A stretch of 64,000 nucleotides of DNA from Acidovorax sp. GTDB lineage: Bacteria; Pseudomonadota; Gammaproteobacteria; Burkholderiales; Burkholderiaceae_C. Shown here piece after piece: positions 1 through 64,000 of this stretch. A program made the position numbers and the translations under genes. Position 1 is the stretch's first letter; each line of letters opens with the position of its first letter. The DNA lies in NCBI GenBank assembly GCA_031277855.1, contig JAITLO010000008.1, positions 186,001 through 250,000 of the forward strand. The letters run 5' to 3'. Below the pieces are notes generated by a model. It worked only from the letters and a program-made list of their open reading frames with translations, was not told where the DNA came from and did not search any database.

Positions 1-2501
1 CCAAGAGCCGGGCCGAGATGGCCGCGCAAACCAAGCCCGCAGCCAAGCCCAGCACCCGCAGCCAGGCCTTTTTGCCGGTGAGCCAACGTGCCAGCGGAGC
101 CCAAGTGGAAGGTACGGTGGAGGAGCGCCTGGCGCTGTTCAACCCGGCCGAGCCGCAGCAAGAAGCCGCCACGCACAAGGTCAGCAACCGCCAGTGGGAG
201 CAGTTGCTGCGCCAGAACTTCATCAACATCCGCCGCGTGCGCGAGTGGCGCGACATCCACTCCCAGCTGCTCACGGTGGTGAAAGAGCAGAAATGGCAGA
301 TCAACAGCGAGGCCGCAGGCTATGAGGCCATGCACCTGTCCATGCTCTCCGGTCTGCTGGGCAATATCGGCTACAAGGGCGAGGAGAGCGAAGCCTATCT
401 GGGCGCCCATGGCATCAAATTCCACCCCCATCCCGGCGCGCATCTGAGCAAAAAGCCGGGCCGCTGGATTGTAGCGGCCGAGCAGGTCGAGACCTCGCGC
501 CTGTACGGCCGTGGCATTGCCGCCATCGAGCCGCAGTGGCTGGAAGAGGTGGGCGGCCATCTGCTGAAGAAACAGCTGCTGGACCCGCATTGGAGCAAGA
601 AACAGGCCGATGTGGTGGCGCTGGAGCGCGCCACGCTCTATGGCCTGGTGGTCTACAACGGCCGGCGCGTGAGCTATGGCCGCGTGGACCCGCATTCGGC
701 GCGCAACACCTTTATCCGCCAGGCCCTGGTGGAGGGCGAGTGGGAGACCAAATGGCATTTCCTGCCCGCCAACCTCAAGCTGATGCGCAAGGTCGAAGAG
801 CTGGAGCACAAGAGCCGCCGCCAGGACGTGCTGGTCGATGACGAGCTGATCTTCGCCTTCTACGACCAGCAACTGCCGCGCGATGTGTACAGCGGTGCCA
901 CCTTTGACCAGTGGTTCCGCCTGCACAGCAAGGGCAACCCCGAGCTGCTGCGCCTGTCCAAGGACGAGCTGATGCGCCATGAGGCCGCCGGCATCACCAC
1001 CGACAATTTCCCCAAGCTGCTCAAGCTCGGCGGTGTGGACTGTACGGCCAGCTATCTGCACAGCCCCGGCGATGCGCGCGACGGTGTCACCGTCACCGTG
1101 CCGCTGTTTGTGCTGAATCAGGTATCGGAGGAGCGTGCCGAATGGCTGGTGCCGGGCATGCTCAAGGACAAGATCCAAGCCCTGCTCAAAAGCCTGCCCC
1201 AGCGCCCGCGCAGCCGCTTTGTGCCCCTGCCCGAAAGCGCGGCCCGCCTGGCCGCGCTGTTCACACAGCCCGAGCGCTGGGCCCAGCAGGGCAGCGGCCT
1301 GATCGATGCTTTGTTAAAGCAGGTGCGTGACGAAACCTCGCTGGATGTGAAGCGTGCCGACTTTAAGCTGGACATGCTCAGCCCGCATCTGTTCATGAAC
1401 TTCCGCATCACGGACGAGCATGGCCGCCAGCTGGACCAGGGCCGCAATCTGGGCGCGCTCAAGTCCAAACTGGGCAGCCAGGCGCGTGGCGCCTTCCAGG
1501 CGCTTGCTTCCTTAAAGGTAGCAGCCGTAGCACCTGTGCAGCCAGATGTGGCATCGAACACATCGCAAAGCAGTGAAAAGAAAGCGCAGGCTGCTGCGAA
1601 AACCGGAGCGCCTGCAGGCAAGATCGAACAGGCCGCAGCAGCCCAGCCGCATGATGCCCGCTACAAGGAGTGGAGCTTTGGCGAGCTGCCCGAGCTGATG
1701 GAAATCCGCCAGGGCAGCCAGACTTTGCTGGGCTTCCCGGCGCTGATCGATCACGGCGACTGCGTGGGCATCGCAGTGTTTGACGAGCCCGAAATGGCCA
1801 CCGCCAAGCACCGCGTGGGCCTGCGTCGCCTGTTTGCGCTGCAGATCCGCGACGCGCTGAAATACCTGGAAAAAAACATCCCCGATCTGCAGAAAATGGC
1901 CGTGGCCTATATGCCGCTGGGCACGCAGGAAGAGCTGCGCGCCCAGATCATTGACGTTGCCATAGACCGTGCCTTTTTGCAGGAGCCTTTGCCAGCCAAT
2001 GCCGCCGACTTCAAGCAGCGTGTGCAGGACGGGCGCGGACGCCTGACCCTGATCGCCAACGAGGTGGCGCGCATGGCCGGTGTGATTCTGGTGGAGTACG
2101 CGGCTGCCGCGCGCAAGATCAAGGACACGAAAAACGCGCCCGATGCCACCAAGGACGCTGGCGAGCAGCTGAACAAGCTGATGCCAAAGAACTTCATCGC
2201 CGTGGCACCCTGGACGCAGCTAGGCCATTACGCGCGCTACCTGAAGGCCATCACCACGCGCCTGGACAAATACCGCGCCGACCCCGCGCGCGATGCCGCC
2301 AAGCTCAAGGAGCTGCAGCCGCTGGAACAGCGCTACTGGCGCCTGGTGGCCGAGCGCAAGGGCCAGGTCGATGCCCGCATGCAGGAATACCGCTGGATGC
2401 TGGAAGAGCTGCGCGTGAGCTTTTTCGCCCAGGAGCTGCGCACGCCGTATCCGGTGAGCAGCAAGCGTTTGGACAAGGTCTGGCAGCAGTTGCAGCATTG
2501 A
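1..2501 (+). CDS. hrpA: ATP-dependent RNA helicase HrpA, C-terminal part (5' truncated by window)
   Basis: The reading frame is open from base 3, so the gene starts before the window. About 833 residues are visible. They match the region after the DEAH helicase motor: an OB-fold segment (NFINIRRVREWRDIHSQL, then GIKFHPHPGAHLSKKPG) followed by the long C-terminal DUF3418 region (SRFVPLPESA, then LSPHLFMNFRI). The family is about 1300 residues long, so the RecA-like helicase domains lie upstream of base 1. A low-complexity Ala/Gln/Ser linker sits around residues 505-545. HrpA is a cytoplasmic DEAH-box RNA helicase linked to rescue of stalled ribosomes and mRNA processing. The ATG at 18 is internal, not the start. 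The assignment is firm; what is missing cannot be judged here. Confidence 0.9.
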   Translation, partial: KSRAEMAAQTKPAAKPSTRSQAFLPVSQRASGAQVEGTVEERLALFNPAEPQQEAATHKVSNRQWEQLLRQNFINIRRVREWRDIHSQLLTVVKEQKWQINSEAAGYEAMHLSMLSGLLGNIGYKGEESEAYLGAHGIKFHPHPGAHLSKKPGRWIVAAEQVETSRLYGRGIAAIEPQWLEEVGGHLLKKQLLDPHWSKKQADVVALERATLYGLVVYNGRRVSYGRVDPHSARNTFIRQALVEGEWETKWHFLPANLKLMRKVEELEHKSRRQDVLVDDELIFAFYDQQLPRDVYSGATFDQWFRLHSKGNPELLRLSKDELMRHEAAGITTDNFPKLLKLGGVDCTASYLHSPGDARDGVTVTVPLFVLNQVSEERAEWLVPGMLKDKIQALLKSLPQRPRSRFVPLPESAARLAALFTQPERWAQQGSGLIDALLKQVRDETSLDVKRADFKLDMLSPHLFMNFRITDEHGRQLDQGRNLGALKSKLGSQARGAFQALASLKVAAVAPVQPDVASNTSQSSEKKAQAAAKTGAPAGKIEQAAAAQPHDARYKEWSFGELPELMEIRQGSQTLLGFPALIDHGDCVGIAVFDEPEMATAKHRVGLRRLFALQIRDALKYLEKNIPDLQKMAVAYMPLGTQEELRAQIIDVAIDRAFLQEPLPANAADFKQRVQDGRGRLTLIANEVARMAGVILVEYAAAARKIKDTKNAPDATKDAGEQLNKLMPKNFIAVAPWTQLGHYARYLKAITTRLDKYRADPARDAAKLKELQPLEQRYWRLVAERKGQVDARMQEYRWMLEELRVSFFAQELRTPYPVSSKRLDKVWQQLQH

Positions 2502-2522
2502 TGCCGCGCTGGCCTTGCAGCT

Positions 2523-3413
2523 TCAGCGTGCCTGGCGCTGGCGCTCGGCCAGCACCTGCCGGGCGCTCTCGACCAGCTTGTGGATGAGGGCCAGCCTTGC
2601 GGAAGAGCGCAGCCACATGACACCGAATCTGCGCGTCTGGATGGCGTCGGGCAGCGGAATCCGCACCACATCTTGCCCGTCCGGCAGGTTCAATGCGGTG
2701 TCGGGCACCAGGGCCACGCCCAGCCCGCGGTCGACCATCATGGCAATGGCCGCGAGCGAGCTCAGCTCGAAGCGCTCCAGGGGAGCGACACCAATGTCCT
2801 GCAGATAACGCTCCACCATCTTGCCGCCACCCAGAGTACGGTCATAACGCACCAGCGGCTGGGTGCGCAGCAGCTGGTGCGGATCTCGCCTGGCCATGCT
2901 TTTGGGGGCCAGCAAGATCAGCTTTTCCTCCCGCAGCTGTGACCAGTCGCAAGTCTTGGCCAGCGGAAAGTTGGGATAGAGGCAGACCGCAGCATCGATG
3001 TCGCCGGTTTGCATCTCCTCATACAGCTGGTGGGTGGTGGCCGAGCGCAGATAGACCTTGACGTCCGGGCATGCCACGACGAACTTGGCGAGGATGTCGG
3101 GCAGCAAGCTGTGCAGGGCGGTATTGATCGTTCCAATGACCAGCTCGCCCGTGTTGGCATCCTGATTGACCAGGGTATGGGTGTTCGAGAGCTCACGCAG
3201 CAGTGCGGGGGCGCTGTCCTTGAGCCGATGGCCTGCCGGGGTGGGCACCACAGTGCGCCCCGCGCGCGTGAGCAGCGGGGTGCCAAATTCTTTTTCCAGA
3301 TTGCGCATCTGCTGCGCCACGGCGGCCGCCGTGAGGTGCATGCGCCGTGCGGCCTCTGCCATAGAGCCGGTTTCTGCGACCAGGAGAAAGCTGTTGAGGT
3401 AGCTGGTTTCCAT
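2523..3413 (-). CDS. LysR-family transcriptional regulator
   Basis: A 296-residue protein of usual LysR length. The N-terminal winged helix-turn-helix spans about residues 4-62 (SYLNSFLLVAETGSMAEAA, then LEKEFGTPLLTRAGR). The C-terminal effector-binding domain runs from about residue 90. It is transcribed divergently from the CitE-like lyase, Bug protein and CoA-transferase genes, with 88 bases between the starts. That is the usual arrangement for a LysR activator of a catabolic operon, so it probably responds to the organic acid handled by those enzymes. The ligand cannot be read from the sequence. The only close ATG in frame is at the upstream end. Confidence 0.9.
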   Translation of the reverse strand: METSYLNSFLLVAETGSMAEAARRMHLTAAAVAQQMRNLEKEFGTPLLTRAGRTVVPTPAGHRLKDSAPALLRELSNTHTLVNQDANTGELVIGTINTALHSLLPDILAKFVVACPDVKVYLRSATTHQLYEEMQTGDIDAAVCLYPNFPLAKTCDWSQLREEKLILLAPKSMARRDPHQLLRTQPLVRYDRTLGGGKMVERYLQDIGVAPLERFELSSLAAIAMMVDRGLGVALVPDTALNLPDGQDVVRIPLPDAIQTRRFGVMWLRSSARLALIHKLVESARQVLAERQRQAR

Positions 3414-3501
3414 CAGAGGGTGCTTAAAAGAAAGTTTTTCTATCTTCTAAATACATGGTACAGCGCTTTATTTCAGGGGGCACGCTGCAGACAATCGCTG
3501 C
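3414..3501. promoter_or_regulatory. Divergent promoter/operator region, LysR versus citE-like operon
   Basis: This 88-base spacer separates two divergent starts. It is AT-richer than its surroundings and contains AAAGAAAGTTTTTCTATCTT near the LysR start, with partial dyad character. LysR regulators usually bind such spacers, but no clean T-N11-A palindrome could be fixed by eye. Confidence 0.4.
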
Positions 3502-4389
3502 ATGAGAAGCAAATTGTTTGTTCCTGGCTCCCGGCCTGAGCTCTTTTCCAAGGCCTTGCGCAGCGATGCGGACAGCCTGTCCTATGACCTGGAGGACGCC
3601 GTGGCAGAGCCGCGCAAGGCAGAGGCGAGGGCCTTGCTGAGCGCCTTTTTGCAAACCGATGCGGCGCGTGCACATGGCAAAACCATCATCGTGCGGGTCA
3701 ACGCCATGGATACCCCGCATTTCGCAGCGGACGTGGCCGCCGTCGTGCAGCAAGGGGTGCATCTCATCAACTTGCCAAAGCCTGAAAGCGCCCAGCATGT
3801 CAGAGAAGCAGCAGAACAAATCGCTGCGGCAGCGAAAGCCAATGGGTTGGATGTGGCTCCTGGCTTGCTGCTCAACATCGAAACCCCGAAAGCATTGCGC
3901 ACCGCAGCGGAGCTGGCAGGTGCTCACCCCAGCGTGGTGGGCCTGCAGGTGGGGCTGGGCGATCTTTTCGAGCCCTATGGCATTCACCGGCGGGAGCGTG
4001 CTGCCATTGAGCAAGTGCTTTTTGCCGTGCGCATGGCGGCGGCAGAAGCCCATGTGCAGGCCTACGACGGCGCGTTTTCCAATATCAGCGACACCGAGGG
4101 CTTCCGTGCCGAGGCGCAACTGGCCCACAGGTTGGGGTTTCAGGGCAAGACCTGCATCCATCCCAGCCAGGTCGCCTTGGCCAATGCCGTCTTTCAGCCG
4201 ACTGCAGCAGAGATTGAAGAGGCATTGAAGGTGGTGGCGGCTTCGCACGAAGCCGAGCACAGCGCTGTGGGTGCCTACGTGGTAGGCGGAAAGATGATTG
4301 ACAAACCCTTTGTGCTGCGTGCGCAAGCCATTGTGGCGCGCGCCCGGGAGCAAGGCTTGATATCGCCCCCGCCATCGCAGACAGCGTAG
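3502..4389 (+). CDS. CitE-like HpcH/HpaI aldolase/citrate lyase family protein (acyl-CoA lyase)
   Basis: 295 residues with the CitE-type TIM-barrel signatures: LFVPGSRPELFSKA at the N-terminus, YDLEDAV near residue 28, NIETPKA with the Mg-ligand Glu127, GLGDLF with Asp154, and CIHPSQV. Stand-alone CitE-like proteins cleave or condense acyl-CoAs such as malyl-CoA, citramalyl-CoA or 3-hydroxy-3-methylglutaryl-like substrates. They are not part of the citrate lyase complex, whose alpha and gamma genes are absent here. It is the first gene of a probable operon with a Bug binding protein and a family III CoA-transferase. That context suggests a route where an acid is imported, activated to its CoA ester and cleaved. 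The substrate is not determined. Confidence 0.85.
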   Translation: MRSKLFVPGSRPELFSKALRSDADSLSYDLEDAVAEPRKAEARALLSAFLQTDAARAHGKTIIVRVNAMDTPHFAADVAAVVQQGVHLINLPKPESAQHVREAAEQIAAAAKANGLDVAPGLLLNIETPKALRTAAELAGAHPSVVGLQVGLGDLFEPYGIHRRERAAIEQVLFAVRMAAAEAHVQAYDGAFSNISDTEGFRAEAQLAHRLGFQGKTCIHPSQVALANAVFQPTAAEIEEALKVVAASHEAEHSAVGAYVVGGKMIDKPFVLRAQAIVARAREQGLISPPPSQTA

Positions 4390-4458
4390 CCGCACAAGGC
4401 GGTGCGCTGCGCGCTGTGCGATGGGGCGCTTTGATTCATATAACGACAGGAGACATAG

Positions 4459-5451
4459 ATGAAACCGACAACTTCCCTGGTTCGCCGCACGGTGGCCATT
4501 TCTGCGTGCATGCTGGCTTGCGGTGTGGCTTTTCCCGCAATGGCCAGCGGCGCACCTTATCCCAGCAAGGCCATCACCCTGGTCGTGCCTTACCCGCCCG
4601 GAGGCTCCAATGACGTGTTTGCGCGGCTGGTGGCCAAGGAAATGGGAGAGATGCTCAAGCAGGCCATCATTGTGGAAAACCGCCCTGGTGCCAGCGGCAA
4701 CACGGGCACGGCTTCCGTGGCCAAGGCGCCGGCAGATGGCTACACCATCGTGGCAGTCTCTTCCAGCATGACCACCAATGCGGCGGTGCAGCCGAAGATG
4801 CCGTTTGACCCGGTCAAGAGCCTGGCGCCTATTGCCATGCTGGCCAAGGGCCCGATGGTGGTGGCGGTGAACAACGAATTCCCAGCCAGCACGCCCGAAG
4901 AGTTGATCAAGGCGGTGAAGGCCAACCCCGGCAAGTTCAATTACGCCACCTCCGGCACCGGCAGCGTCAACCACATTGCGACGGAGTATCTGCGCGCCAT
5001 GGCGCCTGGCTTTGACATCACCCACATCCCCTACAAAGGCCAAGGCCTGGCGGTGACCGATGTGGTTGGCAACCAGGTGCAGATACTGATGTCCAGCGGG
5101 CCGTCGATCCTGCCAATGATTCGCAACGGAAAGCTCAAGGCCGTGGGCATCACCAGCCTGAAGTCCAGCCCGATTGCGCCGGATCTCAAGCCTATGGCCT
5201 CGGCCGTGCCGGGCTTTGAATTTGAGTTGTGGTGGGGCCTGCTGGCGCCGGCAGGGACTCCTGCCGACATCGTCAACCAGCTCAATGCCACTGTGAATAA
5301 GGCGCTGGCCAAGCCCGCGCTGAAAGATCACTTTCTGCGTGAGGGCGCACTGGTGACACCGATGGCGCCGGCCCAGTTCGGCGAGGTGATCAGCAGCGAT
5401 GTGGCGCGCTGGAAGCAATTGGCCAAGACAAACAATATCGTTGCAGATTGA
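4459..5451 (+). CDS. Bug-family tripartite tricarboxylate transporter substrate-binding protein
   Basis: 330 residues. A signal peptide covers about residues 1-31 (Arg-Arg, a hydrophobic stretch, then AMASG). The mature protein begins with the Bug hallmark YPSKAITLVVPYPPGGSND, followed by IIVENRPGASG and ADGYTI. Bug proteins are periplasmic receptors for carboxylates and related metabolites. A good ribosome site (AGGAGA) lies 6 bases before the ATG. No TctA/TctB membrane genes lie nearby, so it is an orphan receptor, as is typical for Comamonadaceae. Its place between the lyase and the CoA-transferase suggests that it captures the substrate of that pathway. Confidence 0.92.
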   Translation: MKPTTSLVRRTVAISACMLACGVAFPAMASGAPYPSKAITLVVPYPPGGSNDVFARLVAKEMGEMLKQAIIVENRPGASGNTGTASVAKAPADGYTIVAVSSSMTTNAAVQPKMPFDPVKSLAPIAMLAKGPMVVAVNNEFPASTPEELIKAVKANPGKFNYATSGTGSVNHIATEYLRAMAPGFDITHIPYKGQGLAVTDVVGNQVQILMSSGPSILPMIRNGKLKAVGITSLKSSPIAPDLKPMASAVPGFEFELWWGLLAPAGTPADIVNQLNATVNKALAKPALKDHFLREGALVTPMAPAQFGEVISSDVARWKQLAKTNNIVAD

Positions 5452-5466
5452 TGGAGTGATGGACGA

Positions 5467-6618
5467 ATGAGCTTCGCCCTTATTGAACGTGAAGGTCCCA
5501 AGGGCCCGTTGAGTGGGATTCGTGTCCTGGACCTGAGTGCCTACATCGCTGGCCCCTACGGGTGCTCGCTGCTGGCAGATCAGGGGGCGGAGGTCATCAA
5601 GATTGAGCCCCCAGCGGGCGATAACCTGCGCCAATATCCTTCCACGCTGGAGGCCGAGAGCCGGGCTTTTCTCGGGGTCAACCGCAGCAAATGGGGCATG
5701 GTGCTGGACTTGAAGCAGGCGCCGGACCATACGGTGCTTTTAAAGCTGGTGCGGGATGCGGACGTGCTGGTGCACAACTTTCGCCCCGGCGTGCCGGAAC
5801 GCCTGGGGATTGCCTTTGCGCAGCTCAGCGCCATCAACCCGCGTTTGGTGTATTGCAGCGTGACGGGCTATGGAAGCAAAGGCCCGTTGAAGAACAAGGC
5901 TGGCTACGACCAGGTGCTACAAACTTTGAGTGGTATGTGCGCCATGCAGGGCAAGGCCGATGGGCCGCCCGAAATCCTGTACGGCTCGGTGGTCGACTAC
6001 TACGCCTCTGCATTGGTGGCCAGTGGCGTCGCATCTGCCTTGTACGAGCGCGAGCAGAGCGGGCTGGGCCAGCATGTGGGGGTTTCGCTGCTGGGCGCTG
6101 CACTCACCATGCAGTCTGCCCGCCTGGTCTGGGCGAGCGGTGAAGCTCGGGACGTGGGGCGCGATATGCGCTCGGGTGGCATTACCGGCATCCATCCCAC
6201 CAGGGAGGGCTTTATCTACATTTCCGCCAATACCCAGCATTTCTGGGCGGCACTGTGCGCGAAGACGGGCATGCATGATCTGGCCCGCGACGCGCAATAC
6301 GACACGGTGCGTAAGCGCGCGCAGCACAAGGCGCTGCTGGTGGAGCGATTGCGCAGCGCCTTGCAGGCGCAGACGGCGCTGGAGTGGGAGGGCATCTTCG
6401 GCGAGGAGGTGCCCTGTGCCGCAGCGCGCACGGTGGAAGATATGTTCGATGATCCCCAGGTACAGGCGGAAGGGCTGATTGCCGAGTTCTCGCACCCTGT
6501 TGTTGGCAGCTATCGTGGCTTCACCCGTCCTGTGGATTTTCACCGCACCCCCGGGCCCACACCGTTTGCTGCGCCGGCACTGGGGCAGCATACGGCGCTG
6601 CTCAGGGGGCAAGGCTGA
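5467..6618 (+). CDS. Family III (CaiB/BaiF) CoA-transferase
   Basis: 383 residues. The N-terminal motif LSGIRVLDLSAYIAGPYG and the segment ADQGAEVIKIEPPAGD are typical of family III CoA-transferases. The conserved catalytic aspartate is probably Asp177 in GSVVDYYA. The gene starts 15 bases after the Bug gene stop, so the two are co-transcribed. Members move CoA between organic acids, often from succinyl-CoA. With the CitE-like lyase upstream, a citramalate- or malate-type activation followed by cleavage is possible, but this is inference. A CoA-transferase plus lyase also occurs in itaconate degradation, but no hydratase is seen here. Confidence 0.9.
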   Translation: MSFALIEREGPKGPLSGIRVLDLSAYIAGPYGCSLLADQGAEVIKIEPPAGDNLRQYPSTLEAESRAFLGVNRSKWGMVLDLKQAPDHTVLLKLVRDADVLVHNFRPGVPERLGIAFAQLSAINPRLVYCSVTGYGSKGPLKNKAGYDQVLQTLSGMCAMQGKADGPPEILYGSVVDYYASALVASGVASALYEREQSGLGQHVGVSLLGAALTMQSARLVWASGEARDVGRDMRSGGITGIHPTREGFIYISANTQHFWAALCAKTGMHDLARDAQYDTVRKRAQHKALLVERLRSALQAQTALEWEGIFGEEVPCAAARTVEDMFDDPQVQAEGLIAEFSHPVVGSYRGFTRPVDFHRTPGPTPFAAPALGQHTALLRGQG

Positions 6619-6785
6619 CGACCACGGTGTGGCGAGGAAGGCTCTGCCTCGCTGCGCCGTCTGAATCTTCTGTATGGCCTGCGCTGCCACATGGCCGCAG
6701 CCCGCATGGGTGTTTGGTTTGAGGGGCCGGCGGTGTGCCATGCACAATGCGCGGCGCATTACCGCTACCCCAAGAGGAGACCCCC

Positions 6786-7166
6786 ATGTTCCGCACACTT
6801 TTGAAGTCCAAGATTCACCGCGTCAAGACCACGCACTGCGAGCTGCATTACGAAGGCTCATGTGCCATCGACGAGGACTTGCTCGATGCTGCCAATATTG
6901 CCGAGAACGAGCAAATCCATATCTGGAACATCGACAACGGTGAGCGCTTTGTCACCTATGCCATCAAGGGCCAGCGCGGCAGCGGCATGATTTCGGTGAA
7001 TGGCTCGGCAGCGCGCCGTGCCGCCGTGGGGGATTTGCTCATCATTGCTGCCTTTGCCCAGGTGCATGAAAGCGATGTGGCCGAGCATCAGCCCCAGCTG
7101 GTGTTTGTGGATGATCACAATCGCCAGACGGAGCTGCGCCACAAGGTGGCTACGCAGACGCTGTAG
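6786..7166 (+). CDS. panD: Aspartate 1-decarboxylase (pantothenate biosynthesis)
   Basis: 126 residues, the usual PanD proenzyme length. PanD makes beta-alanine from L-aspartate for pantothenate and CoA. It is made as a proenzyme that cleaves itself between Gly24 and Ser25 to form the pyruvoyl cofactor, and both residues are present (HYEGSCAI). The start at 6786 is set by a strong AGAGGAG ribosome site 6 bases upstream; an in-frame extension to 6735 lacks support. The 3' end overlaps the convergent MFS gene by 17 bases. Confidence 0.95.
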
Positions 7167-8397
7167 GCCGCAGCAAGGCCCGGCTGGACAAGGCCAGGCC
7201 CAGGGCCAGCAGGGCCGCCAGCACCAGCAGCCAGCGGGTGCCGTTGGCCTGCATGGCAGTCAGTCCCATCAACCATGCGGTAGCGAAAAACGCCAGGCTG
7301 GAGCCCAGGTGCATCAAGCTGGTTTGCAGCATGGAAAAGCTGGCGCGTCGCTCAGGGCTGGGATGGGCCGCGCTGGTGGCAGCCGCTGCGACCAGGGCCG
7401 TATAGGTGCTGGCCATAAAGCACACCATGAACAGCCCGCTGGCCATGGCGCCCAGCGGGCCCATCACGCCGCTGGCGCAGGCCAGCAGATTGGCTGCCAG
7501 CGCCGCCAGCCCCCAGCGGAACACGCGCGGCCCGCCAAAGCGGGAGACGGCCTTGCCCGCCAGCCTGGAGGCCAGCAGGCCGGCCACGCCACCCAGCAAA
7601 AACCACAGCGGCAACTGGGCGCTGCCACCGGCCAGGCCCATCAAAATGGGCGCCAGCATGGGAATCACCAGTAGGGCCGAGAATTGCGACAAGGCATTGA
7701 GCCCGGCGTGGCGCAGTGTGCCGCCGCGCAGGCCGGACAGCATTTGACCGAGCGAGGCCGCACGGGCTGGTGGGCGTGTAGCGGGCAGCTTCCAGGCCGC
7801 AGTGCACAGGCACAGCAGACAGCAAGTGACGATCAGGCGAAACGACCAGCGCCAATCCGCAGCCTGTGCCAGCCACAACACCAGCGGCGTGCCGGCAATG
7901 CTGACGGCGGAAAACGCCGCCACCGTGAGCGCCAGCAGGGCCGGCCGTTCTTTTTCGCTGGCATGCACCAGCAAAATGGCGGAGGCGCTGCCCATGGTGA
8001 TGCCGCCGGTAAGCCCGGCCACGGTGCGCCACAGCATCAGGCTGCCAAAGTGCTCCGTCATGGACACGGCCAGCGTGCTCAGGCTCAGCACCGACAGAGC
8101 CGCCAGCAGCAGCCGCTTGGGCTGTACGCGGTCTGCCAGGCCATAGGCCAGCAGGCCGGAGACGATGGCTGCGATGGTGTAGGCGCCGGCGGCATAGCCG
8201 GCCCAGCCCACGGGAACGCCCAGGTCGCCCGCCATCCAGGGAAACAAGGGGCTGACGGCCATGTACTCCAGCGCATTGGTGAACTGGATGGCGGTCACCA
8301 CCCAGGCAATGCTGCGTGCGCTGCCGGTTATGGAAGGTGTGGCGGGTGACTCTGGTGCAGAGGCTGATGAAAAAGAAGAAGGACTGCGATCTTGCAT
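7150..8397 (-). CDS. MFS transporter (AraJ-like drug/sugar efflux type)
   Basis: 415 residues with about 12 predicted membrane helices. The N-terminal half carries typical MFS features ([20 protein letters not shown], then LADRVQPKR in the loop between helices 2 and 3). The first 30 residues are a Ser/Pro-rich cytoplasmic tail. It resembles arabinose-efflux/AraJ-type exporters, but the substrate is unknown. It is divergent from a LysR gene that starts 90 bases away, which suggests that this LysR controls it. No clear ribosome site is seen, so the exact start is less certain. Confidence 0.88.
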
Positions 8398-8462
8398 GAC
8401 AGGTGCTTGGTAGCCGGAAAGTGCCGCAGTCTAGGTGCCAAGTGCTGTCTAAAATAGGTCGT

Positions 8463-8487
8463 TTTTGATAACGATTGAATATCAAAA
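8463..8487. promoter_or_regulatory. Inverted repeat upstream of LysR gene, probable operator
   Basis: A perfect 8-base inverted repeat, TTTTGATA and TATCAAAA with a 9-base spacer, lies in the divergent spacer and touches the LysR ATG at 8487. Its place between a LysR gene and its divergent exporter fits an autoregulatory LysR site. Confidence 0.55.
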
Positions 8488-9410
8488 TGAGTGAAAAAAA
8501 AGAGCGGCTGAACCTGAATGCCTTGCGGGTGTTTGTGGCCGTAGCGTCCCGGCAGAGCTTTGCCGCGGCCGGGCGGATGCTGGAGCTGCCCACGTCCAAT
8601 GTCAGCCGCCATGTCAGCACGCTGGAGCAGAGCCTGGGCCTCAAATTGCTGGACCGGCGCGGCCGCAAGCTGCGCTTGACCGAGGCGGGCCAGGCCTTGT
8701 GCGAGCGTTTTGCGCCGCTGCTGCTGGATGTGGAGGGCTTTGTGGACACGCTCAAGCCTGCCGGCGCTGCACTGCAAGGCAGCTTGCGCATCAGCCTGCC
8801 CAGCGAAGCCGGCCCCTATCTGCTGGGGCCGGCCCTGGCCGACTTTGTGCACCAGAACCCCGAGCTGGAGCTGCGCTGCATCACCACGCTGGCAGGTGTG
8901 GAAGGGGGCTTGGAGGATATGGATCTGGCGGTGGTGGTGGGGCGGGGTGACCTGCCCGACACCAGCTGGGTGGCCCAGCCCCTGGCCGAGCTGGAAAGTG
9001 TGGTGGTGGCCGCGCCGGCCTTGCTGCAGCGTTATGGCACGCCCACCCAGGTCAGGGAGCTGGAGCAGCTGCCCTGCATCACCACGGTGGATGTGCTGGG
9101 CGGCGCACCCTGGCGCTTTGTGCAGGGCAGGGGGCGCATCTGGCAGCAGCCGGTGATGGCGCGGGTCAGGCTGGACAGTGGTGCCCTGGCATTCATGGCC
9201 GCGCGGCGTGGCACGGGCTTTGCCATTTTGGCCCGTCAGGCCTGCGAGCAGGCCATAGCGGCCGGGGAGCTGGTCGTGATCGATCTGGACAAGCAGCCCG
9301 CACCGCTGCGCCTGCTGGCCATCTACTCCCAGCGCAAATACCTGCCGCAAAAGGTCAAGGCGCTGATTGCGCATTTCCGCCAGGCCTTGGGCGCGCAGGG
9401 CAGGGGCTGA
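8487..9410 (+). CDS. LysR-family transcriptional regulator
   Basis: About 307 residues. The helix-turn-helix lies in the first 65 residues (LNALRVFVAVASRQSFAAAG, then SNVSRHVSTLEQSLGLKLL), followed by a LysR substrate-binding domain. The frame could begin at a TTG at 8475, but the ATG at 8487 gives a standard N-terminus. The divergent MFS exporter is the likely target. The effector is unknown. Confidence 0.9.
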   Translation: MSEKKERLNLNALRVFVAVASRQSFAAAGRMLELPTSNVSRHVSTLEQSLGLKLLDRRGRKLRLTEAGQALCERFAPLLLDVEGFVDTLKPAGAALQGSLRISLPSEAGPYLLGPALADFVHQNPELELRCITTLAGVEGGLEDMDLAVVVGRGDLPDTSWVAQPLAELESVVVAAPALLQRYGTPTQVRELEQLPCITTVDVLGGAPWRFVQGRGRIWQQPVMARVRLDSGALAFMAARRGTGFAILARQACEQAIAAGELVVIDLDKQPAPLRLLAIYSQRKYLPQKVKALIAHFRQALGAQGRG

Positions 9411-9585
9411 GATTCTAAGAACGTGGGCACCAGGCTGCGTATCGATATGGGCTTGATCTGTGTTGCCTGGGTATTGACCTGAAGCAAACCGCAGGGCCTG
9501 CCTGTGGCGGTCCGGCTGTTACAGTTTGCTGCATGCAGGGCAGCACCGGGTGGTGTAGCCAGCGCAGCCAGCGGATTGAACCTCT

Positions 9586-11016
9586 ATGCAAATCACGTTT
9601 CATGGTGCCGCGCAAGCGGTGACGGGTTCTTGCTTCCGGGTGGAAGTAGGAGATGGCAGTTTTCTGATCGATTGCGGCATGGCCCAGGGCGGGCAGCTGG
9701 CGCAGGCGCACAACCAGAGCGCCTTTGCCTTCGACCCGCGCGAGATCGATTTTGTGTTGCTCACCCATGCGCACATCGACCACAGCGGCCTGCTGCCCAA
9801 GCTGGCGGCCCAGGGTTTTCGCGGGCCTATTTTCTGCACACCGGCCACGGCCGATCTGCTGGAGGTGCTGCTCAAGGACAGCGCCCATATCCAGAGCATG
9901 GAGGCCGAACGCCACTGGCGCCGCGCCCGCAAGGGGCGGCAAAACGGCGGCAAGCATGCCGGCCATGGCCAGCACGAGGAGGACGAAGTCGCACCGCTGT
10001 ACACCCAGCAGGATGTGGCGCGGGCCCTGTCCCTGGTGGAGGCCAGGCCCTATGAGCAGCTGTTTGCCCCGCACCCGGCTGTGCAGGTCAAGCTGCGCGA
10101 TGCCGGCCATATTCTGGGCTCGGCCATTGTCGAGGCATGGCTGACCGAAGAGGGTCGCACGCGCAAGCTGGTGGCCAGCGGTGACCTGGGCCAGCCTGGC
10201 CGGCCCATCTTGCGCGACCCGGCCCTCATCGATGAGGCCGATGTGCTGCTGATCGAATCCACCTACGGCGACCGCCTGCACAAGGACAGCGGCGCCACGC
10301 TGGAAGAGCTGGTTGAGGTGGTGGGCCGCACTGCGCCGCGCGGCAATGTGGTGATCCCGGCCTTTGCCGTGGGCCGCACCCAGGAGCTGCTCTACCACTT
10401 TGCCCAGCTGGCGCGCCAGGGGCGGTTGCCCCCGGTGGAGATTTTTGTGGACTCGCCCATGGCGGTGACGGCCACGGCCATCACGCTGCGGCATTTCGCC
10501 AGCTTTGACGCCGCAACCCGCCAGTTGATGGGCAGCCCCGAGCATCTGGCCCAGTGGCGCCAGCTGCATTTCATCAGCGATGTGGAGGAGTCCATACGCC
10601 TGAACCGCATCAAGGCCGGTGCGGTCATCATCTCGGCCAGCGGCATGTGCGATGCCGGCCGTGTGCTGCACCACTTGCACAACAACCTGGGTCGCCAAGA
10701 CTGCGCGGTGCTGATCTGCGGCTACCAGGCCGCAGGCTCGCTGGGCCGGCGCCTGGTGGATGGGGAAAAGCGGGTGCGCCTGTTTGGCGACGACATCGAG
10801 GTGCGCGCCTCGGTGCACACCCTGGGCGGCTTTTCGGCCCACGCCGACCAGAAAGCCTTGCTGGACTGGGCCGGGGCATTCCAGCGCCCGCCGGCCCAGA
10901 CCTTTGTGGTGCATGGCGAAGACCATGCCGCCCAGGCACTGGCGGGAGCCTTACGCGCCTTGCCGAACTGGGGCCAGGTGCAGGTGCCGCAAGAGGGCAG
11001 CAGCTGGCAGCTCTAG
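9586..11016 (+). CDS. Beta-CASP metallo-beta-lactamase-fold hydrolase (RNase-like)
   Basis: 476 residues. The zinc motif HAHIDHSG gives His61, His63, Asp65 and His66. Later motifs include DAGHILGSAIVEAWL, IESTYGDR, the beta-CASP segments AFAVGRTQELLY and FVDSPMAVTAT, SASGMCDAGRVLHHLHN, and a C-terminal GFSAHADQ of the RNA-specificity region. This order is that of the beta-CASP family, which includes CPSF73-like and bacterial RNases. A cytoplasmic role in RNA processing or decay is likely but not proven. A basic, His/Lys-rich insert lies around residues 105-135. It is convergent with the FUSC gene. Confidence 0.85.
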   Translation: MQITFHGAAQAVTGSCFRVEVGDGSFLIDCGMAQGGQLAQAHNQSAFAFDPREIDFVLLTHAHIDHSGLLPKLAAQGFRGPIFCTPATADLLEVLLKDSAHIQSMEAERHWRRARKGRQNGGKHAGHGQHEEDEVAPLYTQQDVARALSLVEARPYEQLFAPHPAVQVKLRDAGHILGSAIVEAWLTEEGRTRKLVASGDLGQPGRPILRDPALIDEADVLLIESTYGDRLHKDSGATLEELVEVVGRTAPRGNVVIPAFAVGRTQELLYHFAQLARQGRLPPVEIFVDSPMAVTATAITLRHFASFDAATRQLMGSPEHLAQWRQLHFISDVEESIRLNRIKAGAVIISASGMCDAGRVLHHLHNNLGRQDCAVLICGYQAAGSLGRRLVDGEKRVRLFGDDIEVRASVHTLGGFSAHADQKALLDWAGAFQRPPAQTFVVHGEDHAAQALAGALRALPNWGQVQVPQEGSSWQL

Positions 11017-11043
11017 CCCTGCGATGACGGGTGCGATGCGACT

Positions 11044-11060
11044 GCTCCTTTTCAAGGAGC
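11044..11060. terminator. Small hairpin between convergent genes
   Basis: A 7-base perfect stem (GCTCCTT and AAGGAGC, 3-base loop) lies between the convergent beta-CASP and FUSC genes. There is no T-run, so a role as terminator is only possible. Confidence 0.3.
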
Positions 11061-11111
11061 GGCTGCAGCTTATGGGCTGTGCGTGAAAAGCCTTTTTGGT
11101 GCTTTGAATGT

Positions 11112-12188
11112 TCAGCGGCGCTTGGAATCTGCCAGGGCCTGCAAGGCCTCGCGCAGTTGCTGGGCCTGCTCGCCCACCATGCTCCAAGGCGGTGGCAGCG
11201 GCACATGGGGCAGACCGGGCTCCGGCGCTTCGGGGTCGGTGGCGGCGGTTCTGACATCCAGATCCACCAGCACCGGGTTGTGGGCCAGGGCCTGGCAGGC
11301 CTGCACCAGCCAATCGCAGCGCTGGGCAATGCTGGCGGGCATGGCCTCGGAGGTGTGGGCCAGGCTGCGCGACAGGCTTTCGCCCAGCAGCAGGCTGCAG
11401 GCATAGACACGCACGGCATGGCGGTCATAGCGACGGGTGATGGCGCCCACCTGTTCGGCAGCCAGCCGCCCGCGCAGCGACCAGCGCGACTCGGACTGGG
11501 CTTGCTGCACGGCCACGCGCAAGGCCGCCAGAGCGTCATTGGCGCGGGTCAGCCGGCCCAGCGCATGCTCGGCCTGGGCCTGGCTGCGGGCCTGCACGGC
11601 AGCTTGCATGGCTTCCAGCCCATCGCCCAGTTGCTGCAGCAAGGTGCTGGCGGCGCGCGCCATGGCGCGCACCGGGTCGGTGGTGAACAGCACCTGGCTG
11701 AAGACAATGCCGGTGGCCGCGCCCACCATCACATCCAGCAGCCGGGCACCGCCCGCCGTGCTGGGGCCCATGGCAAGCACCAGCAAGGTGGAGGTGGCAG
11801 CCTGGATGGGCACCACGGGCGTGCTGCTGAACAAGGCCGCAATCAACATGGACACCAGGGTGGCCCCACTGAGGCGCAGCAAAAAGTGGTGGTCTGGCAG
11901 CAGCCAGGCCAGATCGCCCACCACAATGCCCAGCACACAGCCCAGCAACATGCTCCAGGTCTGTCGCAGGTGGTTGGGCAGGCCCGGAGCCAGGCAGACC
12001 ACGGTGGTCATGGCAGCAAACACCGGCTTGGGCTGGCCAAACAGAAAATGGGAAAGATGCCAGGCCACCACACAGGCCAGGGCGGCGGCCAGGCTGTCGC
12101 CCAGTGCGCGGCGGGCCGAGGCTGGGGTGGTGCGCAGCCAGCGGCGCAGCGGGCGCAGCAGCATGCGTAACGAAGAAGAAACAGTCAT
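11112..12188 (-). CDS. FUSC-family membrane protein (putative aromatic acid exporter)
   Basis: 358 residues from the ATG at 12188 (MTVSSSLRMLLRPLRRW). The frame extends to 12251, but that part looks non-coding. The N-terminal half has several hydrophobic helices (for example AAALACVVAWHLSHFLFG), characteristic of FUSC proteins related to fusaric acid resistance and AaeB. The C-terminal half is soluble and helical. Family members sit in the inner membrane and export aromatic acids, often with an AaeA-like partner, which is not seen nearby. The function is therefore open. Confidence 0.8.
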   Translation of the reverse strand: MTVSSSLRMLLRPLRRWLRTTPASARRALGDSLAAALACVVAWHLSHFLFGQPKPVFAAMTTVVCLAPGLPNHLRQTWSMLLGCVLGIVVGDLAWLLPDHHFLLRLSGATLVSMLIAALFSSTPVVPIQAATSTLLVLAMGPSTAGGARLLDVMVGAATGIVFSQVLFTTDPVRAMARAASTLLQQLGDGLEAMQAAVQARSQAQAEHALGRLTRANDALAALRVAVQQAQSESRWSLRGRLAAEQVGAITRRYDRHAVRVYACSLLLGESLSRSLAHTSEAMPASIAQRCDWLVQACQALAHNPVLVDLDVRTAATDPEAPEPGLPHVPLPPPWSMVGEQAQQLREALQALADSKRR

Positions 12189-12365
12189 GGCCTGCATTGT
12201 GCGCAATGTCCGGGGCAGAAGCCTCGGCCTGCTTGCACAACTTGCTGGCATGCTCGGACAAGCCCTGGGAGCTACTGGCGCGGGAGCCTGCTGCGTCGCA
12301 CAAGCGACCCGGTGTAGGGGACGGTACGGATGCCCGCAAGGGGGTTGCGGTCTAGCGTAGGGGAT

Positions 12366-14102
12366 ATGTCTTCACTCTCTTCTCCCACCATCCACGCAGC
12401 CATGACCGCTATACGACCACACCATGCTTTTTGGCCACGCCGCCTGCCCCATGCCTTGACCGTGCCCGCGACCTCGCTGTGGGACAACCTGGAAACCAGT
12501 GCACGCCGCTACCCGGACAAGGCAGGGCTGGTGTTCATGGGGCGCCGCATCAGCTACCGTGAAATGGCCGACACGGCCGAGCGCCTGGCCGCCCACCTGC
12601 ATGCCCAGGGTGTGCGCAAGGGCGACCGTGTGATCCTGCTGATGCAAAACCTGCCGCAGCTGGTGATGGCGCATTTCGCCATTCTCCGCGCCAACGCCGT
12701 GGTGGTGCCGGTCAACCCCATGAACCTGGCCCAGGAGCTGTCGCACTACATCACCGATGCCGGCGTCAAGCTGGCCATCACCACGGCCGACCTGGCGCCC
12801 GAGCTGGCCAAGGCCAGCAACGCCCTGGGTGCGGACCAGCGCCTGTCGCACATGGTGGTCACCCAGTTGAATGACTATCTGCCGGCTGGCGCCGACTGCG
12901 AACCCATGCCCGAGGCCTGGGAGGCTTGGCTCAAGCCCGAGCGCCCGTTGCCCTCGTTGGAAGGCGGCAGCGTCAGCCATTGGAAGGATGCGGTGGCCAC
13001 CACGGCCGCAGCGCCTGTGCTGGAAGTGGGCAGCGATGACTTGAGTGTGCTGCCCTACACCAGCGGCACCACCGGCCTGCCCAAGGGCTGTATGCACACC
13101 CACCGCTCCATCATGCACAACGCCGTGGCGGGTGCTGCCTGGGGCAGCGGCACCTGCGAGATGGTGACCCTGGCCGTGGTGCCCATGTTCCACATCACGG
13201 GCATGGTGTCCATGATGCACACCTGCATCTACCAGGGTGCATGCATGGTGCTGCTGCCGCGCTGGGACCGCGAGGTGGCGGGGCGCCTGATCTCGCAGTA
13301 TCGCGTCACGCACTGGACGAATATTCCCACCATGGTCATCGACCTGATGGGCAGTCCCAACTACCGCAGCTTTGACCTGAGCAGCCTGGTCTATATCGGC
13401 GGCGGCGGTGCGGCCATGCCCCAGGCCGTGGCCCAGCGCCTGAAAGACGAGTTCGGCCTGTCCTTCCAGGAAGGCTATGGCCTGACCGAGACCGCCGCGC
13501 CCACGCACAACAATCCCTCCGATCACCCCAAGCAGCAATGCCTGGGCATTCCTTTCATGAGCACCGAGTCCTTTGTGGCCAACCCCGACACGCTGGAGGA
13601 AATGCCCGTGGGCGAGTCCGGGGAGATTCTGGTGCACGGCCCCCAGGTGTTCCAGGGTTACTGGAACAACCCGCAGGCCACGCAGGCCGCGTTTGTGGAC
13701 ATTGGAGGCAAGAAGTTCTTCCGCACCGGTGACCTGGGGCGCATGGATGAAGAGGGCTTCTTCTTCCTCACCGACCGCCTCAAGCGCATGATCAATGCCA
13801 GCGGCTTCAAGGTCTGGCCTGCCGAGGTGGAGGCGCTGATGTTCAGCCACCCCGCCATCCAGGAAGCCTGCATCATCGCCGCCAAGGACGCTTACCGGGG
13901 CGAGACCGTCAAGGCCGTGGTGGTGCTGCGCCAGGCCTTCAAGGGCCAGGTCAGCGAGGCCGACATCATTCAGTGGTGCCGCGAGCACATGGCCGTCTAC
14001 AAGGTGCCGCGCCTGGTGCAGTTTGTCGATGCCCTGCCCAAGAGCGGCAGCGGTAAGGTGATGTGGCGGCTGCTGCAGGAAAAGGAGCAGAGCGCGGCCT
14101 GA
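12366..14102 (+). CDS. AMP-dependent acyl-CoA synthetase/ligase
   Basis: About 578 residues. The ANL superfamily motifs are all present: the P-loop YTSGTTGLPKG, GYGLTE, FRTGDLGRMDEEGFFFLTDR, and a C-terminal SGSGKV with the catalytic lysine. It forms an acyl-adenylate and then the CoA thioester. Similarity in style is to medium- or long-chain fatty acid CoA ligases. The start could be 12366 or 12402; an upstream extension to 12330 is unlikely. It is a single gene, divergent from the FUSC gene, so the chain length of its substrate cannot be deduced. Confidence 0.88.
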   Translation: MSSLSSPTIHAAMTAIRPHHAFWPRRLPHALTVPATSLWDNLETSARRYPDKAGLVFMGRRISYREMADTAERLAAHLHAQGVRKGDRVILLMQNLPQLVMAHFAILRANAVVVPVNPMNLAQELSHYITDAGVKLAITTADLAPELAKASNALGADQRLSHMVVTQLNDYLPAGADCEPMPEAWEAWLKPERPLPSLEGGSVSHWKDAVATTAAAPVLEVGSDDLSVLPYTSGTTGLPKGCMHTHRSIMHNAVAGAAWGSGTCEMVTLAVVPMFHITGMVSMMHTCIYQGACMVLLPRWDREVAGRLISQYRVTHWTNIPTMVIDLMGSPNYRSFDLSSLVYIGGGGAAMPQAVAQRLKDEFGLSFQEGYGLTETAAPTHNNPSDHPKQQCLGIPFMSTESFVANPDTLEEMPVGESGEILVHGPQVFQGYWNNPQATQAAFVDIGGKKFFRTGDLGRMDEEGFFFLTDRLKRMINASGFKVWPAEVEALMFSHPAIQEACIIAAKDAYRGETVKAVVVLRQAFKGQVSEADIIQWCREHMAVYKVPRLVQFVDALPKSGSGKVMWRLLQEKEQSAA

Positions 14103-14156
14103 GCACCGGGTGCGGGCGGTGTGCGGACTGTGGCCGCGCTGCGCTCGGGCCGGGCG

Positions 14157-14705
14157 TCACTGGCTGGTGGCAGCCGTCGGAGCGGTGGACAGCAGCTGCA
14201 CCAGCTCCTCGCAGCCTACCTGGCGCGCTGCGCCAAAGCCCGCCACATGGCGGCCGCTGGTGGGTGAGAGCAGCACGAAGCGGAAGTCGCCCAAGGCGGT
14301 CATAAAGGCCGCTTCCGGAAAGCGCGCGGTATAGGCTGCATGGGCACTGTGCCAGGCCGCGCTCTCCCGCTCGGGCGTGCGGGCGCGGGCCTGCAGGCTG
14401 ATGCGTTCCAGCGCATGTACGGGCTGGCCTGCCACCTCGGGGCTGCAGACCATCAAGCCCACATCGGGGTGCTGTTTCATCTGCTGCGTATGGGCCGCCA
14501 GTGCGCTGACATGCACCACCAGCGCCTGCTGTGTGCTGTCTATGGCGTAGGGCACCATGGAGACAGCGGGCCAGGTGTCTGGGCCATGGGTGCCGTGGGC
14601 CGGATCGGTTGGCGCTGACGGCATGCTCAGCGTGCCCAGGGCTGCCACACGCTGGCTCCACAGCAGGTGGTGCAGGGATTGCATGAGGCGGGGTTGGTGT
14701 GGCAT
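14157..14705 (-). CDS. Pyridoxamine 5'-phosphate oxidase-like (PNPOx/HugZ-type) FMN-binding family protein
   Basis: 182 residues from the ATG at 14705; the longer open frame to 15707 is antisense to the next gene. The sequence has the split-barrel style of PNPOx-like proteins: LLWSQRVAALGTLS, VSMVPYAIDSTQQALVVHVSALAAHTQQ (given here in two overlapping parts of the barrel), ERISLQARA, and a C-terminal DFRFVLLSPTSGRHVAGFGAA. The HugZ group binds FMN or heme and has oxidoreductase or heme-degrading members. The actual substrate is unknown. It is convergent with the acyl-CoA synthetase. Confidence 0.7.
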   Translation of the reverse strand: MPHQPRLMQSLHHLLWSQRVAALGTLSMPSAPTDPAHGTHGPDTWPAVSMVPYAIDSTQQALVVHVSALAAHTQQMKQHPDVGLMVCSPEVAGQPVHALERISLQARARTPERESAAWHSAHAAYTARFPEAAFMTALGDFRFVLLSPTSGRHVAGFGAARQVGCEELVQLLSTAPTAATSQ

Positions 14706-14936
14706 GACTGGGCTCCTGTGGGTGCGTGCATTGTAGGGAGCGCTATGTTCGGCGCCCTGGTTTTGATAGCGGTGTGCGCAGCTGGTGCCGGTGCGCTGAG
14801 GCGATAAGGTCCAAAAATGGGAGGCAGCCATCGAAGTCTTTTTGTGTGGCCAAAGCCTGGTTTTTCTCTGAAATGCGCATGCTTTTTTTCGGTTTTGCCT
14901 TGAGGTGGGCGTGCACGGGCGTATGCTGGGGTCACC

Positions 14937-15713
14937 ATGTCCCAAATGAGTTTTGCCCCGCCTTTTCACTCGCCAGCCCATGTGCAGGCGCAAATCCGCG
15001 ACCACGGCTTTGCCGTGCTGCAGCCCTCGGATGTGGCGCTGTGGCTGGGTACCACCCTGGCAGAGTTGCACCAGATGGATGCCGACTGGAGCGCCTTGCC
15101 GGCCGATGAGTTTCTGCGCGATGGCGGCCGCTACCGCTATCGCCGCCATTCCTGCTTTGTAGTGGAGCAGGGCGTGCTGCGCCAGGTTGCACACCGTGCC
15201 CACTGGCAGCCGGTGGAGTACAACGCCTTGCACGGCGGCATGCAGCGCATGTTTGCCCCCATGCAGCAGGCCACCATGGCCCTGCCGGTGTGGCAGCAAC
15301 TGGTGGAGCAATTGGCGGCCCTGTCCAGCGCCTTGTTTGACCATGCTGCGCCAGTGCCCGGCCCCTGCTATGTGGAGGCGCACCAGTTTCGTATCGACAC
15401 CGCCAACGGCATTGGGCGGCCCACGCCCGAAGGCGCGCACCGCGACGGCGTGGACCTGGTGGCCGTGTTCCTGGTCAACCGGGCGCAGATCAAGGGCGGT
15501 GAAACCCGGGTGTTTGAGGCCAGAGGCCCGGCAGGCCAGCGCTTCACGCTGACCGAGCCCTGGTCGCTGATGCTGCTGGATGACGCCCGCATGATCCACG
15601 AGTCCACCCCCATACAGCCCTTGCAGGACGGCGGTGTGCGCGACACCCTGGTCGTGACCTGCCGACGTGGCGGTTTTCAGGGTGACAATGCAGAGCAATC
15701 CCTGCAAGATTGA
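14937..15713 (+). CDS. 2OG-Fe(II) dioxygenase family protein (BsmA/IDO-like)
   Basis: 258 residues. The jelly-roll iron ligands are visible as His168 and Asp170 (GAHRDGVD), with the distal His221 (MIHEST) and Arg235 for 2-oxoglutarate. The fold and length fit the PF10014 family, which includes L-isoleucine 4-hydroxylase and BsmA-type stress and biofilm proteins. It probably hydroxylates a free amino acid or small molecule; the substrate is unknown. An FNR-like site overlaps its stop codon and belongs to the next gene. Confidence 0.78.
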   Translation: MSQMSFAPPFHSPAHVQAQIRDHGFAVLQPSDVALWLGTTLAELHQMDADWSALPADEFLRDGGRYRYRRHSCFVVEQGVLRQVAHRAHWQPVEYNALHGGMQRMFAPMQQATMALPVWQQLVEQLAALSSALFDHAAPVPGPCYVEAHQFRIDTANGIGRPTPEGAHRDGVDLVAVFLVNRAQIKGGETRVFEARGPAGQRFTLTEPWSLMLLDDARMIHESTPIQPLQDGGVRDTLVVTCRRGGFQGDNAEQSLQD

Positions 15714-15723
15714 CCAAGGTCAA
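15710..15723 (+). promoter_or_regulatory. FNR/FixK-type box upstream of the UspA gene
   Basis: TTGACCAAGGTCAA is a perfect 5-4-5 inverted repeat matching the TTGAY-N4-RTCAA form bound by FNR/ANR/FixK regulators. A weak -10-like CAGACT at 15746 lies where a class II FNR promoter would place it. The box overlaps the stop codon of the preceding gene. Confidence 0.6.
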
Positions 15724-15827
15724 GTTTTGGCCCGGCCAGCCGCTGCAGACTGTCAAGCAAGGGTTGTGGACGGCAATGCCTGCAGCCCAACCTTCTTCTC
15801 AACAAGAAAAGCCAGGAGTTTTCTTCC

Positions 15828-16265
15828 ATGTTCAAGCACATTCTCGTTCCCGTAGACGGTTCTGAAACCTCGATGCTGTCGGTGGCCAAGGCCGCCGGCC
15901 TGGCCAAGGCCTTTGGCAGCGAAGTGACGGCGGTTTACGTGCTCGACCCCTATCCCTTCACCGGCGTGGGTGCGGACTTTGCTTATGGCCAGGCCCAGTA
16001 TCTGAGCGCTGCCACCGCCGAGGCCAATACCGCGCTGGAAGCCGTGAAGAAGCTGATGACCGAAGCCGGCGTGGAAGTCAAGACCATGGTGGGCGAGGGC
16101 CATGCCATCCATGAAGGCATTGTGCGTGTGGCCGACTCCGTGGGCGCCGACCTGATCGTCATGGGCTCGCACGGCCGCCGTGGCCTGGAAAAGCTGGTCC
16201 TGGGCAGCGTGGCCCAGCGCGTGCTGAGCACGGCCCGCATCCCGGTGCTGGTGGTGCGCCAGTAA
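15828..16265 (+). CDS. Universal stress protein UspA family
   Basis: 145 residues, the standard size of a single-domain USP. It begins MFKHILVPVDGSETS, and the ATP-binding pattern is present (MGSHGRRGLEKLVLGSVAQ, then IPVLVVR). A CAGGAG ribosome site precedes the ATG. Such proteins support survival under starvation, low oxygen or other stress. The upstream FNR-like box fits oxygen-limited induction. The gene is followed by a strong terminator. Confidence 0.92.
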   Translation: MFKHILVPVDGSETSMLSVAKAAGLAKAFGSEVTAVYVLDPYPFTGVGADFAYGQAQYLSAATAEANTALEAVKKLMTEAGVEVKTMVGEGHAIHEGIVRVADSVGADLIVMGSHGRRGLEKLVLGSVAQRVLSTARIPVLVVRQ

Positions 16266-16282
16266 GCGCTGGTAGTTTCAGC

Positions 16283-16316
16283 ATCAAAAAAGGCAGCTTG
16301 GGCTGCCTTTTTTGAT
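16283..16316 (+). terminator. Rho-independent terminator after the UspA gene
   Basis: A perfect 15-base stem with a 4-base loop (core AGGCAGC and GCTGCCT) is followed by a T-run. The A-run on the other side means it could act in both directions. Confidence 0.9.
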
Positions 16317-16424
16317 CCCAGAGCTGGCGTGGACCGCAGTTTTTTTCTGTGCACCATCAAAATCCCCGGACAATATTTGCAGCGCTGCCGTGGGCGGCAC
16401 AGCACATAAAACGAGGAGCAAGTG

Positions 16425-17555
16425 ATGGTGGACAGGGTTGGATGCGTGGTCATAGGCGCTGGCGTGGTGGGGTTGGCTGTGGCCAGGGCGCTGGCGCTTT
16501 CCGGGCGGGAAGTGCTGGTGCTGGAGCAGGCGGAAGCCATAGGCACGGGCACCAGCTCGCGCAACAGCGAGGTGATTCACGCAGGTATCTACTATCCGCA
16601 GGGTTCGCTCAAGGCGCGGCTGTGCGTGGAAGGCAAGCAGATGCTCTACGCCTATTGCGATGCGCGCTCTGTGCCCTACAAGCGCTGCGGCAAGCTGATT
16701 GTGGCGACCTCGACCGAGCAGGTGCCGCAGTTGGAGGGCATACGCAACAAAGCCATCGCCAATGGCGTGAACGATCTGGTGCTGCTGTCTGGCGATGAGG
16801 CCAGGGCCATGGAGCCGGCTCTGGCATGCGAGGCCGCGTTGCACTCGCCCAGCACCGGTATTGTGGACAGCCATGGGCTGATGCTGGCGCTGCAGGGCGA
16901 CCTGGAAAACGCCGGCGGCATGGTGGTGTGCCATGCCGAGGTGGAGCAGGCCGTGCTGCAGCCGGATGGCAGCTGGCTGGTCACCACGCGCGACGGCACG
17001 GTGCTGCAGACCGAGCTGCTGGTGAATGCCGCAGGTTATTGGGCCCCTGCAGTGGCCCAGCGCTTTCAAGGCCTGGCTGCGGAACATATTCCTACGGCGC
17101 ATTACGCCAAGGGCAACTACTTTGTGCTCAGCGGCCGTGCGCCGTTCTCGCAGCTGATCTATCCGATTCCCGAGGCCGCAGGCCTGGGCGTGCACCTGAC
17201 GCTGGACCTGGGCGGCCAGGCCAAGTTCGGCCCGGACGTGGAGTGGGTGGACGACCCGCAGCAGCTGCAGGTGGACCCGCGCCGGGGCGATGGTTTTTAT
17301 GCCGAGGTGCGCCGCTATTGGCCGGCGCTGCCCGATGGGGCTCTGGTGGCGGGCTATGCCGGCATACGGCCCAAGATTTCCGGCCCGCACGAGGCAGCGG
17401 CTGATTTCTGCATTCAGGGCGCACAAGCGCATGGTGCGCCCGGCTTGATCAATCTGTTTGGCATCGAATCTCCTGGCTTGACCAGCTGCCTGGCCATTGC
17501 CGAGCAGGTGGCCGAAGTAGCAGCAGGCATGAGATCTGCTGCAGAGGCTGCCTGA
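16425..17555 (+). CDS. FAD-dependent oxidoreductase, L-2-hydroxyglutarate oxidase-like (DAO family)
   Basis: 376 residues. The N-terminal Rossmann motif is [17 protein letters not shown]. The segment [20 protein letters not shown] is characteristic of the L-2-hydroxyglutarate oxidase/dehydrogenase (LhgO) branch of the DAO family, as is [18 protein letters not shown] near the C-terminus. It probably oxidises a 2-hydroxy acid such as L-2-hydroxyglutarate and passes electrons to oxygen or quinone. The start at 16425 is supported by GAGGAG 7 bases upstream. Confidence 0.82.
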
Positions 17556-17702
17556 GGGCTTGCAGGAGAGGGCGCATGAGAAATGGCGCAGAGCTGGCCT
17601 GTGTCTTGGTCGATGCTCACTCGCCAAGCCGCTGCCATTCGTTAAGATGGATGCGTCTTTGAGAGAATTTCTCTGCTTCATTCAACAAGAAAGGTGCAAA
17701 CC

Positions 17703-18014
17703 ATGTCGTTTTCTGTCTCCGATACCGTGTCCAACGCCCAGGCTGACCTGGAGAAGCTGGTGAGCGACCTGCGTGGCCTGCTGTCCAGCAAAGACCTGGA
17801 TGCCGTGCCCGATATCCATGTGCTGCGCCAGCGCCTGGACGATGGCATCAGCAGCGCTCGTGACTCCGCAGTGCGCGCTGCCCAGGACGCGGCCCGCCAG
17901 GCCAAGGAAGCCGCCATTGCCGCCGACCGCTACGCCCATGACGAACCCTGGCGCGTAGCCGGCGCCGCCCTGGCTGTGGGCGCGCTGGTGGGCTTTTTGC
18001 TGGCCCGTCGTTAA
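17703..18014 (+). CDS. DUF883 family membrane-anchored protein (YqjD/ElaB-like)
   Basis: 103 residues. A charged, Ala-rich helical region fills residues 1-80, with LRQRLDDGISSARDSAVRA, and is followed by DEPWRVAGAALAVGALVGFL, the C-terminal transmembrane anchor of the DUF883/ElaB/YqjD family. E. coli YqjD and ElaB bind ribosomes at the inner membrane in stationary phase. The start is set at the ATG at 17703 with a GAAAGG ribosome site; an in-frame GTG lies at 17694. It heads a trio with a YqjE-like and a small YqjK-like gene, as in E. coli yqjDEK. Confidence 0.85.
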   Translation: MSFSVSDTVSNAQADLEKLVSDLRGLLSSKDLDAVPDIHVLRQRLDDGISSARDSAVRAAQDAARQAKEAAIAADRYAHDEPWRVAGAALAVGALVGFLLARR

Positions 18015-18099
18015 AGCGCTGCGGTGGCCCAAGCCACCGCCACCCACAAGCAGCCAGCCTGGCGTGTTGCCGCATCCCGCGCGCGGCACGAGGCTGGCG

Positions 18100-18140
18100 C
18101 TCTCCCAAGTCAGGGACAGTGAGCAAGGGCCGCCTGCAGC
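18100..18140 (-). repeat. Intergenic repeat copy (inverse of 23935-23985)
   Basis: CAGGGACAGTGAGCAAGGGC and the following CGCC match the reverse complement of the segment near 23945-23970 with one mismatch. It lies in the spacer between the yqjD-like and yqjE-like genes. Confidence 0.6.
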
Positions 18141-18212
18141 GAAGCTCTCGCTCTCCTTCAAAGGAGGCGGTGCACAGCAGCTCAAGAGGTGGTCAGAAAG
18201 GAAGCACAAGCC

Positions 18213-18608
18213 GTGAATTGGTTATCCGCACTGGGATTGGATGCACTGCTGGCCCGTTACCGGGCCGCAGTCGTTGAGGTGGCCATTGCCGCAGAAGACC
18301 GGGTGGATCTGGCCAAGCTGGAGTGGAAGCTGCAGCGCAACCGCATGCAGGTCATTTTGGTGCTGGCCATTGCACTGGGCGGGCTGACCGTGGTGGCACT
18401 GGGCCTGCTGTCGCTGGCCGTGCTGATCCATTTCTGGGACAGCCCCGACCGCAGCACTGTGGCCTGGGTGATTGCCGCTGTGTGGGTGGCCGCCTGGATG
18501 GGCGTGCTGTGGGCGCTGTTGTCGGCGCTGCGCAAAATGCGTGCGCCCTTTGTGCAGACGCGGGCCGAGCTGGCGCGTGACTGGCAATCCCTGAAGGAGA
18601 AGCTGTGA
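18213..18608 (+). CDS. Phage holin-like family membrane protein (YqjE-like, PF07332 type)
   Basis: About 131 residues from a GTG at 18213, which follows AAAGGAAG; an alternative GTG lies at 18189. Two membrane helices are evident, around VILVLAIALGGLTVVALGLL and AWVIAAVWVAAWMGVLWALL, with charged flanks. This is the YqjE/Holin-X family layout. Despite the family name it is not evidence of a prophage. Its neighbours are YqjD- and YqjK-like, as in enterobacteria, which suggests a conserved membrane stress trio of unknown mechanism. Confidence 0.75.
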   Translation: MNWLSALGLDALLARYRAAVVEVAIAAEDRVDLAKLEWKLQRNRMQVILVLAIALGGLTVVALGLLSLAVLIHFWDSPDRSTVAWVIAAVWVAAWMGVLWALLSALRKMRAPFVQTRAELARDWQSLKEKL

Positions 18609-18970
18609 GCGAAACCCCTATCCAGTCTGCCTCCCACTCTGTGGCTACAGGCCCTGCCCAGGCCTCGCTGGAAAAAGAAGCGCGCTGGGCCCATGCTTCG
18701 GCGCAAGAGCAGGCCGTGCTGCGCCGCATTGCGCAGCAGCGCGATAGGTTGGCGGCCCGCAAGGCGGCCAAACAGCAAGCCCGGGCCTTGCAGGCCCAGG
18801 CGCAGAGCATTCCTGTCGACGCTCCCTTGGCGGAACGTGTGCTGGCGTTTGCCCGTTTGCATCCGTTCGCCTCGGTGGGTCTGGTGGGCGCAGCCCTGTG
18901 GGTAGGCCCTCGCAAGTTGATGCGTGTGGGCATGGCCGTGCTGCCGCTGATTTCCAAGCTGCGCCGCTGA
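18605..18970 (+). CDS. Small YqjK-like protein, unknown function
   Basis: 121 residues from a GTG whose GTGA overlaps the stop of the YqjE-like gene, which implies translational coupling. The first 75 residues are Ala/Gln/Arg-rich and probably helical. A short hydrophobic segment, FASVGLVGAALWVG, lies near residues 90-105. Position and composition recall YqjK in the E. coli yqjDEK cluster. No enzymatic motif is present. Confidence 0.65.
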   Translation: MSETPIQSASHSVATGPAQASLEKEARWAHASAQEQAVLRRIAQQRDRLAARKAAKQQARALQAQAQSIPVDAPLAERVLAFARLHPFASVGLVGAALWVGPRKLMRVGMAVLPLISKLRR

Positions 18971-19032
18971 GAGCCCAAGTTTTTTAGCGTTTTATCCGTT
19001 ACATGCAGGTGTGGCGGGTAGCTATAGCTATC

Positions 19033-19070
19033 AAAAAAAGCCCATGGCAGTCGAGCCATGGGCTTTTTTC
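19033..19070. terminator. Bidirectional terminator between the yqj-like trio and fusA2
   Basis: A 15-base perfect stem (19034-19048 and 19055-19069) with core GCCCATGGC is flanked by A and T runs. It separates convergent genes and can serve both. Confidence 0.92.
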
Positions 19071-19077
19071 ATGCCGC

Positions 19078-21189
19078 TCAGCGCGTGCTGCGGGCCGCAA
19101 TGCCGGCCACCACCTGGGCTGGCGCTTCGCTGTAGCGCTTGAACTCCATGGTGTAGGTGGCGCGGCCCTGGCTCATGGAGCGCAGCTGGGTGGCATAGCC
19201 AAACATCTCGGACAGCGGCACCTCGGCCTTGATGCTCTTGCCGCCGCCGGCGATGTCGTCCATGCCTTGCACCATGCCGCGGCGTGAGGACAGATCGCCC
19301 ATCACCGAGCCGGCATAGTCTTCGGGCGTTTCCACCTCGACCGCCATCATGGGCTCCAGGATCACCGGGGCGGCCTGCTTCATGGCGTCCTTGAAGCCAA
19401 AGATGGCCGCCATTTTGAAGGCCTGCTCGGACGAGTCCACATCGTGGTAGGAGCCAAAGGTCAGGCGCACGCGCACATCCACCACCGGGTAGCCAGCCAG
19501 CACGCCGGAGGTGATGGCCTCCAGCACGCCTTTTTCCACGGCCGGTATGTACTCGCGCGGCACGACGCCGCCCTTGATCTCGTCGACAAACTCAAAGCCC
19601 TTGCCGGCCTCGAGCGGCTCCAGCGTGAACACCACATGGCCGTACTGGCCCTTGCCGCCGGACTGGCGCACAAACTTGCCGTCCACATCGGTGGCCGTCT
19701 TGCGTATGGTCTCGCGGTAGGCCACCTGGGGCTTGCCCACATTGGCCTCCACATTGAATTCGCGCTTCATGCGGTCGACGATGATCTCCAGGTGCAGCTC
19801 GCCCATGCCGGCGATGATGGTCTGGCCGGACTCCGGGTCGCTGCGCACGCGCAGCGAGGGGTCTTCGGCCGCCAGGCGCGACAGGGCCAGGCCCATTTTT
19901 TCCTGGTCGGCCTTGGCCCTGGGCTCTATGGCTTGGGCAATCACCGGCTCGGGAAAGCTCATTTTCTCCAGCACGATGGGGGCGCTGGGGTCGCACAGGG
20001 TTTCGCCCGTGGTCACGTCCTTCAGCCCCACGCAGGCGGCAATATCGCCGGCGCGGATCTCGTCAATCTCCAGGCGCTCATTGGCATGCATTTGCACAAT
20101 GCGGCCTATGCGCTCCTTTTTGCCGCGAATCGGGTTGTAGACCACATCGCCCTTGGACAGCACGCCCGAGTACACGCGCACAAAGGTGAGCTGGCCTACG
20201 AAGGGGTCGGTCATCAGCTTGAAGGCCAGGGCGGCGAATTTCTCACCGTCGTCGGCATGGCGCACCAGGGTGGCGCTGTCATCACTGTCTTCGCTGTGGC
20301 CCACCACGGGGGGTACATCCAGCGGCGAGGGCATGAGTTCGACCACGGCGTCCAGCAGGCGCTGGACTCCCTTGTTCTTGAAGGCCGAGCCACACAGCAT
20401 GGGCTGGATCTCGGTGGCAATGGTGCGCAGGCGCAGGCCGGCAATGATGTCGGCCTCGGGCAGATCACCATCGTTCAGGTATTTGTCGGTCAGCGCCTCG
20501 CTGGCCTCGGCTGCGGCCTCGACCATCTTCAGGCGCCACTCGGCAGCCGTGGCCTGCAGCGCAGCGGGGATGTCGCGGTACTCGAACTTCATGCCCTGGC
20601 TGGCATCGTCCCAGTAAATGGCGCGCATCTTGATCAAATCGACCACACCGGCAAAGTCGGCCTCGGCGCCAATCGGAATCACGATGGGCACGGGGTGGGC
20701 CTTGAGCCGGTCCACCATCATCTGGCGCACGCGGAAAAAGTCCGCGCCGGTGCGGTCCATTTTGTTGACAAAGGCCAGGCGCGGCACCTTGTACTTATTG
20801 GCCTGGCGCCACACGGTTTCGGACTGGGGCTGCACGCCGCCGACCGAGTCATAAACCATGACGGCGCCATCCAGCACGCGCATGGAACGCTCCACCTCGA
20901 TGGTGAAGTCCACGTGGCCGGGGGTGTCGATGATGTTGATGCGGTGGGCAGCGAAGTTGCGTTCCATGCCCGACCAAAAGGCCGTCGTTGCGGCCGAGGT
21001 GATGGTGATACCGCGCTCTTGTTCCTGGGCCATCCAGTCCATGGTGGCGGCGCCATCATGCACCTCGCCCAGCTTGTGGCTCACCCCGGTGTAGAACAGG
21101 ATGCGCTCGGTCGTGGTGGTCTTGCCGGCATCGATGTGCGCCGAGATGCCGATGTTGCGATAACGTTCTATGGGGGTGTGGCGGGCCAT
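19078..21189 (-). CDS. fusA: Elongation factor G, probable second copy
   Basis: 703 residues from the ATG at 21189 ([20 protein letters not shown]). The frame runs further upstream to 21435, but that part is spacer. The GTPase motifs are [10 protein letters not shown] (G1), DTPGHVDF (G3) and [10 protein letters not shown] (G4), followed by the EF-G domains II-V. EF-G drives translocation and, with RRF, ribosome recycling. No ribosomal protein genes (rpsL, rpsG, tuf) lie near, so this is likely the extra EF-G that many Comamonadaceae carry, not the str-operon copy. It is divergent from an ArsR-like regulator with a palindrome between them. Confidence 0.9.
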
Positions 21190-21293
21190 GGTGAACTCCT
21201 TGGATGTAGCCGCGAAAGTGATTCTGCGCTTTAAAAATGACAAGCGCTGCACCTGCAGCGCCGGCGCAGAACCGGAAGCCCTAAATATTAAAT

Positions 21294-21311
21294 GTACGAA
21301 GACATTCGTAC
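21294..21311. promoter_or_regulatory. Palindrome GTACGAA-N4-TTCGTAC, probable ArsR-type operator
   Basis: A perfect 7-base inverted repeat with a 4-base spacer lies between fusA2 and the ArsR-like gene. Size and position fit an operator of that regulator. It lies 105 bases from the fusA2 start and 110 bases from the ArsR start. Confidence 0.6.
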
Positions 21312-21420
21312 TGTCGACGTGGGTATTGCCTGTCTGCCCATAATGGGCAGCACCTCGTGTGATGTGGCACATTACGCGGCTTTGCTTGTGACCTGCCGGA
21401 AAGCCGGATCGAACGGAGCC

Positions 21421-21768
21421 ATGATTCCCAACCACCCTGAACGCGCGCAGATACGCCTAGAGAACCTGCTCACCGCCCTGGGCAACCCCTTGCGCCTGGC
21501 CATCGTGCGCCAGCTGGCGCAACTGGCCGAGGGCGAGGAGCGCAGTTGCGGTTCGCTGCTGCGCGACCAGACCAAGTCCACCATGACCCACCATTGGCGT
21601 GTGCTGCGCAGCAGCGGCGTGATCTGGCAGCGGCCCGCCGGCCGCGAGAATCTGCTGTCCCTGCGCCGCGAAGACCTGGAGGCGCGCTTTCCGGGTCTGC
21701 TTGACGCCTTGTTGAACGCCATGGAGCAGGACGCGCTCACGCAGCAAACCACGGCCTGGGAAGCTTGA
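21421..21768 (+). CDS. ArsR-like winged-helix transcriptional regulator
   Basis: 115 residues from the ATG at 21421. Starting at 21292 would add 43 residues that look unlike protein and would swallow the palindrome. The winged-helix pattern is [20 protein letters not shown], then [19 protein letters not shown], with the wing [15 protein letters not shown]. No cysteine cluster for metal sensing is evident (one Cys only), so it may sense something other than metals. It is divergent from fusA2. Confidence 0.82.
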
Positions 21769-22086
21769 TTTTTCAATCAAAAGCCGCTGCAAGGCTTATG
21801 TGGCCTGCATAAGAAGCTATCAAAACAAAAGCCCGCCTGAAAAACCAGAGCGGGCTTGGATGGCGGTGCATCCGATGTGGCTGTCTGCATGACTCCTTCC
21901 CCATCGGGGGAAGGTGGGGATGGGGGGCTGCAGCGTGTCCGACTCCCCCTTCCGTTGAATAAATTCAGGCCGCTAGCCCACACCCAACCCTCCCCCGAAG
22001 GGGAGGGCTTGAGAGGCCAGGGCCAGCAACAAAGCATGAAGCGCCGTCTGGGCGCCTCCAAACGACTCACCCACCTGCCGTAATGC
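21769..22086. repeat. Intergenic region with terminator-like hairpin and dispersed palindromic repeat
   Basis: This 318-base gap holds no gene. At 21829-21857 is a hairpin (AAGCCCGC and GCGGGCTT) with A-rich sequence on its left, so it can end pyrD transcription coming from the right. At 21893-22010 two G/C palindromic arms, one around CTTCCCCATCGGGGGAAGG and one around CCCTCCCCCGAAGGGGAGGG, lie about 65 bases apart. The same pair recurs in reverse at 41395-41485. The element looks like a dispersed intergenic repeat. Confidence 0.75.
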
Positions 22087-23136
22087 TTACTTCGCCATAT
22101 CGCGCAGGGCGCGGGCGGACTGGACGACCAGCTCGGGGCCGGCGTAGATGAGTCCGCTATAAATCTGCACCACATCAGCTCCGGCCTGAATCTTGGCCAC
22201 CGCATCTTCGGCACGCATGATGCCGCCCACGCCGATGATGGGAAAGTCCTTGCCCAGGGCGGCGCGCAGCAGGCGGATCACGCGGTTGCTGGCTTCAAAG
22301 GCCGGTGCACCACTCAGGCCGCCGGTTTCCTCCGCATGGACCATGCCTTTCACGGCTTCGCGGCTGATGGTGGTGTTGGTGGCAATCACGCCGTCCATGC
22401 CGTGGCGGCGCAGCGTGGCGGCAATCACGTCGACTTGGGCGTCGTCCAGGTCGGGGGCGATCTTCACAAAAATCGGCACGCGGCGGCCTTGCAGGGCGGC
22501 CAGTTCCTCGCGGCGGTCGGCAATGGCGCCGAGCAGGGCGTCCAGCGCCTCATCGCTTTGCAGGGCACGCAGATTCTTGGTGTTGGGCGAGCTGATGTTC
22601 ACCGTCACATAGTCGGCGTGGGGGTAGACGCCTTCCAGGCAAGTCAGATAGTCGCGGGTGGCGTCTTCAATCGCCGTGGCCGCGTTCTTGCCAATGTTCA
22701 GGCCCAGCAGCATGGGCTTGCCCTGCTGGCGCGCTGTGGACTTTTTGACGTTGGCGATAAAGGCGTCCAGACCGTCGTTGTTAAAGCCCAGGCGGTTGAC
22801 CAGGGCCTTGGCCTCGGGAATGCGGAACATGCGCGGCTTGGGGTTGCCGGGCTGGCCCTTGGGGGTGACGGTGCCCACTTCGACAAAGCCAAAGCCCATG
22901 GCGGCCAGGCCGTCGATCACGCGGGCGTTCTTATCCAGACCGGCAGCCATGCCCACGCGGTTGGGGAAGGTGAGGCCGGCCAGGGTCACCGGGTCGTTCA
23001 CCAGTTCGTTGGACCAGGCGCATTGCAGCGGTGTGTTCTGGCCCCGGGCCAAAGCGTTCATGGTGAAGTCGTGGGCGGCTTCGGGGTCCATATTGAACAG
23101 AAAGGGGCGGAGCAGGGCGTAGGGAATAAGCGACAT
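22087..23136 (-). CDS. pyrD: Dihydroorotate dehydrogenase (quinone), class 2
   Basis: 349 residues from the ATG at 23136 ([19 protein letters not shown]), the usual class 2 length. An amphipathic N-terminal membrane-binding helix is followed by the FMN barrel ([68 protein letters not shown]). It oxidises dihydroorotate to orotate in pyrimidine synthesis and passes electrons to quinone at the inner membrane. It is divergent from rpiA, with only 34 bases between starts. Confidence 0.96.
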
Positions 23137-23170
23137 GGAGATAATTCGAGGATTTGCTGGATTTTCCCCC

Positions 23171-23863
23171 ATGACGACCTCTGCTGCACCTCTTTCCCAA
23201 GATGAACTCAAAACCCTGGTTGGCCAGGCCGCCGTGGCCTATGTGACGCCGGGCGACATCGTGGGCGTGGGCACGGGCTCTACGGTCAACAAATTCATCG
23301 ACGCCCTGGCCCCCATCAAGGACCAGATCAAGGGCGCGGTCTCTAGCTCCGTGGCCAGCACCGAGCGCCTCAAGGCCCTGGGCATCCCCGTGTTCGACGC
23401 CAACGAGGTCGAAAGCCTGTCGGTCTATATCGATGGCGCTGATGAAATCGACGGCCAGGGCCATATGGTCAAGGGCGGCGGCGCCGCACTGACGCGCGAA
23501 AAAATCGTCGCCGCCATGGCCCAGCGCTTTGTCTGCATCGTTGATGCCTCCAAGCTGGTGGGCAAGCTGGGCGCTTTCCCGCTGCCGGTGGAAGTGATTC
23601 CCATGGCCGCCCAGCAAATCGCCCGCCGCTTTGCCGCCATGGGCGGCGTGGCCACGCTGCGCCTCAAGGATGGCCAGCCCCTGGTGACCGACAACGGCCA
23701 GCACATTCTGGATGTGCGCGGTCTGCAGCTTGCCGACCCGCTGGCCTTTGAGTCCGAGGTCAACCAATGGCCTGGCGTGGTCACCGTGGGGGTGTTTGCC
23801 CACCAGAAGGCCCATATTTGCCTGATGGGCAAGCCCGAAGGTGTAGATACGATTACTTATTAA
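23171..23863 (+). CDS. rpiA: Ribose-5-phosphate isomerase A
   Basis: 230 residues from the ATG at 23171. RpiA signatures are VGTGSTV, DGADEID and [14 protein letters not shown], all in the right order, and the C-terminal [10 protein letters not shown]. It interconverts ribose 5-phosphate and ribulose 5-phosphate in the pentose phosphate pathway. The short spacer to divergent pyrD suggests shared promoter space and perhaps coordinated supply for nucleotide synthesis. Confidence 0.96.
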
Positions 23864-23869
23864 ACACTC

Positions 23870-23995
23870 CCCTGAGGCGCTTTGCGCCTTCCCCTCGCTC
23901 TCGCTTCGCTGTGCTCGCGGGCAAGGGGACGACAGCCTCGCGGCGGGGCGGCCCTTGCTCGCTGTCCCTGGGTTGGGGGGCGCTAGTTTCAAAGG
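23870..23995 (+). repeat. Intergenic GC-rich repeat after rpiA
   Basis: The spacer contains small palindromes (GAGGCGCTTTGCGCCTTC, then a CTCGCTTCGCTGTGCTCGCG stretch) and a GCGGCCCTTGCTCGCTGTCC segment. That last segment recurs inverted near 18100-18140. This looks like a member of a Comamonas-type intergenic repeat family. Confidence 0.6.
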
Positions 23996-24029
23996 CCGGG
24001 GCTTGTATAAAGCGGGCTTGGTGGGGACT

Positions 24030-24680
24030 TCAGTGTTCACGCGCCACAGCCAGCAAGGCGCCAAAGCCAATCAGCAGGCAGCCGCAGACCCGGTCAATCC
24101 AGTGGCGCAGGGCCAGCAGCCGCTGGCGCACGCTGCCTGCGGAAAAACACCAGGCCACCAGGCCAAACCAGAGCATGTGCGCCAGCGCAATAAAGGCGCC
24201 ATAGGCCAGTTGCCGGGCGAGTGGCGTGCCTGGCTGCACCAGCTGCATGAACAGGCTGACGATGAACACCGTGGTCTTGGGGTTGAGGGCATTGGTGAGA
24301 AAGCCGGTGCGCAGCGCAGCCGCATCCGATGTGGGCAGGGCGCGCTTGCTACCAGACGCGGTGCCTGGCGCGCTATCGGACGCGCTATGGGCCATGTTAC
24401 CGGCCCGGGTGCGCAGCATTTGCACGCCCAGGTAAATCAAATAGGCCGCCCCCACCAGCTTGATGGCCTGGAACAGCCACAGCGATTGCTGAATCAGCAG
24501 GCCCACGCCGACCAGGGTATAGCCCACATGCACCCACACACCCAGGCCGATGCCCAAGGCCGTCAGCAGGCCGGCGCGGCGTGACAGCAGCAGGCTGTTG
24601 CGCGTGACCATGGCAAAGTCCGGCCCGGGGCTGATCACGGCCAGCAAGGTGATGGTGATGACAGCTATCCATTCGCTCAT
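24030..24680 (-). CDS. LysE/RhtB-family amino acid exporter
   Basis: 216 residues from the ATG at 24680 (MSEWIAVITITLLAVISPGP). About six hydrophobic helices are visible, with the family pattern ISPGPDFAMVTRNSLL and LTNALNPKTTVFIVSLF. A Ser/Ala-rich loop interrupts the middle. LysE/RhtB proteins export amino acids such as lysine, threonine or homoserine from the cytoplasm. It is divergent from a GcvA-like LysR, which probably controls it. Confidence 0.9.
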   Translation of the reverse strand: MSEWIAVITITLLAVISPGPDFAMVTRNSLLLSRRAGLLTALGIGLGVWVHVGYTLVGVGLLIQQSLWLFQAIKLVGAAYLIYLGVQMLRTRAGNMAHSASDSAPGTASGSKRALPTSDAAALRTGFLTNALNPKTTVFIVSLFMQLVQPGTPLARQLAYGAFIALAHMLWFGLVAWCFSAGSVRQRLLALRHWIDRVCGCLLIGFGALLAVAREH

Positions 24681-24747
24681 GGCGTATCCTCTGAAAAATC
24701 TATGCAATAGGGCGCATGCTAGGGATTCACCAGGGAAATGAATAACG

Positions 24748-25668
24748 ATGTTTGCTGACCATGATGGTGAGTTCAACTCACCATATGGCAGCGTGCGCCT
24801 GCCTTCGCTGCTGGCGCTGCGCTGCTTTGAGGCGGCGGCCCGGCTGGAACATTTCGGCCGGGCTGCGGAAGAGCTGCACCTGACCCATGGTGCAGTCAGC
24901 CGCGCCGTGCGCCTGCTGGAAGAGGAGCTGGGCCTGGCCCTGTTCGAGCGACGCAGCCGGCGTGTGTTTCTCACCGATGCCGGCCGCAAGCTGGCGCGGG
25001 CCGTGGGCGAGGGCTTGGGCTTGATGCGCCAGGCCGTGGGCGAGCTGCGCAGCAGTGCCAGCCAGGCCAGGCGTTGGGTGCTGTCCTGCGAGCCCACCTT
25101 GCTGATGCGCTGGCTGATTCCGCGCTGGCCGGAGTTTCAGGCGCGCCACCCCGAGCTGGAGGTGCAACTGGTGGCGGGTGGCGGGGCTTTCAGCTTTGCC
25201 GGTGGTATGGACCTGGCCATACGCCGTGACGACTTTGCCTGGCCCGCCCACTACCATGCAGTGCCCTTGTTTGCCGAGAAGATCGGCCCGGTCTGCCGCC
25301 CCGACCAGGTGGATGCCTGGCTGAGCACCCGGCGCGGTCGGGCGTTGCGTGCGGCCACGCCTTGCCTGCATACGCGCACACGCCCGGATGCCTGGCAGAC
25401 CTGGGCTGGACTCACAGGCCAGACCCTGCCCACGGCGGCAGGCCAGTATTTCGAGCATTTTTACTTCAGCCTGCAGGCCGCCGTGGCGGGTCTTGGCGTG
25501 GCCATGGGGCCGTGGCAGCAGGTGCGTGACGATGTGGCCAGCGGCGTGCTGGCCGCACCGCTGGATTTTGTCGAAGATGGCTCGCGCTACCACCTGCTCT
25601 CGCCCCGGCCCTTGCCGGAGCAGGGCCCGCAGGCCGATCTGCTGGCCTGGCTGCGCGCCATGGCCTGA
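24748..25668 (+). CDS. LysR-family regulator (GcvA-like)
   Basis: 306 residues if it starts at the ATG at 24748. A GTG at 24793 would give MRLPSLLALRCFEAAARLEH, the typical GcvA-type N-terminus, and would leave a perfect palindrome (24764-24784) outside the coding part, so that start deserves preference in a check. The helix-turn-helix (GRAAEELHLTHGAVSRAVR) and the effector domain are complete. The divergent LysE-type exporter is the likely target. Confidence 0.88.
   Translation: MFADHDGEFNSPYGSVRLPSLLALRCFEAAARLEHFGRAAEELHLTHGAVSRAVRLLEEELGLALFERRSRRVFLTDAGRKLARAVGEGLGLMRQAVGELRSSASQARRWVLSCEPTLLMRWLIPRWPEFQARHPELEVQLVAGGGAFSFAGGMDLAIRRDDFAWPAHYHAVPLFAEKIGPVCRPDQVDAWLSTRRGRALRAATPCLHTRTRPDAWQTWAGLTGQTLPTAAGQYFEHFYFSLQAAVAGLGVAMGPWQQVRDDVASGVLAAPLDFVEDGSRYHLLSPRPLPEQGPQADLLAWLRAMA
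24764..24784. promoter_or_regulatory. Perfect 10-base palindrome at the start of the LysR gene
   Basis: ATGGTGAGTT and AACTCACCAT flank a single central C. It lies 84 bases from the divergent exporter start and at the 5' edge of the LysR frame. It is a likely operator of this LysR, and an argument for the downstream GTG start. Confidence 0.55.
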
Positions 25669-25731
25669 GAACGTGCTCCGCTATGACAGGCAAGCATCGG
25701 CAGCTGCGACTTTGGTAGCAACTGCCGCATG

Positions 25732-25756
25732 AAAAAACCGGCCGCCAGGGCCGGTT
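25732..25756 (-). terminator. Terminator of sodC
   Basis: An 8-base stem (AACCGGCC and GGCCGGTT, 5-base loop) is preceded on the plus strand by six A, which reads as a T-run for leftward sodC transcription. Confidence 0.85.
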
Positions 25757-25774
25757 GGCTGAGGCCGGCTGCGC

Positions 25775-26329
25775 TTACTTCACTGCCGTGATCACGGCGC
25801 AGGCCAGGCGGGCGCCGGCATTGCCCGTGGGCTGGCTGACAAAGTCATCGGCATCTTGGTGCACGATCAGGCCACGGCCGATGATGTTGTTGATGCCCTG
25901 GCCTATGGTGATGCTGCGGGTGCTGTAGTCAAAACGCGCCGTGCCGTTGGCATCGGCCTGCAGGCTGTACAGGTCGCCGGCATGGCCGTGGCCCATGTGG
26001 CCATGGGGGCTGTTGCCCGGGTTGAAATGGCCGCCAGCACTGGTGGCGTCGGGGGCCGAGCAATCGCCTTTTTCATGGATGTGAAAACCATGCTCGCTGT
26101 TGGGCGCCAGGCCTTGCACCTCGCCCTGCACGCGTACGCTGCCATCTTTTTGTGTGCTGAAGCGCACTTGGCCCTGCACCTTGCTGGCCAGCGTGGGCTG
26201 CAGCTGGGCCTGGGCCACGGCGCCTGGCGCCAGCGGGTCGAAGGGCGTATGGCTGCAGGCCGTGAGCAGGGCGGCGGCCAGCAGGGTGCCCAGGGCAGGG
26301 CGGGTGTGGCGAACAAGAGTGGGGGGCAT
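25775..26329 (-). CDS. sodC: Superoxide dismutase [Cu-Zn], lipoprotein-type
   Basis: 184 residues from the ATG at 26329. The signal peptide ends in a lipobox (LLTAC, Cys25), so it is probably a periplasm-facing lipoprotein. The metal-site pattern is clear: HGFHIHEKGDC with copper ligands His83 and His85, then GGHFNPGNSPHGHMGHGHAGD with the bridging and zinc ligands, and IVHQDADDF. It converts superoxide to peroxide and oxygen in the periplasm. A longer frame to 26440 adds no credible signal peptide. Confidence 0.93.
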   Translation of the reverse strand: MPPTLVRHTRPALGTLLAAALLTACSHTPFDPLAPGAVAQAQLQPTLASKVQGQVRFSTQKDGSVRVQGEVQGLAPNSEHGFHIHEKGDCSAPDATSAGGHFNPGNSPHGHMGHGHAGDLYSLQADANGTARFDYSTRSITIGQGINNIIGRGLIVHQDADDFVSQPTGNAGARLACAVITAVK

Positions 26330-26443
26330 GGCGAATCTCCGAAGCAGGTCAAAGAAAAGGCGCGCAGCACAGCTTAGAACACGTTCTGAGGGCTTGCGCG
26401 AGGCCTTCCCATTGCATGCGCAAGCAGGCCCAGCCGTCAATCA

Positions 26444-26463
26444 GACACCGCCTTGACGGTGTC
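26444..26463 (-). terminator. Possible hairpin after trpB
   Basis: GACACCG and CGGTGTC form a 7-base stem with a 6-base loop, 16 bases beyond the trpB stop. There is no clear T-run. Confidence 0.35.
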
Positions 26464-26478
26464 CGGGCATGTGCCTGC

Positions 26479-27690
26479 TCAGGCCAGGTTCAGCACCTTG
26501 GCCACATAGTCCGCGTCCTTGTCGCCACGGCCGGACAGGTTGACCAGAATATGCTGCTCAGGGCTCAGCTTGGGGGCCGTGCGCATGGCCCAGGCCACGG
26601 CATGTGCGCTTTCCAGCGCGGGGATGATGCCCTCCACGCGCGACAGTGTCATAAAGGCGTGCAGGCATTCCTGGTCGTTCACGGCCTCGTACTGGGCGCG
26701 GCCCAGGTCTTTCAGATAGCTGTGCTGCGGGCCCACGCCGGGGTAGTCCAGGCCGGAGGCAATGCTGTGCACGGCGGCGGGCGTGCCGTCGGCGTTTTCC
26801 AGCACATAGCATTGCATGCCGTGGATGGCGCCGGGCTTGCCTACGGACAGCGTGGCCGCATGGCGGCCGGGGCGGTCTATGCCTTCGCCTGCGGGCTCCA
26901 CGCCCACCAGCTTCACGGCGGCGTCATCCAGGAAAGCGGTGAACATGCCCATGGCATTGCTGCCGCCGCCCACGCAGGCCGCCACATAGTCGGGCAGGCG
27001 GCCCAGCTTGGCCTGGAATTGCTCGCGGGCCTCGCGGCCGATGATGGACTGGAAGTCGCGCACCATCATGGGAAAAGGATGGGGGCCGACCACCGAGCCA
27101 ATGGCGTACAGATAGTCCGTGGGGTTGGTGAGGTACTCGTCAAACGCGCTGTCCACCGCCTCCTTGAGCGTGGCCGCGCCGCGGGTGACGGCCACCAGCT
27201 TGCAGCCCAGGATACGCATCTTGGTGACATTGGGGTGCTCTTTTTCGATGTCCACCTGGCCCATGTGGATCTCGCAGGGAATGCCCACCAGCGCACAGGC
27301 CGTGGCCAGGGCCACGCCATGCTGGCCGGCACCGGTTTCGGCAATCACTTTCTTCTTGCCCATGAACTTGGCCAGCAGGGCCTCGCCCAGGCAGTGGTTG
27401 ATCTTGTGGGCGCCGGTGTGGTTGAGGTCTTCGCGCTTGAGGTGGATTTGCGCGCCACCCAACTGGGCCGACAGGCGCTTGGCGTGAAAGATGGGGCTGG
27501 GCCGGCCCACATAGTCGGCAAACAGGCTGGCCAGTTCGTCCTGAAAATCCTGGCGCTGGGTGATTTGCGCATAAGCCTGGTTGATGTCGTCCATGGCCTG
27601 CTTGAGATGGGGCGGGACCAACTGGCCGCCATAGGGGCCGAAAAAGCCCTGTGCATCGGGCATGGGGGCGAAAGAGGAAGCTGCGTTCAT
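26479..27690 (-). CDS. trpB: Tryptophan synthase beta chain-like, orphan copy
   Basis: 403 residues from the ATG at 27690. The PLP lysine is Lys96 in HTGAHKINH, and [20 protein letters not shown] and NLSGRGDKD are present. TrpB joins indole and serine to give tryptophan. Two points are unusual. No trpA or other trp gene is near, and the segment after [19 protein letters not shown] differs from the common TrpB1 wording (HKINN and ALGQALLAK are replaced by HKINH and CLGEALLAK). It may be a second, diverged TrpB using free indole or another nucleophile. Alternatively the trp genes may simply be split in this genome. Confidence 0.82.
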
Positions 27691-28083
27691 GGTGCAAAAG
27701 CCAAGTGGGGAAAACAAAGTGCCACGCAATGTGCGTGGCCGTGGTCAGACGGGCGCAGAAATAGCATGCCAGGCTTACAACAGGCCAGCGAGCCTGCGCC
27801 GCCAGGTGTGGGCCTTGTCACGCAGATGACGTCAGCCTCCCAAAATGGCCGCTGCCTGGGGCGTGTGCGCCAATCTGGAAGGCAGGCAAGTGCTTGATGG
27901 GCTTGGGAAAAATTCCTGCAAGGTCCGGCCCATGGCCGTGGCACTAGGGTAAGCACGATACGCAGGGATTTTTGGTGTTTGCCCTAGCCGTTGGCGCTGG
28001 GGGCGCTTCTATATTGGAAGCAGACCAGTCGCCCGCACAGGGCGCGGCTGACAAACTGATCGCCTTCCCGAAAGCAGAACACC
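27691..28083. other. Intergenic region between trpB and Bug gene
   Basis: This 393-base divergent spacer contains no credible gene. A perfect 7-base hairpin lies at 27721-27739 (GCCACGC and GCGTGGC). A TATATT at 28010 could be a -10 for the Bug gene, but no -35 at proper spacing was found. Confidence 0.5.
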
Positions 28084-29055
28084 ATGCACAAGAGAACCCT
28101 GTTGGCCTACGGCGCTGCGGCGCTGTCCATGCTGGCCCTGGCTCCCGTTACTCAGATCCAGGCGCAGCCAGCGGCCTATCCCAACCGGCCCATCACATTG
28201 ATCGTGCCCTATGGCGCTGGGGGCGTGACCGATGTGATGGCCCGCGCGCTGGCGCTGGGAATGGGCAAGTCGCTGGGGCAGACCATCATCATCGAGAACA
28301 AGCCCGGCGCTGGGGCCTCCATGGGCGTGGTCGATATGAAAACCGCCAAGCCCGATGGCTACCGTCTCACGCTCACGCCGGTGGGGATTTTTCGCCAGCC
28401 CCATATCCAGAAGGTGAGCTTTGATCCTGTGGCCGATGTCAGCTATGTGGGCGCCTTTATGACCTACGACTTTTTGCTGGCCGTGGCGGCCGACTCGCCC
28501 TTCAAGTCGCTCAAGGACGTGGTGGATGCCGCCAAGCGTGACCCCGGGGCGGTGAACTACGGCACCCCCGGCAAGTTCTCGGCCAACCATGTGGCCATGG
28601 CCATGCTGGAGCAAAAAGCCGGGGTGCAATTCACCCATGTGCCCTTCAAGGGCGATGCAGACTCCATCAATGCCTTGCTGGCCGGCCACACCAAGACCGC
28701 TTTGCTGGCCAACACCGTGCAGCCCTATCTGAGCAGCGGCAAGATGCGCGCCCTGGCCATTGCGGCGGACAAACGCTCCGAGGCCTTTGCCGATGTGCCC
28801 ACTTTCCGTGAGCTGGGCTATGCGTTTGACGTGCCTTCGCCGCTGGGCATTGCCGGCCCCAAGGGCCTGCCGCCCGATGTGGTGCAGAAGCTGGAGGCCG
28901 CCATGCAGTCCGCCATGCAGGATGCGGCCTTCAAACAGGTGGCGGCCAACTACGGCATACGTCTGGCGTACCGCAATGCCCAGGACTACAGCGCCTTTGC
29001 CAAAAAAGCCTTTGCAGAGGAAAAAGCCGTGGTGCAGGGCATAGGGCTGGACTGA
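28084..29055 (+). CDS. Bug-family tripartite tricarboxylate transporter substrate-binding protein
   Basis: 323 residues. A signal peptide (MHKRTLLAYGAAALSMLALA) is followed by the Bug hallmark YPNRPITLIVPYGAGGVTDV and by IIIENKPGAGAS. The C-terminal domain carries AIAADKRSEAFADVPTFREL. It is a periplasmic solute-binding protein; the ligand is unknown. No transporter membrane genes are adjacent. Nearby downstream genes are lipid-modifying enzymes, but a functional link is not apparent. Confidence 0.92.
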   Translation: MHKRTLLAYGAAALSMLALAPVTQIQAQPAAYPNRPITLIVPYGAGGVTDVMARALALGMGKSLGQTIIIENKPGAGASMGVVDMKTAKPDGYRLTLTPVGIFRQPHIQKVSFDPVADVSYVGAFMTYDFLLAVAADSPFKSLKDVVDAAKRDPGAVNYGTPGKFSANHVAMAMLEQKAGVQFTHVPFKGDADSINALLAGHTKTALLANTVQPYLSSGKMRALAIAADKRSEAFADVPTFRELGYAFDVPSPLGIAGPKGLPPDVVQKLEAAMQSAMQDAAFKQVAANYGIRLAYRNAQDYSAFAKKAFAEEKAVVQGIGLD

Positions 29056-29201
29056 GGGCCTGATTTCCGTACGCAGCCTGGTGAGTAACATTTTGTTTGC
29101 TTGCCGGGCTGCCGGACCCCCTCCGCTATCATCCGCCGCATGCAGCAGAGGGATTACAAAATGGACACAAACAGCCTGCCACCCATGGCATGGGGTGGTG
29201 C

Positions 29202-29951
29202 GTGAGCGCGGGTCAGTGGTTTGTCCAGCTGAATGTCTGGCAGGTCATGGCCCTGGGCCTGGTGTTCTTTGGCGCACTGTATCTGTTGGGGGGCTGGGGC
29301 ATGACGGCACTCACCCGCTGGCTGGCCCGCCGTGGCGTGGGCAAGGTGCTGGATACGCGCCCGCTCAAACCTGATCAGCTGCCGCGCGAATGGCGGCTGT
29401 CGCTGCAGTCGGTGCTGCTGTTCGGCACCGGCATGGTCGTTCCCTGGGGCCTGCTGCAGCTGGGCTGGGCCCAGTTTGCTCCCACGGCCAGTGCCGGGCG
29501 CGTGGTGCTGGAAATCATCGTGCTGATGCTCTGGAACGATGTGCACTTCTGGGTCAACCACCGGCTGCTGCATGTCAAAGCCCTGGTGCGCTTTCACGGT
29601 GATCACCACCGCTCCTATGTGACCACACCCTGGTCCACCTACAGCTTTCACCCGCTGGAGGCCTTGATGCTGGGCAATGTCATTTTGCTGCCCATGGTGG
29701 TGCATGATTTTTCTTTCTGGTCGCTGGCGGCCGTGCCCGTGCTCAGCCTGGTGCTGAATGTCATAGGCCACTCCAATTACGACTTTTTCCCGGGCGTCTC
29801 GGCCACCCACCCGCTGGCGGCCAGCCGCCGCCACCATTTGCACCATGCGCGCACGCATGGCAACTATGGTTTTGCGCTGGCTTTCATGGACCAGCTCATG
29901 CGCACCCAGGTGCAGCCGAGCACACCCAGGGTGCAAGAGGGCGCGCACTGA
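29202..29951 (+). CDS. Sterol desaturase/fatty acid hydroxylase family membrane protein
   Basis: About 249 residues from a GTG at 29202; ATG 29190 or 29097 are alternatives. Three histidine boxes of the diiron membrane hydroxylases are present: HFWVNH, HGDHH and HHLHHARTH, with membrane helices before and between them (VMALGLVFFGALYLLGGWGM, then LLFGTGMVVPWGLLQLGW). Such enzymes hydroxylate or desaturate acyl chains or lipids. It is the first gene of a tight cluster with a desaturase, a ketosynthase fusion and an unknown protein. A 14-codon ORF (29161-29205) ends exactly at the GTG and could couple translation. Confidence 0.82.
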   Translation: MSAGQWFVQLNVWQVMALGLVFFGALYLLGGWGMTALTRWLARRGVGKVLDTRPLKPDQLPREWRLSLQSVLLFGTGMVVPWGLLQLGWAQFAPTASAGRVVLEIIVLMLWNDVHFWVNHRLLHVKALVRFHGDHHRSYVTTPWSTYSFHPLEALMLGNVILLPMVVHDFSFWSLAAVPVLSLVLNVIGHSNYDFFPGVSATHPLAASRRHHLHHARTHGNYGFALAFMDQLMRTQVQPSTPRVQEGAH

Positions 29952-30890
29952 ATGTCGCCAGCGTCATGCTCGCGCCGTCGCCTGCTGCCACGCCTGCGCC
30001 ATGTGCGTGACTGGCAGTCCCTGGCCTATATGGCTGCTTTCCCGCTGCTGGTGGCCTGGCAGTGGATGTATGGCTTTCACTGGCTGCTCTACGGACTCTT
30101 GCTGTTTTTGACGCTGGGTGTGGGCGTGATGCACCACAACCACACGCATTTGCGCATGTGGCATGGGCGCTGGGCCAACCGCGCCACCGACTACTGGCTG
30201 ACCCTGCTGCAAGGCCACCCGACTTTTGTGTTCTGGCCGGCCCATGTGGGCAACCACCACCGTTTTCGCCATGGCCCGCGCGATATCGCTCGCACCTACC
30301 GGCCCGAGTTTGGCGGCGACACCAACCACCTCTGGGGCTATCTGGTCCACCCGCTGCAGGCGGCGTGGGTGCTCTACCCCTTGTTCATCGACTGGCTGGC
30401 CAGGCTGCGTGTGCACGGGCCGGGGGCGTTTCGCTACTGCATGGGGCAGTACGCGCTGTGGCTGTCCAGCTGGGCCGGCTTGCTGTTGCTGGACTGGCGC
30501 AAGGCGCTGCTGTTTGTGATCGTGCCGCAGCTCCATGGCCTGCACTGGCTGCTGGCCACCAACTATCTGCAGCATGCCCATGCGGACGGCAGGCCGCTGA
30601 GCCGCGCCCAGCGCAAGAGTCCGGGTACGGCGCTGAATTACGCCCGCAATTTCGAGGGCCTGGTCAACCCCTTGCTGTTCAACATCGGCCTGCACACCGC
30701 ACACCATGAGCACCCGCAGACCCATTGGTCCGAACTCACCCGGCTGCATGCTGCGCACTACCGCAGCCGGGTACACCCCAAGCTGAATGAAGGCGGCCTG
30801 CTGCCCTATATGGGCCGCGTGTTTGTGCTGGGGCTGTTCTGGCGCCGTGCGCGCACCCAGCCCCTGATGCCGCCCGAGTCTGTTCAATAA
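29952..30890 (+). CDS. Fatty acid desaturase family protein
   Basis: 312 residues. Its ATG directly follows the stop of the hydroxylase gene. The three histidine boxes are MHHNHTH, HVGNHHRFRH and HTAHHEHP, with hydrophobic segments (SLAYMAAFPLLVAWQWMY, LLYGLLLFLTLGVGVM) between. This is the acyl-lipid/acyl-CoA desaturase layout in the inner membrane, using a diiron centre. The position of the double bond and the acyl carrier are unknown. Coupling to the hydroxylase and ketosynthase genes suggests one pathway. Confidence 0.85.
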   Translation: MSPASCSRRRLLPRLRHVRDWQSLAYMAAFPLLVAWQWMYGFHWLLYGLLLFLTLGVGVMHHNHTHLRMWHGRWANRATDYWLTLLQGHPTFVFWPAHVGNHHRFRHGPRDIARTYRPEFGGDTNHLWGYLVHPLQAAWVLYPLFIDWLARLRVHGPGAFRYCMGQYALWLSSWAGLLLLDWRKALLFVIVPQLHGLHWLLATNYLQHAHADGRPLSRAQRKSPGTALNYARNFEGLVNPLLFNIGLHTAHHEHPQTHWSELTRLHAAHYRSRVHPKLNEGGLLPYMGRVFVLGLFWRRARTQPLMPPESVQ

Positions 30891-30903
30891 AACACCACAG
30901 CCT

Positions 30904-32862
30904 ATGCCTGTTGCCTATTCCAACGTCTATCTGCAATCTGCCGGCATGTTCATGCCGGGCACTCCTGTCGACAACGCCGGCATGGATGCCTATGTGGCGC
31001 CGCTGAACCGCATCTCCGGCCGCCTGAAGCAGCGCATCCTGGCCGAAAACGGCATACAGACCCGCCACTACGCCATCGATGGAGAGGGTCAAACCGTCTT
31101 CAGCAATGCGCAGATGGCGGCGGGAGCCATCAGCGACACCCTGGCCCAGGCCGGCAAGTCGCTGGCCGATATCGGCTTTTTGTCCAGCGGCTCCTCGGGG
31201 GGCGATGCCCTGATGCCGGGCTTTGCCAACATGATCCAGGGCGAGATGGCCGCCCCACCCATGGAGACCCTGTCGGTGCACGGCGTATGCGCGGCCAGCG
31301 TGGGCGCCATGCAGGCCGCGGCCTTGGCGGTGGAAAGCGGTGCCCATGCGTTGGCCTTGTCCGTGGCCAGCGAAATGCCTTCGCGCCTGTTCAAGCGCTC
31401 GCGCTTTGCGGCCCAGGGCTATGACACCGATTTCGATGCCCATTTTCTGCGCTGGATGCTGTCGGACGGCGCGGGCGCCGTGCTGCTGGGCGGGCCGCGT
31501 GCGCTGGCCCAGACGCCGGGCCTGCGACTGAAGCTGAAGTGGACCCACCAGCGCAGCTTTGCCGGCGATTACCCGGTGTGCATGCAGCTGGGTCTGACGC
31601 CCGACCGCTCCACCAGCCACCTGGACTTTCCCGCCTGGGGCGATGCCGAGGCCGCAGGCGCGCTGGCGCTGCGCCAGGACATACGCTTGCTGCCGCATCT
31701 GTTTGACGTCTGCATCCACGAATACGCCGACCTGGCCCACCAGGGCTGGGTGCCCGAGCGCGGCATTGACCACTTTTTGTGCCACTACTCGTCCGAGCGC
31801 TTTATCCCCGTGGTGGACGATTTGCTGCAAAAAGCCCAGCTGCACATTCCCCGCGATCGCTGGTGGAGCAATCTGGCCTGGCGTGGCAACACGGGCGCGG
31901 CCTCCATCTTCATCATGTTGTCGGAGTTTTTGCAGAAAGAGGGCGCACGCCTCAAGGCTGGAGACACGGTGCTGTGCTTCATCCCCGAGTCCGGCCGCTT
32001 CACTGCCGGCTACATGCTATGGGAAGTGGAGCGCGATGTGCCCGCTGGAAAAGCGTTAGAGGCCGGTTTTGCTGCAAAGCCCGCGCCGGCATGCCCATCT
32101 GCTGCTGCCCCGCAGCCGCTGGCTGGCGATGCCTTGCCCGATGTGAGCACCATTGCCGCGCCGCACGATCCCGCCCAGGCGCCCCAGGCACTGGCCCCCT
32201 TGCTGACCGAGCTGGCCAGCATCTGGCAGGACTATCGCTCCCGTGTGTGGCGCACGCCGCTGCTGCTGCGCATGCGCACCCGCCAGCTGACGACCCCGGA
32301 CTATGTGCGCTGGATGGGGCACTGGATTCCCCAGGTGCGCGAAGGCAGTCTGTGGATGCGCGAGGGTGCAGCCTCGCTCACCGGTGACTACGCCCAACTG
32401 GCCGCGCTGATTGACCTGCATGCCGACGACGAGCAGCACGACTTCAAGGTGCTGCACAGCGACTATCTGAAGGCAGGTGGCACGGCCACCGACATCAGCC
32501 AGCTGCGCCGCAACCCGGGCGGCGAGGCGCTGAATGCCTATCTGCACGGTCTGGCGGCCACGCCCAACCCCATAGGCCTGCTGGGCGCCATCTACATCAT
32601 CGAGGGCACGGGCCAGCGCATTGTGCCCAGCCTGCTGCCCTTGCTGCGCCAGGCTTTGCCATTGCCGCCAGATGCTTTCCGTTTCCTGGAATACCACGGT
32701 GCCAACGATGAGCACCATCTGGAACGCTGGCTGATGGCGGTGCAGATGGCCCTGGCGCTGGATGAAACAGGTACTGCCCAGCAAGCCATATTGCAGACAG
32801 CGCGCCACACGGCACAGCTGTATCTGATGCAGTTCCAGCATGTGCTGCCCGAGCTGTTGTGA
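30904..32862 (+). CDS. KASIII-like 3-oxoacyl-ACP synthase fused to a heme-oxygenase-like (putative diiron) domain
   Basis: 652 residues in two parts. Residues 1-375 form a thiolase-fold ketosynthase of the FabH type with a visible triad: Cys129 in VHGVCAAS, His293 in HFLCHYSSERF and Asn328 in RGNTGAAS. An Ala/Pro-rich linker spans about 385-430. Residues 430-652 are helical and carry possible metal ligands in LHADDEQHDF, IYIIEGTGQ and EYHGANDEHHLE, the pattern of heme-oxygenase-like diiron oxidases and TENA/PqqC relatives. The fusion suggests condensation followed by oxidation or cleavage of an acyl product. The spacing to the desaturase gene is 13 bases. Confidence 0.8.
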   Translation: MPVAYSNVYLQSAGMFMPGTPVDNAGMDAYVAPLNRISGRLKQRILAENGIQTRHYAIDGEGQTVFSNAQMAAGAISDTLAQAGKSLADIGFLSSGSSGGDALMPGFANMIQGEMAAPPMETLSVHGVCAASVGAMQAAALAVESGAHALALSVASEMPSRLFKRSRFAAQGYDTDFDAHFLRWMLSDGAGAVLLGGPRALAQTPGLRLKLKWTHQRSFAGDYPVCMQLGLTPDRSTSHLDFPAWGDAEAAGALALRQDIRLLPHLFDVCIHEYADLAHQGWVPERGIDHFLCHYSSERFIPVVDDLLQKAQLHIPRDRWWSNLAWRGNTGAASIFIMLSEFLQKEGARLKAGDTVLCFIPESGRFTAGYMLWEVERDVPAGKALEAGFAAKPAPACPSAAAPQPLAGDALPDVSTIAAPHDPAQAPQALAPLLTELASIWQDYRSRVWRTPLLLRMRTRQLTTPDYVRWMGHWIPQVREGSLWMREGAASLTGDYAQLAALIDLHADDEQHDFKVLHSDYLKAGGTATDISQLRRNPGGEALNAYLHGLAATPNPIGLLGAIYIIEGTGQRIVPSLLPLLRQALPLPPDAFRFLEYHGANDEHHLERWLMAVQMALALDETGTAQQAILQTARHTAQLYLMQFQHVLPELL

Positions 32863-32879
32863 GTGAGAAGGAGCCCGCC

Positions 32880-33851
32880 ATGGATGAGCCCAAGCAGCCG
32901 CCACAGCCCGAGCGCAAGCATGCGCACCAGGAATTCTTCGATCAGCCCTGGGATGAGCGCGACCCCAGCCCCTGGCTGGCGCTGTACCTGGACCAGAGCA
33001 CACCACTGCCCGACGAGGTCAAAGCCGCCTGGCTGCGGGACTGCAGCAGCGGCTCGCGCCAGTATCTGCTGCCGTTTCTGCGGCCGCTGGCACGGCTGAG
33101 CATCATCCTGATCCAGATCCTGAAAGTACTGCTGCCCAAGCGCTGGGCCCATTCCAGGCTGCTGCACAAGGTGCTGGCCTTCAGCATGAACAAGTTTGTC
33201 TCGCCCGAGGCCAACTGGCTGATCATGCGGCACTTTCACCTGGGCTCGCACATCCTGGCTTTTGTGGCGGCCAATGCGCCCACGCCGGTGAAGACCACCC
33301 CTATTGCGCCGGACTGCATTGATGACATCAAGGACGAGCTGTTTCTCAAGCACGATCTGAACCTGTTCAATTTCGTCATTCGCCTGAACCAGGCGCTGCG
33401 GGCCGAAGGCAAGGAACTGGGGCCGGTGGCCAATCCAGACTTCTCCATGGTCACCGAACCCACGCTGCGGCTGGCAGACATGCCGCGTGGCCCTTTCAAC
33501 AAGTTGGACCTGCAAAGCGCCATCGAGGTCTACACCCCGGTCTACCAGTTGTTGCTGACCGACCACGATTTCTGGCGTGCCAGCAACTCGCTGCAGCTGG
33601 ATGAAACCCTGGCCATCTACTGCGCCAAGATTTTGTCCACCCCCGAGCACCTGGTGATGCTGAACAACAAGCACCCGCTGGTGCCGCTGTCCACGCTGCG
33701 TGCCGGCCACCGGCTGGTGCTGCACGGCCTGTCCACCGAAATGCTGCACTGCCTGCTGATGCGCATGGCCAGTGGCGAGCAGGCCGTGCCGGCGCGCGAG
33801 ATGGCCAGGCTGCAGCAGGCGGTGGAGGCCGTATCGGGCCCTGTGCCCTGA
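32880..33851 (+). CDS. Uncharacterised protein of the lipid cluster
   Basis: 323 residues from the ATG at 32880, chosen because AAGGAG lies 7 bases upstream; a GTG at 32859 overlaps the previous stop. I do not recognise the family. The protein is largely helical, has a hydrophobic segment near residues 65-90 (LARLSIILIQILKVLLP), and no signal peptide. Acidic and histidine-containing stretches (LIMRHFHLGSH, DDIKDELFLKHDLNLFNF) could bind metal, but no known motif is seen. It is co-transcribed with the ketosynthase fusion and so probably serves the same pathway. Confidence 0.8.
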   Translation: MDEPKQPPQPERKHAHQEFFDQPWDERDPSPWLALYLDQSTPLPDEVKAAWLRDCSSGSRQYLLPFLRPLARLSIILIQILKVLLPKRWAHSRLLHKVLAFSMNKFVSPEANWLIMRHFHLGSHILAFVAANAPTPVKTTPIAPDCIDDIKDELFLKHDLNLFNFVIRLNQALRAEGKELGPVANPDFSMVTEPTLRLADMPRGPFNKLDLQSAIEVYTPVYQLLLTDHDFWRASNSLQLDETLAIYCAKILSTPEHLVMLNNKHPLVPLSTLRAGHRLVLHGLSTEMLHCLLMRMASGEQAVPAREMARLQQAVEAVSGPVP

Positions 33852-34068
33852 TGAACACACTCGAAAGCACATGCCAAAAACAGGGGAAATTGGCGTAGAG
33901 AAAGGCGCCATAAGTGGTAGAACGGCCCCCCATATATCGGCCTCTGTGCGGCTGAACATCGCTATCGTCTTGGATCTGTAACAGGTTCTGGGCAGAGCCA
34001 TGTCGGCGCCCGAAAGACAGCCATGGGCGCATGGCCGTGCCCGTGGTTTTTCCATGAAAGGGCATTCG

Positions 34069-35697
34069 ATGGGTCAGTTCTTCCAGCTTTCCGTGGCCAA
34101 GCGGTTGTCACTGGGCTTTGCCCTGGTGCTTTTGCTGTCCATAGCGGTCATTGGCTTCAGCATTGTGCGTTTGAATGCGCTGGCACAGGCCACGCAGACC
34201 ATGATGCAAAAGCCGATACAGACCGAGCGCCTGGTCAGCGATTGGGCGCGCAATCTGGCTTCGGGCATCACCCGCACCGTGGCGGTGGCGCGCAGCAGCG
34301 ATCCCGAGCTGGCCGATTTTTTTGCGGCCGATGCCAAAGACTCTTCCAGGCGTTCTACCGAGCTGCAAAAAGCGGTGGAAGCCTTGATGGCGACCGATGC
34401 AGAAAAGCAGCTGTTCCAGGAAATCGGAGTGCAGCGCGGCCTTTATCTCAAGGGGCGCGACGCCATTTTTTCCTTGAAGAAGCAAGGGCAGACGGCCGAG
34501 GCCAATGCCTTGCTGGACAAGGAGTTCGTCCCCCAGTCTGCCGCCTACGCCGGCAAGATCGATGCGCTGCTGAATGCACAGCGCGAGCAGGTGAATGCGC
34601 TGGCACAGACCATACAGGACAGCCGTACCACCAGCAGCAGCCTGCTGCTGGTGCTGGGGGCCTTGAGCGTGGTGCTGAGCGTGTGGATTGCCTGGCGGTT
34701 GTCGGCCTCCATCACCCAGCCGCTGGCCCAGGCCTCGGCCGTGGCGCAGCGCGTGACCCAGGGCGATTTGACCTCGCACATCACGGTGCAGCGCCGCGAT
34801 GAGCTGGGTGCCTTGATGGTCTCGCTGGACAGCATGCAAACCCATTTGGCACAGGTGGTGGGCGATGTGCGCCGGGGTGCCGAATCGGTGGCGAATGCCA
34901 GTGCCGAAATCGCCCAGGGCAACCAGGACCTGAGCGCGCGCACCGAGCAGCAGGCCAGTGCCCTGGAGCAAACAGCTGCCAGCATGGAGCAGCTCAGCGC
35001 CACGGTGCGCCACAACGCCGACAATGCGCGCCAGGCCAATACCCTGGCCTTGAGTGCCTCCACCGTGGCCGAACAGGGCGGCGCCGTGGTGGGCGAGGTG
35101 GTGCAGACCATGCAGGGCATTCATGACGCCAGCCGCCGCATCAGCGAAATCATTGGCGTGATCGACTCCATTGCCTTTCAGACCAATATTCTGGCGCTGA
35201 ATGCCGCCGTGGAAGCGGCCCGTGCCGGCGAGCAGGGACGCGGCTTTGCCGTGGTGGCTTCCGAGGTGCGCAGCCTGGCCAGCCGCAGTGCCGATGCCGC
35301 CAAGGAAATCAAGGCGCTGATTGATGACAGCGTGCAGCGCGTATCCCAGGGGACGGCCTTGGTCGACAAGGCCGGCTCCACCATGGGGGAGGTGGTGAGC
35401 AGCATCCGCCGCGTCACCGACATCATGGGTGAGATCAGTGCCGCCAGCAACGAGCAAAGCGAAGGCGTGGCCCAGGTGGGCGAGGCGGTGACCTCCATGG
35501 ACCAGAGCACCCAGCAGAACGCGGCCCTGGTCGAGGAAATGGCGGCGGCCGCCAGCAGCTTGCAGCGGCAATCCCAGGAGCTGGTGCAGGCGGTTTCGGT
35601 GTTCAGCCTGTCCGGAGATGGACGGGGGAGCGCCATGCCCCTGGCAGCAGCCCCTGCACCGCAGCCCGCACCGCGCAGCATGCGGCAACTGAGCTAA
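34069..35697 (+). CDS. Methyl-accepting chemotaxis protein
   Basis: 542 residues from the ATG at 34069, placed after AAAGGG; 34000 and 34054 are alternatives. A first membrane helix ([17 protein letters not shown]) is followed by a periplasmic four-helix-bundle sensor of about 150 residues. A second helix ([19 protein letters not shown]), a HAMP domain and the MCP signalling tip ([20 protein letters not shown]) come next. The C-terminus ends SMRQLS without the CheR/CheB-binding pentapeptide. It transmits a ligand signal to CheA/CheW. No che genes are in the window. Confidence 0.93.
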
Positions 35698-35867
35698 GCG
35701 GGTTTTTGCACAGGGCTTGGGGCTGGGCATTGCAATGATGTGACCAGCCCGCCCTGTGTGCGGAAGAAGCAGGGCCGAGCCTGCACGCACTGCTGGGCCG
35801 TTTTCTCCAGCATTTCTTGCATATGCCCTCGCTGCGTTGGCGGGGCCGGGTACGCTGCCGACATGGG

Positions 35868-35889
35868 TATTTTGTTTTTCTGCAAAATA
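35868..35889. promoter_or_regulatory. Inverted repeat just upstream of the MarR gene
   Basis: TATTTTG and CAAAATA form a 7-base inverted repeat with an 8-base spacer, ending 5 bases before the MarR ATG at 35895. This is a typical place for a MarR autorepressor site. Confidence 0.5.
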
Positions 35890-35894
35890 TTGGC

Positions 35895-36383
35895 ATGCAA
35901 ACTAATTTATCCCTGCCAGTTGCAGCAAGTGCCCAGGAGGTGCCTGCAGAGGCTCCCCCCACCCATGCACGCCTGGGGCGATTGATTGGTGGTGTCTACC
36001 GCCAGTGGCGCCGCCAGATCGACCAGAGCGTCAAAACCCTGGGGCTGACCGACGCCACGCGTGCACCTTTGCTGGCCTTGCATGCGGCCAAGGGCCCGAT
36101 GCGGCAAAAAGACCTGGCCCAGGCCTTGTTGCTGGAGACCTCGTCGCTGGTGCGTGTGCTGGACCAACTGCGTGCCATGGAGCTGGTGGACTGGGAGAGC
36201 GACCCGGCGGACCGGCGCACCAAATGCATTGCCTTGACGGCGAAAGGCCGCAAAACCGTGGCGCGGATTCTGGCGCGCAGCATGGAAATCGAGCGCAAAT
36301 TGCTGGTCGATCTTTCCGCGCAGGAGCTGCAGGTGCTGCGCAGTGCACTGGAAAAAATCTCGCAGCGTCTGGACAGTTTGTAA
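35895..36383 (+). CDS. MarR-family transcriptional regulator
   Basis: 162 residues from the ATG at 35895; an upstream frame to 35817 is less likely. The winged helix shows QKDLAQALLLETSSLVRVLD and the wing WESDPADRRTKCIALTAKG. It directly precedes a Bcr/CflA exporter by 61 bases on the same strand, a common regulator-pump pair. It probably represses both and releases on binding a toxic or aromatic compound. Confidence 0.9.
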   Translation: MQTNLSLPVAASAQEVPAEAPPTHARLGRLIGGVYRQWRRQIDQSVKTLGLTDATRAPLLALHAAKGPMRQKDLAQALLLETSSLVRVLDQLRAMELVDWESDPADRRTKCIALTAKGRKTVARILARSMEIERKLLVDLSAQELQVLRSALEKISQRLDSL

Positions 36384-36444
36384 GCGTGTCTGTGCCGCAG
36401 GCGCTGCGGCAGGCAAGGTCTCGGTTCTGAAGAAAAGGCAAGGA

Positions 36445-37755
36445 ATGCGGCAGCGGAATGAAGGCCAGGCCCTGGGGGCACAGCCAGACAAGGAAAGACC
36501 CAACCGGGCGGCCCAGATTGTGGGCCAGGATGCGGAATCCGGTGGGCCTGCATGCATGCCCACAGCGGCAGTCGGTCTGGGCGTGCCGCTGTGGCTGCTG
36601 GTGCTGGTCACCCTCAGCGGCACCATGGCCATGCACATTTTTGTGCCGGCCTTGCCGGTGGCAGGCACAGCCCTGCATGCGCCTGCGGCCAGCATGCAGC
36701 AAACCATTACCTGGTATGTGATCGGCCTGGCGGCGGGCCAGCTGGTGTATGGCCCGGTATCGGATGCCTGGGGGCGCCGGCCCGCACTGCTGCTGGGCCT
36801 GGGCCTGTATCTGTCGGCCAGCGTGGTGGCGCTGTGTGCGCCGTCACTGCCCTGGCTGCTGGGGGCTCGCCTGGTGCAGGCCCTGGGCGGGGCTGCAGGC
36901 ATCACCTTGGGCCGGGCCATTGTGCGTGACATTGCACCGCCCGACAGGGTGACCAAAGACCTGGCGCTCTTGAATCTGCTGACCCTGGTGGGGCCGGGGC
37001 TGGCGCCGATTGTGGGCTCTTACCTGGCCGAGCACCTGGGTTGGCGCTCGATTTATCTGTTCTTGGTGTGCATGGGTGCGGCCATGGTGTTGTGCACCTG
37101 GCGCATGCTGCCGGAAACCAACCTCCAGCGCCGCTCCATGGCCTTAGGGAGTATTGCGCGGGACTACCGCAGCCTGCTGGGCACGCCGCGCTTTGCCGGG
37201 TTCATGCTGGGCGGGGCCTGCTCCACCACGGCGCTCTATCCCTATCTGGCCACAGCCCCTTACATCGTGCACGAACAGCTGGGCTACCCCATTGCCATGG
37301 TGGGCTGGTTTGCGGCCATCACCATAGTGGGTGCCAGTCTGGGCACCATGGTCACCCGGCGTCTGGGTGGGCGTTATACGGCGGAGCGCTTTTTGTTTGT
37401 CGGGGGGCTGATCGGCCTGTCCATGGCGGCGCTGCTGCTGGCGGTGCAGCTGGCAGGCCTGTTGAATGGGCCTGCACTGGCCGCCATCACCCTGGTGATG
37501 ACGTTTGGGGCCGGCCTGGCCAGCCCGGCCGCATTGGCCAGGGCCTTGACCTCGGTGCCCTGGTTGACCGGTGCCGCAGCTGGCCTGTACGGCTTTGGCC
37601 AAATGGCCATGGGGGCCTTGGGCACCAAGCTGGTGGGCTATGGCCAGGACCCCGCAGTGGCCTGTGCCGTGGCCCAGATAGGTATTTTGTCGCTGGCATT
37701 GTGCAGCTACCGCTTTGCGGCAGCCCACCCTGTGCGCCAGGCGCCAGGGCGATGA
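36445..37755 (+). CDS. Bcr/CflA-family multidrug efflux MFS transporter
   Basis: 436 residues from the ATG at 36445, which follows AAGG and AGGA. A polar N-terminal tail of about 35 residues precedes 12 predicted helices. The motif YGPVSDAWGRRPALLLGLGL and RLVQALGGAAGITLGRAIVR are typical of the Bcr/CflA drug:proton antiporters of the inner membrane. The upstream MarR gene is the probable regulator. The substrate range is unknown. Confidence 0.88.
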   Translation: MRQRNEGQALGAQPDKERPNRAAQIVGQDAESGGPACMPTAAVGLGVPLWLLVLVTLSGTMAMHIFVPALPVAGTALHAPAASMQQTITWYVIGLAAGQLVYGPVSDAWGRRPALLLGLGLYLSASVVALCAPSLPWLLGARLVQALGGAAGITLGRAIVRDIAPPDRVTKDLALLNLLTLVGPGLAPIVGSYLAEHLGWRSIYLFLVCMGAAMVLCTWRMLPETNLQRRSMALGSIARDYRSLLGTPRFAGFMLGGACSTTALYPYLATAPYIVHEQLGYPIAMVGWFAAITIVGASLGTMVTRRLGGRYTAERFLFVGGLIGLSMAALLLAVQLAGLLNGPALAAITLVMTFGAGLASPAALARALTSVPWLTGAAAGLYGFGQMAMGALGTKLVGYGQDPAVACAVAQIGILSLALCSYRFAAAHPVRQAPGR

Positions 37756-37852
37756 ATGAGTCCCCTGGCCCGGAGGAAGGCGGTAGGGGGCGTTAAGGCG
37801 TTAGCTGCTGTGCACCTTGTGGGCCGGGTGCACCAACAGCAAGCCGCCAGGT

Positions 37853-38881
37853 TTATTGGCCCTCGGGCTTGGCGCAGCCGCTGTCCAGTCCGGCCATGCC
37901 TGCCATTTTCTGCAGGCTGGAGCGCTGCTCCAGGCAGTTCTGGTACTCGGCCTGGGCTGCTTGCTGCTGGGCCAGCTGTGCGGCCTTGCTGCGTTCGGCC
38001 TGGAGCTTGGCCACGCGCTCGCGCAGCTGGGGCATCACGGCCATGGCGGCTTTTTCGCCTTCCACGATGGCGTTGGCGCGCTGACTGAAATCGGCAGCGC
38101 CAATGTCCAGCACCTTGGGGCGTATGGTGATGTCGGCGCGGGAGAGCTCGGCATGGCCCAGTTTCTGGCCCATGATGGCAATCGACTGGTTCAGCGCGCC
38201 CAGCATGTTCTCCGGCGTCTTGCCGCGGGCCTTGTTGGAAATGTCCACGGCGACCACGATGTCTGCGCCCAGCTGGCGCGCAGCATCCACCGGCACGGGG
38301 CTGACGATGCCTCCGTCCACATAGTGGTACTTGCCAATCGAGACAGGCTGGAACACGCCCGGGATGCTGCTGGATGCACGCACGGCCTGGCCGGTGTTGC
38401 CACGGGCGAAGACGGTGCGCTCGCCATCTTCCAAGCGCGTAGCCACGGCCACAAAGGGCTTGGCCAGGCGTTCCAGCGGCTTGCGCTGCACCATCTCGTT
38501 GACGTAGTCCTCCAGCTTCTGGCCCAGCACCAGGCCACCCGAGGACAGCTGCAGGTCGCGAATCTTGGTTTCGTCCAGGGCTACGGCTTTTTCCTGCAGC
38601 TCGAAGGCATTCATGCCGCTGGCATAGAGGGCGCCGACCACGCTGCCGGCGCTGGTGCCAGAGACCACGGCCGGGGTGAAACCATTGGCCTCCAGCATCT
38701 TGATGACACCGATATGGGCAAAGCCCTTGGCGGCGCCGCCCCCCAGAGCCAGCCCAATCTTCACGGGCGCTGCATTGGCCTGTACCGGCGCAGTGGGCAC
38801 ATTGGGACGGGGAGGGTTGCTGTTGCAGGCGGTCAGGCCTAGCGCTGCCGCACAGGCCAGCAGGCGAAAAGAGGCATTCAT
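37853..38881 (-). CDS. Patatin-like phospholipase lipoprotein
   Basis: 342 residues from the ATG at 38881. A lipoprotein signal ends at Cys19 (GLTAC). The patatin motifs follow: oxyanion loop LGGGAAKGFAHIGVI, nucleophile Ser77 in GTSAGS, and the catalytic DGG (YHYVDGGIVSP). The last 70 residues are a charged coiled-coil-like tail (ERVAKLQAERSKAAQLAQQQ). It is related to RssA/YchK-type patatins and probably hydrolyses phospholipids at the cell envelope. Confidence 0.88.
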   Translation of the reverse strand: MNASFRLLACAAALGLTACNSNPPRPNVPTAPVQANAAPVKIGLALGGGAAKGFAHIGVIKMLEANGFTPAVVSGTSAGSVVGALYASGMNAFELQEKAVALDETKIRDLQLSSGGLVLGQKLEDYVNEMVQRKPLERLAKPFVAVATRLEDGERTVFARGNTGQAVRASSSIPGVFQPVSIGKYHYVDGGIVSPVPVDAARQLGADIVVAVDISNKARGKTPENMLGALNQSIAIMGQKLGHAELSRADITIRPKVLDIGAADFSQRANAIVEGEKAAMAVMPQLRERVAKLQAERSKAAQLAQQQAAQAEYQNCLEQRSSLQKMAGMAGLDSGCAKPEGQ

Positions 38882-38941
38882 ATGCGTTCTGAAAAACAAG
38901 CCAAGAGTGGGGCGCAGTATAGCGAGCGTGGAGAGTGCAGT

Positions 38942-40528
38942 TCAGCGCATGGCGCGGCGCAGCAAGGCGCTGCTCCAGTCCACGGTGATGCTCAATAAAA
39001 GCATAGCAATAATCACTGTACTGGCTTGCGCATAATGGAAAAGCGACAGCTCAAAATACAGCAGCTGGCCCAGGCCGCCGGCGCCCACAAAGCCCAGAAT
39101 GGCAGCCATGCGGATATTCATTTCCCAACGGTAAAGCGTGTAAGCGAGCAACTGCGGCGCGGCGCCGGGCAGGCTGCCGTAGGCAAAGGCCAGCAGGCGC
39201 GAGCTGCCCGCGCGCCGCAGCGCCAGGGCAGGGGCAGCGGGCGTGTTCTGCAAGGCCTCGGCATAGAGCCGGCCCAGCACGCCTGCCGTGTGCAGCGCCA
39301 GGGCTAGAACGCCTGCAAACGGGCCCAGGCCCACGGCCAGGGCGGTGATGGTGGCCCAGACCAGCTCGGGCACGGAGCGCAGCAAGTTCAGCAGCACATT
39401 CCACGGCGCACGCCAGCGCGGCAAGGCCAGCAGCAGGCCGGCCAGGGCCGCCAGCAGCGTGCCGACGATGGAAATGGCCAGCGTCTCCCATATGCCTTTG
39501 CCCACCTTGCGCAGCCAGGCCTGGCTGAGATCGGGCGGGAAAAAGCCAGCCGCGAACTCGCCCATGGACTGGGCGGCCTCCCGGGTGAACAGGGCCGGTA
39601 AATCCATGTCCAGCAGGCGCAGACTGGCCCACAGACCGGTGCAGACAGCTATCAAAAACGCTGCAGTACGCCAGCCAAAGGGCAGGGCCCGCGCAGCAGG
39701 TGCGGCGTCCAGCGCGCGGCGCAGCCAGGTGGACAGGCCATCGGCCGCGGCCACCAGCAGCACAAAGGCCAGCAAGATGCTGGCAGCCTCGCCGCCGTTG
39801 AGCATTTTCATGGCCTGGTCCATCAGCTGGCCCAGGCCGCCGGCGCCCACAAAACCCATGACCACCGAGGCGCGGATGGCGCATTCCCAACGGTAGACGG
39901 TGTAGGAGGTCAGCTCCTTGGCGGCCTGGGGCAGCAGGCCGTAAAGCAGGGCTGGCAGCCGGCCCGCACCGGCCGCGCGCAGGGCGCGGGCGGGCGCGGG
40001 GTCGGTGGACTCCAGAATCTCGGCATAGACCTTGGCCAGCATGCCTCCATAGCTCAGGCCCAGGGCCAGCACACCGGCCGCCGGGCCCAGGCCGAAGACC
40101 CGCACCAGCACCAGGGCCCAGACCAGCTCGGGAATGCCGCGCAACAAGGTGAGCAGACCGCGCGCCACGGGGTTGAGTGTGATGCGCTCGCGCGCCGCAC
40201 CGCTGGCCAGATAGGACAGGGGCACGGCCAGCACAAAGGCCAGGGCCATGCCGGCCGTGGCAATGGCCAGGGTCTCCAGCGTGGCCTGGGCCAGATAGCC
40301 GAGAAACTCGCTGCCCGTCTCGGGCGGCAAAAAGCCAGCCAGAAACCCGCCTATGACACGCAGGTTGTTGGCATCGAAAAACGGCTGCAGTGCAAAGCCC
40401 GAGGTCTGCAGCAGCGGCCACAGCAGCACCAGGGCCAGGATGAGGCCGGTCAGCCGCCCGCGTGCGGCCGGGTCGCGTACAGCAGGCGTGCGCGGCGGGA
40501 GCCGGGGCGCTGCAAAGTTCACCGGCAT
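38942..40528 (-). CDS. phnE: Phosphonate-type ABC transporter permease, double-length (PhnE-PhnE fusion)
   Basis: 528 residues, about twice the usual PhnE. Each half contains a permease domain with the same conserved blocks: [20 protein letters not shown] and [20 protein letters not shown] in the first, and [20 protein letters not shown] and [20 protein letters not shown] in the second. The single chain therefore supplies both membrane halves of the importer. It overlaps the ATPase gene by 10 bases and belongs with the binding protein upstream. The system may import phosphonate, phosphite or, by family resemblance of the binding protein, another oxyanion. Confidence 0.88.
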
Positions 40529-41325
40529 GCCATCACCATGGCGGGTGCGGTCTGCTGCAGCGTGGGCAATGGCTGGGCAGGTCCATCATTGGCATACAGT
40601 GCTTGCAGCTGGGCCTGGCTGACCTGGGGGGCGGGCAGGTCAAACACCATGCGCCCATGGCGCAGGCCGATGATGCGGGGAAAGCAGGCCAGGGCCAGGT
40701 CCACGGCGTGCAGGCTGGCCACCAGCGTGGCGCCGCGCGCTGCGGCTTCTTGCACCAGCAATTGCACCGTGGCCAGCGACAGCGCCGGATCCAGCGCGGA
40801 CACGGGTTCGTCGGCCAGTATCAGCTCGGCCTGCTGGTAGAGCACGCGGGCAATGCCCACGCGCTGCAGCTGGCCGCCGGAGAGCTGGTCACAGCGGGCG
40901 AACAGTTTGTCCTCCAGCTGCACACGGGCCAGGGCTTTGCTGGCGCCGGGAATGTCTTGTGGATAGGCCAGCGAGGCCAGGGCCTTGTACAGCGGCCACT
41001 GGCCCAGCTTGCCGGCCAGCACGGCCGTGACCACGCGCTGGCGCGGCGGAATCGGAGCGGCCTGGTGCACCGTGCCGATGCGGCTGCGCAAGGCCTTGAG
41101 CTGGCGGGCCGTGGGCTGCATGGAGACGCTCTGGCCCAGCACCGTCATATGGCCGCGCGTGGGCAGATGGCCCGTGCCCAGGGTGGTGAGCAGCGAGGTC
41201 TTGCCTGCGCCCGAAGGGCCGATCAGGGCGATGTGCTCGCCCTGGGTGGCTGACAGACAGATGTCCGAGAGGGCGCAAAAGCCGTTGCCGTGGGTCAGGC
41301 CCACATCGTCCAGCGTAAAGCTCAT
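40519..41325 (-). CDS. phnC: Phosphonate-type ABC transporter ATP-binding protein
   Basis: 268 residues. Walker A is [10 protein letters not shown], the signature is [15 protein letters not shown], and Walker B is [13 protein letters not shown]. The order fits PhnC-type importer ATPases. It lies between the binding protein and the double permease, completing an ABC importer. The dispersed repeat at 41395-41485 separates it from the binding protein gene. Confidence 0.9.
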
Positions 41326-41492
41326 GGGAATACTTTTAAAACCATAGCTGCCAGCGCTTGTGCAGAAAAGCTGTAGCAGCTCAATGTGTCATCAACTCCC
41401 TCCCCTTTCGGGGGAGGGTTGGGGTGGGTGCCCGCGGCTTGGGGGCGACCCCATCCCCACCTTCCCCCGATAGGGGAAGGATCCATACCGGC
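41326..41492. repeat. Dispersed palindromic repeat between phnC and the binding protein gene
   Basis: The 41395-41485 stretch holds the arms CCCTCCCCTTTCGGGGGAGG and CCTTCCCCCGATAGGGGAAG. It is the reverse-orientation counterpart of 21893-22010. It lies inside a transporter operon, so it may stabilise or attenuate the mRNA. A TAGCTGCCAGCGCTTG motif at 41346 is another common short repeat. Confidence 0.7.
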
Positions 41493-42386
41493 TTACTTCA
41501 GCAAGCCGGCCGACTTGGCGGCGGTTTCCGTGCCGGCGTAGTTCTCCGGCTTGGTGGGGATGAACTTGGAGGCGCGTTGCAGCTCCATGATGGCCTTGTG
41601 CTCGGGCTTGTTCGGGTCCAGAGCGAGGAAGGCGTCGGTCAGCTTTTTGACCAGGGCAGCGTCCAGATCGCCGCGCACGGTCCAGTTGTAGTCAAAGTAG
41701 GTGGGGGTGGTGGCAAACACGCGCACCTTGCTGGTGTCCACCTTCTTGGATTCCACCAGCTTGTCCCACACCGAGGTGTTGAGCACGCCGGCCTCGGCCT
41801 TGCCTGCGGCCACAAAGGCCACGGTGGCGTCGTGCGCGCCGGAGTAGGCCACGGTCTTGAAGTCTTTTTCGGGGTTGATGCCGTCCTGCAGCAGGAAGTA
41901 GCGCGGCATCAGGCTGCCCGAGGTGGACGAGGGCGCACCAAAGGCAAAGGTCTTGCCCTTGAGGTCGGCCAGAGACTTGATGGCAGGGTCGGCGGTGATG
42001 AATTTGCTGGTGAACACCGCATCTTCGGCGCGCTGCACGATGGGAATGGCCGTGCCGTGGGTGCGAATCTTGGCCTGCACATAGGTAAAGCCGCCCAGCC
42101 AGGCCAGGTCCAGCTTTTTGGTGGCCAGCGACTCCACCACGGCGGCGTAGTCGGACACGGGGGTGAACACCACCTTCATGCCGGTGGCCTGGGACAGATA
42201 GTCGCCCAGGGGCTTGAACTTGCGCTGCAGCTCGGTGGGGGCTTCGTCGGGGATGGCCGAGACGCGCAACACGGCAGGCGTGTCGGCATGGGCGCTGAAA
42301 GTGCCGATGGAAGAGACCGAAGAGGCGGCCAGGGCGGCAAAGGCCAAGCCGCGCAGCGCCTGGCGGCGTGCGAGAGATTGCTGCAT
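41493..42386 (-). CDS. phnD: Phosphonate/phosphite (PhnD)-type ABC transporter substrate-binding protein
   Basis: 297 residues from the ATG at 42386 (MQQSLARRQALRGL). A signal peptide of twin-arginine-like character (RRQALRGLAFAALAASSV) leads to the mature part. Its motifs VSDYAAVVESLATKKLDLAW and GAPSSTSGSLMPRYFLL are those of the PhnD family. The wording VLRVSAIPDEAPTELQRKF recalls the subgroup annotated as putative selenate-binding, so the ligand may not be phosphonate. It pairs with the downstream ATPase and permease. No C-P lyase or selenium genes are near. Confidence 0.85.
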   Translation of the reverse strand: MQQSLARRQALRGLAFAALAASSVSSIGTFSAHADTPAVLRVSAIPDEAPTELQRKFKPLGDYLSQATGMKVVFTPVSDYAAVVESLATKKLDLAWLGGFTYVQAKIRTHGTAIPIVQRAEDAVFTSKFITADPAIKSLADLKGKTFAFGAPSSTSGSLMPRYFLLQDGINPEKDFKTVAYSGAHDATVAFVAAGKAEAGVLNTSVWDKLVESKKVDTSKVRVFATTPTYFDYNWTVRGDLDAALVKKLTDAFLALDPNKPEHKAIMELQRASKFIPTKPENYAGTETAAKSAGLLK

Positions 42387-42587
42387 AAGTGCTCCGTTGA
42401 ATAAGCCACCGCCGTCCGGAAACACGGCGGTTTAATGGGTGCGGCGTCATGGAACGTCGCAAATAGGGCGGTACACAGACCGCTGCGGGCATTGTGCAGG
42501 TCTTTGTCTGTGGGCTGTGAATCGTTTGGAGGCGGCCATATAGCGCTTGCGGCTTTGTTCACAGCCCTGCGTTCATGCAATAAAAAA

Positions 42588-42616
42588 GCATGTGCGCCCC
42601 GGAGGGCTGCACATGC
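42588..42616 (-). terminator. Terminator of prlC
   Basis: GCATGTGC and GCACATGC form an 8-base stem. The A-run on the plus strand at 42582-42587 becomes a T-run for leftward transcription. Confidence 0.85.
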
Positions 42617-42659
42617 TGATGCAGGCATTCCGCAGCGTGCTGCGGCGCTGGCGGTGGCG

Positions 42660-44708
42660 TTACGCGGCCACGCTCTCCTGGGCCATGCCCTGGTGGCGCA
42701 GCAGCGCATCCAGCTGGGGCTCACGGCCGCGGAAGGCCTTGAAGTTGTCCATGGCGCTGCGGCTGCCGCCCATTTCCAGGATGTGGTGCAGGTATTTCTG
42801 CGCCGTGGCCTGGCTGGGTGTGCCATCAGATCCTTGCGTTTCCTCGAAGGCAGCATACGCGTCGGCGCTCAGCACCTCGGCCCATTTGTAGCTGTAGTAG
42901 CCCGCCGCATAGCCGCCGGCAAAGATGTGGCTGAAGGTGTTGGTGCCGCGGTTATAGGGCGTGGTGGGCAGCACGGCGACTTCATCGCGCACCTGCTTGA
43001 GCAGGGCGTAGTAGTCGGCATCGGGTGCGTGCTCGGCGTGCAGCAGCATGTCGAACAGCGAGAACTCGATCTGGCGCAGCGTGCCCATGCCGGCCTGGAA
43101 GTTTTTGGCGGCAATCATCTTGTCGTACAGCGCACGGGGCAGGGGCTCGCCCGTGTCCACATGGGCCGTCATATGGCGCAGCACCTCCCATTCCCAGCAG
43201 AAGTTCTCCATGAACTGACTGGGCAGCTCCACCGCATCCCATTCCACGCCGTTGATGCCGGAGACGTCTTTCTCGTTCACCTGGGTCAGCATGTGGTGCA
43301 GGGCGTGGCCGGACTCGTGGAACAGCGTGATCACATCGTCGTGCGTGAGCAGGGCGGGCTTGCCATCCACGCCATCGGCGAAGTTGCACACCATGTGGGC
43401 CACCGGGGTTTGCAGGGCGCCGGTGTCGGGGCGCAGCCAGCGGCTGCGTACATCGTCCATCCAGGCGCCGCCGCGCTTGCCGGCGCGGGCGGGCTGGTCC
43501 AGATAGAACTGGCCCACCACCTTGCCGGCACGCTCCAGGCGGTAGAACTGCACGGCGGGGTTCCACACCGCAGCTTCATCGCGGCGGATGGAGACGTCGA
43601 ACAGGCTCTCGATGATCTTGAACAGGCCTGCCAGCACCTTGGGCGCGGTGAAGTACTGCTTGACCTCTTGCTCGCTGAAGGCGTAGCGCGCCTCCTTGAG
43701 CTTTTCGGAGATGAAGGTCCAGTCCCAGGGCTGGGGATCGGCAATGCCCAGCTCGCCCTTGGCAAAGGCGCGCAGGTCGGCCACGTCTTTTTCTGCAAAG
43801 GGGCGGGCGCGCTGGGCCAGGTCGCGCAAAAAGCCAATCACCTGCTGGGGCGACTCGGCCATCTTGGGCACCAGGGAGACTTCGGCAAAGTTGGCATAGC
43901 CCAGCAGGCGTGCCTCTTCCAGGCGCAGGGCCAGAATCTCTTTGATGATGGCCGTGTTGTCGAACTTCACGGCCTCGCCCTCGGCCTGCTCGGAGGCGCG
44001 GGTCACATAGGCGTGGTAGATTTTTTCGCGCAGCGCGCTGCTGGTGGCGAACTGCATCAGAGGCAGGTAGCAGGGCATCTTCAGCGTGAGCTTGTAGCCG
44101 TCCTTGCCCTCGGCCTGGGCAGCGGCGCGGGCGGCATTCACCACATCGGCGGGGACGCCGTCCAGCTCGGCCGCGCTGGCGTAGTAGCTCCAGGTGTCGG
44201 TGGCGTCCAGCGTGTTCTCGCTGAACTTCTGTGCCAACTCGGCCGCGCGCTCCTGGATCTTGGCAAAGCGCTCGCGTGCCTCGCCTTGCAGCTCGGCGCC
44301 GGACAGCACAAAGCCGCGCAGCGCATTGGCATGGGCTTTTTGCTGGGCGGGGTTGAGCGTGCCCGCATCAATCGCTTTGTACTTGGCGTACAGGCGCTCG
44401 TCCGCGCCCAGGCGGGTCCAGAAGTCGGTGACCTTGGGCAGGGCCTCGTTGTAGGCGGCGCGCAACTCGGGCGTGTCGGCCACGCTGGAGAGGTGGCTGA
44501 CGGCACTCCAGGCCATACCCAGCTTTTCGGTGGCCACGTCCAGCACCTTGGCAATGGCATCCCACTGGGCCGGAAAGTCCGGGGCGGTGACGGTCTCCAG
44601 TGCCGTGCTGGCCTGCTGCATCAAATGGTCGATGGCGGGGCCCACATCGGCGGGAGCGATGCGGTCGAACGAGGGCAATCCGGTGGAATCAAGCAGGGCA
44701 TTGGTCAT
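42660..44708 (-). CDS. prlC: Oligopeptidase A (M3 family metallopeptidase)
   Basis: 682 residues from the ATG at 44708 (MTNALLDSTG); 44717 is an alternative three codons longer. The zinc motif HESGH has ligands His464 and His468 with catalytic Glu465, followed by ENFCWEWEVL with the third ligand glutamate. The C-terminal FSHIFAGGYAAGYYSYKWAE is typical of the thimet/M3 family. It degrades short peptides in the cytoplasm, including cleaved signal peptides. Confidence 0.95.
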   Translation of the reverse strand: MTNALLDSTGLPSFDRIAPADVGPAIDHLMQQASTALETVTAPDFPAQWDAIAKVLDVATEKLGMAWSAVSHLSSVADTPELRAAYNEALPKVTDFWTRLGADERLYAKYKAIDAGTLNPAQQKAHANALRGFVLSGAELQGEARERFAKIQERAAELAQKFSENTLDATDTWSYYASAAELDGVPADVVNAARAAAQAEGKDGYKLTLKMPCYLPLMQFATSSALREKIYHAYVTRASEQAEGEAVKFDNTAIIKEILALRLEEARLLGYANFAEVSLVPKMAESPQQVIGFLRDLAQRARPFAEKDVADLRAFAKGELGIADPQPWDWTFISEKLKEARYAFSEQEVKQYFTAPKVLAGLFKIIESLFDVSIRRDEAAVWNPAVQFYRLERAGKVVGQFYLDQPARAGKRGGAWMDDVRSRWLRPDTGALQTPVAHMVCNFADGVDGKPALLTHDDVITLFHESGHALHHMLTQVNEKDVSGINGVEWDAVELPSQFMENFCWEWEVLRHMTAHVDTGEPLPRALYDKMIAAKNFQAGMGTLRQIEFSLFDMLLHAEHAPDADYYALLKQVRDEVAVLPTTPYNRGTNTFSHIFAGGYAAGYYSYKWAEVLSADAYAAFEETQGSDGTPSQATAQKYLHHILEMGGSRSAMDNFKAFRGREPQLDALLRHQGMAQESVAA

Positions 44709-44832
44709 GGCTTGCATTTTGCGCCAACTGGCAGTGTTTCAAGGTGTATGGGCAGCTATCGTGCTGATAGCTGGGTGTGCGCTCTACAGCAGGATAAGAG
44801 CTTTGTTCGGCCACAAAGTTTCCGCCAGCAAA

Positions 44833-44865
44833 AAGCCCCTGCTGGCCGGAGGCTGGCAGGGGCTT
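44833..44865 (-). terminator. Terminator of folD
   Basis: AAGCCCCTGC and GCAGGGGCTT form a 10-base stem with a GC-rich loop. The A-run on the plus strand gives a T-run for leftward transcription. Confidence 0.85.
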
Positions 44866-44884
44866 GGGAGCATGTGGTCCTTGC

Positions 44885-45739
44885 TTAAGCTGCGCTGCGC
44901 TCGGCCGCTTCCATGGTGTTGACCAGCAGCATGGTGATGGTCATGGGGCCCACGCCGCCGGGCACGGGGGTGATGAAGCCGGCCACTTCCTTGACACCGT
45001 CAAAATCCACGTCGCCGCAGAGCTTGCCTTCGTCGTTGCGGTTCATGCCCACGTCGATCACCACGGCGCCGGGCTTGACCATGTCGGCGGTCAGCACGTT
45101 GCGCTTGCCCACGGCAGCCACCACCACATCGGCCTGGCGCGTCATGGCGGCCAGGTCGGCGGTGCCGCTGTGGGTGATGGTCACGGTGGCGTTGGCGGCC
45201 AGCAGCATCATGGCCATGGGCTTGCCCACGATGTTGGAGCGGCCAATCACCACGGCGTGCTTGCCGCGCAGGTCCTTCATGCCGATGGATTCCAGCATCT
45301 TCATGCAGCCGTAGGGGGTGCAGGCCTTGAAGCCGACTTCACCCACCATCAGCGCACCGGCGCTGGCCACGTGAAAGCCATCCACATCCTTGGCGGGGGA
45401 GATGGTCTCGATGACCTTGTGGTCGTCAATGTGCTTGGGCAGGGGCAGCTGCACCAGGATGCCGTGGATGCTGGGGTCGTTGTTCAGCGCTTCGACGCGG
45501 GCCAGCAGCTCGGCCTCGGTCATGCTGGCGTCGTACTTTTCCAGCACGGAATGAAAACCTGCGTCCTCGCAGGCCTTGACCTTGTTGCGCACATAGACCT
45601 GAGACGCCGGGTTGTCGCCCACCAAAACCACGGCCAGGCCGGGCGTGGTGCCCTTGGCTTTCAGTGCGGCAGCGCGCGCAGCGACTTCGGTGCGCAGTTG
45701 GCGGGAGAGGGCGTTTCCATCGATCAGTTGTGCAGTCAT
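44885..45739 (-). CDS. folD: Bifunctional methylene-tetrahydrofolate dehydrogenase/cyclohydrolase
   Basis: 284 residues, the usual length. FolD signatures include [33 protein letters not shown] and [18 protein letters not shown], and the C-terminal [12 protein letters not shown]. It interconverts 5,10-methylene-, methenyl- and 10-formyl-tetrahydrofolate for one-carbon metabolism. It lies downstream of a separate two-component system and is divided from it by a terminator. Confidence 0.96.
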
Positions 45740-45754
45740 TGGGGTTTCCAGGAA

Positions 45755-45792
45755 AAAAAGACTGCCAGCGCCCGTATGACAAGCGCTGGCAG
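45755..45792 (-). terminator. Terminator after the response regulator gene
   Basis: CTGCCAGCGC and GCGCTGGCAG form a 10-base stem. The A-run at 45753-45759 on the plus strand reads as a T-run leftward, ending the two-component operon before folD. Confidence 0.8.
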
Positions 45793-45812
45793 CTTTGGAG
45801 AAAGGAGTCGCT

Positions 45813-46451
45813 TTATGCCGATACCTTGGCCGACCCGGTAGTGGGGCCGAGGGCGATCTTCAGCAGATCGGCCACGGTGTTGGCGTTGAGTTTCTCCATG
45901 ATGTTGGCGCGGTGGGCTTCCACCGTCTTGATGCTGATGCCCAGGTCGTCGGCAATCTGCTTGTTCAAGCGGCCGGCGACGATGCGCTCCAGCACCTGGG
46001 CCTCGCGGCCGGTGAGCTTGCCCAGCAGCGCGTCGCGGCTGGCGGCCTGCTGGTGGTCGGCAAAGGCCTCGCGGGCATGCTCGAGCATGCGCTCCACAAT
46101 GCCCAGCAGTTCGTCTTCGTTAAAGGGCTTCTGGATAAAGTCCAGCGCACCCTTTTTCATGGTGTTCACCGCCATGGGCACGTCGCCGTGGCCGGTGATG
46201 AAGACGATGGGCAGCGGGGACTTGCGCTCCAGCAGGCGGTCTTGCAGTTCCAGGCCGGTCATGCCTGTCATGCGGATGTCCACGATCAGGCAGGCCACTT
46301 CGCGCGGATCGTAGCGGGCCAAAAAGGCCTCGGCCGATTCAAAGCAGCGCACTCTGTAATCCTTGCCCTCCAGAAGCCATTGCAGCGAGTCTCGGACGGC
46401 TTCGTCGTCGTCGACTACATACACGGTGCCTTTTTTGGGGGTCATATTCAT
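45813..46451 (-). CDS. FixJ-family response regulator (LuxR-type HTH)
   Basis: 212 residues. The receiver domain has acidic residues at 14-16, phosphoacceptor Asp58 (LIVDIRMTG) and Lys108 (FIQKPF). The LuxR-type helix-turn-helix lies near residues 145-195 ([37 protein letters not shown]). Its start overlaps the stop of the kinase gene by 3 bases and has AAGGA 7 bases upstream, so the two are translated together. Divergence from aceE suggests control of the pyruvate dehydrogenase operon, which would be inference. Confidence 0.92.
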
Positions 46452-49042
46452 ACAGGTGTCCTTGGATTTGGATGGTTTGCCTGAGGGGGGGATGTCTCAC
46501 TGTCCTTGGGGTGTGCCAGCGGCAGCCAGAATGAAAACCGGCAGCCGGTGACCTCGGAACCATTGTAGAGGTTCTGCGCCTGCATCCGACCGTGGTGAGA
46601 CTCGACAATGCTGCGGCACAGATTCAGTCCCATGCCCATGCCTTCGGTCTTGGTGGTGAAGAAGGCTTCGAACAAACGCTCCAGCACCTCGGGCGGCAGG
46701 CCTTTGCCGCTGTCGAGCACGGCGAATTCCACGCCCTGCTTGCCGTCTTGCACATTGGGGCGAACCTGTAACTCCACGCTGCGATTTCCTGATGAACGGT
46801 TGGACAGATCCACCGATTCGGCACCGTTTTTCATCAGATTCACCAGCACCTGCTCGATCAGAATGCGGTCGGCCATGACCTGGGGCAGGCGGGCGGCGAT
46901 ATGGTGGCTCAGGCGCACATTGCGCCGGCGCAGCTCGATATTGGCCAGCTCCACCGCTTCTTCCACCATGTCGTTGACATCGGCCAGCATGCGGTTGGGC
47001 TCGCTGCGCTTCACAAAGGAGCGTATGCGCTGAATGATCTGGCCCGCGCGCTGGGCCTGGTGGGCGGTTTTTTCCAGCGCAAACTTCATCTGGTCTTCGG
47101 TCAGCGAACCATTGGCCAGGCGGGTCAGCATGCCGCTGCTGTAGTTGCTGATGGCGGTGAGGGGCTGGTTGAGCTCATGGGCCACGCTGGAGGCCATCTC
47201 GCCCATGGTGATGAGGCGGCTGACCGACTGGGCGCGTTCGGCCTGGCGGGCGTTTTGCTCCTCGGCCAGGCGGCGCGGCGTGATGTCGGTGGCAATCACC
47301 ATCTGCGCCAGGCGGCCGTCCACCCAGCTCAGATAGCGTGAGCGCACCTCCAGCCATTTGCCCAGCTCGGTCACATAAATCTCGGCATTGCCGGTGCTGG
47401 AGCTGGTCAGCTCCTCGGTGGGCAGGCCCATCAGCCCGTCCTCATCGTCCATGGTGCTGTGGTTGCGGCTGTGGGCGCTGGGCACGCCGGCCTGCTCCAC
47501 CAGGCGCAGATGGCCTTCGGCCTCGCTGCCAAACCACTGGCGGTAGAGCTTGTTGGCAAACAGCAGCTCGGTGCTGCCCAGAGGGGCCACGGACACCGAG
47601 GCATCCAGCGCCTCCAGCACCACGGTAAAGCGCTCGTGTGAGGCAGCCAGCTGGTCGCGGATGCGGTTGGGCTCGGTGATGTCCGTCATGGACGACATCC
47701 AGCCCGTGTGCTGGCCATGGGCGTCAATCAGCGGGGAGACATAGAGGCGGGCATCGAAGTGGGTGCTGTTCTTGCGCCGCACCCGCACCTGAAAGCCTCC
47801 GTGTATGGTCTTGCCCGACAGCTCGTCATGCAGCTTGGCGCGCAGTGTGTCGTAGTCGGTGTCTGGCCAATAAGGGTAGGGCGGCATCTGGCCTACCAGC
47901 TCTTGCTCGCTCCAGCCCGTCATCTGGCAAAACGCCGCATTCACATAGGTGATGCGGCCTTGCAGGTCCAGGGCGCGCATGCCGGTGAGCACGGAGTTCT
48001 CCATGGCGCGGCGGAAGTTGGTTTCCGCCACCAGGGCTTCCTGGGTGCGCATGCGCTTGCGGGTGTGGCGCCAGGTGGCCAGCAGCAGCCAGGCCGTCAT
48101 CACACTCAAGGTGCCCACCAGCCAGAACAGGGCGCTGCCCACCATGCCCAGCGAGGCACGGTAGGCCTGGGCGTGCAGCATCAGCGAGCTGCCCACCGGG
48201 CCTACGGCCACCTCGTACTGGTTGGCCCTGGGGCGCAGACCCATCCAATTTGCGGGGTGGGCCGGGGCTTGCAGCGGCGTGCCGGCCAGCAGCTTGCCGT
48301 TGTCGTCGCGCAGGCTGAGGGCGTAGCGCGCCAGCACCTCGGTGGGAATACCGTAGCGCAGCAGGCTGTCCACCGAGAACTCGGCCAGCACCACACCGCC
48401 GAATTCGCCCGAGCTGTTCAGCGGCACCTGCAGCTGCAGCATGGGGGCCAGCTGCTCGCCGGCCTCTCGGTGGGGCTGCAAATACACGGGCTGCAGCTGC
48501 AGCTTGACGGTGCGAAAGGCGTTGGCCGTCTCGCCGCTGTCCAGGGCCTCGCCCACCTGGCGCAGCTGCTCGCTGGCCACGGTGGGGGCGGCGTGGGTGG
48601 CCAGGATCTTGCCTGCCGGCGTGGCCCAGCTGAGTTCCTGCAGCTCGGGGTATTGGGTGATCAGCACCTCGGCCCGGTTGCCAAACTCGGTGGGGCCTAT
48701 GTCGGCATTGGCAGCATCCCGGGCCAGTCGCATCACCTGTTCCTGGCGCTCCAGCAGGCGCAGGCGCAGGCGCTGCTGGGCGTATTCCACATCACGGCGC
48801 AGGGCTTCCTGCTCGCGATCGACTTCTTCTGCGCGCAAATACCAGAACGCCACCAGGATTGCAGTCAGAAACAAGGCCACGGCCGCCATGGGCGCCAACG
48901 CGGCCAGCCGGTCCTGGCGCGTGGGAGAGAGGCTGCGCCACCACGTGCGCCACCAGTGCACGGGGGGCGTGGATTCGTAGAGGCTGGGGGAAGCTGTGTC
49001 TGGTCCGGAGGTGGACGGATCGGGGCGCGAATGCATGAGCAA
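46448..49042 (-). CDS. PAS-domain sensor histidine kinase (FixL/DctB-like)
   Basis: 864 residues. Two membrane helices (AALAPMAAVALFLTAILVAF near 50 and LFWLVGTLSVMTAWLLLA near 310) flank a periplasmic sensor region. Then come PAS domains (from about 345, MENSVLTGMRALDLQGRIT) and a second PAS-like segment. The HisKA box is ASSVAHELNQPLTAIS around residue 640, and the ATPase domain has NLMKNGAES, LDSGKGLPPEVL and MGMGLNLCRSIVE. It phosphorylates the overlapping FixJ-type regulator. The signal is unknown. Start 49042 or 49036. Confidence 0.9.
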   Translation of the reverse strand: MLMHSRPDPSTSGPDTASPSLYESTPPVHWWRTWWRSLSPTRQDRLAALAPMAAVALFLTAILVAFWYLRAEEVDREQEALRRDVEYAQQRLRLRLLERQEQVMRLARDAANADIGPTEFGNRAEVLITQYPELQELSWATPAGKILATHAAPTVASEQLRQVGEALDSGETANAFRTVKLQLQPVYLQPHREAGEQLAPMLQLQVPLNSSGEFGGVVLAEFSVDSLLRYGIPTEVLARYALSLRDDNGKLLAGTPLQAPAHPANWMGLRPRANQYEVAVGPVGSSLMLHAQAYRASLGMVGSALFWLVGTLSVMTAWLLLATWRHTRKRMRTQEALVAETNFRRAMENSVLTGMRALDLQGRITYVNAAFCQMTGWSEQELVGQMPPYPYWPDTDYDTLRAKLHDELSGKTIHGGFQVRVRRKNSTHFDARLYVSPLIDAHGQHTGWMSSMTDITEPNRIRDQLAASHERFTVVLEALDASVSVAPLGSTELLFANKLYRQWFGSEAEGHLRLVEQAGVPSAHSRNHSTMDDEDGLMGLPTEELTSSSTGNAEIYVTELGKWLEVRSRYLSWVDGRLAQMVIATDITPRRLAEEQNARQAERAQSVSRLITMGEMASSVAHELNQPLTAISNYSSGMLTRLANGSLTEDQMKFALEKTAHQAQRAGQIIQRIRSFVKRSEPNRMLADVNDMVEEAVELANIELRRRNVRLSHHIAARLPQVMADRILIEQVLVNLMKNGAESVDLSNRSSGNRSVELQVRPNVQDGKQGVEFAVLDSGKGLPPEVLERLFEAFFTTKTEGMGMGLNLCRSIVESHHGRMQAQNLYNGSEVTGCRFSFWLPLAHPKDSETSPPQANHPNPRTPV

Positions 49043-49125
49043 AGTGTAGGTGAATTACAGGGCTTTCCCGAGGCTCAGCCACGGTCTCAGAGTGGAGTAG
49101 AAGGATGTGCGGCTGCAGCATTTTT

Positions 49126-49163
49126 TCATATTAAGAAATCGAAAAGCACGATTTGAAATATGA
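49126..49163. promoter_or_regulatory. Nested 38-base dyad between the kinase gene and aceE
   Basis: An outer repeat TCATATT/AATATGA encloses an inner repeat AAATCG/CGATTT, nearly centred on the same axis. It lies 84 bases from the kinase start and 156 bases before aceE. Dyads of this kind in a divergent spacer usually bind a dimeric regulator. Confidence 0.6.
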
Positions 49164-49318
49164 GGAAAATATGCGAAACTTCGCCACGCTAACAAGCCCT
49201 AGGCCTGTGGGCGCTGCGTGTGCGTGACCGCATGGTGACAAGGCGGCCGCACACCCTATATCGCGCACCACAAGGCCCGGCATCAAACGACCCGAAGCCT
49301 CTTGACCAGGAGACAACC

Positions 49319-52036
49319 ATGACAGCTCAGACCGACCCCCAAGCTGGCGCCAACGCCAAGCCGAGCCTGGACGCCCAAGAATCCCGTGAGTGGATGGACG
49401 CGCTGTCCGCCGTCATCGACCGCGAGGGTGCCGAATACGCCCACCAACTGATCGAAGACCTGCTGGAACATGCCCGCCAAAACAGCGTGGACATGCCTTT
49501 CTCGGCCAAGACCGGCTACGTCAACACCATTGAAGCCGACCAGGAAGCCCGCTGCCCCGGCAATCTGATTCTGGAAGGCCGTCTGCGCGCCTATATGCGC
49601 TGGAACGCCATGGCCATGGTGGTCAAGGCCAACCGCATCCACCCGCCCGAAGGCGGTGACCTGGGTGGCCACATTGGCTCCTTCGCCTCGCTGGCGAATA
49701 TGTTTGCCGCCGGCTTCAACCATTTCTGGCATGCCGAGAGCGAAAACCACGGCGGCGACTGCCTCTACATCCAGGGCCATGTCTCGCCCGGCATCTATGC
49801 CCGCGCCTACCTGGAAGGCCGTATTTCCGAAGAGCAGCTGCTGAACTTCCGCCAGGAAGTGGATGGCAAGGGCCTGTCCAGCTACCCCCACCCCAAGCTG
49901 ATGCCCGAGTTCTGGCAGTTCCCCACGGTGTCCATGGGCCTGGGCCCGCTGATGGCCATCTACCAGGCGCGCTTCCTGAAGTATTTGCACGCCCGCGGCA
50001 TTGCCAACACCGAAAACCGCAAGGTCTGGGTGTTCTGCGGCGACGGTGAAATGGACGAAGTGGAATCGCTGGGCGCCATCTCCCTGGCCGCGCGCGAAAA
50101 CCTGGACAACCTGGTCTTCGTCATCAACTGCAATCTGCAGCGTCTGGACGGCCCGGTGCGTGGCAACGGCAAAATCATCCAGGAGCTGGAAGGCGAATTC
50201 CGTGGTTCGGGCTGGAACGTGATCAAGCTGATCTGGGGCCAGGGCTGGGACGAGCTGCTGGCCAAGGACAAGGACGGCGTGCTCAAGAAGATCATGATGG
50301 AGTGCAACGACGGCGACTACCAGTCCTTCAAGGCCAACGACGGTGCCTATGTGCGCAAGAACTTCTTCGGCCGCGATCCGCGCGCGCTGAAGATGGTCGA
50401 GCACATGAGCGACGACGAGATCTGGAACCTGCGCCGCGGTGGCCACGACTCGCAAAAAGTCTATGCCGCCTTCCACGCTGCCAATGGCCACAAGGGCCAG
50501 CCCACCGTGCTGCTGGTCAAGACCGTCAAGGGCTTTGGCATGGGCAAGATCGGTGAAGGCAAGAACACCGTGCACCAGACCAAGAAGCTGGGCGACGAGG
50601 ACATCAAGGCCTTCCGCGACCGCTTCAACATCCCCATCCCCGACAGCCAGATCGCAGACATTCCCTTCTACAAGCCGGCCGACGACACGCCGGAGATGAA
50701 GTACCTGCACGAGCGCCGCAAGGCCCTGGGCGGCTATCTGCCCCACCGCCGCGTAAAGGCCGACGAGCAGTTCACCGCACCTGCGCTGGACACCTTCAAG
50801 GCCATTTTGGAGCCCACGCCCGAAGGCCGTGAAATCTCCACCACCCAGGCCTATGTGCGTTTCCTGACCCAGTTGCTGCGCGACAAGGAAATCGGTCCCC
50901 GCGTGGTGCCCATCCTGGTGGACGAGGCCCGCACCTTTGGCATGGAAGGCCTGTTTCGCCAGATCGGTATCTACAACCCCCATGGCCAGCAGTACACCCC
51001 GGTGGACAAGGACCAGGTGATGTACTACCGCGAGGACAAGGCCGGCCAGATTCTGCAAGAAGGTATCAACGAAGCCGGCGGCATGGCCAGCTGGATTGCT
51101 GCGGCCACCAGCTACAGCACCAGCAACCGGATCATGATCCCGTTCTATGTGTACTACTCCATGTTCGGCTTCCAGCGCATTGGCGATCTGGCCTGGGCTG
51201 CGGGTGATATGCAGGCGCGCGGCTTCTTGCTGGGCGGCACCTCGGGCCGCACCACGCTGAATGGCGAAGGCCTGCAGCACGAAGACGGTCACAGCCACAT
51301 CCTGGCCAACACCGTGCCCAACTGCATCAGCTACGACCCCACCTTCGCCCATGAAGTGGCGGTGATCATGCAAGACGGCCTGCGCCGCATGGTGCAGAAC
51401 CAGGAAAACGTCTTCTACTACCTGACGCTGCTGAACGAGAACTACGCCATGCCCGGCCTCACCGCTGGCACGGAGCAGCAGATCATCAAGGGCATGTACC
51501 TGTGCAAGCCCGGCCAGAAGGTGCCGCAATCCGGCGAGCGCGTGCAACTGCTGGGCTCGGGCACCATCCTGCGCGAATCCTTCTTTGCCCAAGAGCTGCT
51601 GGAAAAGGACTGGGGCATTGCCGCCGATGTGTGGAGCTGCCCGTCCTTCAACGAGCTGACCCGCGACGGCCAGGACACCGAGCGCCACAACATGCTGCAC
51701 CCGCTGGAAACGGCCAAGCAGGCCTTTGTGACCCAGCAGCTGCAAGCCCACGCCGGCCCGGTGATTGCTTCCACCGACTACATGAAGGCCTACGCCGAGC
51801 AGATCCGCCCCTACATCCCCAAGGGCCGTACCTACAAGGTGTTGGGCACCGACGGCTTTGGCCGCTCGGACTTCCGCCGCAAGCTGCGCGAGCACTTCGA
51901 GATCGACCGCCACTACATCGTGGTGGCCGCGCTCAAGGCCCTGGCCGATGAAGGCAAGCTGCCCGTCACCAAGGTGGCCGAGGCCATTGCCAAGTACGGC
52001 ATCAAGACCGACAAGATCAACCCGCTGCACGCCTAA
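49319..52036 (+). CDS. aceE: Pyruvate dehydrogenase E1 component, homodimeric type
   Basis: 905 residues from the ATG at 49319, which follows CAGGAGA; the frame upstream to 49220 is not needed. The thiamine diphosphate site is seen in FCGDGEMDEVESLGAIS and VINCNLQRLDGP. The C-terminal half carries TSGRTTLNGEGLQHEDGHSH. This is the AceE type of enzyme, which decarboxylates pyruvate and passes acetyl to the lipoyl group on E2. It starts the operon with aceF, an unknown gene and lpdA. Confidence 0.97.
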   Translation: MTAQTDPQAGANAKPSLDAQESREWMDALSAVIDREGAEYAHQLIEDLLEHARQNSVDMPFSAKTGYVNTIEADQEARCPGNLILEGRLRAYMRWNAMAMVVKANRIHPPEGGDLGGHIGSFASLANMFAAGFNHFWHAESENHGGDCLYIQGHVSPGIYARAYLEGRISEEQLLNFRQEVDGKGLSSYPHPKLMPEFWQFPTVSMGLGPLMAIYQARFLKYLHARGIANTENRKVWVFCGDGEMDEVESLGAISLAARENLDNLVFVINCNLQRLDGPVRGNGKIIQELEGEFRGSGWNVIKLIWGQGWDELLAKDKDGVLKKIMMECNDGDYQSFKANDGAYVRKNFFGRDPRALKMVEHMSDDEIWNLRRGGHDSQKVYAAFHAANGHKGQPTVLLVKTVKGFGMGKIGEGKNTVHQTKKLGDEDIKAFRDRFNIPIPDSQIADIPFYKPADDTPEMKYLHERRKALGGYLPHRRVKADEQFTAPALDTFKAILEPTPEGREISTTQAYVRFLTQLLRDKEIGPRVVPILVDEARTFGMEGLFRQIGIYNPHGQQYTPVDKDQVMYYREDKAGQILQEGINEAGGMASWIAAATSYSTSNRIMIPFYVYYSMFGFQRIGDLAWAAGDMQARGFLLGGTSGRTTLNGEGLQHEDGHSHILANTVPNCISYDPTFAHEVAVIMQDGLRRMVQNQENVFYYLTLLNENYAMPGLTAGTEQQIIKGMYLCKPGQKVPQSGERVQLLGSGTILRESFFAQELLEKDWGIAADVWSCPSFNELTRDGQDTERHNMLHPLETAKQAFVTQQLQAHAGPVIASTDYMKAYAEQIRPYIPKGRTYKVLGTDGFGRSDFRRKLREHFEIDRHYIVVAALKALADEGKLPVTKVAEAIAKYGIKTDKINPLHA

Positions 52037-52054
52037 AACGACCGGAGACAGACA

Positions 52055-53758
52055 ATGGCACTGACAGAAATCAAGGTTCCGGACATTGGCGACTTCGACA
52101 GCGTGGGCGTGATCGAAGTGCTGGTCAAAGTGGGCGACACCATCAAGGTGGAGCAGTCGCTGGTGACCGTGGAGTCCGACAAGGCATCGATGGAAATCCC
52201 CAGCAGCCACGCCGGCGTGCTCAAGGAGCTGCGTGTGCAGCTGGGCGACAAGATCAGCGAAGGCGCGGTGATTGCCGTGCTGGAGACGGCCGACAGCGCT
52301 TCGGCGCCTGCCGCCGCTGCACCCGCTCCGGCTGCAGCGCCCGCTGCAGCTGCACAAGCTGCTCCTGCACCTATAGCAGCCCCCGTGGCTGCCGCTGCGC
52401 CGGCAGCCTCCAGCACACTGGCCATCCATATTCCCGATATCGGCGACTTCAAGGACGTGGCCGTGATCGAGATGCTGGTCAAGGTGGGCGACACCGTGAC
52501 GGCCGAGCAATCGCTGTTCACCGTGGAGTCCGACAAGGCATCGATGGAAATCCCGTCGCCCGCCGCTGGCACCATCACCGCGCTGACGCTGAAGATTGGC
52601 GACACCGTGAATGTGGGCGACGTGGTCGGCCAGATGACGGTGCAGGGCGCGCCCGTTGCTGCTGCTGCTGCTCCCGCTGCCGCAGCACCCGCTCCCGTGG
52701 CTGCAGCCCCTGTGGCCGCACCCGTTGCAGTTCCTGTGGCAGCCGCCGCCACAGCAGCCGTGGCGGCACCTGCTGCCGTGCCTGCACACAACCCCACCGT
52801 GGCCCCCACGGGCGCGCTGCCTTATGCATCGCCCTCGGTGCGCAAGTTCGCCCGCGAGCTGGGCGTGCCACTGGCCGAGGTCAAGGGCTCGGGCAACAAG
52901 GGCCGCATCACGGCTGACGACGTGCAGGCCTTCACCAAGTCGGTCATGGCCGGCGCGGTGCAAACCCTGGCACAGCAGGCCGCAGCGCCCGCCAAGTCTG
53001 GCGGTGGCAATGTCGGTGGCCTGGAAGTGCTGGCCTGGCCCAAGGTGGACTTTGCCAAGTTCGGCGCCGTGGAACGCAAGGACCTGTCGCGCATCAAGAA
53101 GATCTCGGGCGCCAACCTGCACCGCAACTGGGTAATGATTCCCCACGTCACCAACAACGACGAGGCCGACATCACCGAGCTGGAAGCCTTCCGTGTGCAG
53201 ACCAATGCCGAAAGCGCCAAGGCCAAGAGCGATGTCAAGGTGACCATGCTGGCCTTCGTCATCAAGGCCGTGGTCGCTGCGCTCAAGAGGTTCCCAGAGT
53301 TCAACGCCTCGCTGGATGGCGACACCCTGGTCTACAAGCAGTACTTCCACATCGGCTTTGCGGCGGATACGCCCAATGGCCTGGTGGTGCCCGTGCTCAA
53401 GGATGCCGACAAAAAGGGCATTTTGCAGATCAGCCAGGAAATGACCGAGCTGGCCAAAAAGGCCCGCGACGGCAAGCTGGGCGCTGCAGACATGCAAGGC
53501 GGCTGCTTCTCCATCTCGTCTCTGGGCGGCATTGGCGGCACCCACTTCACGCCCATCATCAATGCGCCCGAAGTGGCCATTCTGGGCCTGTCCAAGTCGG
53601 CCATGAAGCCGGTGTGGGACGGCAAGGCTTTTGTGCCGCGCCTGACGCTGCCTCTGAGCCTGTCTTACGACCACCGCGTCATCGACGGCGCTGCCGCCGC
53701 CCGCTTCAACGCCTACCTGGGCGCTGTGCTGGCCGACTACCGCCGCATCCTGCTGTAA
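52055..53758 (+). CDS. aceF: Dihydrolipoyllysine acetyltransferase (pyruvate dehydrogenase E2)
   Basis: 567 residues. Two lipoyl domains are present, with lysines in [10 protein letters not shown] at Lys43 and again near residue 160. Ala/Pro-rich linkers follow each. The E1/E3-binding domain lies around 255-295 (SPSVRKFARELGVPLAEVKG), and the catalytic domain ends with SYDHRVIDGAAAARFNAYLG, holding the active-site His. It moves acetyl groups from E1 to CoA. It starts 18 bases after aceE with CGGAGA upstream. Confidence 0.96.
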   Translation: MALTEIKVPDIGDFDSVGVIEVLVKVGDTIKVEQSLVTVESDKASMEIPSSHAGVLKELRVQLGDKISEGAVIAVLETADSASAPAAAAPAPAAAPAAAAQAAPAPIAAPVAAAAPAASSTLAIHIPDIGDFKDVAVIEMLVKVGDTVTAEQSLFTVESDKASMEIPSPAAGTITALTLKIGDTVNVGDVVGQMTVQGAPVAAAAAPAAAAPAPVAAAPVAAPVAVPVAAAATAAVAAPAAVPAHNPTVAPTGALPYASPSVRKFARELGVPLAEVKGSGNKGRITADDVQAFTKSVMAGAVQTLAQQAAAPAKSGGGNVGGLEVLAWPKVDFAKFGAVERKDLSRIKKISGANLHRNWVMIPHVTNNDEADITELEAFRVQTNAESAKAKSDVKVTMLAFVIKAVVAALKRFPEFNASLDGDTLVYKQYFHIGFAADTPNGLVVPVLKDADKKGILQISQEMTELAKKARDGKLGAADMQGGCFSISSLGGIGGTHFTPIINAPEVAILGLSKSAMKPVWDGKAFVPRLTLPLSLSYDHRVIDGAAAARFNAYLGAVLADYRRILL

Positions 53759-53771
53759 GCCTTGTGGCCGG

Positions 53772-53801
53772 GCAGGCCGGTTTTGTATGAAATCGGCCTG
53801 C
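53772..53801 (+). terminator. Hairpin after aceF, possible attenuator
   Basis: GCAGGCCG and CGGCCTGC form an 8-base stem with a long loop. No T-run follows, so it may slow transcription or mark an operon boundary, not end it. Confidence 0.35.
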
Positions 53802-53877
53802 AGCGCTTATCCCAATAGCACCGGCTGCTCTTGTTTTTGAGTAGCTTGTGCTTCACCTGGCAAGCCCTGTGAGTGAG

Positions 53878-54750
53878 ATGAAGAACCTGAGACAGCATCC
53901 CATCGAGCATGTGCGCGGCGTCATCCCCGGCATCCGGCCTTTTCCGGATGTGGCGGATGTCTTCGCCGAGCCGGTCGAGCGCTACGCGCGGCATTTCTTG
54001 CCGCTGGTGAGCATCGACCTGTCCATGCTCGACGATGGCTGGAGCGGGCCGATTCACCTCGTCACTCCCTGCGAACCCATGGAGGGCGTGGTGGGGGAGT
54101 GGGGCGCCGAGTTTGGCAATGCGCTGCTCAAGCCCAACTGGCTGGCTTTCAAGCTGGACGAACAAGGCAGGTACGAGCTGTTGGGCGACTGGCGCTGCTT
54201 CATGCTGGAGCAGGACCGCGCCGACTGGGCCGAGAAAAAGCACAGCTGGCGCGAGGTGCGGGACCAGCACCGTGAGCTGGTCAAACGTGGCGTTGCGCCG
54301 CCGTTTGCCCTGGACCACGAGGCCCGCTATTCCGATCGCGACAGCATGGAGCTGCACTACGCCATCCAGCACGCGGCCTATGACCAGGCCAAGCGGGACT
54401 TTGTGGCCCACGGCTGGAACCCGGCCAACGCCTGGGATGACGCTACCGAGGTGGCCAAGCTGCCCTTGTACGAGCCGGGCACGGATTGCTATGAAACCAG
54501 CTCCGGCCGCTATGTGCTGGGCGTGTTGGGCGGCCCATCCTGGGGCGGTAACTGGAGCAATGTGACCGAGCCGCTGCTCAGCAGCCTGGGCACGGAAGAC
54601 GGCGTTCACCCCATCCACCCGGAAACCGGGGCGCATTTCGAATTCATCGCCAGCACCAATGCCGATGCGTTTACCGAAATGGGCACCGAAACCCTGTTGT
54701 TCTACGAGCCCCAAAGCCGCACCGTGCTGCTGACCTTTGACTGGAGCTGA
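53878..54750 (+). CDS. Unknown protein inside the pyruvate dehydrogenase operon
   Basis: 290 residues from the ATG at 53878; GTG starts at 53848 or 53869 are also possible. I do not recognise the family. The protein is rich in Trp and acidic residues, has no signal peptide or membrane helix, and its C-terminal half contains [20 protein letters not shown] and [18 protein letters not shown]. The latter has a faint resemblance to DUF1963-like proteins. It sits between aceF and lpdA, 119 and 82 bases away. Its function in or beside the complex is open. Confidence 0.75.
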
Positions 54751-54832
54751 GGCTTCAGAACCTGAAAAAACCGTTTTCAGCCGCACTTGTACTGTCAGGC
54801 GGCCAGAGACAAAAACCAAGATAGGAGCGCAT

Positions 54833-56683
54833 ATGAGCCTCATCGATATCAAGGTACCCGACATTGGCGACTTCGCCGAAGTGGGTGTGATCGAACTGTT
54901 GGTCAAGGTGGGCGACACCGTGGCCGTGGACCAGTCGCTGATCACCGTGGAGAGCGACAAGGCCTCCATGGAGATTCCCTCCAGCCACGCCGGCGTGGTC
55001 AAGGAAGTGAAGGTCAAGATCGGCGACAAGGTCGCCGAAGGCTCGGTCATCATCGCGCTGGAAGCGGCTGGTGAGGCGACAGCCCCTGCGGCCGCAGCAC
55101 AGTCCAATCCGGCTGCAGCGCCCACCGCACCTGCACAGGCTGCTCCTGCAGCCGTAGCAGCGCCGGTGGCTGCACCTGTGGCCAGCAACTTCAGCGGCGC
55201 TGTCGATCTGGACTGCGACGTGGTGGTGCTCGGTGGCGGCCCCGGCGGCTATTCCGCAGCCTTCCGCGCGGCCGATCTGGGCCTGAAGGTGGTGCTGGTC
55301 GAGCGCTATGCCACCCTGGGCGGCGTCTGCCTGAACGTGGGTTGCATCCCCTCCAAGGCGCTGCTGCATGTGGCCGCGGTGATGGACGAGGTCAAGCACC
55401 TCGAAGTTGCCGGCGTCAAGTTCGCTGCGCCCGAGGTGAACATCGACCAACTGCGCACCCACAAGGAAAAGGTCATCGGCAAGCTCACCGGCGGCCTGGG
55501 CCAGATGGCCAAGATGCGCAAGGTCACCGTGGTGCGTGGCTACGGCAACTTTGTCGGCGCCCACCACATCGAGGTTGAAGAGACCACGGGTGAGGGCACC
55601 GAGCGCACGGGTAGCAAGAAGGTGGTGCAGTTCAAGAACGCCATCATCGCTGCTGGCTCGCAGGCAGTGCGCCTGCCCTTTATGCCCAAGGACCCGCGCG
55701 TGGTGGACTCCACCGGCGCGCTGGAACTGAAGGAAGTGCCCAAGCGCATGTTGATTCTGGGTGGCGGCATCATCGGCCTGGAAATGGGCACGGTGTACTC
55801 CACGCTGGGCGCGCGCCTGGATGTGGTGGAAATGATGGATGGCCTGATGCAGGGCGCCGATCGTGACCTGGTCAAGATCTGGCAAAAGATGAACGCCCCG
55901 CGTTTCGACAACATCATGCTGAATACCAAAACCGTGGCCGCCGAGGCCACGCCCGAGGGCATCAAGGTCTCGTTCGCACCGGCCAAGGACGGCATCACCG
56001 TGCCCGAGCCGCAAACCTATGACCTGGTGCTGCAGGCCGTGGGCCGCACGCCCAATGGCAAGAAGATTGGCGCCGACCAGGCCGGCGTGGCCGTGACCGA
56101 CCGCGGCTTCATCGACGTCGACATCCAGATGCGCACCAACGTGCCCCACATCTTTGCCATCGGCGACATCGTGGGCCAGCCCATGCTGGCGCACAAGGCG
56201 GTGCATGAGGCCCATGTGGCGGCCGAAGTCATCGCTGGCGAGCTGCAAGGCAACAAGGAACTGGCATCCGCTGCCTTCAATGCCCGCGTCATCCCCAGCG
56301 TGGCCTATACCGATCCCGAAGTGGCATGGGTGGGTCTGACCGAAGACCAGGCCAAGGCCCAAGGTATCAAGGTCAAGAAGGGCCTGTTCCCCTGGGTGGC
56401 CTCGGGCCGCGCCATTGCCAACGGCCGCGACGAGGGCGTGACGAAGCTGCTGTTCGACGACTCGCCCGAGGCCCATGGCCACGGCAAGATCCTGGGCGGC
56501 GGCATGGTCGGCACCCACGTCGGCGACATGATTGGCGAGATCGCCCTGGCGATTGAAATGGGCGCCGACGCCGTCGACATCGGCAAGACCATCCACCCCC
56601 ACCCCACGCTGGGCGAGTCCATCGGCATGGCGGCGGAAGTGGCGCATGGCTCTTGCACGGATGTGCCCCCGGTGCGCAAGTAA
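54833..56683 (+). CDS. lpdA: Dihydrolipoyl dehydrogenase (E3) with N-terminal lipoyl domain
   Basis: 616 residues from the ATG at 54833 with ATAGGAG upstream. Residues 1-80 are a lipoyl domain (Lys43 in [10 protein letters not shown]) nearly identical to the first in aceF. A linker leads to the flavoprotein: [20 protein letters not shown], the redox disulphide [35 protein letters not shown], and the C-terminal HPHPTLGE with the catalytic His-Glu. It reoxidises dihydrolipoamide with NAD. Lipoyl-bearing E3 is known in Ralstonia and Neisseria relatives. Confidence 0.96.
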
Positions 56684-56705
56684 GTTTTAGAACTTGCACC
56701 AAGAC

Positions 56706-56733
56706 AAAGGCAGCCTTCGGGCTGCCTTTTTTA
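56706..56733 (+). terminator. Rho-independent terminator of the pdh operon
   Basis: AAAGGCAGCC and GGCTGCCTTT form a 10-base stem with a TTCG loop followed by a T-run. Confidence 0.93.
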
Positions 56734-56822
56734 TTACTTTGATAGCTGCTTGTGCTTGCTGTGTATGCGCGGACAGCGGATTTCGCTGCGGGTTGCCAGA
56801 GCGCGCAGAGGTGCTCAAAACC

Positions 56823-56907
56823 TTGGCATTTAACTTGGCAAAATAGTTGGCAGTATTTTGAATTTCTCTTTAATAAACAAAGAGATGCAGTATGTGTAAA
56901 CTTGGCA
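56823..56907 (+). repeat. Four TTGGCA direct repeats before and into the first fic gene
   Basis: TTGGCA occurs at 56823, 56834, 56847 and 56902, spanning the promoter and first codons of the fic gene; AACTTGGCAA is repeated exactly at two of them. One copy with TTTAAT at 56869 could be a promoter -35/-10 pair, so some may be promoter parts and others regulatory. Confidence 0.45.
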
Positions 56908-58106
56908 ATATGACTACGCTCTACACATCGCCCCATCAGTTCGAGCCCCTGATGCCATCGGACGCCCACATAGAGCCCTTGCTCTCCAAGGCCGGGGATG
57001 TGGTGCGTGCTGCCACATCGCTGGTGGGCAAGCCTGTGCTGCCCGAACTGCGCACCTTGCTGCGCAGCATGAATTCCTACTACACCAACCGCATCGAAGG
57101 CCAGCACACGCGCCCGCACGAGATTGAGCTGGCGCTGGCCCAGGATTTCTCCAGCAACAAAGAACTGGCAGCCAAGCAGCGCCTGGCCGTGGCGCATATC
57201 GAGGCCGAAGCCGCGCTGGAGCAGCGTTACCAGGGCGAGGAGGGCGTGCGTGCGCTCTACAGCCAGGCTGGCGTGCAAGACCTGCACCGAGAGCTGTTTG
57301 GTCGCTTGCCAGAGTCCGATTGGGATGTGGCCGAAGGCCAGACCGTGGCGCCCGGTCAGCTGCGTGACAAGGAAGCCAGCGTAGGCCGGCACATTGCACC
57401 AGCGGCCGCCAGTGTGCCTGTGTTTATCGAACGTTGGGCCAGCCGCTACGGCAGCGTGCGCCGGGGCGAGGCTGCGCTGGTGGCCATGGCCTGTGCCCAC
57501 CAGCGTCTGGGCTGGATTCACCCATTTATGGACGGCAATGGCCGAGTCATGCGCCTGCATACGCACACCTTGCTCAGCAGCCTGGGCTACACCAATGGCC
57601 TATGGTCGCCCCTGCGCGGCTTTGCGCGCGGGCAAGAGCGCTACTACGCCTTGCTGGCCGACGCCGACAGCGCCCGCCGTGGCGATCTGGATGGCCGAGG
57701 CAATCTGAGCGAGCAGGCGCTGATTGCCTGGGCCGACTACGTGCTCGATATCTGCCTGGACCAGCTGCTGTTCATGGCCCGCATGCTGGACTTTGAGCTC
57801 ATCAAAGACCGCATCGAAGCCGCGCTGGTGTTTGAATCATCCGTGCTCAAAACCGGCGTGCGCAAAGAAGCGCTGCGCCCCTTGCACTATCTTTTCCTGA
57901 GCGGCGAAGAAATATCCCGTGGTGAGTTCAAGGCCATGCTCGGTCTGGGCGACCGCATGGCCACCGACGCGTTGGGCGCCTTGGTCAAACGCGGCCTGCT
58001 CAAAAGCGACAGCCCGCAAGGCAAGGTGCGCTTTGGGCTGCCGCAGCATGCGCTGCGGTTTTTGTTTCCAAAGCTGTGGCCGGAGGCGGAAGCGGATGCG
58101 GGGTAA
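56892..58106 (+). CDS. Fic-family protein (probable AMP transferase)
   Basis: 404 residues from the ATG at 56892, after AAAGAGA. The Fic core is HPFMDGNGRVMR with catalytic His210 and Arg218. An N-terminal inhibitory helix motif (S/T)xxxE(G/N) is present as TNRIEG at 65-70, so activity is likely self-restrained. A C-terminal winged-helix-like part follows. Fic proteins AMPylate target proteins. No antitoxin gene is adjacent, as expected when the inhibitory helix is in cis. It opens the accessory segment at 56.9-62.4 kb. Confidence 0.88.
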   Translation: MCKLGNMTTLYTSPHQFEPLMPSDAHIEPLLSKAGDVVRAATSLVGKPVLPELRTLLRSMNSYYTNRIEGQHTRPHEIELALAQDFSSNKELAAKQRLAVAHIEAEAALEQRYQGEEGVRALYSQAGVQDLHRELFGRLPESDWDVAEGQTVAPGQLRDKEASVGRHIAPAAASVPVFIERWASRYGSVRRGEAALVAMACAHQRLGWIHPFMDGNGRVMRLHTHTLLSSLGYTNGLWSPLRGFARGQERYYALLADADSARRGDLDGRGNLSEQALIAWADYVLDICLDQLLFMARMLDFELIKDRIEAALVFESSVLKTGVRKEALRPLHYLFLSGEEISRGEFKAMLGLGDRMATDALGALVKRGLLKSDSPQGKVRFGLPQHALRFLFPKLWPEAEADAG

Positions 58107-58516
58107 GCGGATGATTGATGGCGGCACAAAGACTGTGGCGCATCAAAGGGTGGCAGTATGGTTCTGCTGGAACACAGGTGACATGGACGTATCGTCAATA
58201 TCAATCCCCCTTTAACCCTTGAGGTGGCTCGAAATTACTGCTATAGCGCCAAGAATAGCTTGCAGTCTTGTATAGAGTGCTGTCCCGGTGCAAGTATTTT
58301 TTGCGCTTGAAAAAAATGAAGTTTTAGACTATATATCTATTTCCTTTAGTGAAGGGATGTCGATGTGAGTACTGACAATTGGTGGCTGGTGGGGTTTTAG
58401 ATAATTTATTTTATTTGAAATAAAAAAGTAAATTTATATTTTTGAGTAGTAAAAATTTAAATTTTGCAAACTTAAATTGGCAATCGAATTAATTAAAAAA
58501 TATGATTGGGTGAAAT
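58107..58516. other. AT-rich spacer before the ATPase gene
   Basis: 410 bases without a credible gene. Composition shifts within it from GC-rich (to about 58250) to strongly AT-rich. A possible promoter is TTGGCA at 58477 with TATGAT at 58501 (18-base spacing), just before the ATG at 58517, so the mRNA leader would be very short. No att site or repeat bounding the islet was found. Confidence 0.5.
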
Positions 58517-59902
58517 ATGCTAACTAGGCTGGAAGTTAATGGGTTTAAGAATCTGGTAAATTTTTCAGTTGATTTTGGGGTATTTAATTGTATAGCTGGT
58601 CTAAATGGTGTAGGAAAATCTAATATATTCGATGCCATTAAATTTTTATCCTTGTTGAGTGATAAAACAATTTTGGATGCATCTTTAGCAATCCGAGATA
58701 CTGAGTTCTCTGATCCATTAGACATATTCTGGACTAATGGAGAGGATCGTTCGAATGAAATTTCTATAGCTGTAGAAATGATTGTCTCGCAGAGGGCAAT
58801 TGATGACTATAAGCGTTCGGCTCAAGCAGCCTCCACATTCTTGCGGTATGAAGTAAAACTTCAATATCAAAGAGACGAGCATGCCAGGGGAGATTACAGG
58901 ATATTTCTTGCACATGAATCACTTAATTATATTAATAAAGGGGATGCAGTATCTAAGCTTTCCTTTCCATTGAGTGCACGAAATTTTAGAGATAAAGTTG
59001 TCCTGAATAAAAGAAAAGGGGCTGGTTTTATTTCGACATCTTCGGTGGGTGGATTTGTTGAAATCAATCTTCATCAAGATGGAACTGCAGGAATACCTCA
59101 GAGGCTTCCTGCAATGAATATGGAGCGAACAGTTATTTCTAATACGAATAGCATTGCCTCTCCGACAATATTGGCAGCACGTCGTGAAATGCAGTCTTGG
59201 AGAATGTTGTGCCTTGAGCCAAGTGCTATGCGTAGATCAAATAAATACTATGACTCACGGCAAGTAGATGCAAGTGGTGGCTGTATGGCCAGCACTTTAA
59301 ATAGACTTGTGGAACAAGATATTTCTATTCTTTCCAGGGTTGCAAGTAGATTGACAAGAATTATTCCTACTGTTGATATAAGGGTTGATGATGATAAGTC
59401 GAGACAAATATTGACCGTGGAGGTTAAAGAGCGCGCAGGTGCTTATCTTCCTGCAAGAGTACTTTCTGATGGAACATTGCGATTTTTGGCCTTGTGCATT
59501 ATGGCTGAAGATAATGAGTTCAGAGGCACTCTATGCTTTGAAGAGCCTGAAAATGGAATACACCCAGAAAAAATGAAGTCGATGTATGAGCTTTTGAAGA
59601 GCCTCGCTGTAGATCCTTTTGAAGAAATTTCTGATGAAAATGTTTTGAGGCAAATTATTATTGCTACGCATTCTCCTGTAATGGTTAATTTGCAAGATCC
59701 ACGTGATCTAATATATGCAGACGTTGTTAAGGTGAAGACCCAAGAAGGGAAGGTAACCAATACAATTAGGGCCAAGAGTATCCGTAATACATGGCGGTGT
59801 GAGAATAATAAAGTACAGGCGATTGAGGTGGGTTCAATAGTCGCTTACCTGAGTTATAGCAAGAATTCTCAGCTCAATCTTGATTTGAATTCTGTTGGTT
59901 AA
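58517..59902 (+). CDS. AAA/ABC-type ATPase of a putative defence pair
   Basis: 461 residues. Walker A is GLNGVGKSN with Lys34, the ABC-like signature is LSDGTLRF (316-323), Walker B is LCFEEPENGIHP (339-350) and the switch histidine is in ATHSP (His385). This is the AAA_21/AAA_15, OLD/RecF-like ATPase architecture. The gene is far more AT-rich than its surroundings and uses different codons, which indicates horizontal transfer. One base after its stop begins a TOPRIM/DUF4276-like gene, so they form one unit. The pairing resembles PARIS and AbiL modules, but identity with any known system is not shown. Confidence 0.85.
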   Translation: MLTRLEVNGFKNLVNFSVDFGVFNCIAGLNGVGKSNIFDAIKFLSLLSDKTILDASLAIRDTEFSDPLDIFWTNGEDRSNEISIAVEMIVSQRAIDDYKRSAQAASTFLRYEVKLQYQRDEHARGDYRIFLAHESLNYINKGDAVSKLSFPLSARNFRDKVVLNKRKGAGFISTSSVGGFVEINLHQDGTAGIPQRLPAMNMERTVISNTNSIASPTILAARREMQSWRMLCLEPSAMRRSNKYYDSRQVDASGGCMASTLNRLVEQDISILSRVASRLTRIIPTVDIRVDDDKSRQILTVEVKERAGAYLPARVLSDGTLRFLALCIMAEDNEFRGTLCFEEPENGIHPEKMKSMYELLKSLAVDPFEEISDENVLRQIIIATHSPVMVNLQDPRDLIYADVVKVKTQEGKVTNTIRAKSIRNTWRCENNKVQAIEVGSIVAYLSYSKNSQLNLDLNSVG

Positions 59903-59903
59903 T

Positions 59904-60539
59904 ATGCGATATATTAGTTTTGCTTTTGTTGGAGAGGGGTCTTCAGATTTGCATCTGAAAAATTTAATTGAAAACCTATTGATACATTATGGAGCGGATG
60001 AAGTTTCTGGCTATGAAGTTCCAGGCAATCAAACTGAATTAATTAAAGGACGAAGAGTAGAGGATAAGATCGAGTTTCTGAATAAAAATTATGCCTATGT
60101 AAATTTGTATATTGTGCATCGTGATGCAGACCGTGCGGGGTATCGCGCGAGATTTGATGAGATAATGAATGCTGCAAGGAAATATTCTGTTGTTGATAAA
60201 ACGGTTCCAATAATTACAGACAAAATGCTTGAGGCCTGGCTATTAACGGATAAAGAATACTTAAAAACTGTTGCTGGAAATTTGGGATATCGTGGGAATT
60301 TTAACGGAATAAATTTTAATTTGCTTGAAAATATAGCAGACCCTAAATCGGTTTTGGAGGATGTTTTGTGTGAGATAAATGGGTGCTCTGGCTATAAATT
60401 AAAGCAATTCAGAAAAACTTTTCCTGAGATGCGAATGAGGCTAGCGAATGGATTGTCGATAGATAATGAATTTTTACGAAATTTAAAATCTTTCCAAGAA
60501 TTTAGAGAAATTTTGCTTTCAAAAATGGGAATGTGTTGA
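59904..60539 (+). CDS. Small TOPRIM/DUF4276-like protein, partner of the ATPase
   Basis: 211 residues from the ATG at 59904, one base after the ATPase stop. A possible TOPRIM layout is seen: Glu11 in FVGEGSSD, Asp74 and Asp76 in VHRDADRAG, and Glu110 in KMLEAWLLTD. The latter wording is typical of DUF4276, whose members often stand beside such ATPases. A nuclease or effector role, controlled by the ATPase, is plausible. AT-rich like its partner. No additional antitoxin-like gene follows. Confidence 0.75.
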   Translation: MRYISFAFVGEGSSDLHLKNLIENLLIHYGADEVSGYEVPGNQTELIKGRRVEDKIEFLNKNYAYVNLYIVHRDADRAGYRARFDEIMNAARKYSVVDKTVPIITDKMLEAWLLTDKEYLKTVAGNLGYRGNFNGINFNLLENIADPKSVLEDVLCEINGCSGYKLKQFRKTFPEMRMRLANGLSIDNEFLRNLKSFQEFREILLSKMGMC

Positions 60540-60917
60540 ATAAATATTATTGAGGTGAGATTTAAAATGAACTTTAGGTACCCATGTCTGGATGTGGGTA
60601 CTAGCGCTACAGTGCATAAATATCTGAGATTCCCGATCGGTAAATATTTCAAGACTTGTCTGCTTTCCCCTTGAAAATTTCCCGATCGGTAATGAATGTG
60701 AGATCAAGGAAGGAAGAGTAGATTCTCTTTTGATAGCTATCAATGCTCGCTGCATATGCTCTGGTGGCCAGTTTGATGCCTGACGCAGACAGACCGCCCT
60801 CAGCTCACATCCCCCACGCCGATCTCCCAGGCCGCTAGTCAGCAGCCATCTTGGCACTTGGCGCATTGATTGAAATCGCGCCAAAATAGGCGCCACGTCA
60901 TCTATCAACGCGTCGCC
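60540..60917. other. Spacer before the second fic gene with direct repeats and an inverted repeat
   Basis: 378 bases without a gene. GTACCCA/TGGGTAC (60578-60601) could end the ATPase-TOPRIM transcript. TTCCCGATCGGTAA occurs exactly twice, at 60630-60643 and 60679-60692, each with a CCGATCGG palindrome. Nearer the gene, TTGGCGC/GCGCCAA (60858-60884) is an inverted repeat next to TTGGCA at 60851. Composition returns to GC-rich after about 60750. Confidence 0.65.
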
Positions 60918-62366
60918 ATGCCTGCAAGCCCTATCAAGCTCGAAAGCAGCCTTTCTTCAGAGGAAGAAGCACTGCTGCGGGCAGTGCAGCATGCCGGCCC
61001 CAAGGGTGTAGCTGTGGCGCAATTGCTGGCGCAATTTCCAACGCTATCGCGCCGTACGGCCCAGCGCTGGTTGGCGCAATGGGTGAGCGAGGGCTGGATT
61101 GCGGCCCAGGGCGAGGGCAGGGGGCGGCGCTATCTGGCCAGGCCTCCATACCAGGCAGCGGCCATGCCTGTTTTCGCTGCGGTGGAGGAGCCGCAGGCGG
61201 GCTGGGCGCAGGCCACAACGGCCTTGCTACTGGCGCCCGATGCGCAGGAGGTGCGTGCCTATGTGCAGCAGCCCTTGGCGCAGCGCGCGCCGGTGGGTTA
61301 TCAGCGCGATTTGCTGGAGAGCTATCAGCCCAATCACAGCTTTTATCTGCCCGAAACCGTGCGCCGCCAGTTGCATGCGCAGGGGCGTACAGCAGATGCC
61401 ACAGCGCCTGCGGGCACGTACAGCCGTGCGGTGTTGAATCGGCTGCTGATTGATTTGTCCTGGGCCTCCAGCCATATGGAGGGCAACACCTATTCGCGAC
61501 TGGACACGCGCAGGTTGATCGAAGAGGGCGCGGCCGCCCAGGGCAAGGGGCAGGTGGAGACGCAGATGATCCTGAACCACAAGGCCGCCATCGAGCTGCT
61601 GGTGGACAGCATCGCCCAGTTGCAACCCGGTGCGCCGCTGTGGAGCCGTTATCTGCTGATGAATCTGCACGCCGCGCTGGCGGAAAACCTACTGCCCAAT
61701 CCTGCGGACGAAGGCCGCGTGCGCCAGCATGTGGTGGACATCGGGCTCAGCGTTTACCGCCCCATTGGCGCGCCGCAGGTGCTGGAGGAATTGCTCAACG
61801 CCGTCATTGGCAAGGTCAATGCCATTGCCGATCCATTTGAACAAGCGTTTTTCATGATGGTGCATCTGCCCTATCTGCAGCCCTTTGCCGATATCAACAA
61901 GCGCGTCTCGCGCCTGGCCGCTAATGCGCCGCTGTTTCGCGCCAATCTGGCGCCGCTGACCTTTGTCGGTGTGCCGGCGGACCGCTACGCCCAGGCCATG
62001 CTGGGTGTGTATGAAATGGGCCGGGTGGAGCTGCTGCGCGATCTGTTCATCTGGGCCTATGAGCGCAGCACGCAGGAGTACACCGCGATTCGCCAGACCC
62101 TGGCCGAGCCCGATCCACTGCGCCTGGGCTATCGGGCGCTGATCAAGGAAACAGTGCGCGCCGTCGTCCAGCAGCCGGGCACTGACGCCATCGCCCTGGT
62201 GGAGCAGGCCGTGGAACAACAGGCGCCGCCGGCCCAGCGCGCCGAGCTCAAGGCCCTGATATTGGATGAGCTGCGCCGCCTGCACGAGGGCGTGCTGGCG
62301 CGCTATGGCCTGCGGCCCAGCGAATGGCAGGCCTGGAAGCTCTGGCAGAACGGGCTGCGGCGATAA
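60918..62366 (+). CDS. Fic-family protein with degenerate active site
   Basis: 482 residues from the ATG at 60918; the frame also opens at a TTG at 60870, inside the operator-like repeat. Residues 15-75 form a winged-helix-like domain (AVAQLLAQFPTLSRRTAQRW). The Fic core begins near 165. SSHMEG (184-189) matches the inhibitory motif. The active-site loop reads QPFADINKR (321-329) instead of HPFxDGNGR: the catalytic His is Gln and both loop glycines are changed. It may be a regulator or act by altered chemistry. GC-rich, unlike the ATPase pair before it. Confidence 0.82.
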   Translation: MPASPIKLESSLSSEEEALLRAVQHAGPKGVAVAQLLAQFPTLSRRTAQRWLAQWVSEGWIAAQGEGRGRRYLARPPYQAAAMPVFAAVEEPQAGWAQATTALLLAPDAQEVRAYVQQPLAQRAPVGYQRDLLESYQPNHSFYLPETVRRQLHAQGRTADATAPAGTYSRAVLNRLLIDLSWASSHMEGNTYSRLDTRRLIEEGAAAQGKGQVETQMILNHKAAIELLVDSIAQLQPGAPLWSRYLLMNLHAALAENLLPNPADEGRVRQHVVDIGLSVYRPIGAPQVLEELLNAVIGKVNAIADPFEQAFFMMVHLPYLQPFADINKRVSRLAANAPLFRANLAPLTFVGVPADRYAQAMLGVYEMGRVELLRDLFIWAYERSTQEYTAIRQTLAEPDPLRLGYRALIKETVRAVVQQPGTDAIALVEQAVEQQAPPAQRAELKALILDELRRLHEGVLARYGLRPSEWQAWKLWQNGLRR

Positions 62367-62515
62367 CCAAGCGCTTGCGGAGCGCATCTGCGGTTTGCAT
62401 CTGAGCTCATGCGTAAATCTTTGTTGGTCTGCCGGTGCTTTGCACCTAGAGTCGCGCTCCTTGACCGAGTGCACTCCCCGCGCTCGGCAGCGACAGGAAT
62501 GTGAGAGTGAGTCAG

Positions 62516-64000
62516 ATGAACAAGCGTGAGTTTTTGCTGTCCGGCCTCAAGGCCGGTGCCGTGGTCAGCCTGCCCGGAGGTCTGTTGGCCTGCGCCAGCA
62601 CGGTGTCCAGCCAGGATCCGGTGGTGGAAACCGCTGCGGGCAAGCTGCGCGGGCTGCGCAGCGCCCAGGGCTTTGCCTTCAAGGGCGTGCCCTATGGCGA
62701 GAGTACGGGCGGAGCGAACCGCTTCCGCGCCCCGGCGGCCAAGCAGGCCTGGGCCGGCGTGCGGGACGCCACCCAGCACGGCGCCAGCGCGCCGCAGCCC
62801 AAGGGCGCATCGGTGCCGGAATTTACCTGGTACTGGTCGGATGCGGCCACCAGCGAAGACTGCCTGTCCCTGGCGGTCTACACCCCGGCCCTGGATGGCA
62901 AAAAGCGCCCCGTGTTGCTGTGGCTGCATGGCGGCGGCTTTGCCACCGGCGCCGGCACCTCGCCTGGCTTTGATGGCAGCTATCTGGCCCGCGCGCAGGA
63001 TGTGGTGGTGGTCTCCATCAACCACCGCCTGAATGTGTTTGGGTCGCTGCTGATCGAGGCCCCGGGTTTTGCGGCCGAGTCGGCCAATCTGGGCGTACTG
63101 GACCAGGTGCTGGCGCTGCGCTGGGTGCGCGAGAATATTGAGCGCTTTGGTGGTGATGCCGGCAATGTGACCATCTTTGGCCAGTCCGGCGGCGCGGCCA
63201 AGGTCACGGCGCTGCTGGGGGCGCCGGCCGCCAAGGGCCTGTTCCACAAGGCCGTGGTGCAAAGCGGCTCGGGCCTGTGGCGCCTGGCCAGCCGCGACAA
63301 GGTGGCCCAGGCCAGCCACGGCCTGCTGCAGGAGCTGGGGCTGGACCGCGCCAGCGCTGCGCGCATACAGCAGTTGCCGGTCGAGCAGATTGTGGCGGCC
63401 TATAGCAAGCTGCTGGCCAAGACCGGGGGCGTCAGCGAATTTCGCCCCACGCTCGATGGCGTGGTGTTCCAGCAGGAACCCTATGACCCGGTGGCCACGC
63501 CGCTGGCGGCCCAGGTGCCGGTGTTGGTGGGCTATGCCCAGCACGAGGCCACGTTTTTTCTGGCGGGCAATCCGGCCAATTTCTCCATCAGCGAGGCCCA
63601 GCTGCAGGCGCGGGTGCAGAAGTTTCTGCGCCTGTCCGGTCCGGCTACGAACGAGCTGCTGCAAAGCTACGAGGCCCATTACCCGGGCAGCACGCCGTCG
63701 CAGCGCCTGATCGCCCTGGCCAGCGACTACAACTACAAGCTGCCCACGCTGGCCTTTGCCGATCGCCAGGCCGACCTGGGTGCGGCGCCGGTGCACGCCT
63801 ATGCCTTCGACTGGACCTCGCCGGCGCGCGCCGGGGCCCTGGGTGCGGCCCACACCGCCGAAGTGCCTTTTATCTTTGGCACGCTGGACGCTGCCCGCGC
63901 CCTGGTACAGGACAGCCCGGACCAGCTGCAGGTGCGCGATCGCCTGGGCGCCATCTGGGGCCAGTTCGCCCGCAACGGCAATCCCAACTCCGCCGCCAGT
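62516..64000 (+). CDS. Type B carboxylesterase, 3' end beyond window
   Basis: The frame is open from the ATG at 62516 to the last base (495 codons). The signal sequence has a possible lipobox (GGLLAC, Cys26). Alpha/beta-hydrolase features are the oxyanion loop LLWLHGGGFATG, the nucleophile Ser224 in FGQSGGAA (usually GESAG, here Gln in place of Glu), the acidic residue near YAQHEATFF, and the His in GAAHTAEVPFIFG. Type B carboxylesterases cleave carboxylic esters, and some act on p-nitrobenzyl esters. The C-terminus is missing. Confidence 0.85.
   Translation, partial: MNKREFLLSGLKAGAVVSLPGGLLACASTVSSQDPVVETAAGKLRGLRSAQGFAFKGVPYGESTGGANRFRAPAAKQAWAGVRDATQHGASAPQPKGASVPEFTWYWSDAATSEDCLSLAVYTPALDGKKRPVLLWLHGGGFATGAGTSPGFDGSYLARAQDVVVVSINHRLNVFGSLLIEAPGFAAESANLGVLDQVLALRWVRENIERFGGDAGNVTIFGQSGGAAKVTALLGAPAAKGLFHKAVVQSGSGLWRLASRDKVAQASHGLLQELGLDRASAARIQQLPVEQIVAAYSKLLAKTGGVSEFRPTLDGVVFQQEPYDPVATPLAAQVPVLVGYAQHEATFFLAGNPANFSISEAQLQARVQKFLRLSGPATNELLQSYEAHYPGSTPSQRLIALASDYNYKLPTLAFADRQADLGAAPVHAYAFDWTSPARAGALGAAHTAEVPFIFGTLDAARALVQDSPDQLQVRDRLGAIWGQFARNGNPNSAAS

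Follow-up and report, generated by a model that had tools for sequence, protein, structure and literature searches.

Two adjacent genes lie in an AT-rich islet between two fic genes of Acidovorax sp., and the question raised by this locus is what the pair does and, in particular, what kind of protein its smaller gene encodes. A first-pass annotation, prepared from the DNA letters before any database was searched, had described an ATPase with a Toprim-like partner and had suggested a phage-defence unit of a related or new type. The window referred to below is the whole 64 kb stretch of DNA that was analysed, numbered from its first base, and its relevant features are:

54737..56683, + strand: lpd-like gene (open frame), behind which the hotspot lies; its homologues served as the anchor in the genus
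56892..58106, + strand: fic1, upstream flank of the slot (PF02661, E 8.4e-16; 96% amino acid identity to the copy in locus L027 of a related genome)
58099..60628, no strand: AT-rich cargo block, replaced by other cargo in the relative (comparison with L027)
58517..59902, + strand: HEC-01A-type ABC/SMC-family ATPase (AAA_21/AAA_15), 461 aa, predicted sensor/regulator
59904..60539, + strand: HEC-01B/DUF4276-like predicted Toprim nuclease, 211 aa (E11, D15, D74, D76, E110, K148)
60918..62366, + strand: fic2, downstream flank of the slot (PF02661, E 1.5e-9; 92% amino acid identity to the L027 copy)

The AT-rich cargo and the variable region behind the lpd-like gene

The ATPase gene extends from an ATG at 58517 to a stop at 59902, and the small-protein gene from an ATG at 59904 to a stop at 60539, leaving the single base 59903 between them. 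The GC content was 31-42% in 500-base windows across 58250-60749, with mixed windows at the edges, compared with 55-70% in the flanking DNA (500-base windows, 50000-58249 and 60750-63999), and just 21 of the 631 one-kb windows of the 64 kb fell below 42% GC, all of them inside 58001-61000. Both genes flanking the pair encode Fic proteins (PF02661). The AT-rich islet in GC-rich DNA between two fic genes was therefore as first described, and the same was true, in residues and coordinates alike, of the 211-residue protein one base downstream with its Glu11, Asp74/76 and Glu110. The start given for the lpd-like gene, which by our reading of its sequence encodes a dihydrolipoyl dehydrogenase, is mechanical and the true start may be further in, while that of fic2 is an ATG inside an open frame beginning at 60870. 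Rfam returned no match up to E 0.1 in 56600-61000, and a promoter and terminator scan performed at about the level of chance (9 versus 8.6 in shuffles, and 1 versus 1.8).

The closest relative by the lpd-like gene (95%) is genome G032, in which locus L027 carries the same fic1 and fic2 genes. The slot between them (8976-11877 of L027) is occupied by a different AT-rich pair in the opposite orientation, comprising a 419-aa ATPase similar to AriA/PDC-M29A and a 153-aa partner of no clear family. Alignment with L027 placed the right edge of the cargo exchange at about 60629 and the left edge, which was read by eye, between 58099 and about 58190. The fic genes were considered as part of the unit and set aside, because they are GC-rich and are retained in L027 despite the different cargo. 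A second relative, G062 (94% by the lpd-like gene), showed neither a fic match nor an AT-rich block in the region.

Some smaller elements were seen at the borders of the slot. Two copies of the motif TTCCCGATCGGTAA are present at the cargo's right edge (60629-60700); the motif is retained in L027, where it lies beside a 108-aa HTH gene, HipB-like by our reading, that adjoins fic2; the motif pair is possibly a leftover operator. A 31-base direct repeat, 74% identical, is present at 56738-56768, just after the lpd-like gene, and at 60729-60759, just before fic2. It brackets fic1 together with the cargo, and may represent either a repeat dispersed among intergenic regions or a coincidence.

A survey of the surroundings of the lpd-like gene, about 9 kb behind it and 9.5 kb before it, covered 39 same-genus genomes (the 53 less 13 and the window's own) and, as G064 gave two copies, 40 regions; behind the gene, the L029 region reaches no further than about 3.4 kb. 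With an AT-rich block defined as 1 kb below 42% GC, 10 of the 40 regions had such a block behind the lpd-like gene and none of the 40 had one before it (Fisher p 0.001, which is a guide only, given the relatedness of the genomes and a possible conserved operon on the upstream side). PADLOC was run on nine of the ten cargos (all but L064, with L050, L062 and L031 represented by one protein each) and gave a match at E ≤ 1e-8 in seven of the nine. These seven comprised PDC-M49, three NsnB-like ATPases, PDC-S15 together with an NsnA-like gene, PDC-S45, and an ATPase near AriA/PDC-M29A, the names being approximate because the PADLOC ATPase models cross-match. The chromosomal spot behind the lpd-like gene is a place in which to seek further systems.

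Several individual genes of this region were recorded. Single AT-rich genes that matched no PADLOC model at E ≤ 1e-8 were found in L062 (3331-5289, 652 aa, 26% GC) and in L050 (6558-8615, 685 aa, 42% GC), and both are candidates for undescribed defence genes. Partners of the NsnB-like ATPases that were likewise without a PADLOC match (E ≤ 1e-8) were seen in L032 (2127-3176, 350 aa), L039 (8752-9636, 295 aa) and L059 (6396-7478, 361 aa), the one in L039 showing a weak phospholipase D-like Pfam match below the cut-off. Next to the variable region, several same-genus genomes contain fragments of the lpd-like gene, mostly from the 3' portion (L035, L059 and L062, with matches in G026 and G075), which look as if insertions had duplicated the end of the gene.

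The ATPase and its pairing with the small protein

The best PADLOC model for the ATPase was HEC-01A (PDLC04184, E 2.4e-101, residues 1-427 of 461), and Pfam matches were obtained to AAA_21 (E 1.3e-25) and AAA_15 (E 1e-21). A match to the NCBIfam model MADS3 (E 6.2e-40) reached 137.6 of 420 bits and so lay below the cut-off. The motifs that had been read from the sequence were all present, with Walker A at 28-36, the signature at 316-324, Walker B at 340-350 and the switch histidine at His385, and their cores (G28, N30, G31, G33, K34, S35, L316-L324, E342-P350 and H385) were invariant in 20 aligned ATPases including that of the window. By these motifs the protein is an ATPase of the ABC/SMC type. 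The search against defence-system models that had been put forward as a check returned HEC-01A at 2.4e-101 and, for the small protein, HEC-01B at 2.6e-15, so that the best families for both were defence candidates instead of a known non-defence family.

The similarity to SMC proteins raises the question of DNA repair or genome maintenance, in which an SMC/RecF/Rad50-like ATPase would work with a nuclease and the pair would have been moved here by chance. The structural model of the ATPase (pLDDT 76, with residues 151-214 poor) resembles SMC heads (E 2.1e-12), as well as PtuA of Septu and retrons; the SMC_N and RecF profiles match its N terminus; and a cell-cycle role has been described for an archaeal OLD protein (PMC12796447). 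A maintenance function is, however, difficult to reconcile with an ATPase for which, of 53 same-genus genomes, the one containing the window was alone in giving a match at E ≤ 1e-60, and was again alone among 369 same-class genomes at E ≤ 1e-100. The pair also lies in AT-rich cargo, in a variable slot, and its best family models are defence candidates. We regard a repair pair as very improbable, and the reading of the two genes as a defence unit is retained for what follows.

The association of the two genes was examined in the best 80 of at least 536 confirmed ATPase loci, taken from named species genomes and with mechanically assigned starts, and the locus counts given below refer to this set. 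A member of the small-protein family was located directly behind the ATPase and on the same strand in 74 of the 80, and 48 of these 74 partners start between -20 and +30 bases from the ATPase stop. At one further locus, L098, the ATPase and small-protein matches fall in one frame (1/80), and the partner was absent from the remaining five (L104, L118, L123, L129 and L134). At L118 the partnerless ATPase is followed by an 851-aa frame (8602-11157) that is methyltransferase-like by reading of its sequence. When the two proteins were compared with their window copies, the ATPase was the closer in 74 of 75 comparisons (medians 42% versus 31%), and by this measure of sequence identity it is the slower-evolving partner of the pair.

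Such close coupling would also be expected of a plain toxin-antitoxin or mobile-element stabilising pair, with the small nuclease as toxin and the ATPase as antitoxin, kept for its own upkeep. The genes abut or overlap and are coupled in 75 of these 80 best loci, and the related ATPase AriA is entered in the PDB as 'AriA antitoxin'. Against this, the ATPase is nearly absent from mobile replicons, being found by tblastn in 1 of 72,556 plasmid records at E ≤ 1e-60 and in 1 of 50,697 phage records at E ≤ 1e-20, the latter a phage-labelled record without annotation. A peptide-pattern search of viral contigs found none. The slot and the hotspot carry other PADLOC-like genes, moreover, and the pair has kinship to the MADS defence system, as set out below. 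Upkeep of the pair for its own sake therefore appears unlikely, and anti-phage defence is the function considered in the remainder of this work.

The small protein and its predicted active site

The best PADLOC model for the small protein was HEC-01B (PDLC04210, E 2.6e-15, residues 1-202 of 211), and all seven PADLOC families listed for it were HEC-01B. The DUF4276 name that it had been given was sustained at the level of the family and not for the protein itself, which scored 14 of 30.2 bits against DUF4276 (PF14103), under the Pfam gathering cut-off. In an alignment of 39 members including the window protein (A5), DUF4276 was matched at E ≤ 0.01 by 32 of the 39 and the HEC-01B model by all 39, and several database relatives are named DUF4276; the tie of the window protein to DUF4276 is accordingly one of kinship only, since its own score is below the cut-off while 32 of the 39 members match. 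Three database proteins are 65-68% identical to it, and the nearest of the 75 partners from the best 80 of at least 536 loci was that of L067, at 41-44% identity. The family is large, with 5,442 of 7,995 scored candidates reaching E ≤ 1e-6.

The small protein was modelled with confidence by AlphaFold2 (pLDDT 95.2), with E11 after a strand at 3-9, D74-x-D76 at the end of a strand at 68-74, E110 in a helix at 109-113 that follows a strand at 100-105, and K148 in a helix at 147-159. This agrees with the Toprim/OLD layout, in which E11 follows strand 1, D74 and D76 end strand 3, E110 lies on the helix after strand 4, and K148 comes later. The active site of Bp OLD is made up of E400, E404, D455, D457, T506, E508 and K562 (PMC6755086), and the order E, an acid four residues on, DxD, E and K is common to the two proteins; the equivalent of T506, position 108 in the small protein and mostly Met, is not kept. 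Among the 75 partners from the best 80 of at least 536 loci, D74, R83, E110 and W112 were invariant (75/75), R73 was present in 74 and K148 in 72. Position 11 was Glu in 42, Asp in 30 and a gap in 3 of these 75, and position 76 was Asp in 43 and Glu in 32.

Profile alignment to 27 OLD-like Toprim regions was in register, with scores of 23.6 (A5) and 23.3 (a second alignment, A1). Column-shuffled versions reached at most 14.5 (A5) and 16.5 (A1) in 100 shuffles each, so that none of the 100 attained the OLD Toprim score, and a lumazine-synthase control profile scored 13.0 and 12.7. HHalign gave P values of 0.008-0.009 against OLD Toprim, with a probability of its own of only 4-5%. Because the order of residues, the order of strands and helices, the profile alignment and the paired Glu/Asp exchange described below all point the same way, the small protein is probably a Toprim nuclease of the OLD type.

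An alternative is that the small protein is no nuclease, its acidic pocket being that of a Rossmann-like enzyme that binds nucleotides or metal and that, together with the ATPase, gives defence through other chemistry. Foldseek found nothing at E ≤ 0.001 with the model; its leading rows were dihydroxyacid dehydratase and Mg-chelatase and, at a second look, lumazine synthases and Argonaute/Piwi domains, not Toprim. In addition, H72, R73 and W112 are invariant in alignment A1 and fall outside the OLD residue set. Against this reading are the OLD residue order with its K148, an in-register profile match above all shuffles, and the coupled exchange at the two predicted metal-A ligands, and we consider a non-nuclease enzyme rather improbable, the predicted Toprim nuclease being preferred. 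The leading fold rows were set aside as functional evidence, as they look like shared Rossmann arrangements, and the weak rows from sequence and profile searches of PDB chains (three and two) were taken as chance.

The residues at positions 11 and 76 were found to vary together. In the partners of the best 80 of at least 536 loci, E11 occurred with D76 in 42 and D11 with E76 in 30, with no mixed state among the 72 (three more were gapped). A wider set, in which every fourth of 120 listed database proteins was included, contained 172 aligned rows, of which 168 were scored and 4 dropped for a gap or Asn at position 11; the states were E/D in 103, D/E in 64 and E/E in 1, giving one of each residue in 167 of the 168. 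All 120 listed proteins were distributed as 106 D-E, 13 N-E (Asn11-Glu76) and 1 D-K. On a FastTree phylogeny built without columns 11 and 76, position 11 and the joint state each changed nine times, and position 76 changed eight times. A genome-only tree gave six changes between the E/D and D/E groups, three of them forced by supported branches; L115, for example, has D/E, unlike its E/D relatives L113 and L101 (Caldilineaceae). A phylogeny-corrected sign test gave p 0.125, a value that cannot reach significance because only four supported independent pairs were available.

In Bp OLD, the residues equivalent to positions 11 and 76, E400 and D457, both serve metal A (PMC6755086). Our reading of the exchange is that residues 11 and 76 would share one metal, and that their combined side-chain length must therefore stay the same. 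The locus in this way gives a testable mechanism, naming the residues that should bind metal and predicting that activity survives a double exchange at 11 and 76 but suffers from either single one. A narrow literature search found no Glu/Asp swap in Toprim in print, and within that search the coupled exchange in the predicted active site is new here.

Proposed function and comparison with known systems

The observed gene pair, with its family, its residue pattern, its coupled Glu/Asp exchange and its location among variable AT-rich cargo, is in our judgement quite likely to be a horizontally acquired two-gene anti-phage unit of the HEC-01 type, in which an ATPase sensor restrains or licenses an OLD-type two-metal Toprim nuclease that is freed on infection. 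The restraint and release, the nuclease activity, the substrate, the trigger and the defence role that this entails would run as follows. The ABC/SMC-type ATPase would act as a sensor holding the neighbouring small protein inactive and, once infection was sensed, would release or license it, by analogy with AriA and AriB of PARIS. In the two-metal site, E11, D74 and D76 would serve metal A, D15 and E110 metal B, and K148 the phosphate. The freed nuclease may then cut nucleic acid, either tRNA, the target in PARIS, or DNA, the target in OLD and Gabija, and the cutting would stop the infected cell or the phage. The defence reading itself is drawn from kinship to MAD3 and MAD4 of MADS and from the location among variable AT-rich cargo, and the role of effector that had been assigned to the small protein is supported as part of it.

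A broader proposal, to which we incline only slightly, would count the DUF4276/HEC-01B proteins among the two-metal Toprim nucleases of the OLD type, with repeated and coupled trading of Glu and Asp between the place of the canonical Toprim Glu and that of the second acid of the DxD motif. HEC-01 and MADS MAD3/MAD4 would then form a distinct split ATPase-Toprim branch of immunity, found here in a defence hotspot behind the lpd-like gene, and the large DUF4276 family would be tied to nuclease-based immunity. No paper on DUF4276 was found in the literature searched, and no functional test of HEC-01; the source paper of the HECs lay outside that search and may hold one.

The first-pass annotation had pointed to PARIS, AbiL and OLD as known ATPase-Toprim systems and to a related or new type here, which was upheld for the general kind of system and not for PARIS as the family. 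The resemblance to AbiL is a weak match of the window ATPase to AbiLi (1.2e-14), while AbiLii was missing from the small protein's seven listed families, every one of them HEC-01B. The OLD group (P2 Old, Gabija GajA and the retron-Eco8 OLD) shares an ATPase with Toprim, the same order of acids and lysine, and the in-register profile, but the locus has two genes instead of one, no GajB helicase or reverse transcriptase adjoins them, and the place of T506 is lost. Gabija was rejected because the neighbours are fic rather than GajB and because the ATPase and the small protein are separate genes.

In PARIS, AriB is retained by the AriA ATPase and set free when a phage protein is sensed (PMC12409363). 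The system has the same division into ATPase and Toprim genes, and AriA models match the window ATPase at 7.1e-27. The HEC-01A match is far stronger, however, and no AriB or DUF4435 family was found for the small protein among matches up to E 1. PARIS membership was therefore rejected. With only two DUF4435 loci in 150 genomes, the numbers did not suffice to compare profiles.

MADS is counted among the ATPase-Toprim defence systems (PMC12409363) and is related to the window pair through both proteins, the ATPase matching MADS3 and two MAD4 proteins matching HEC-01B models by hmmscan (1e-7 and 8e-4). EAW and PDPK motifs are common to the two MAD4 proteins and the small protein, whereas the two MAD4 stretches are without the EG...D and HRDAD motifs. 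HHalign of MAD4 gave 20.2 with A5 (maximum of 60 shuffles, 19.5) and 24.6 with A1 (unshuffled), and 12.9 for MAD4 against OLD; as these values are weak, the MAD4 link rests on hmmscan. The pair also differs from MADS in that its ATPase, at 137.6 of 420 bits, falls short of the MAD3 equivalog and that its immediate neighbours are fic and not MADS genes.

The remaining system is HEC-01 itself. HECs are Hma-embedded candidates, several of which, including HEC-06, are reported to have shown antiviral activity (PMC12988326, 2026), and HEC-01 has been recorded in Desulfovibrio piger, as a detection only (PMC12724379). The two genes match the A and B models over nearly their full length and are adjacent, one base apart; nothing excluding membership was found, the small protein being divergent from its homologues at the other loci. 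The proposal of a split ATPase and Toprim-like defence unit of a related or new type consequently stands as to kind (PARIS/OLD/MADS) and, probably, as to an anti-phage role, but not as to a new type, because both genes match the PADLOC candidate HEC-01. The locus is well supported as a member of this already catalogued and little-studied candidate defence kind, an ATPase with a probable Toprim nuclease.
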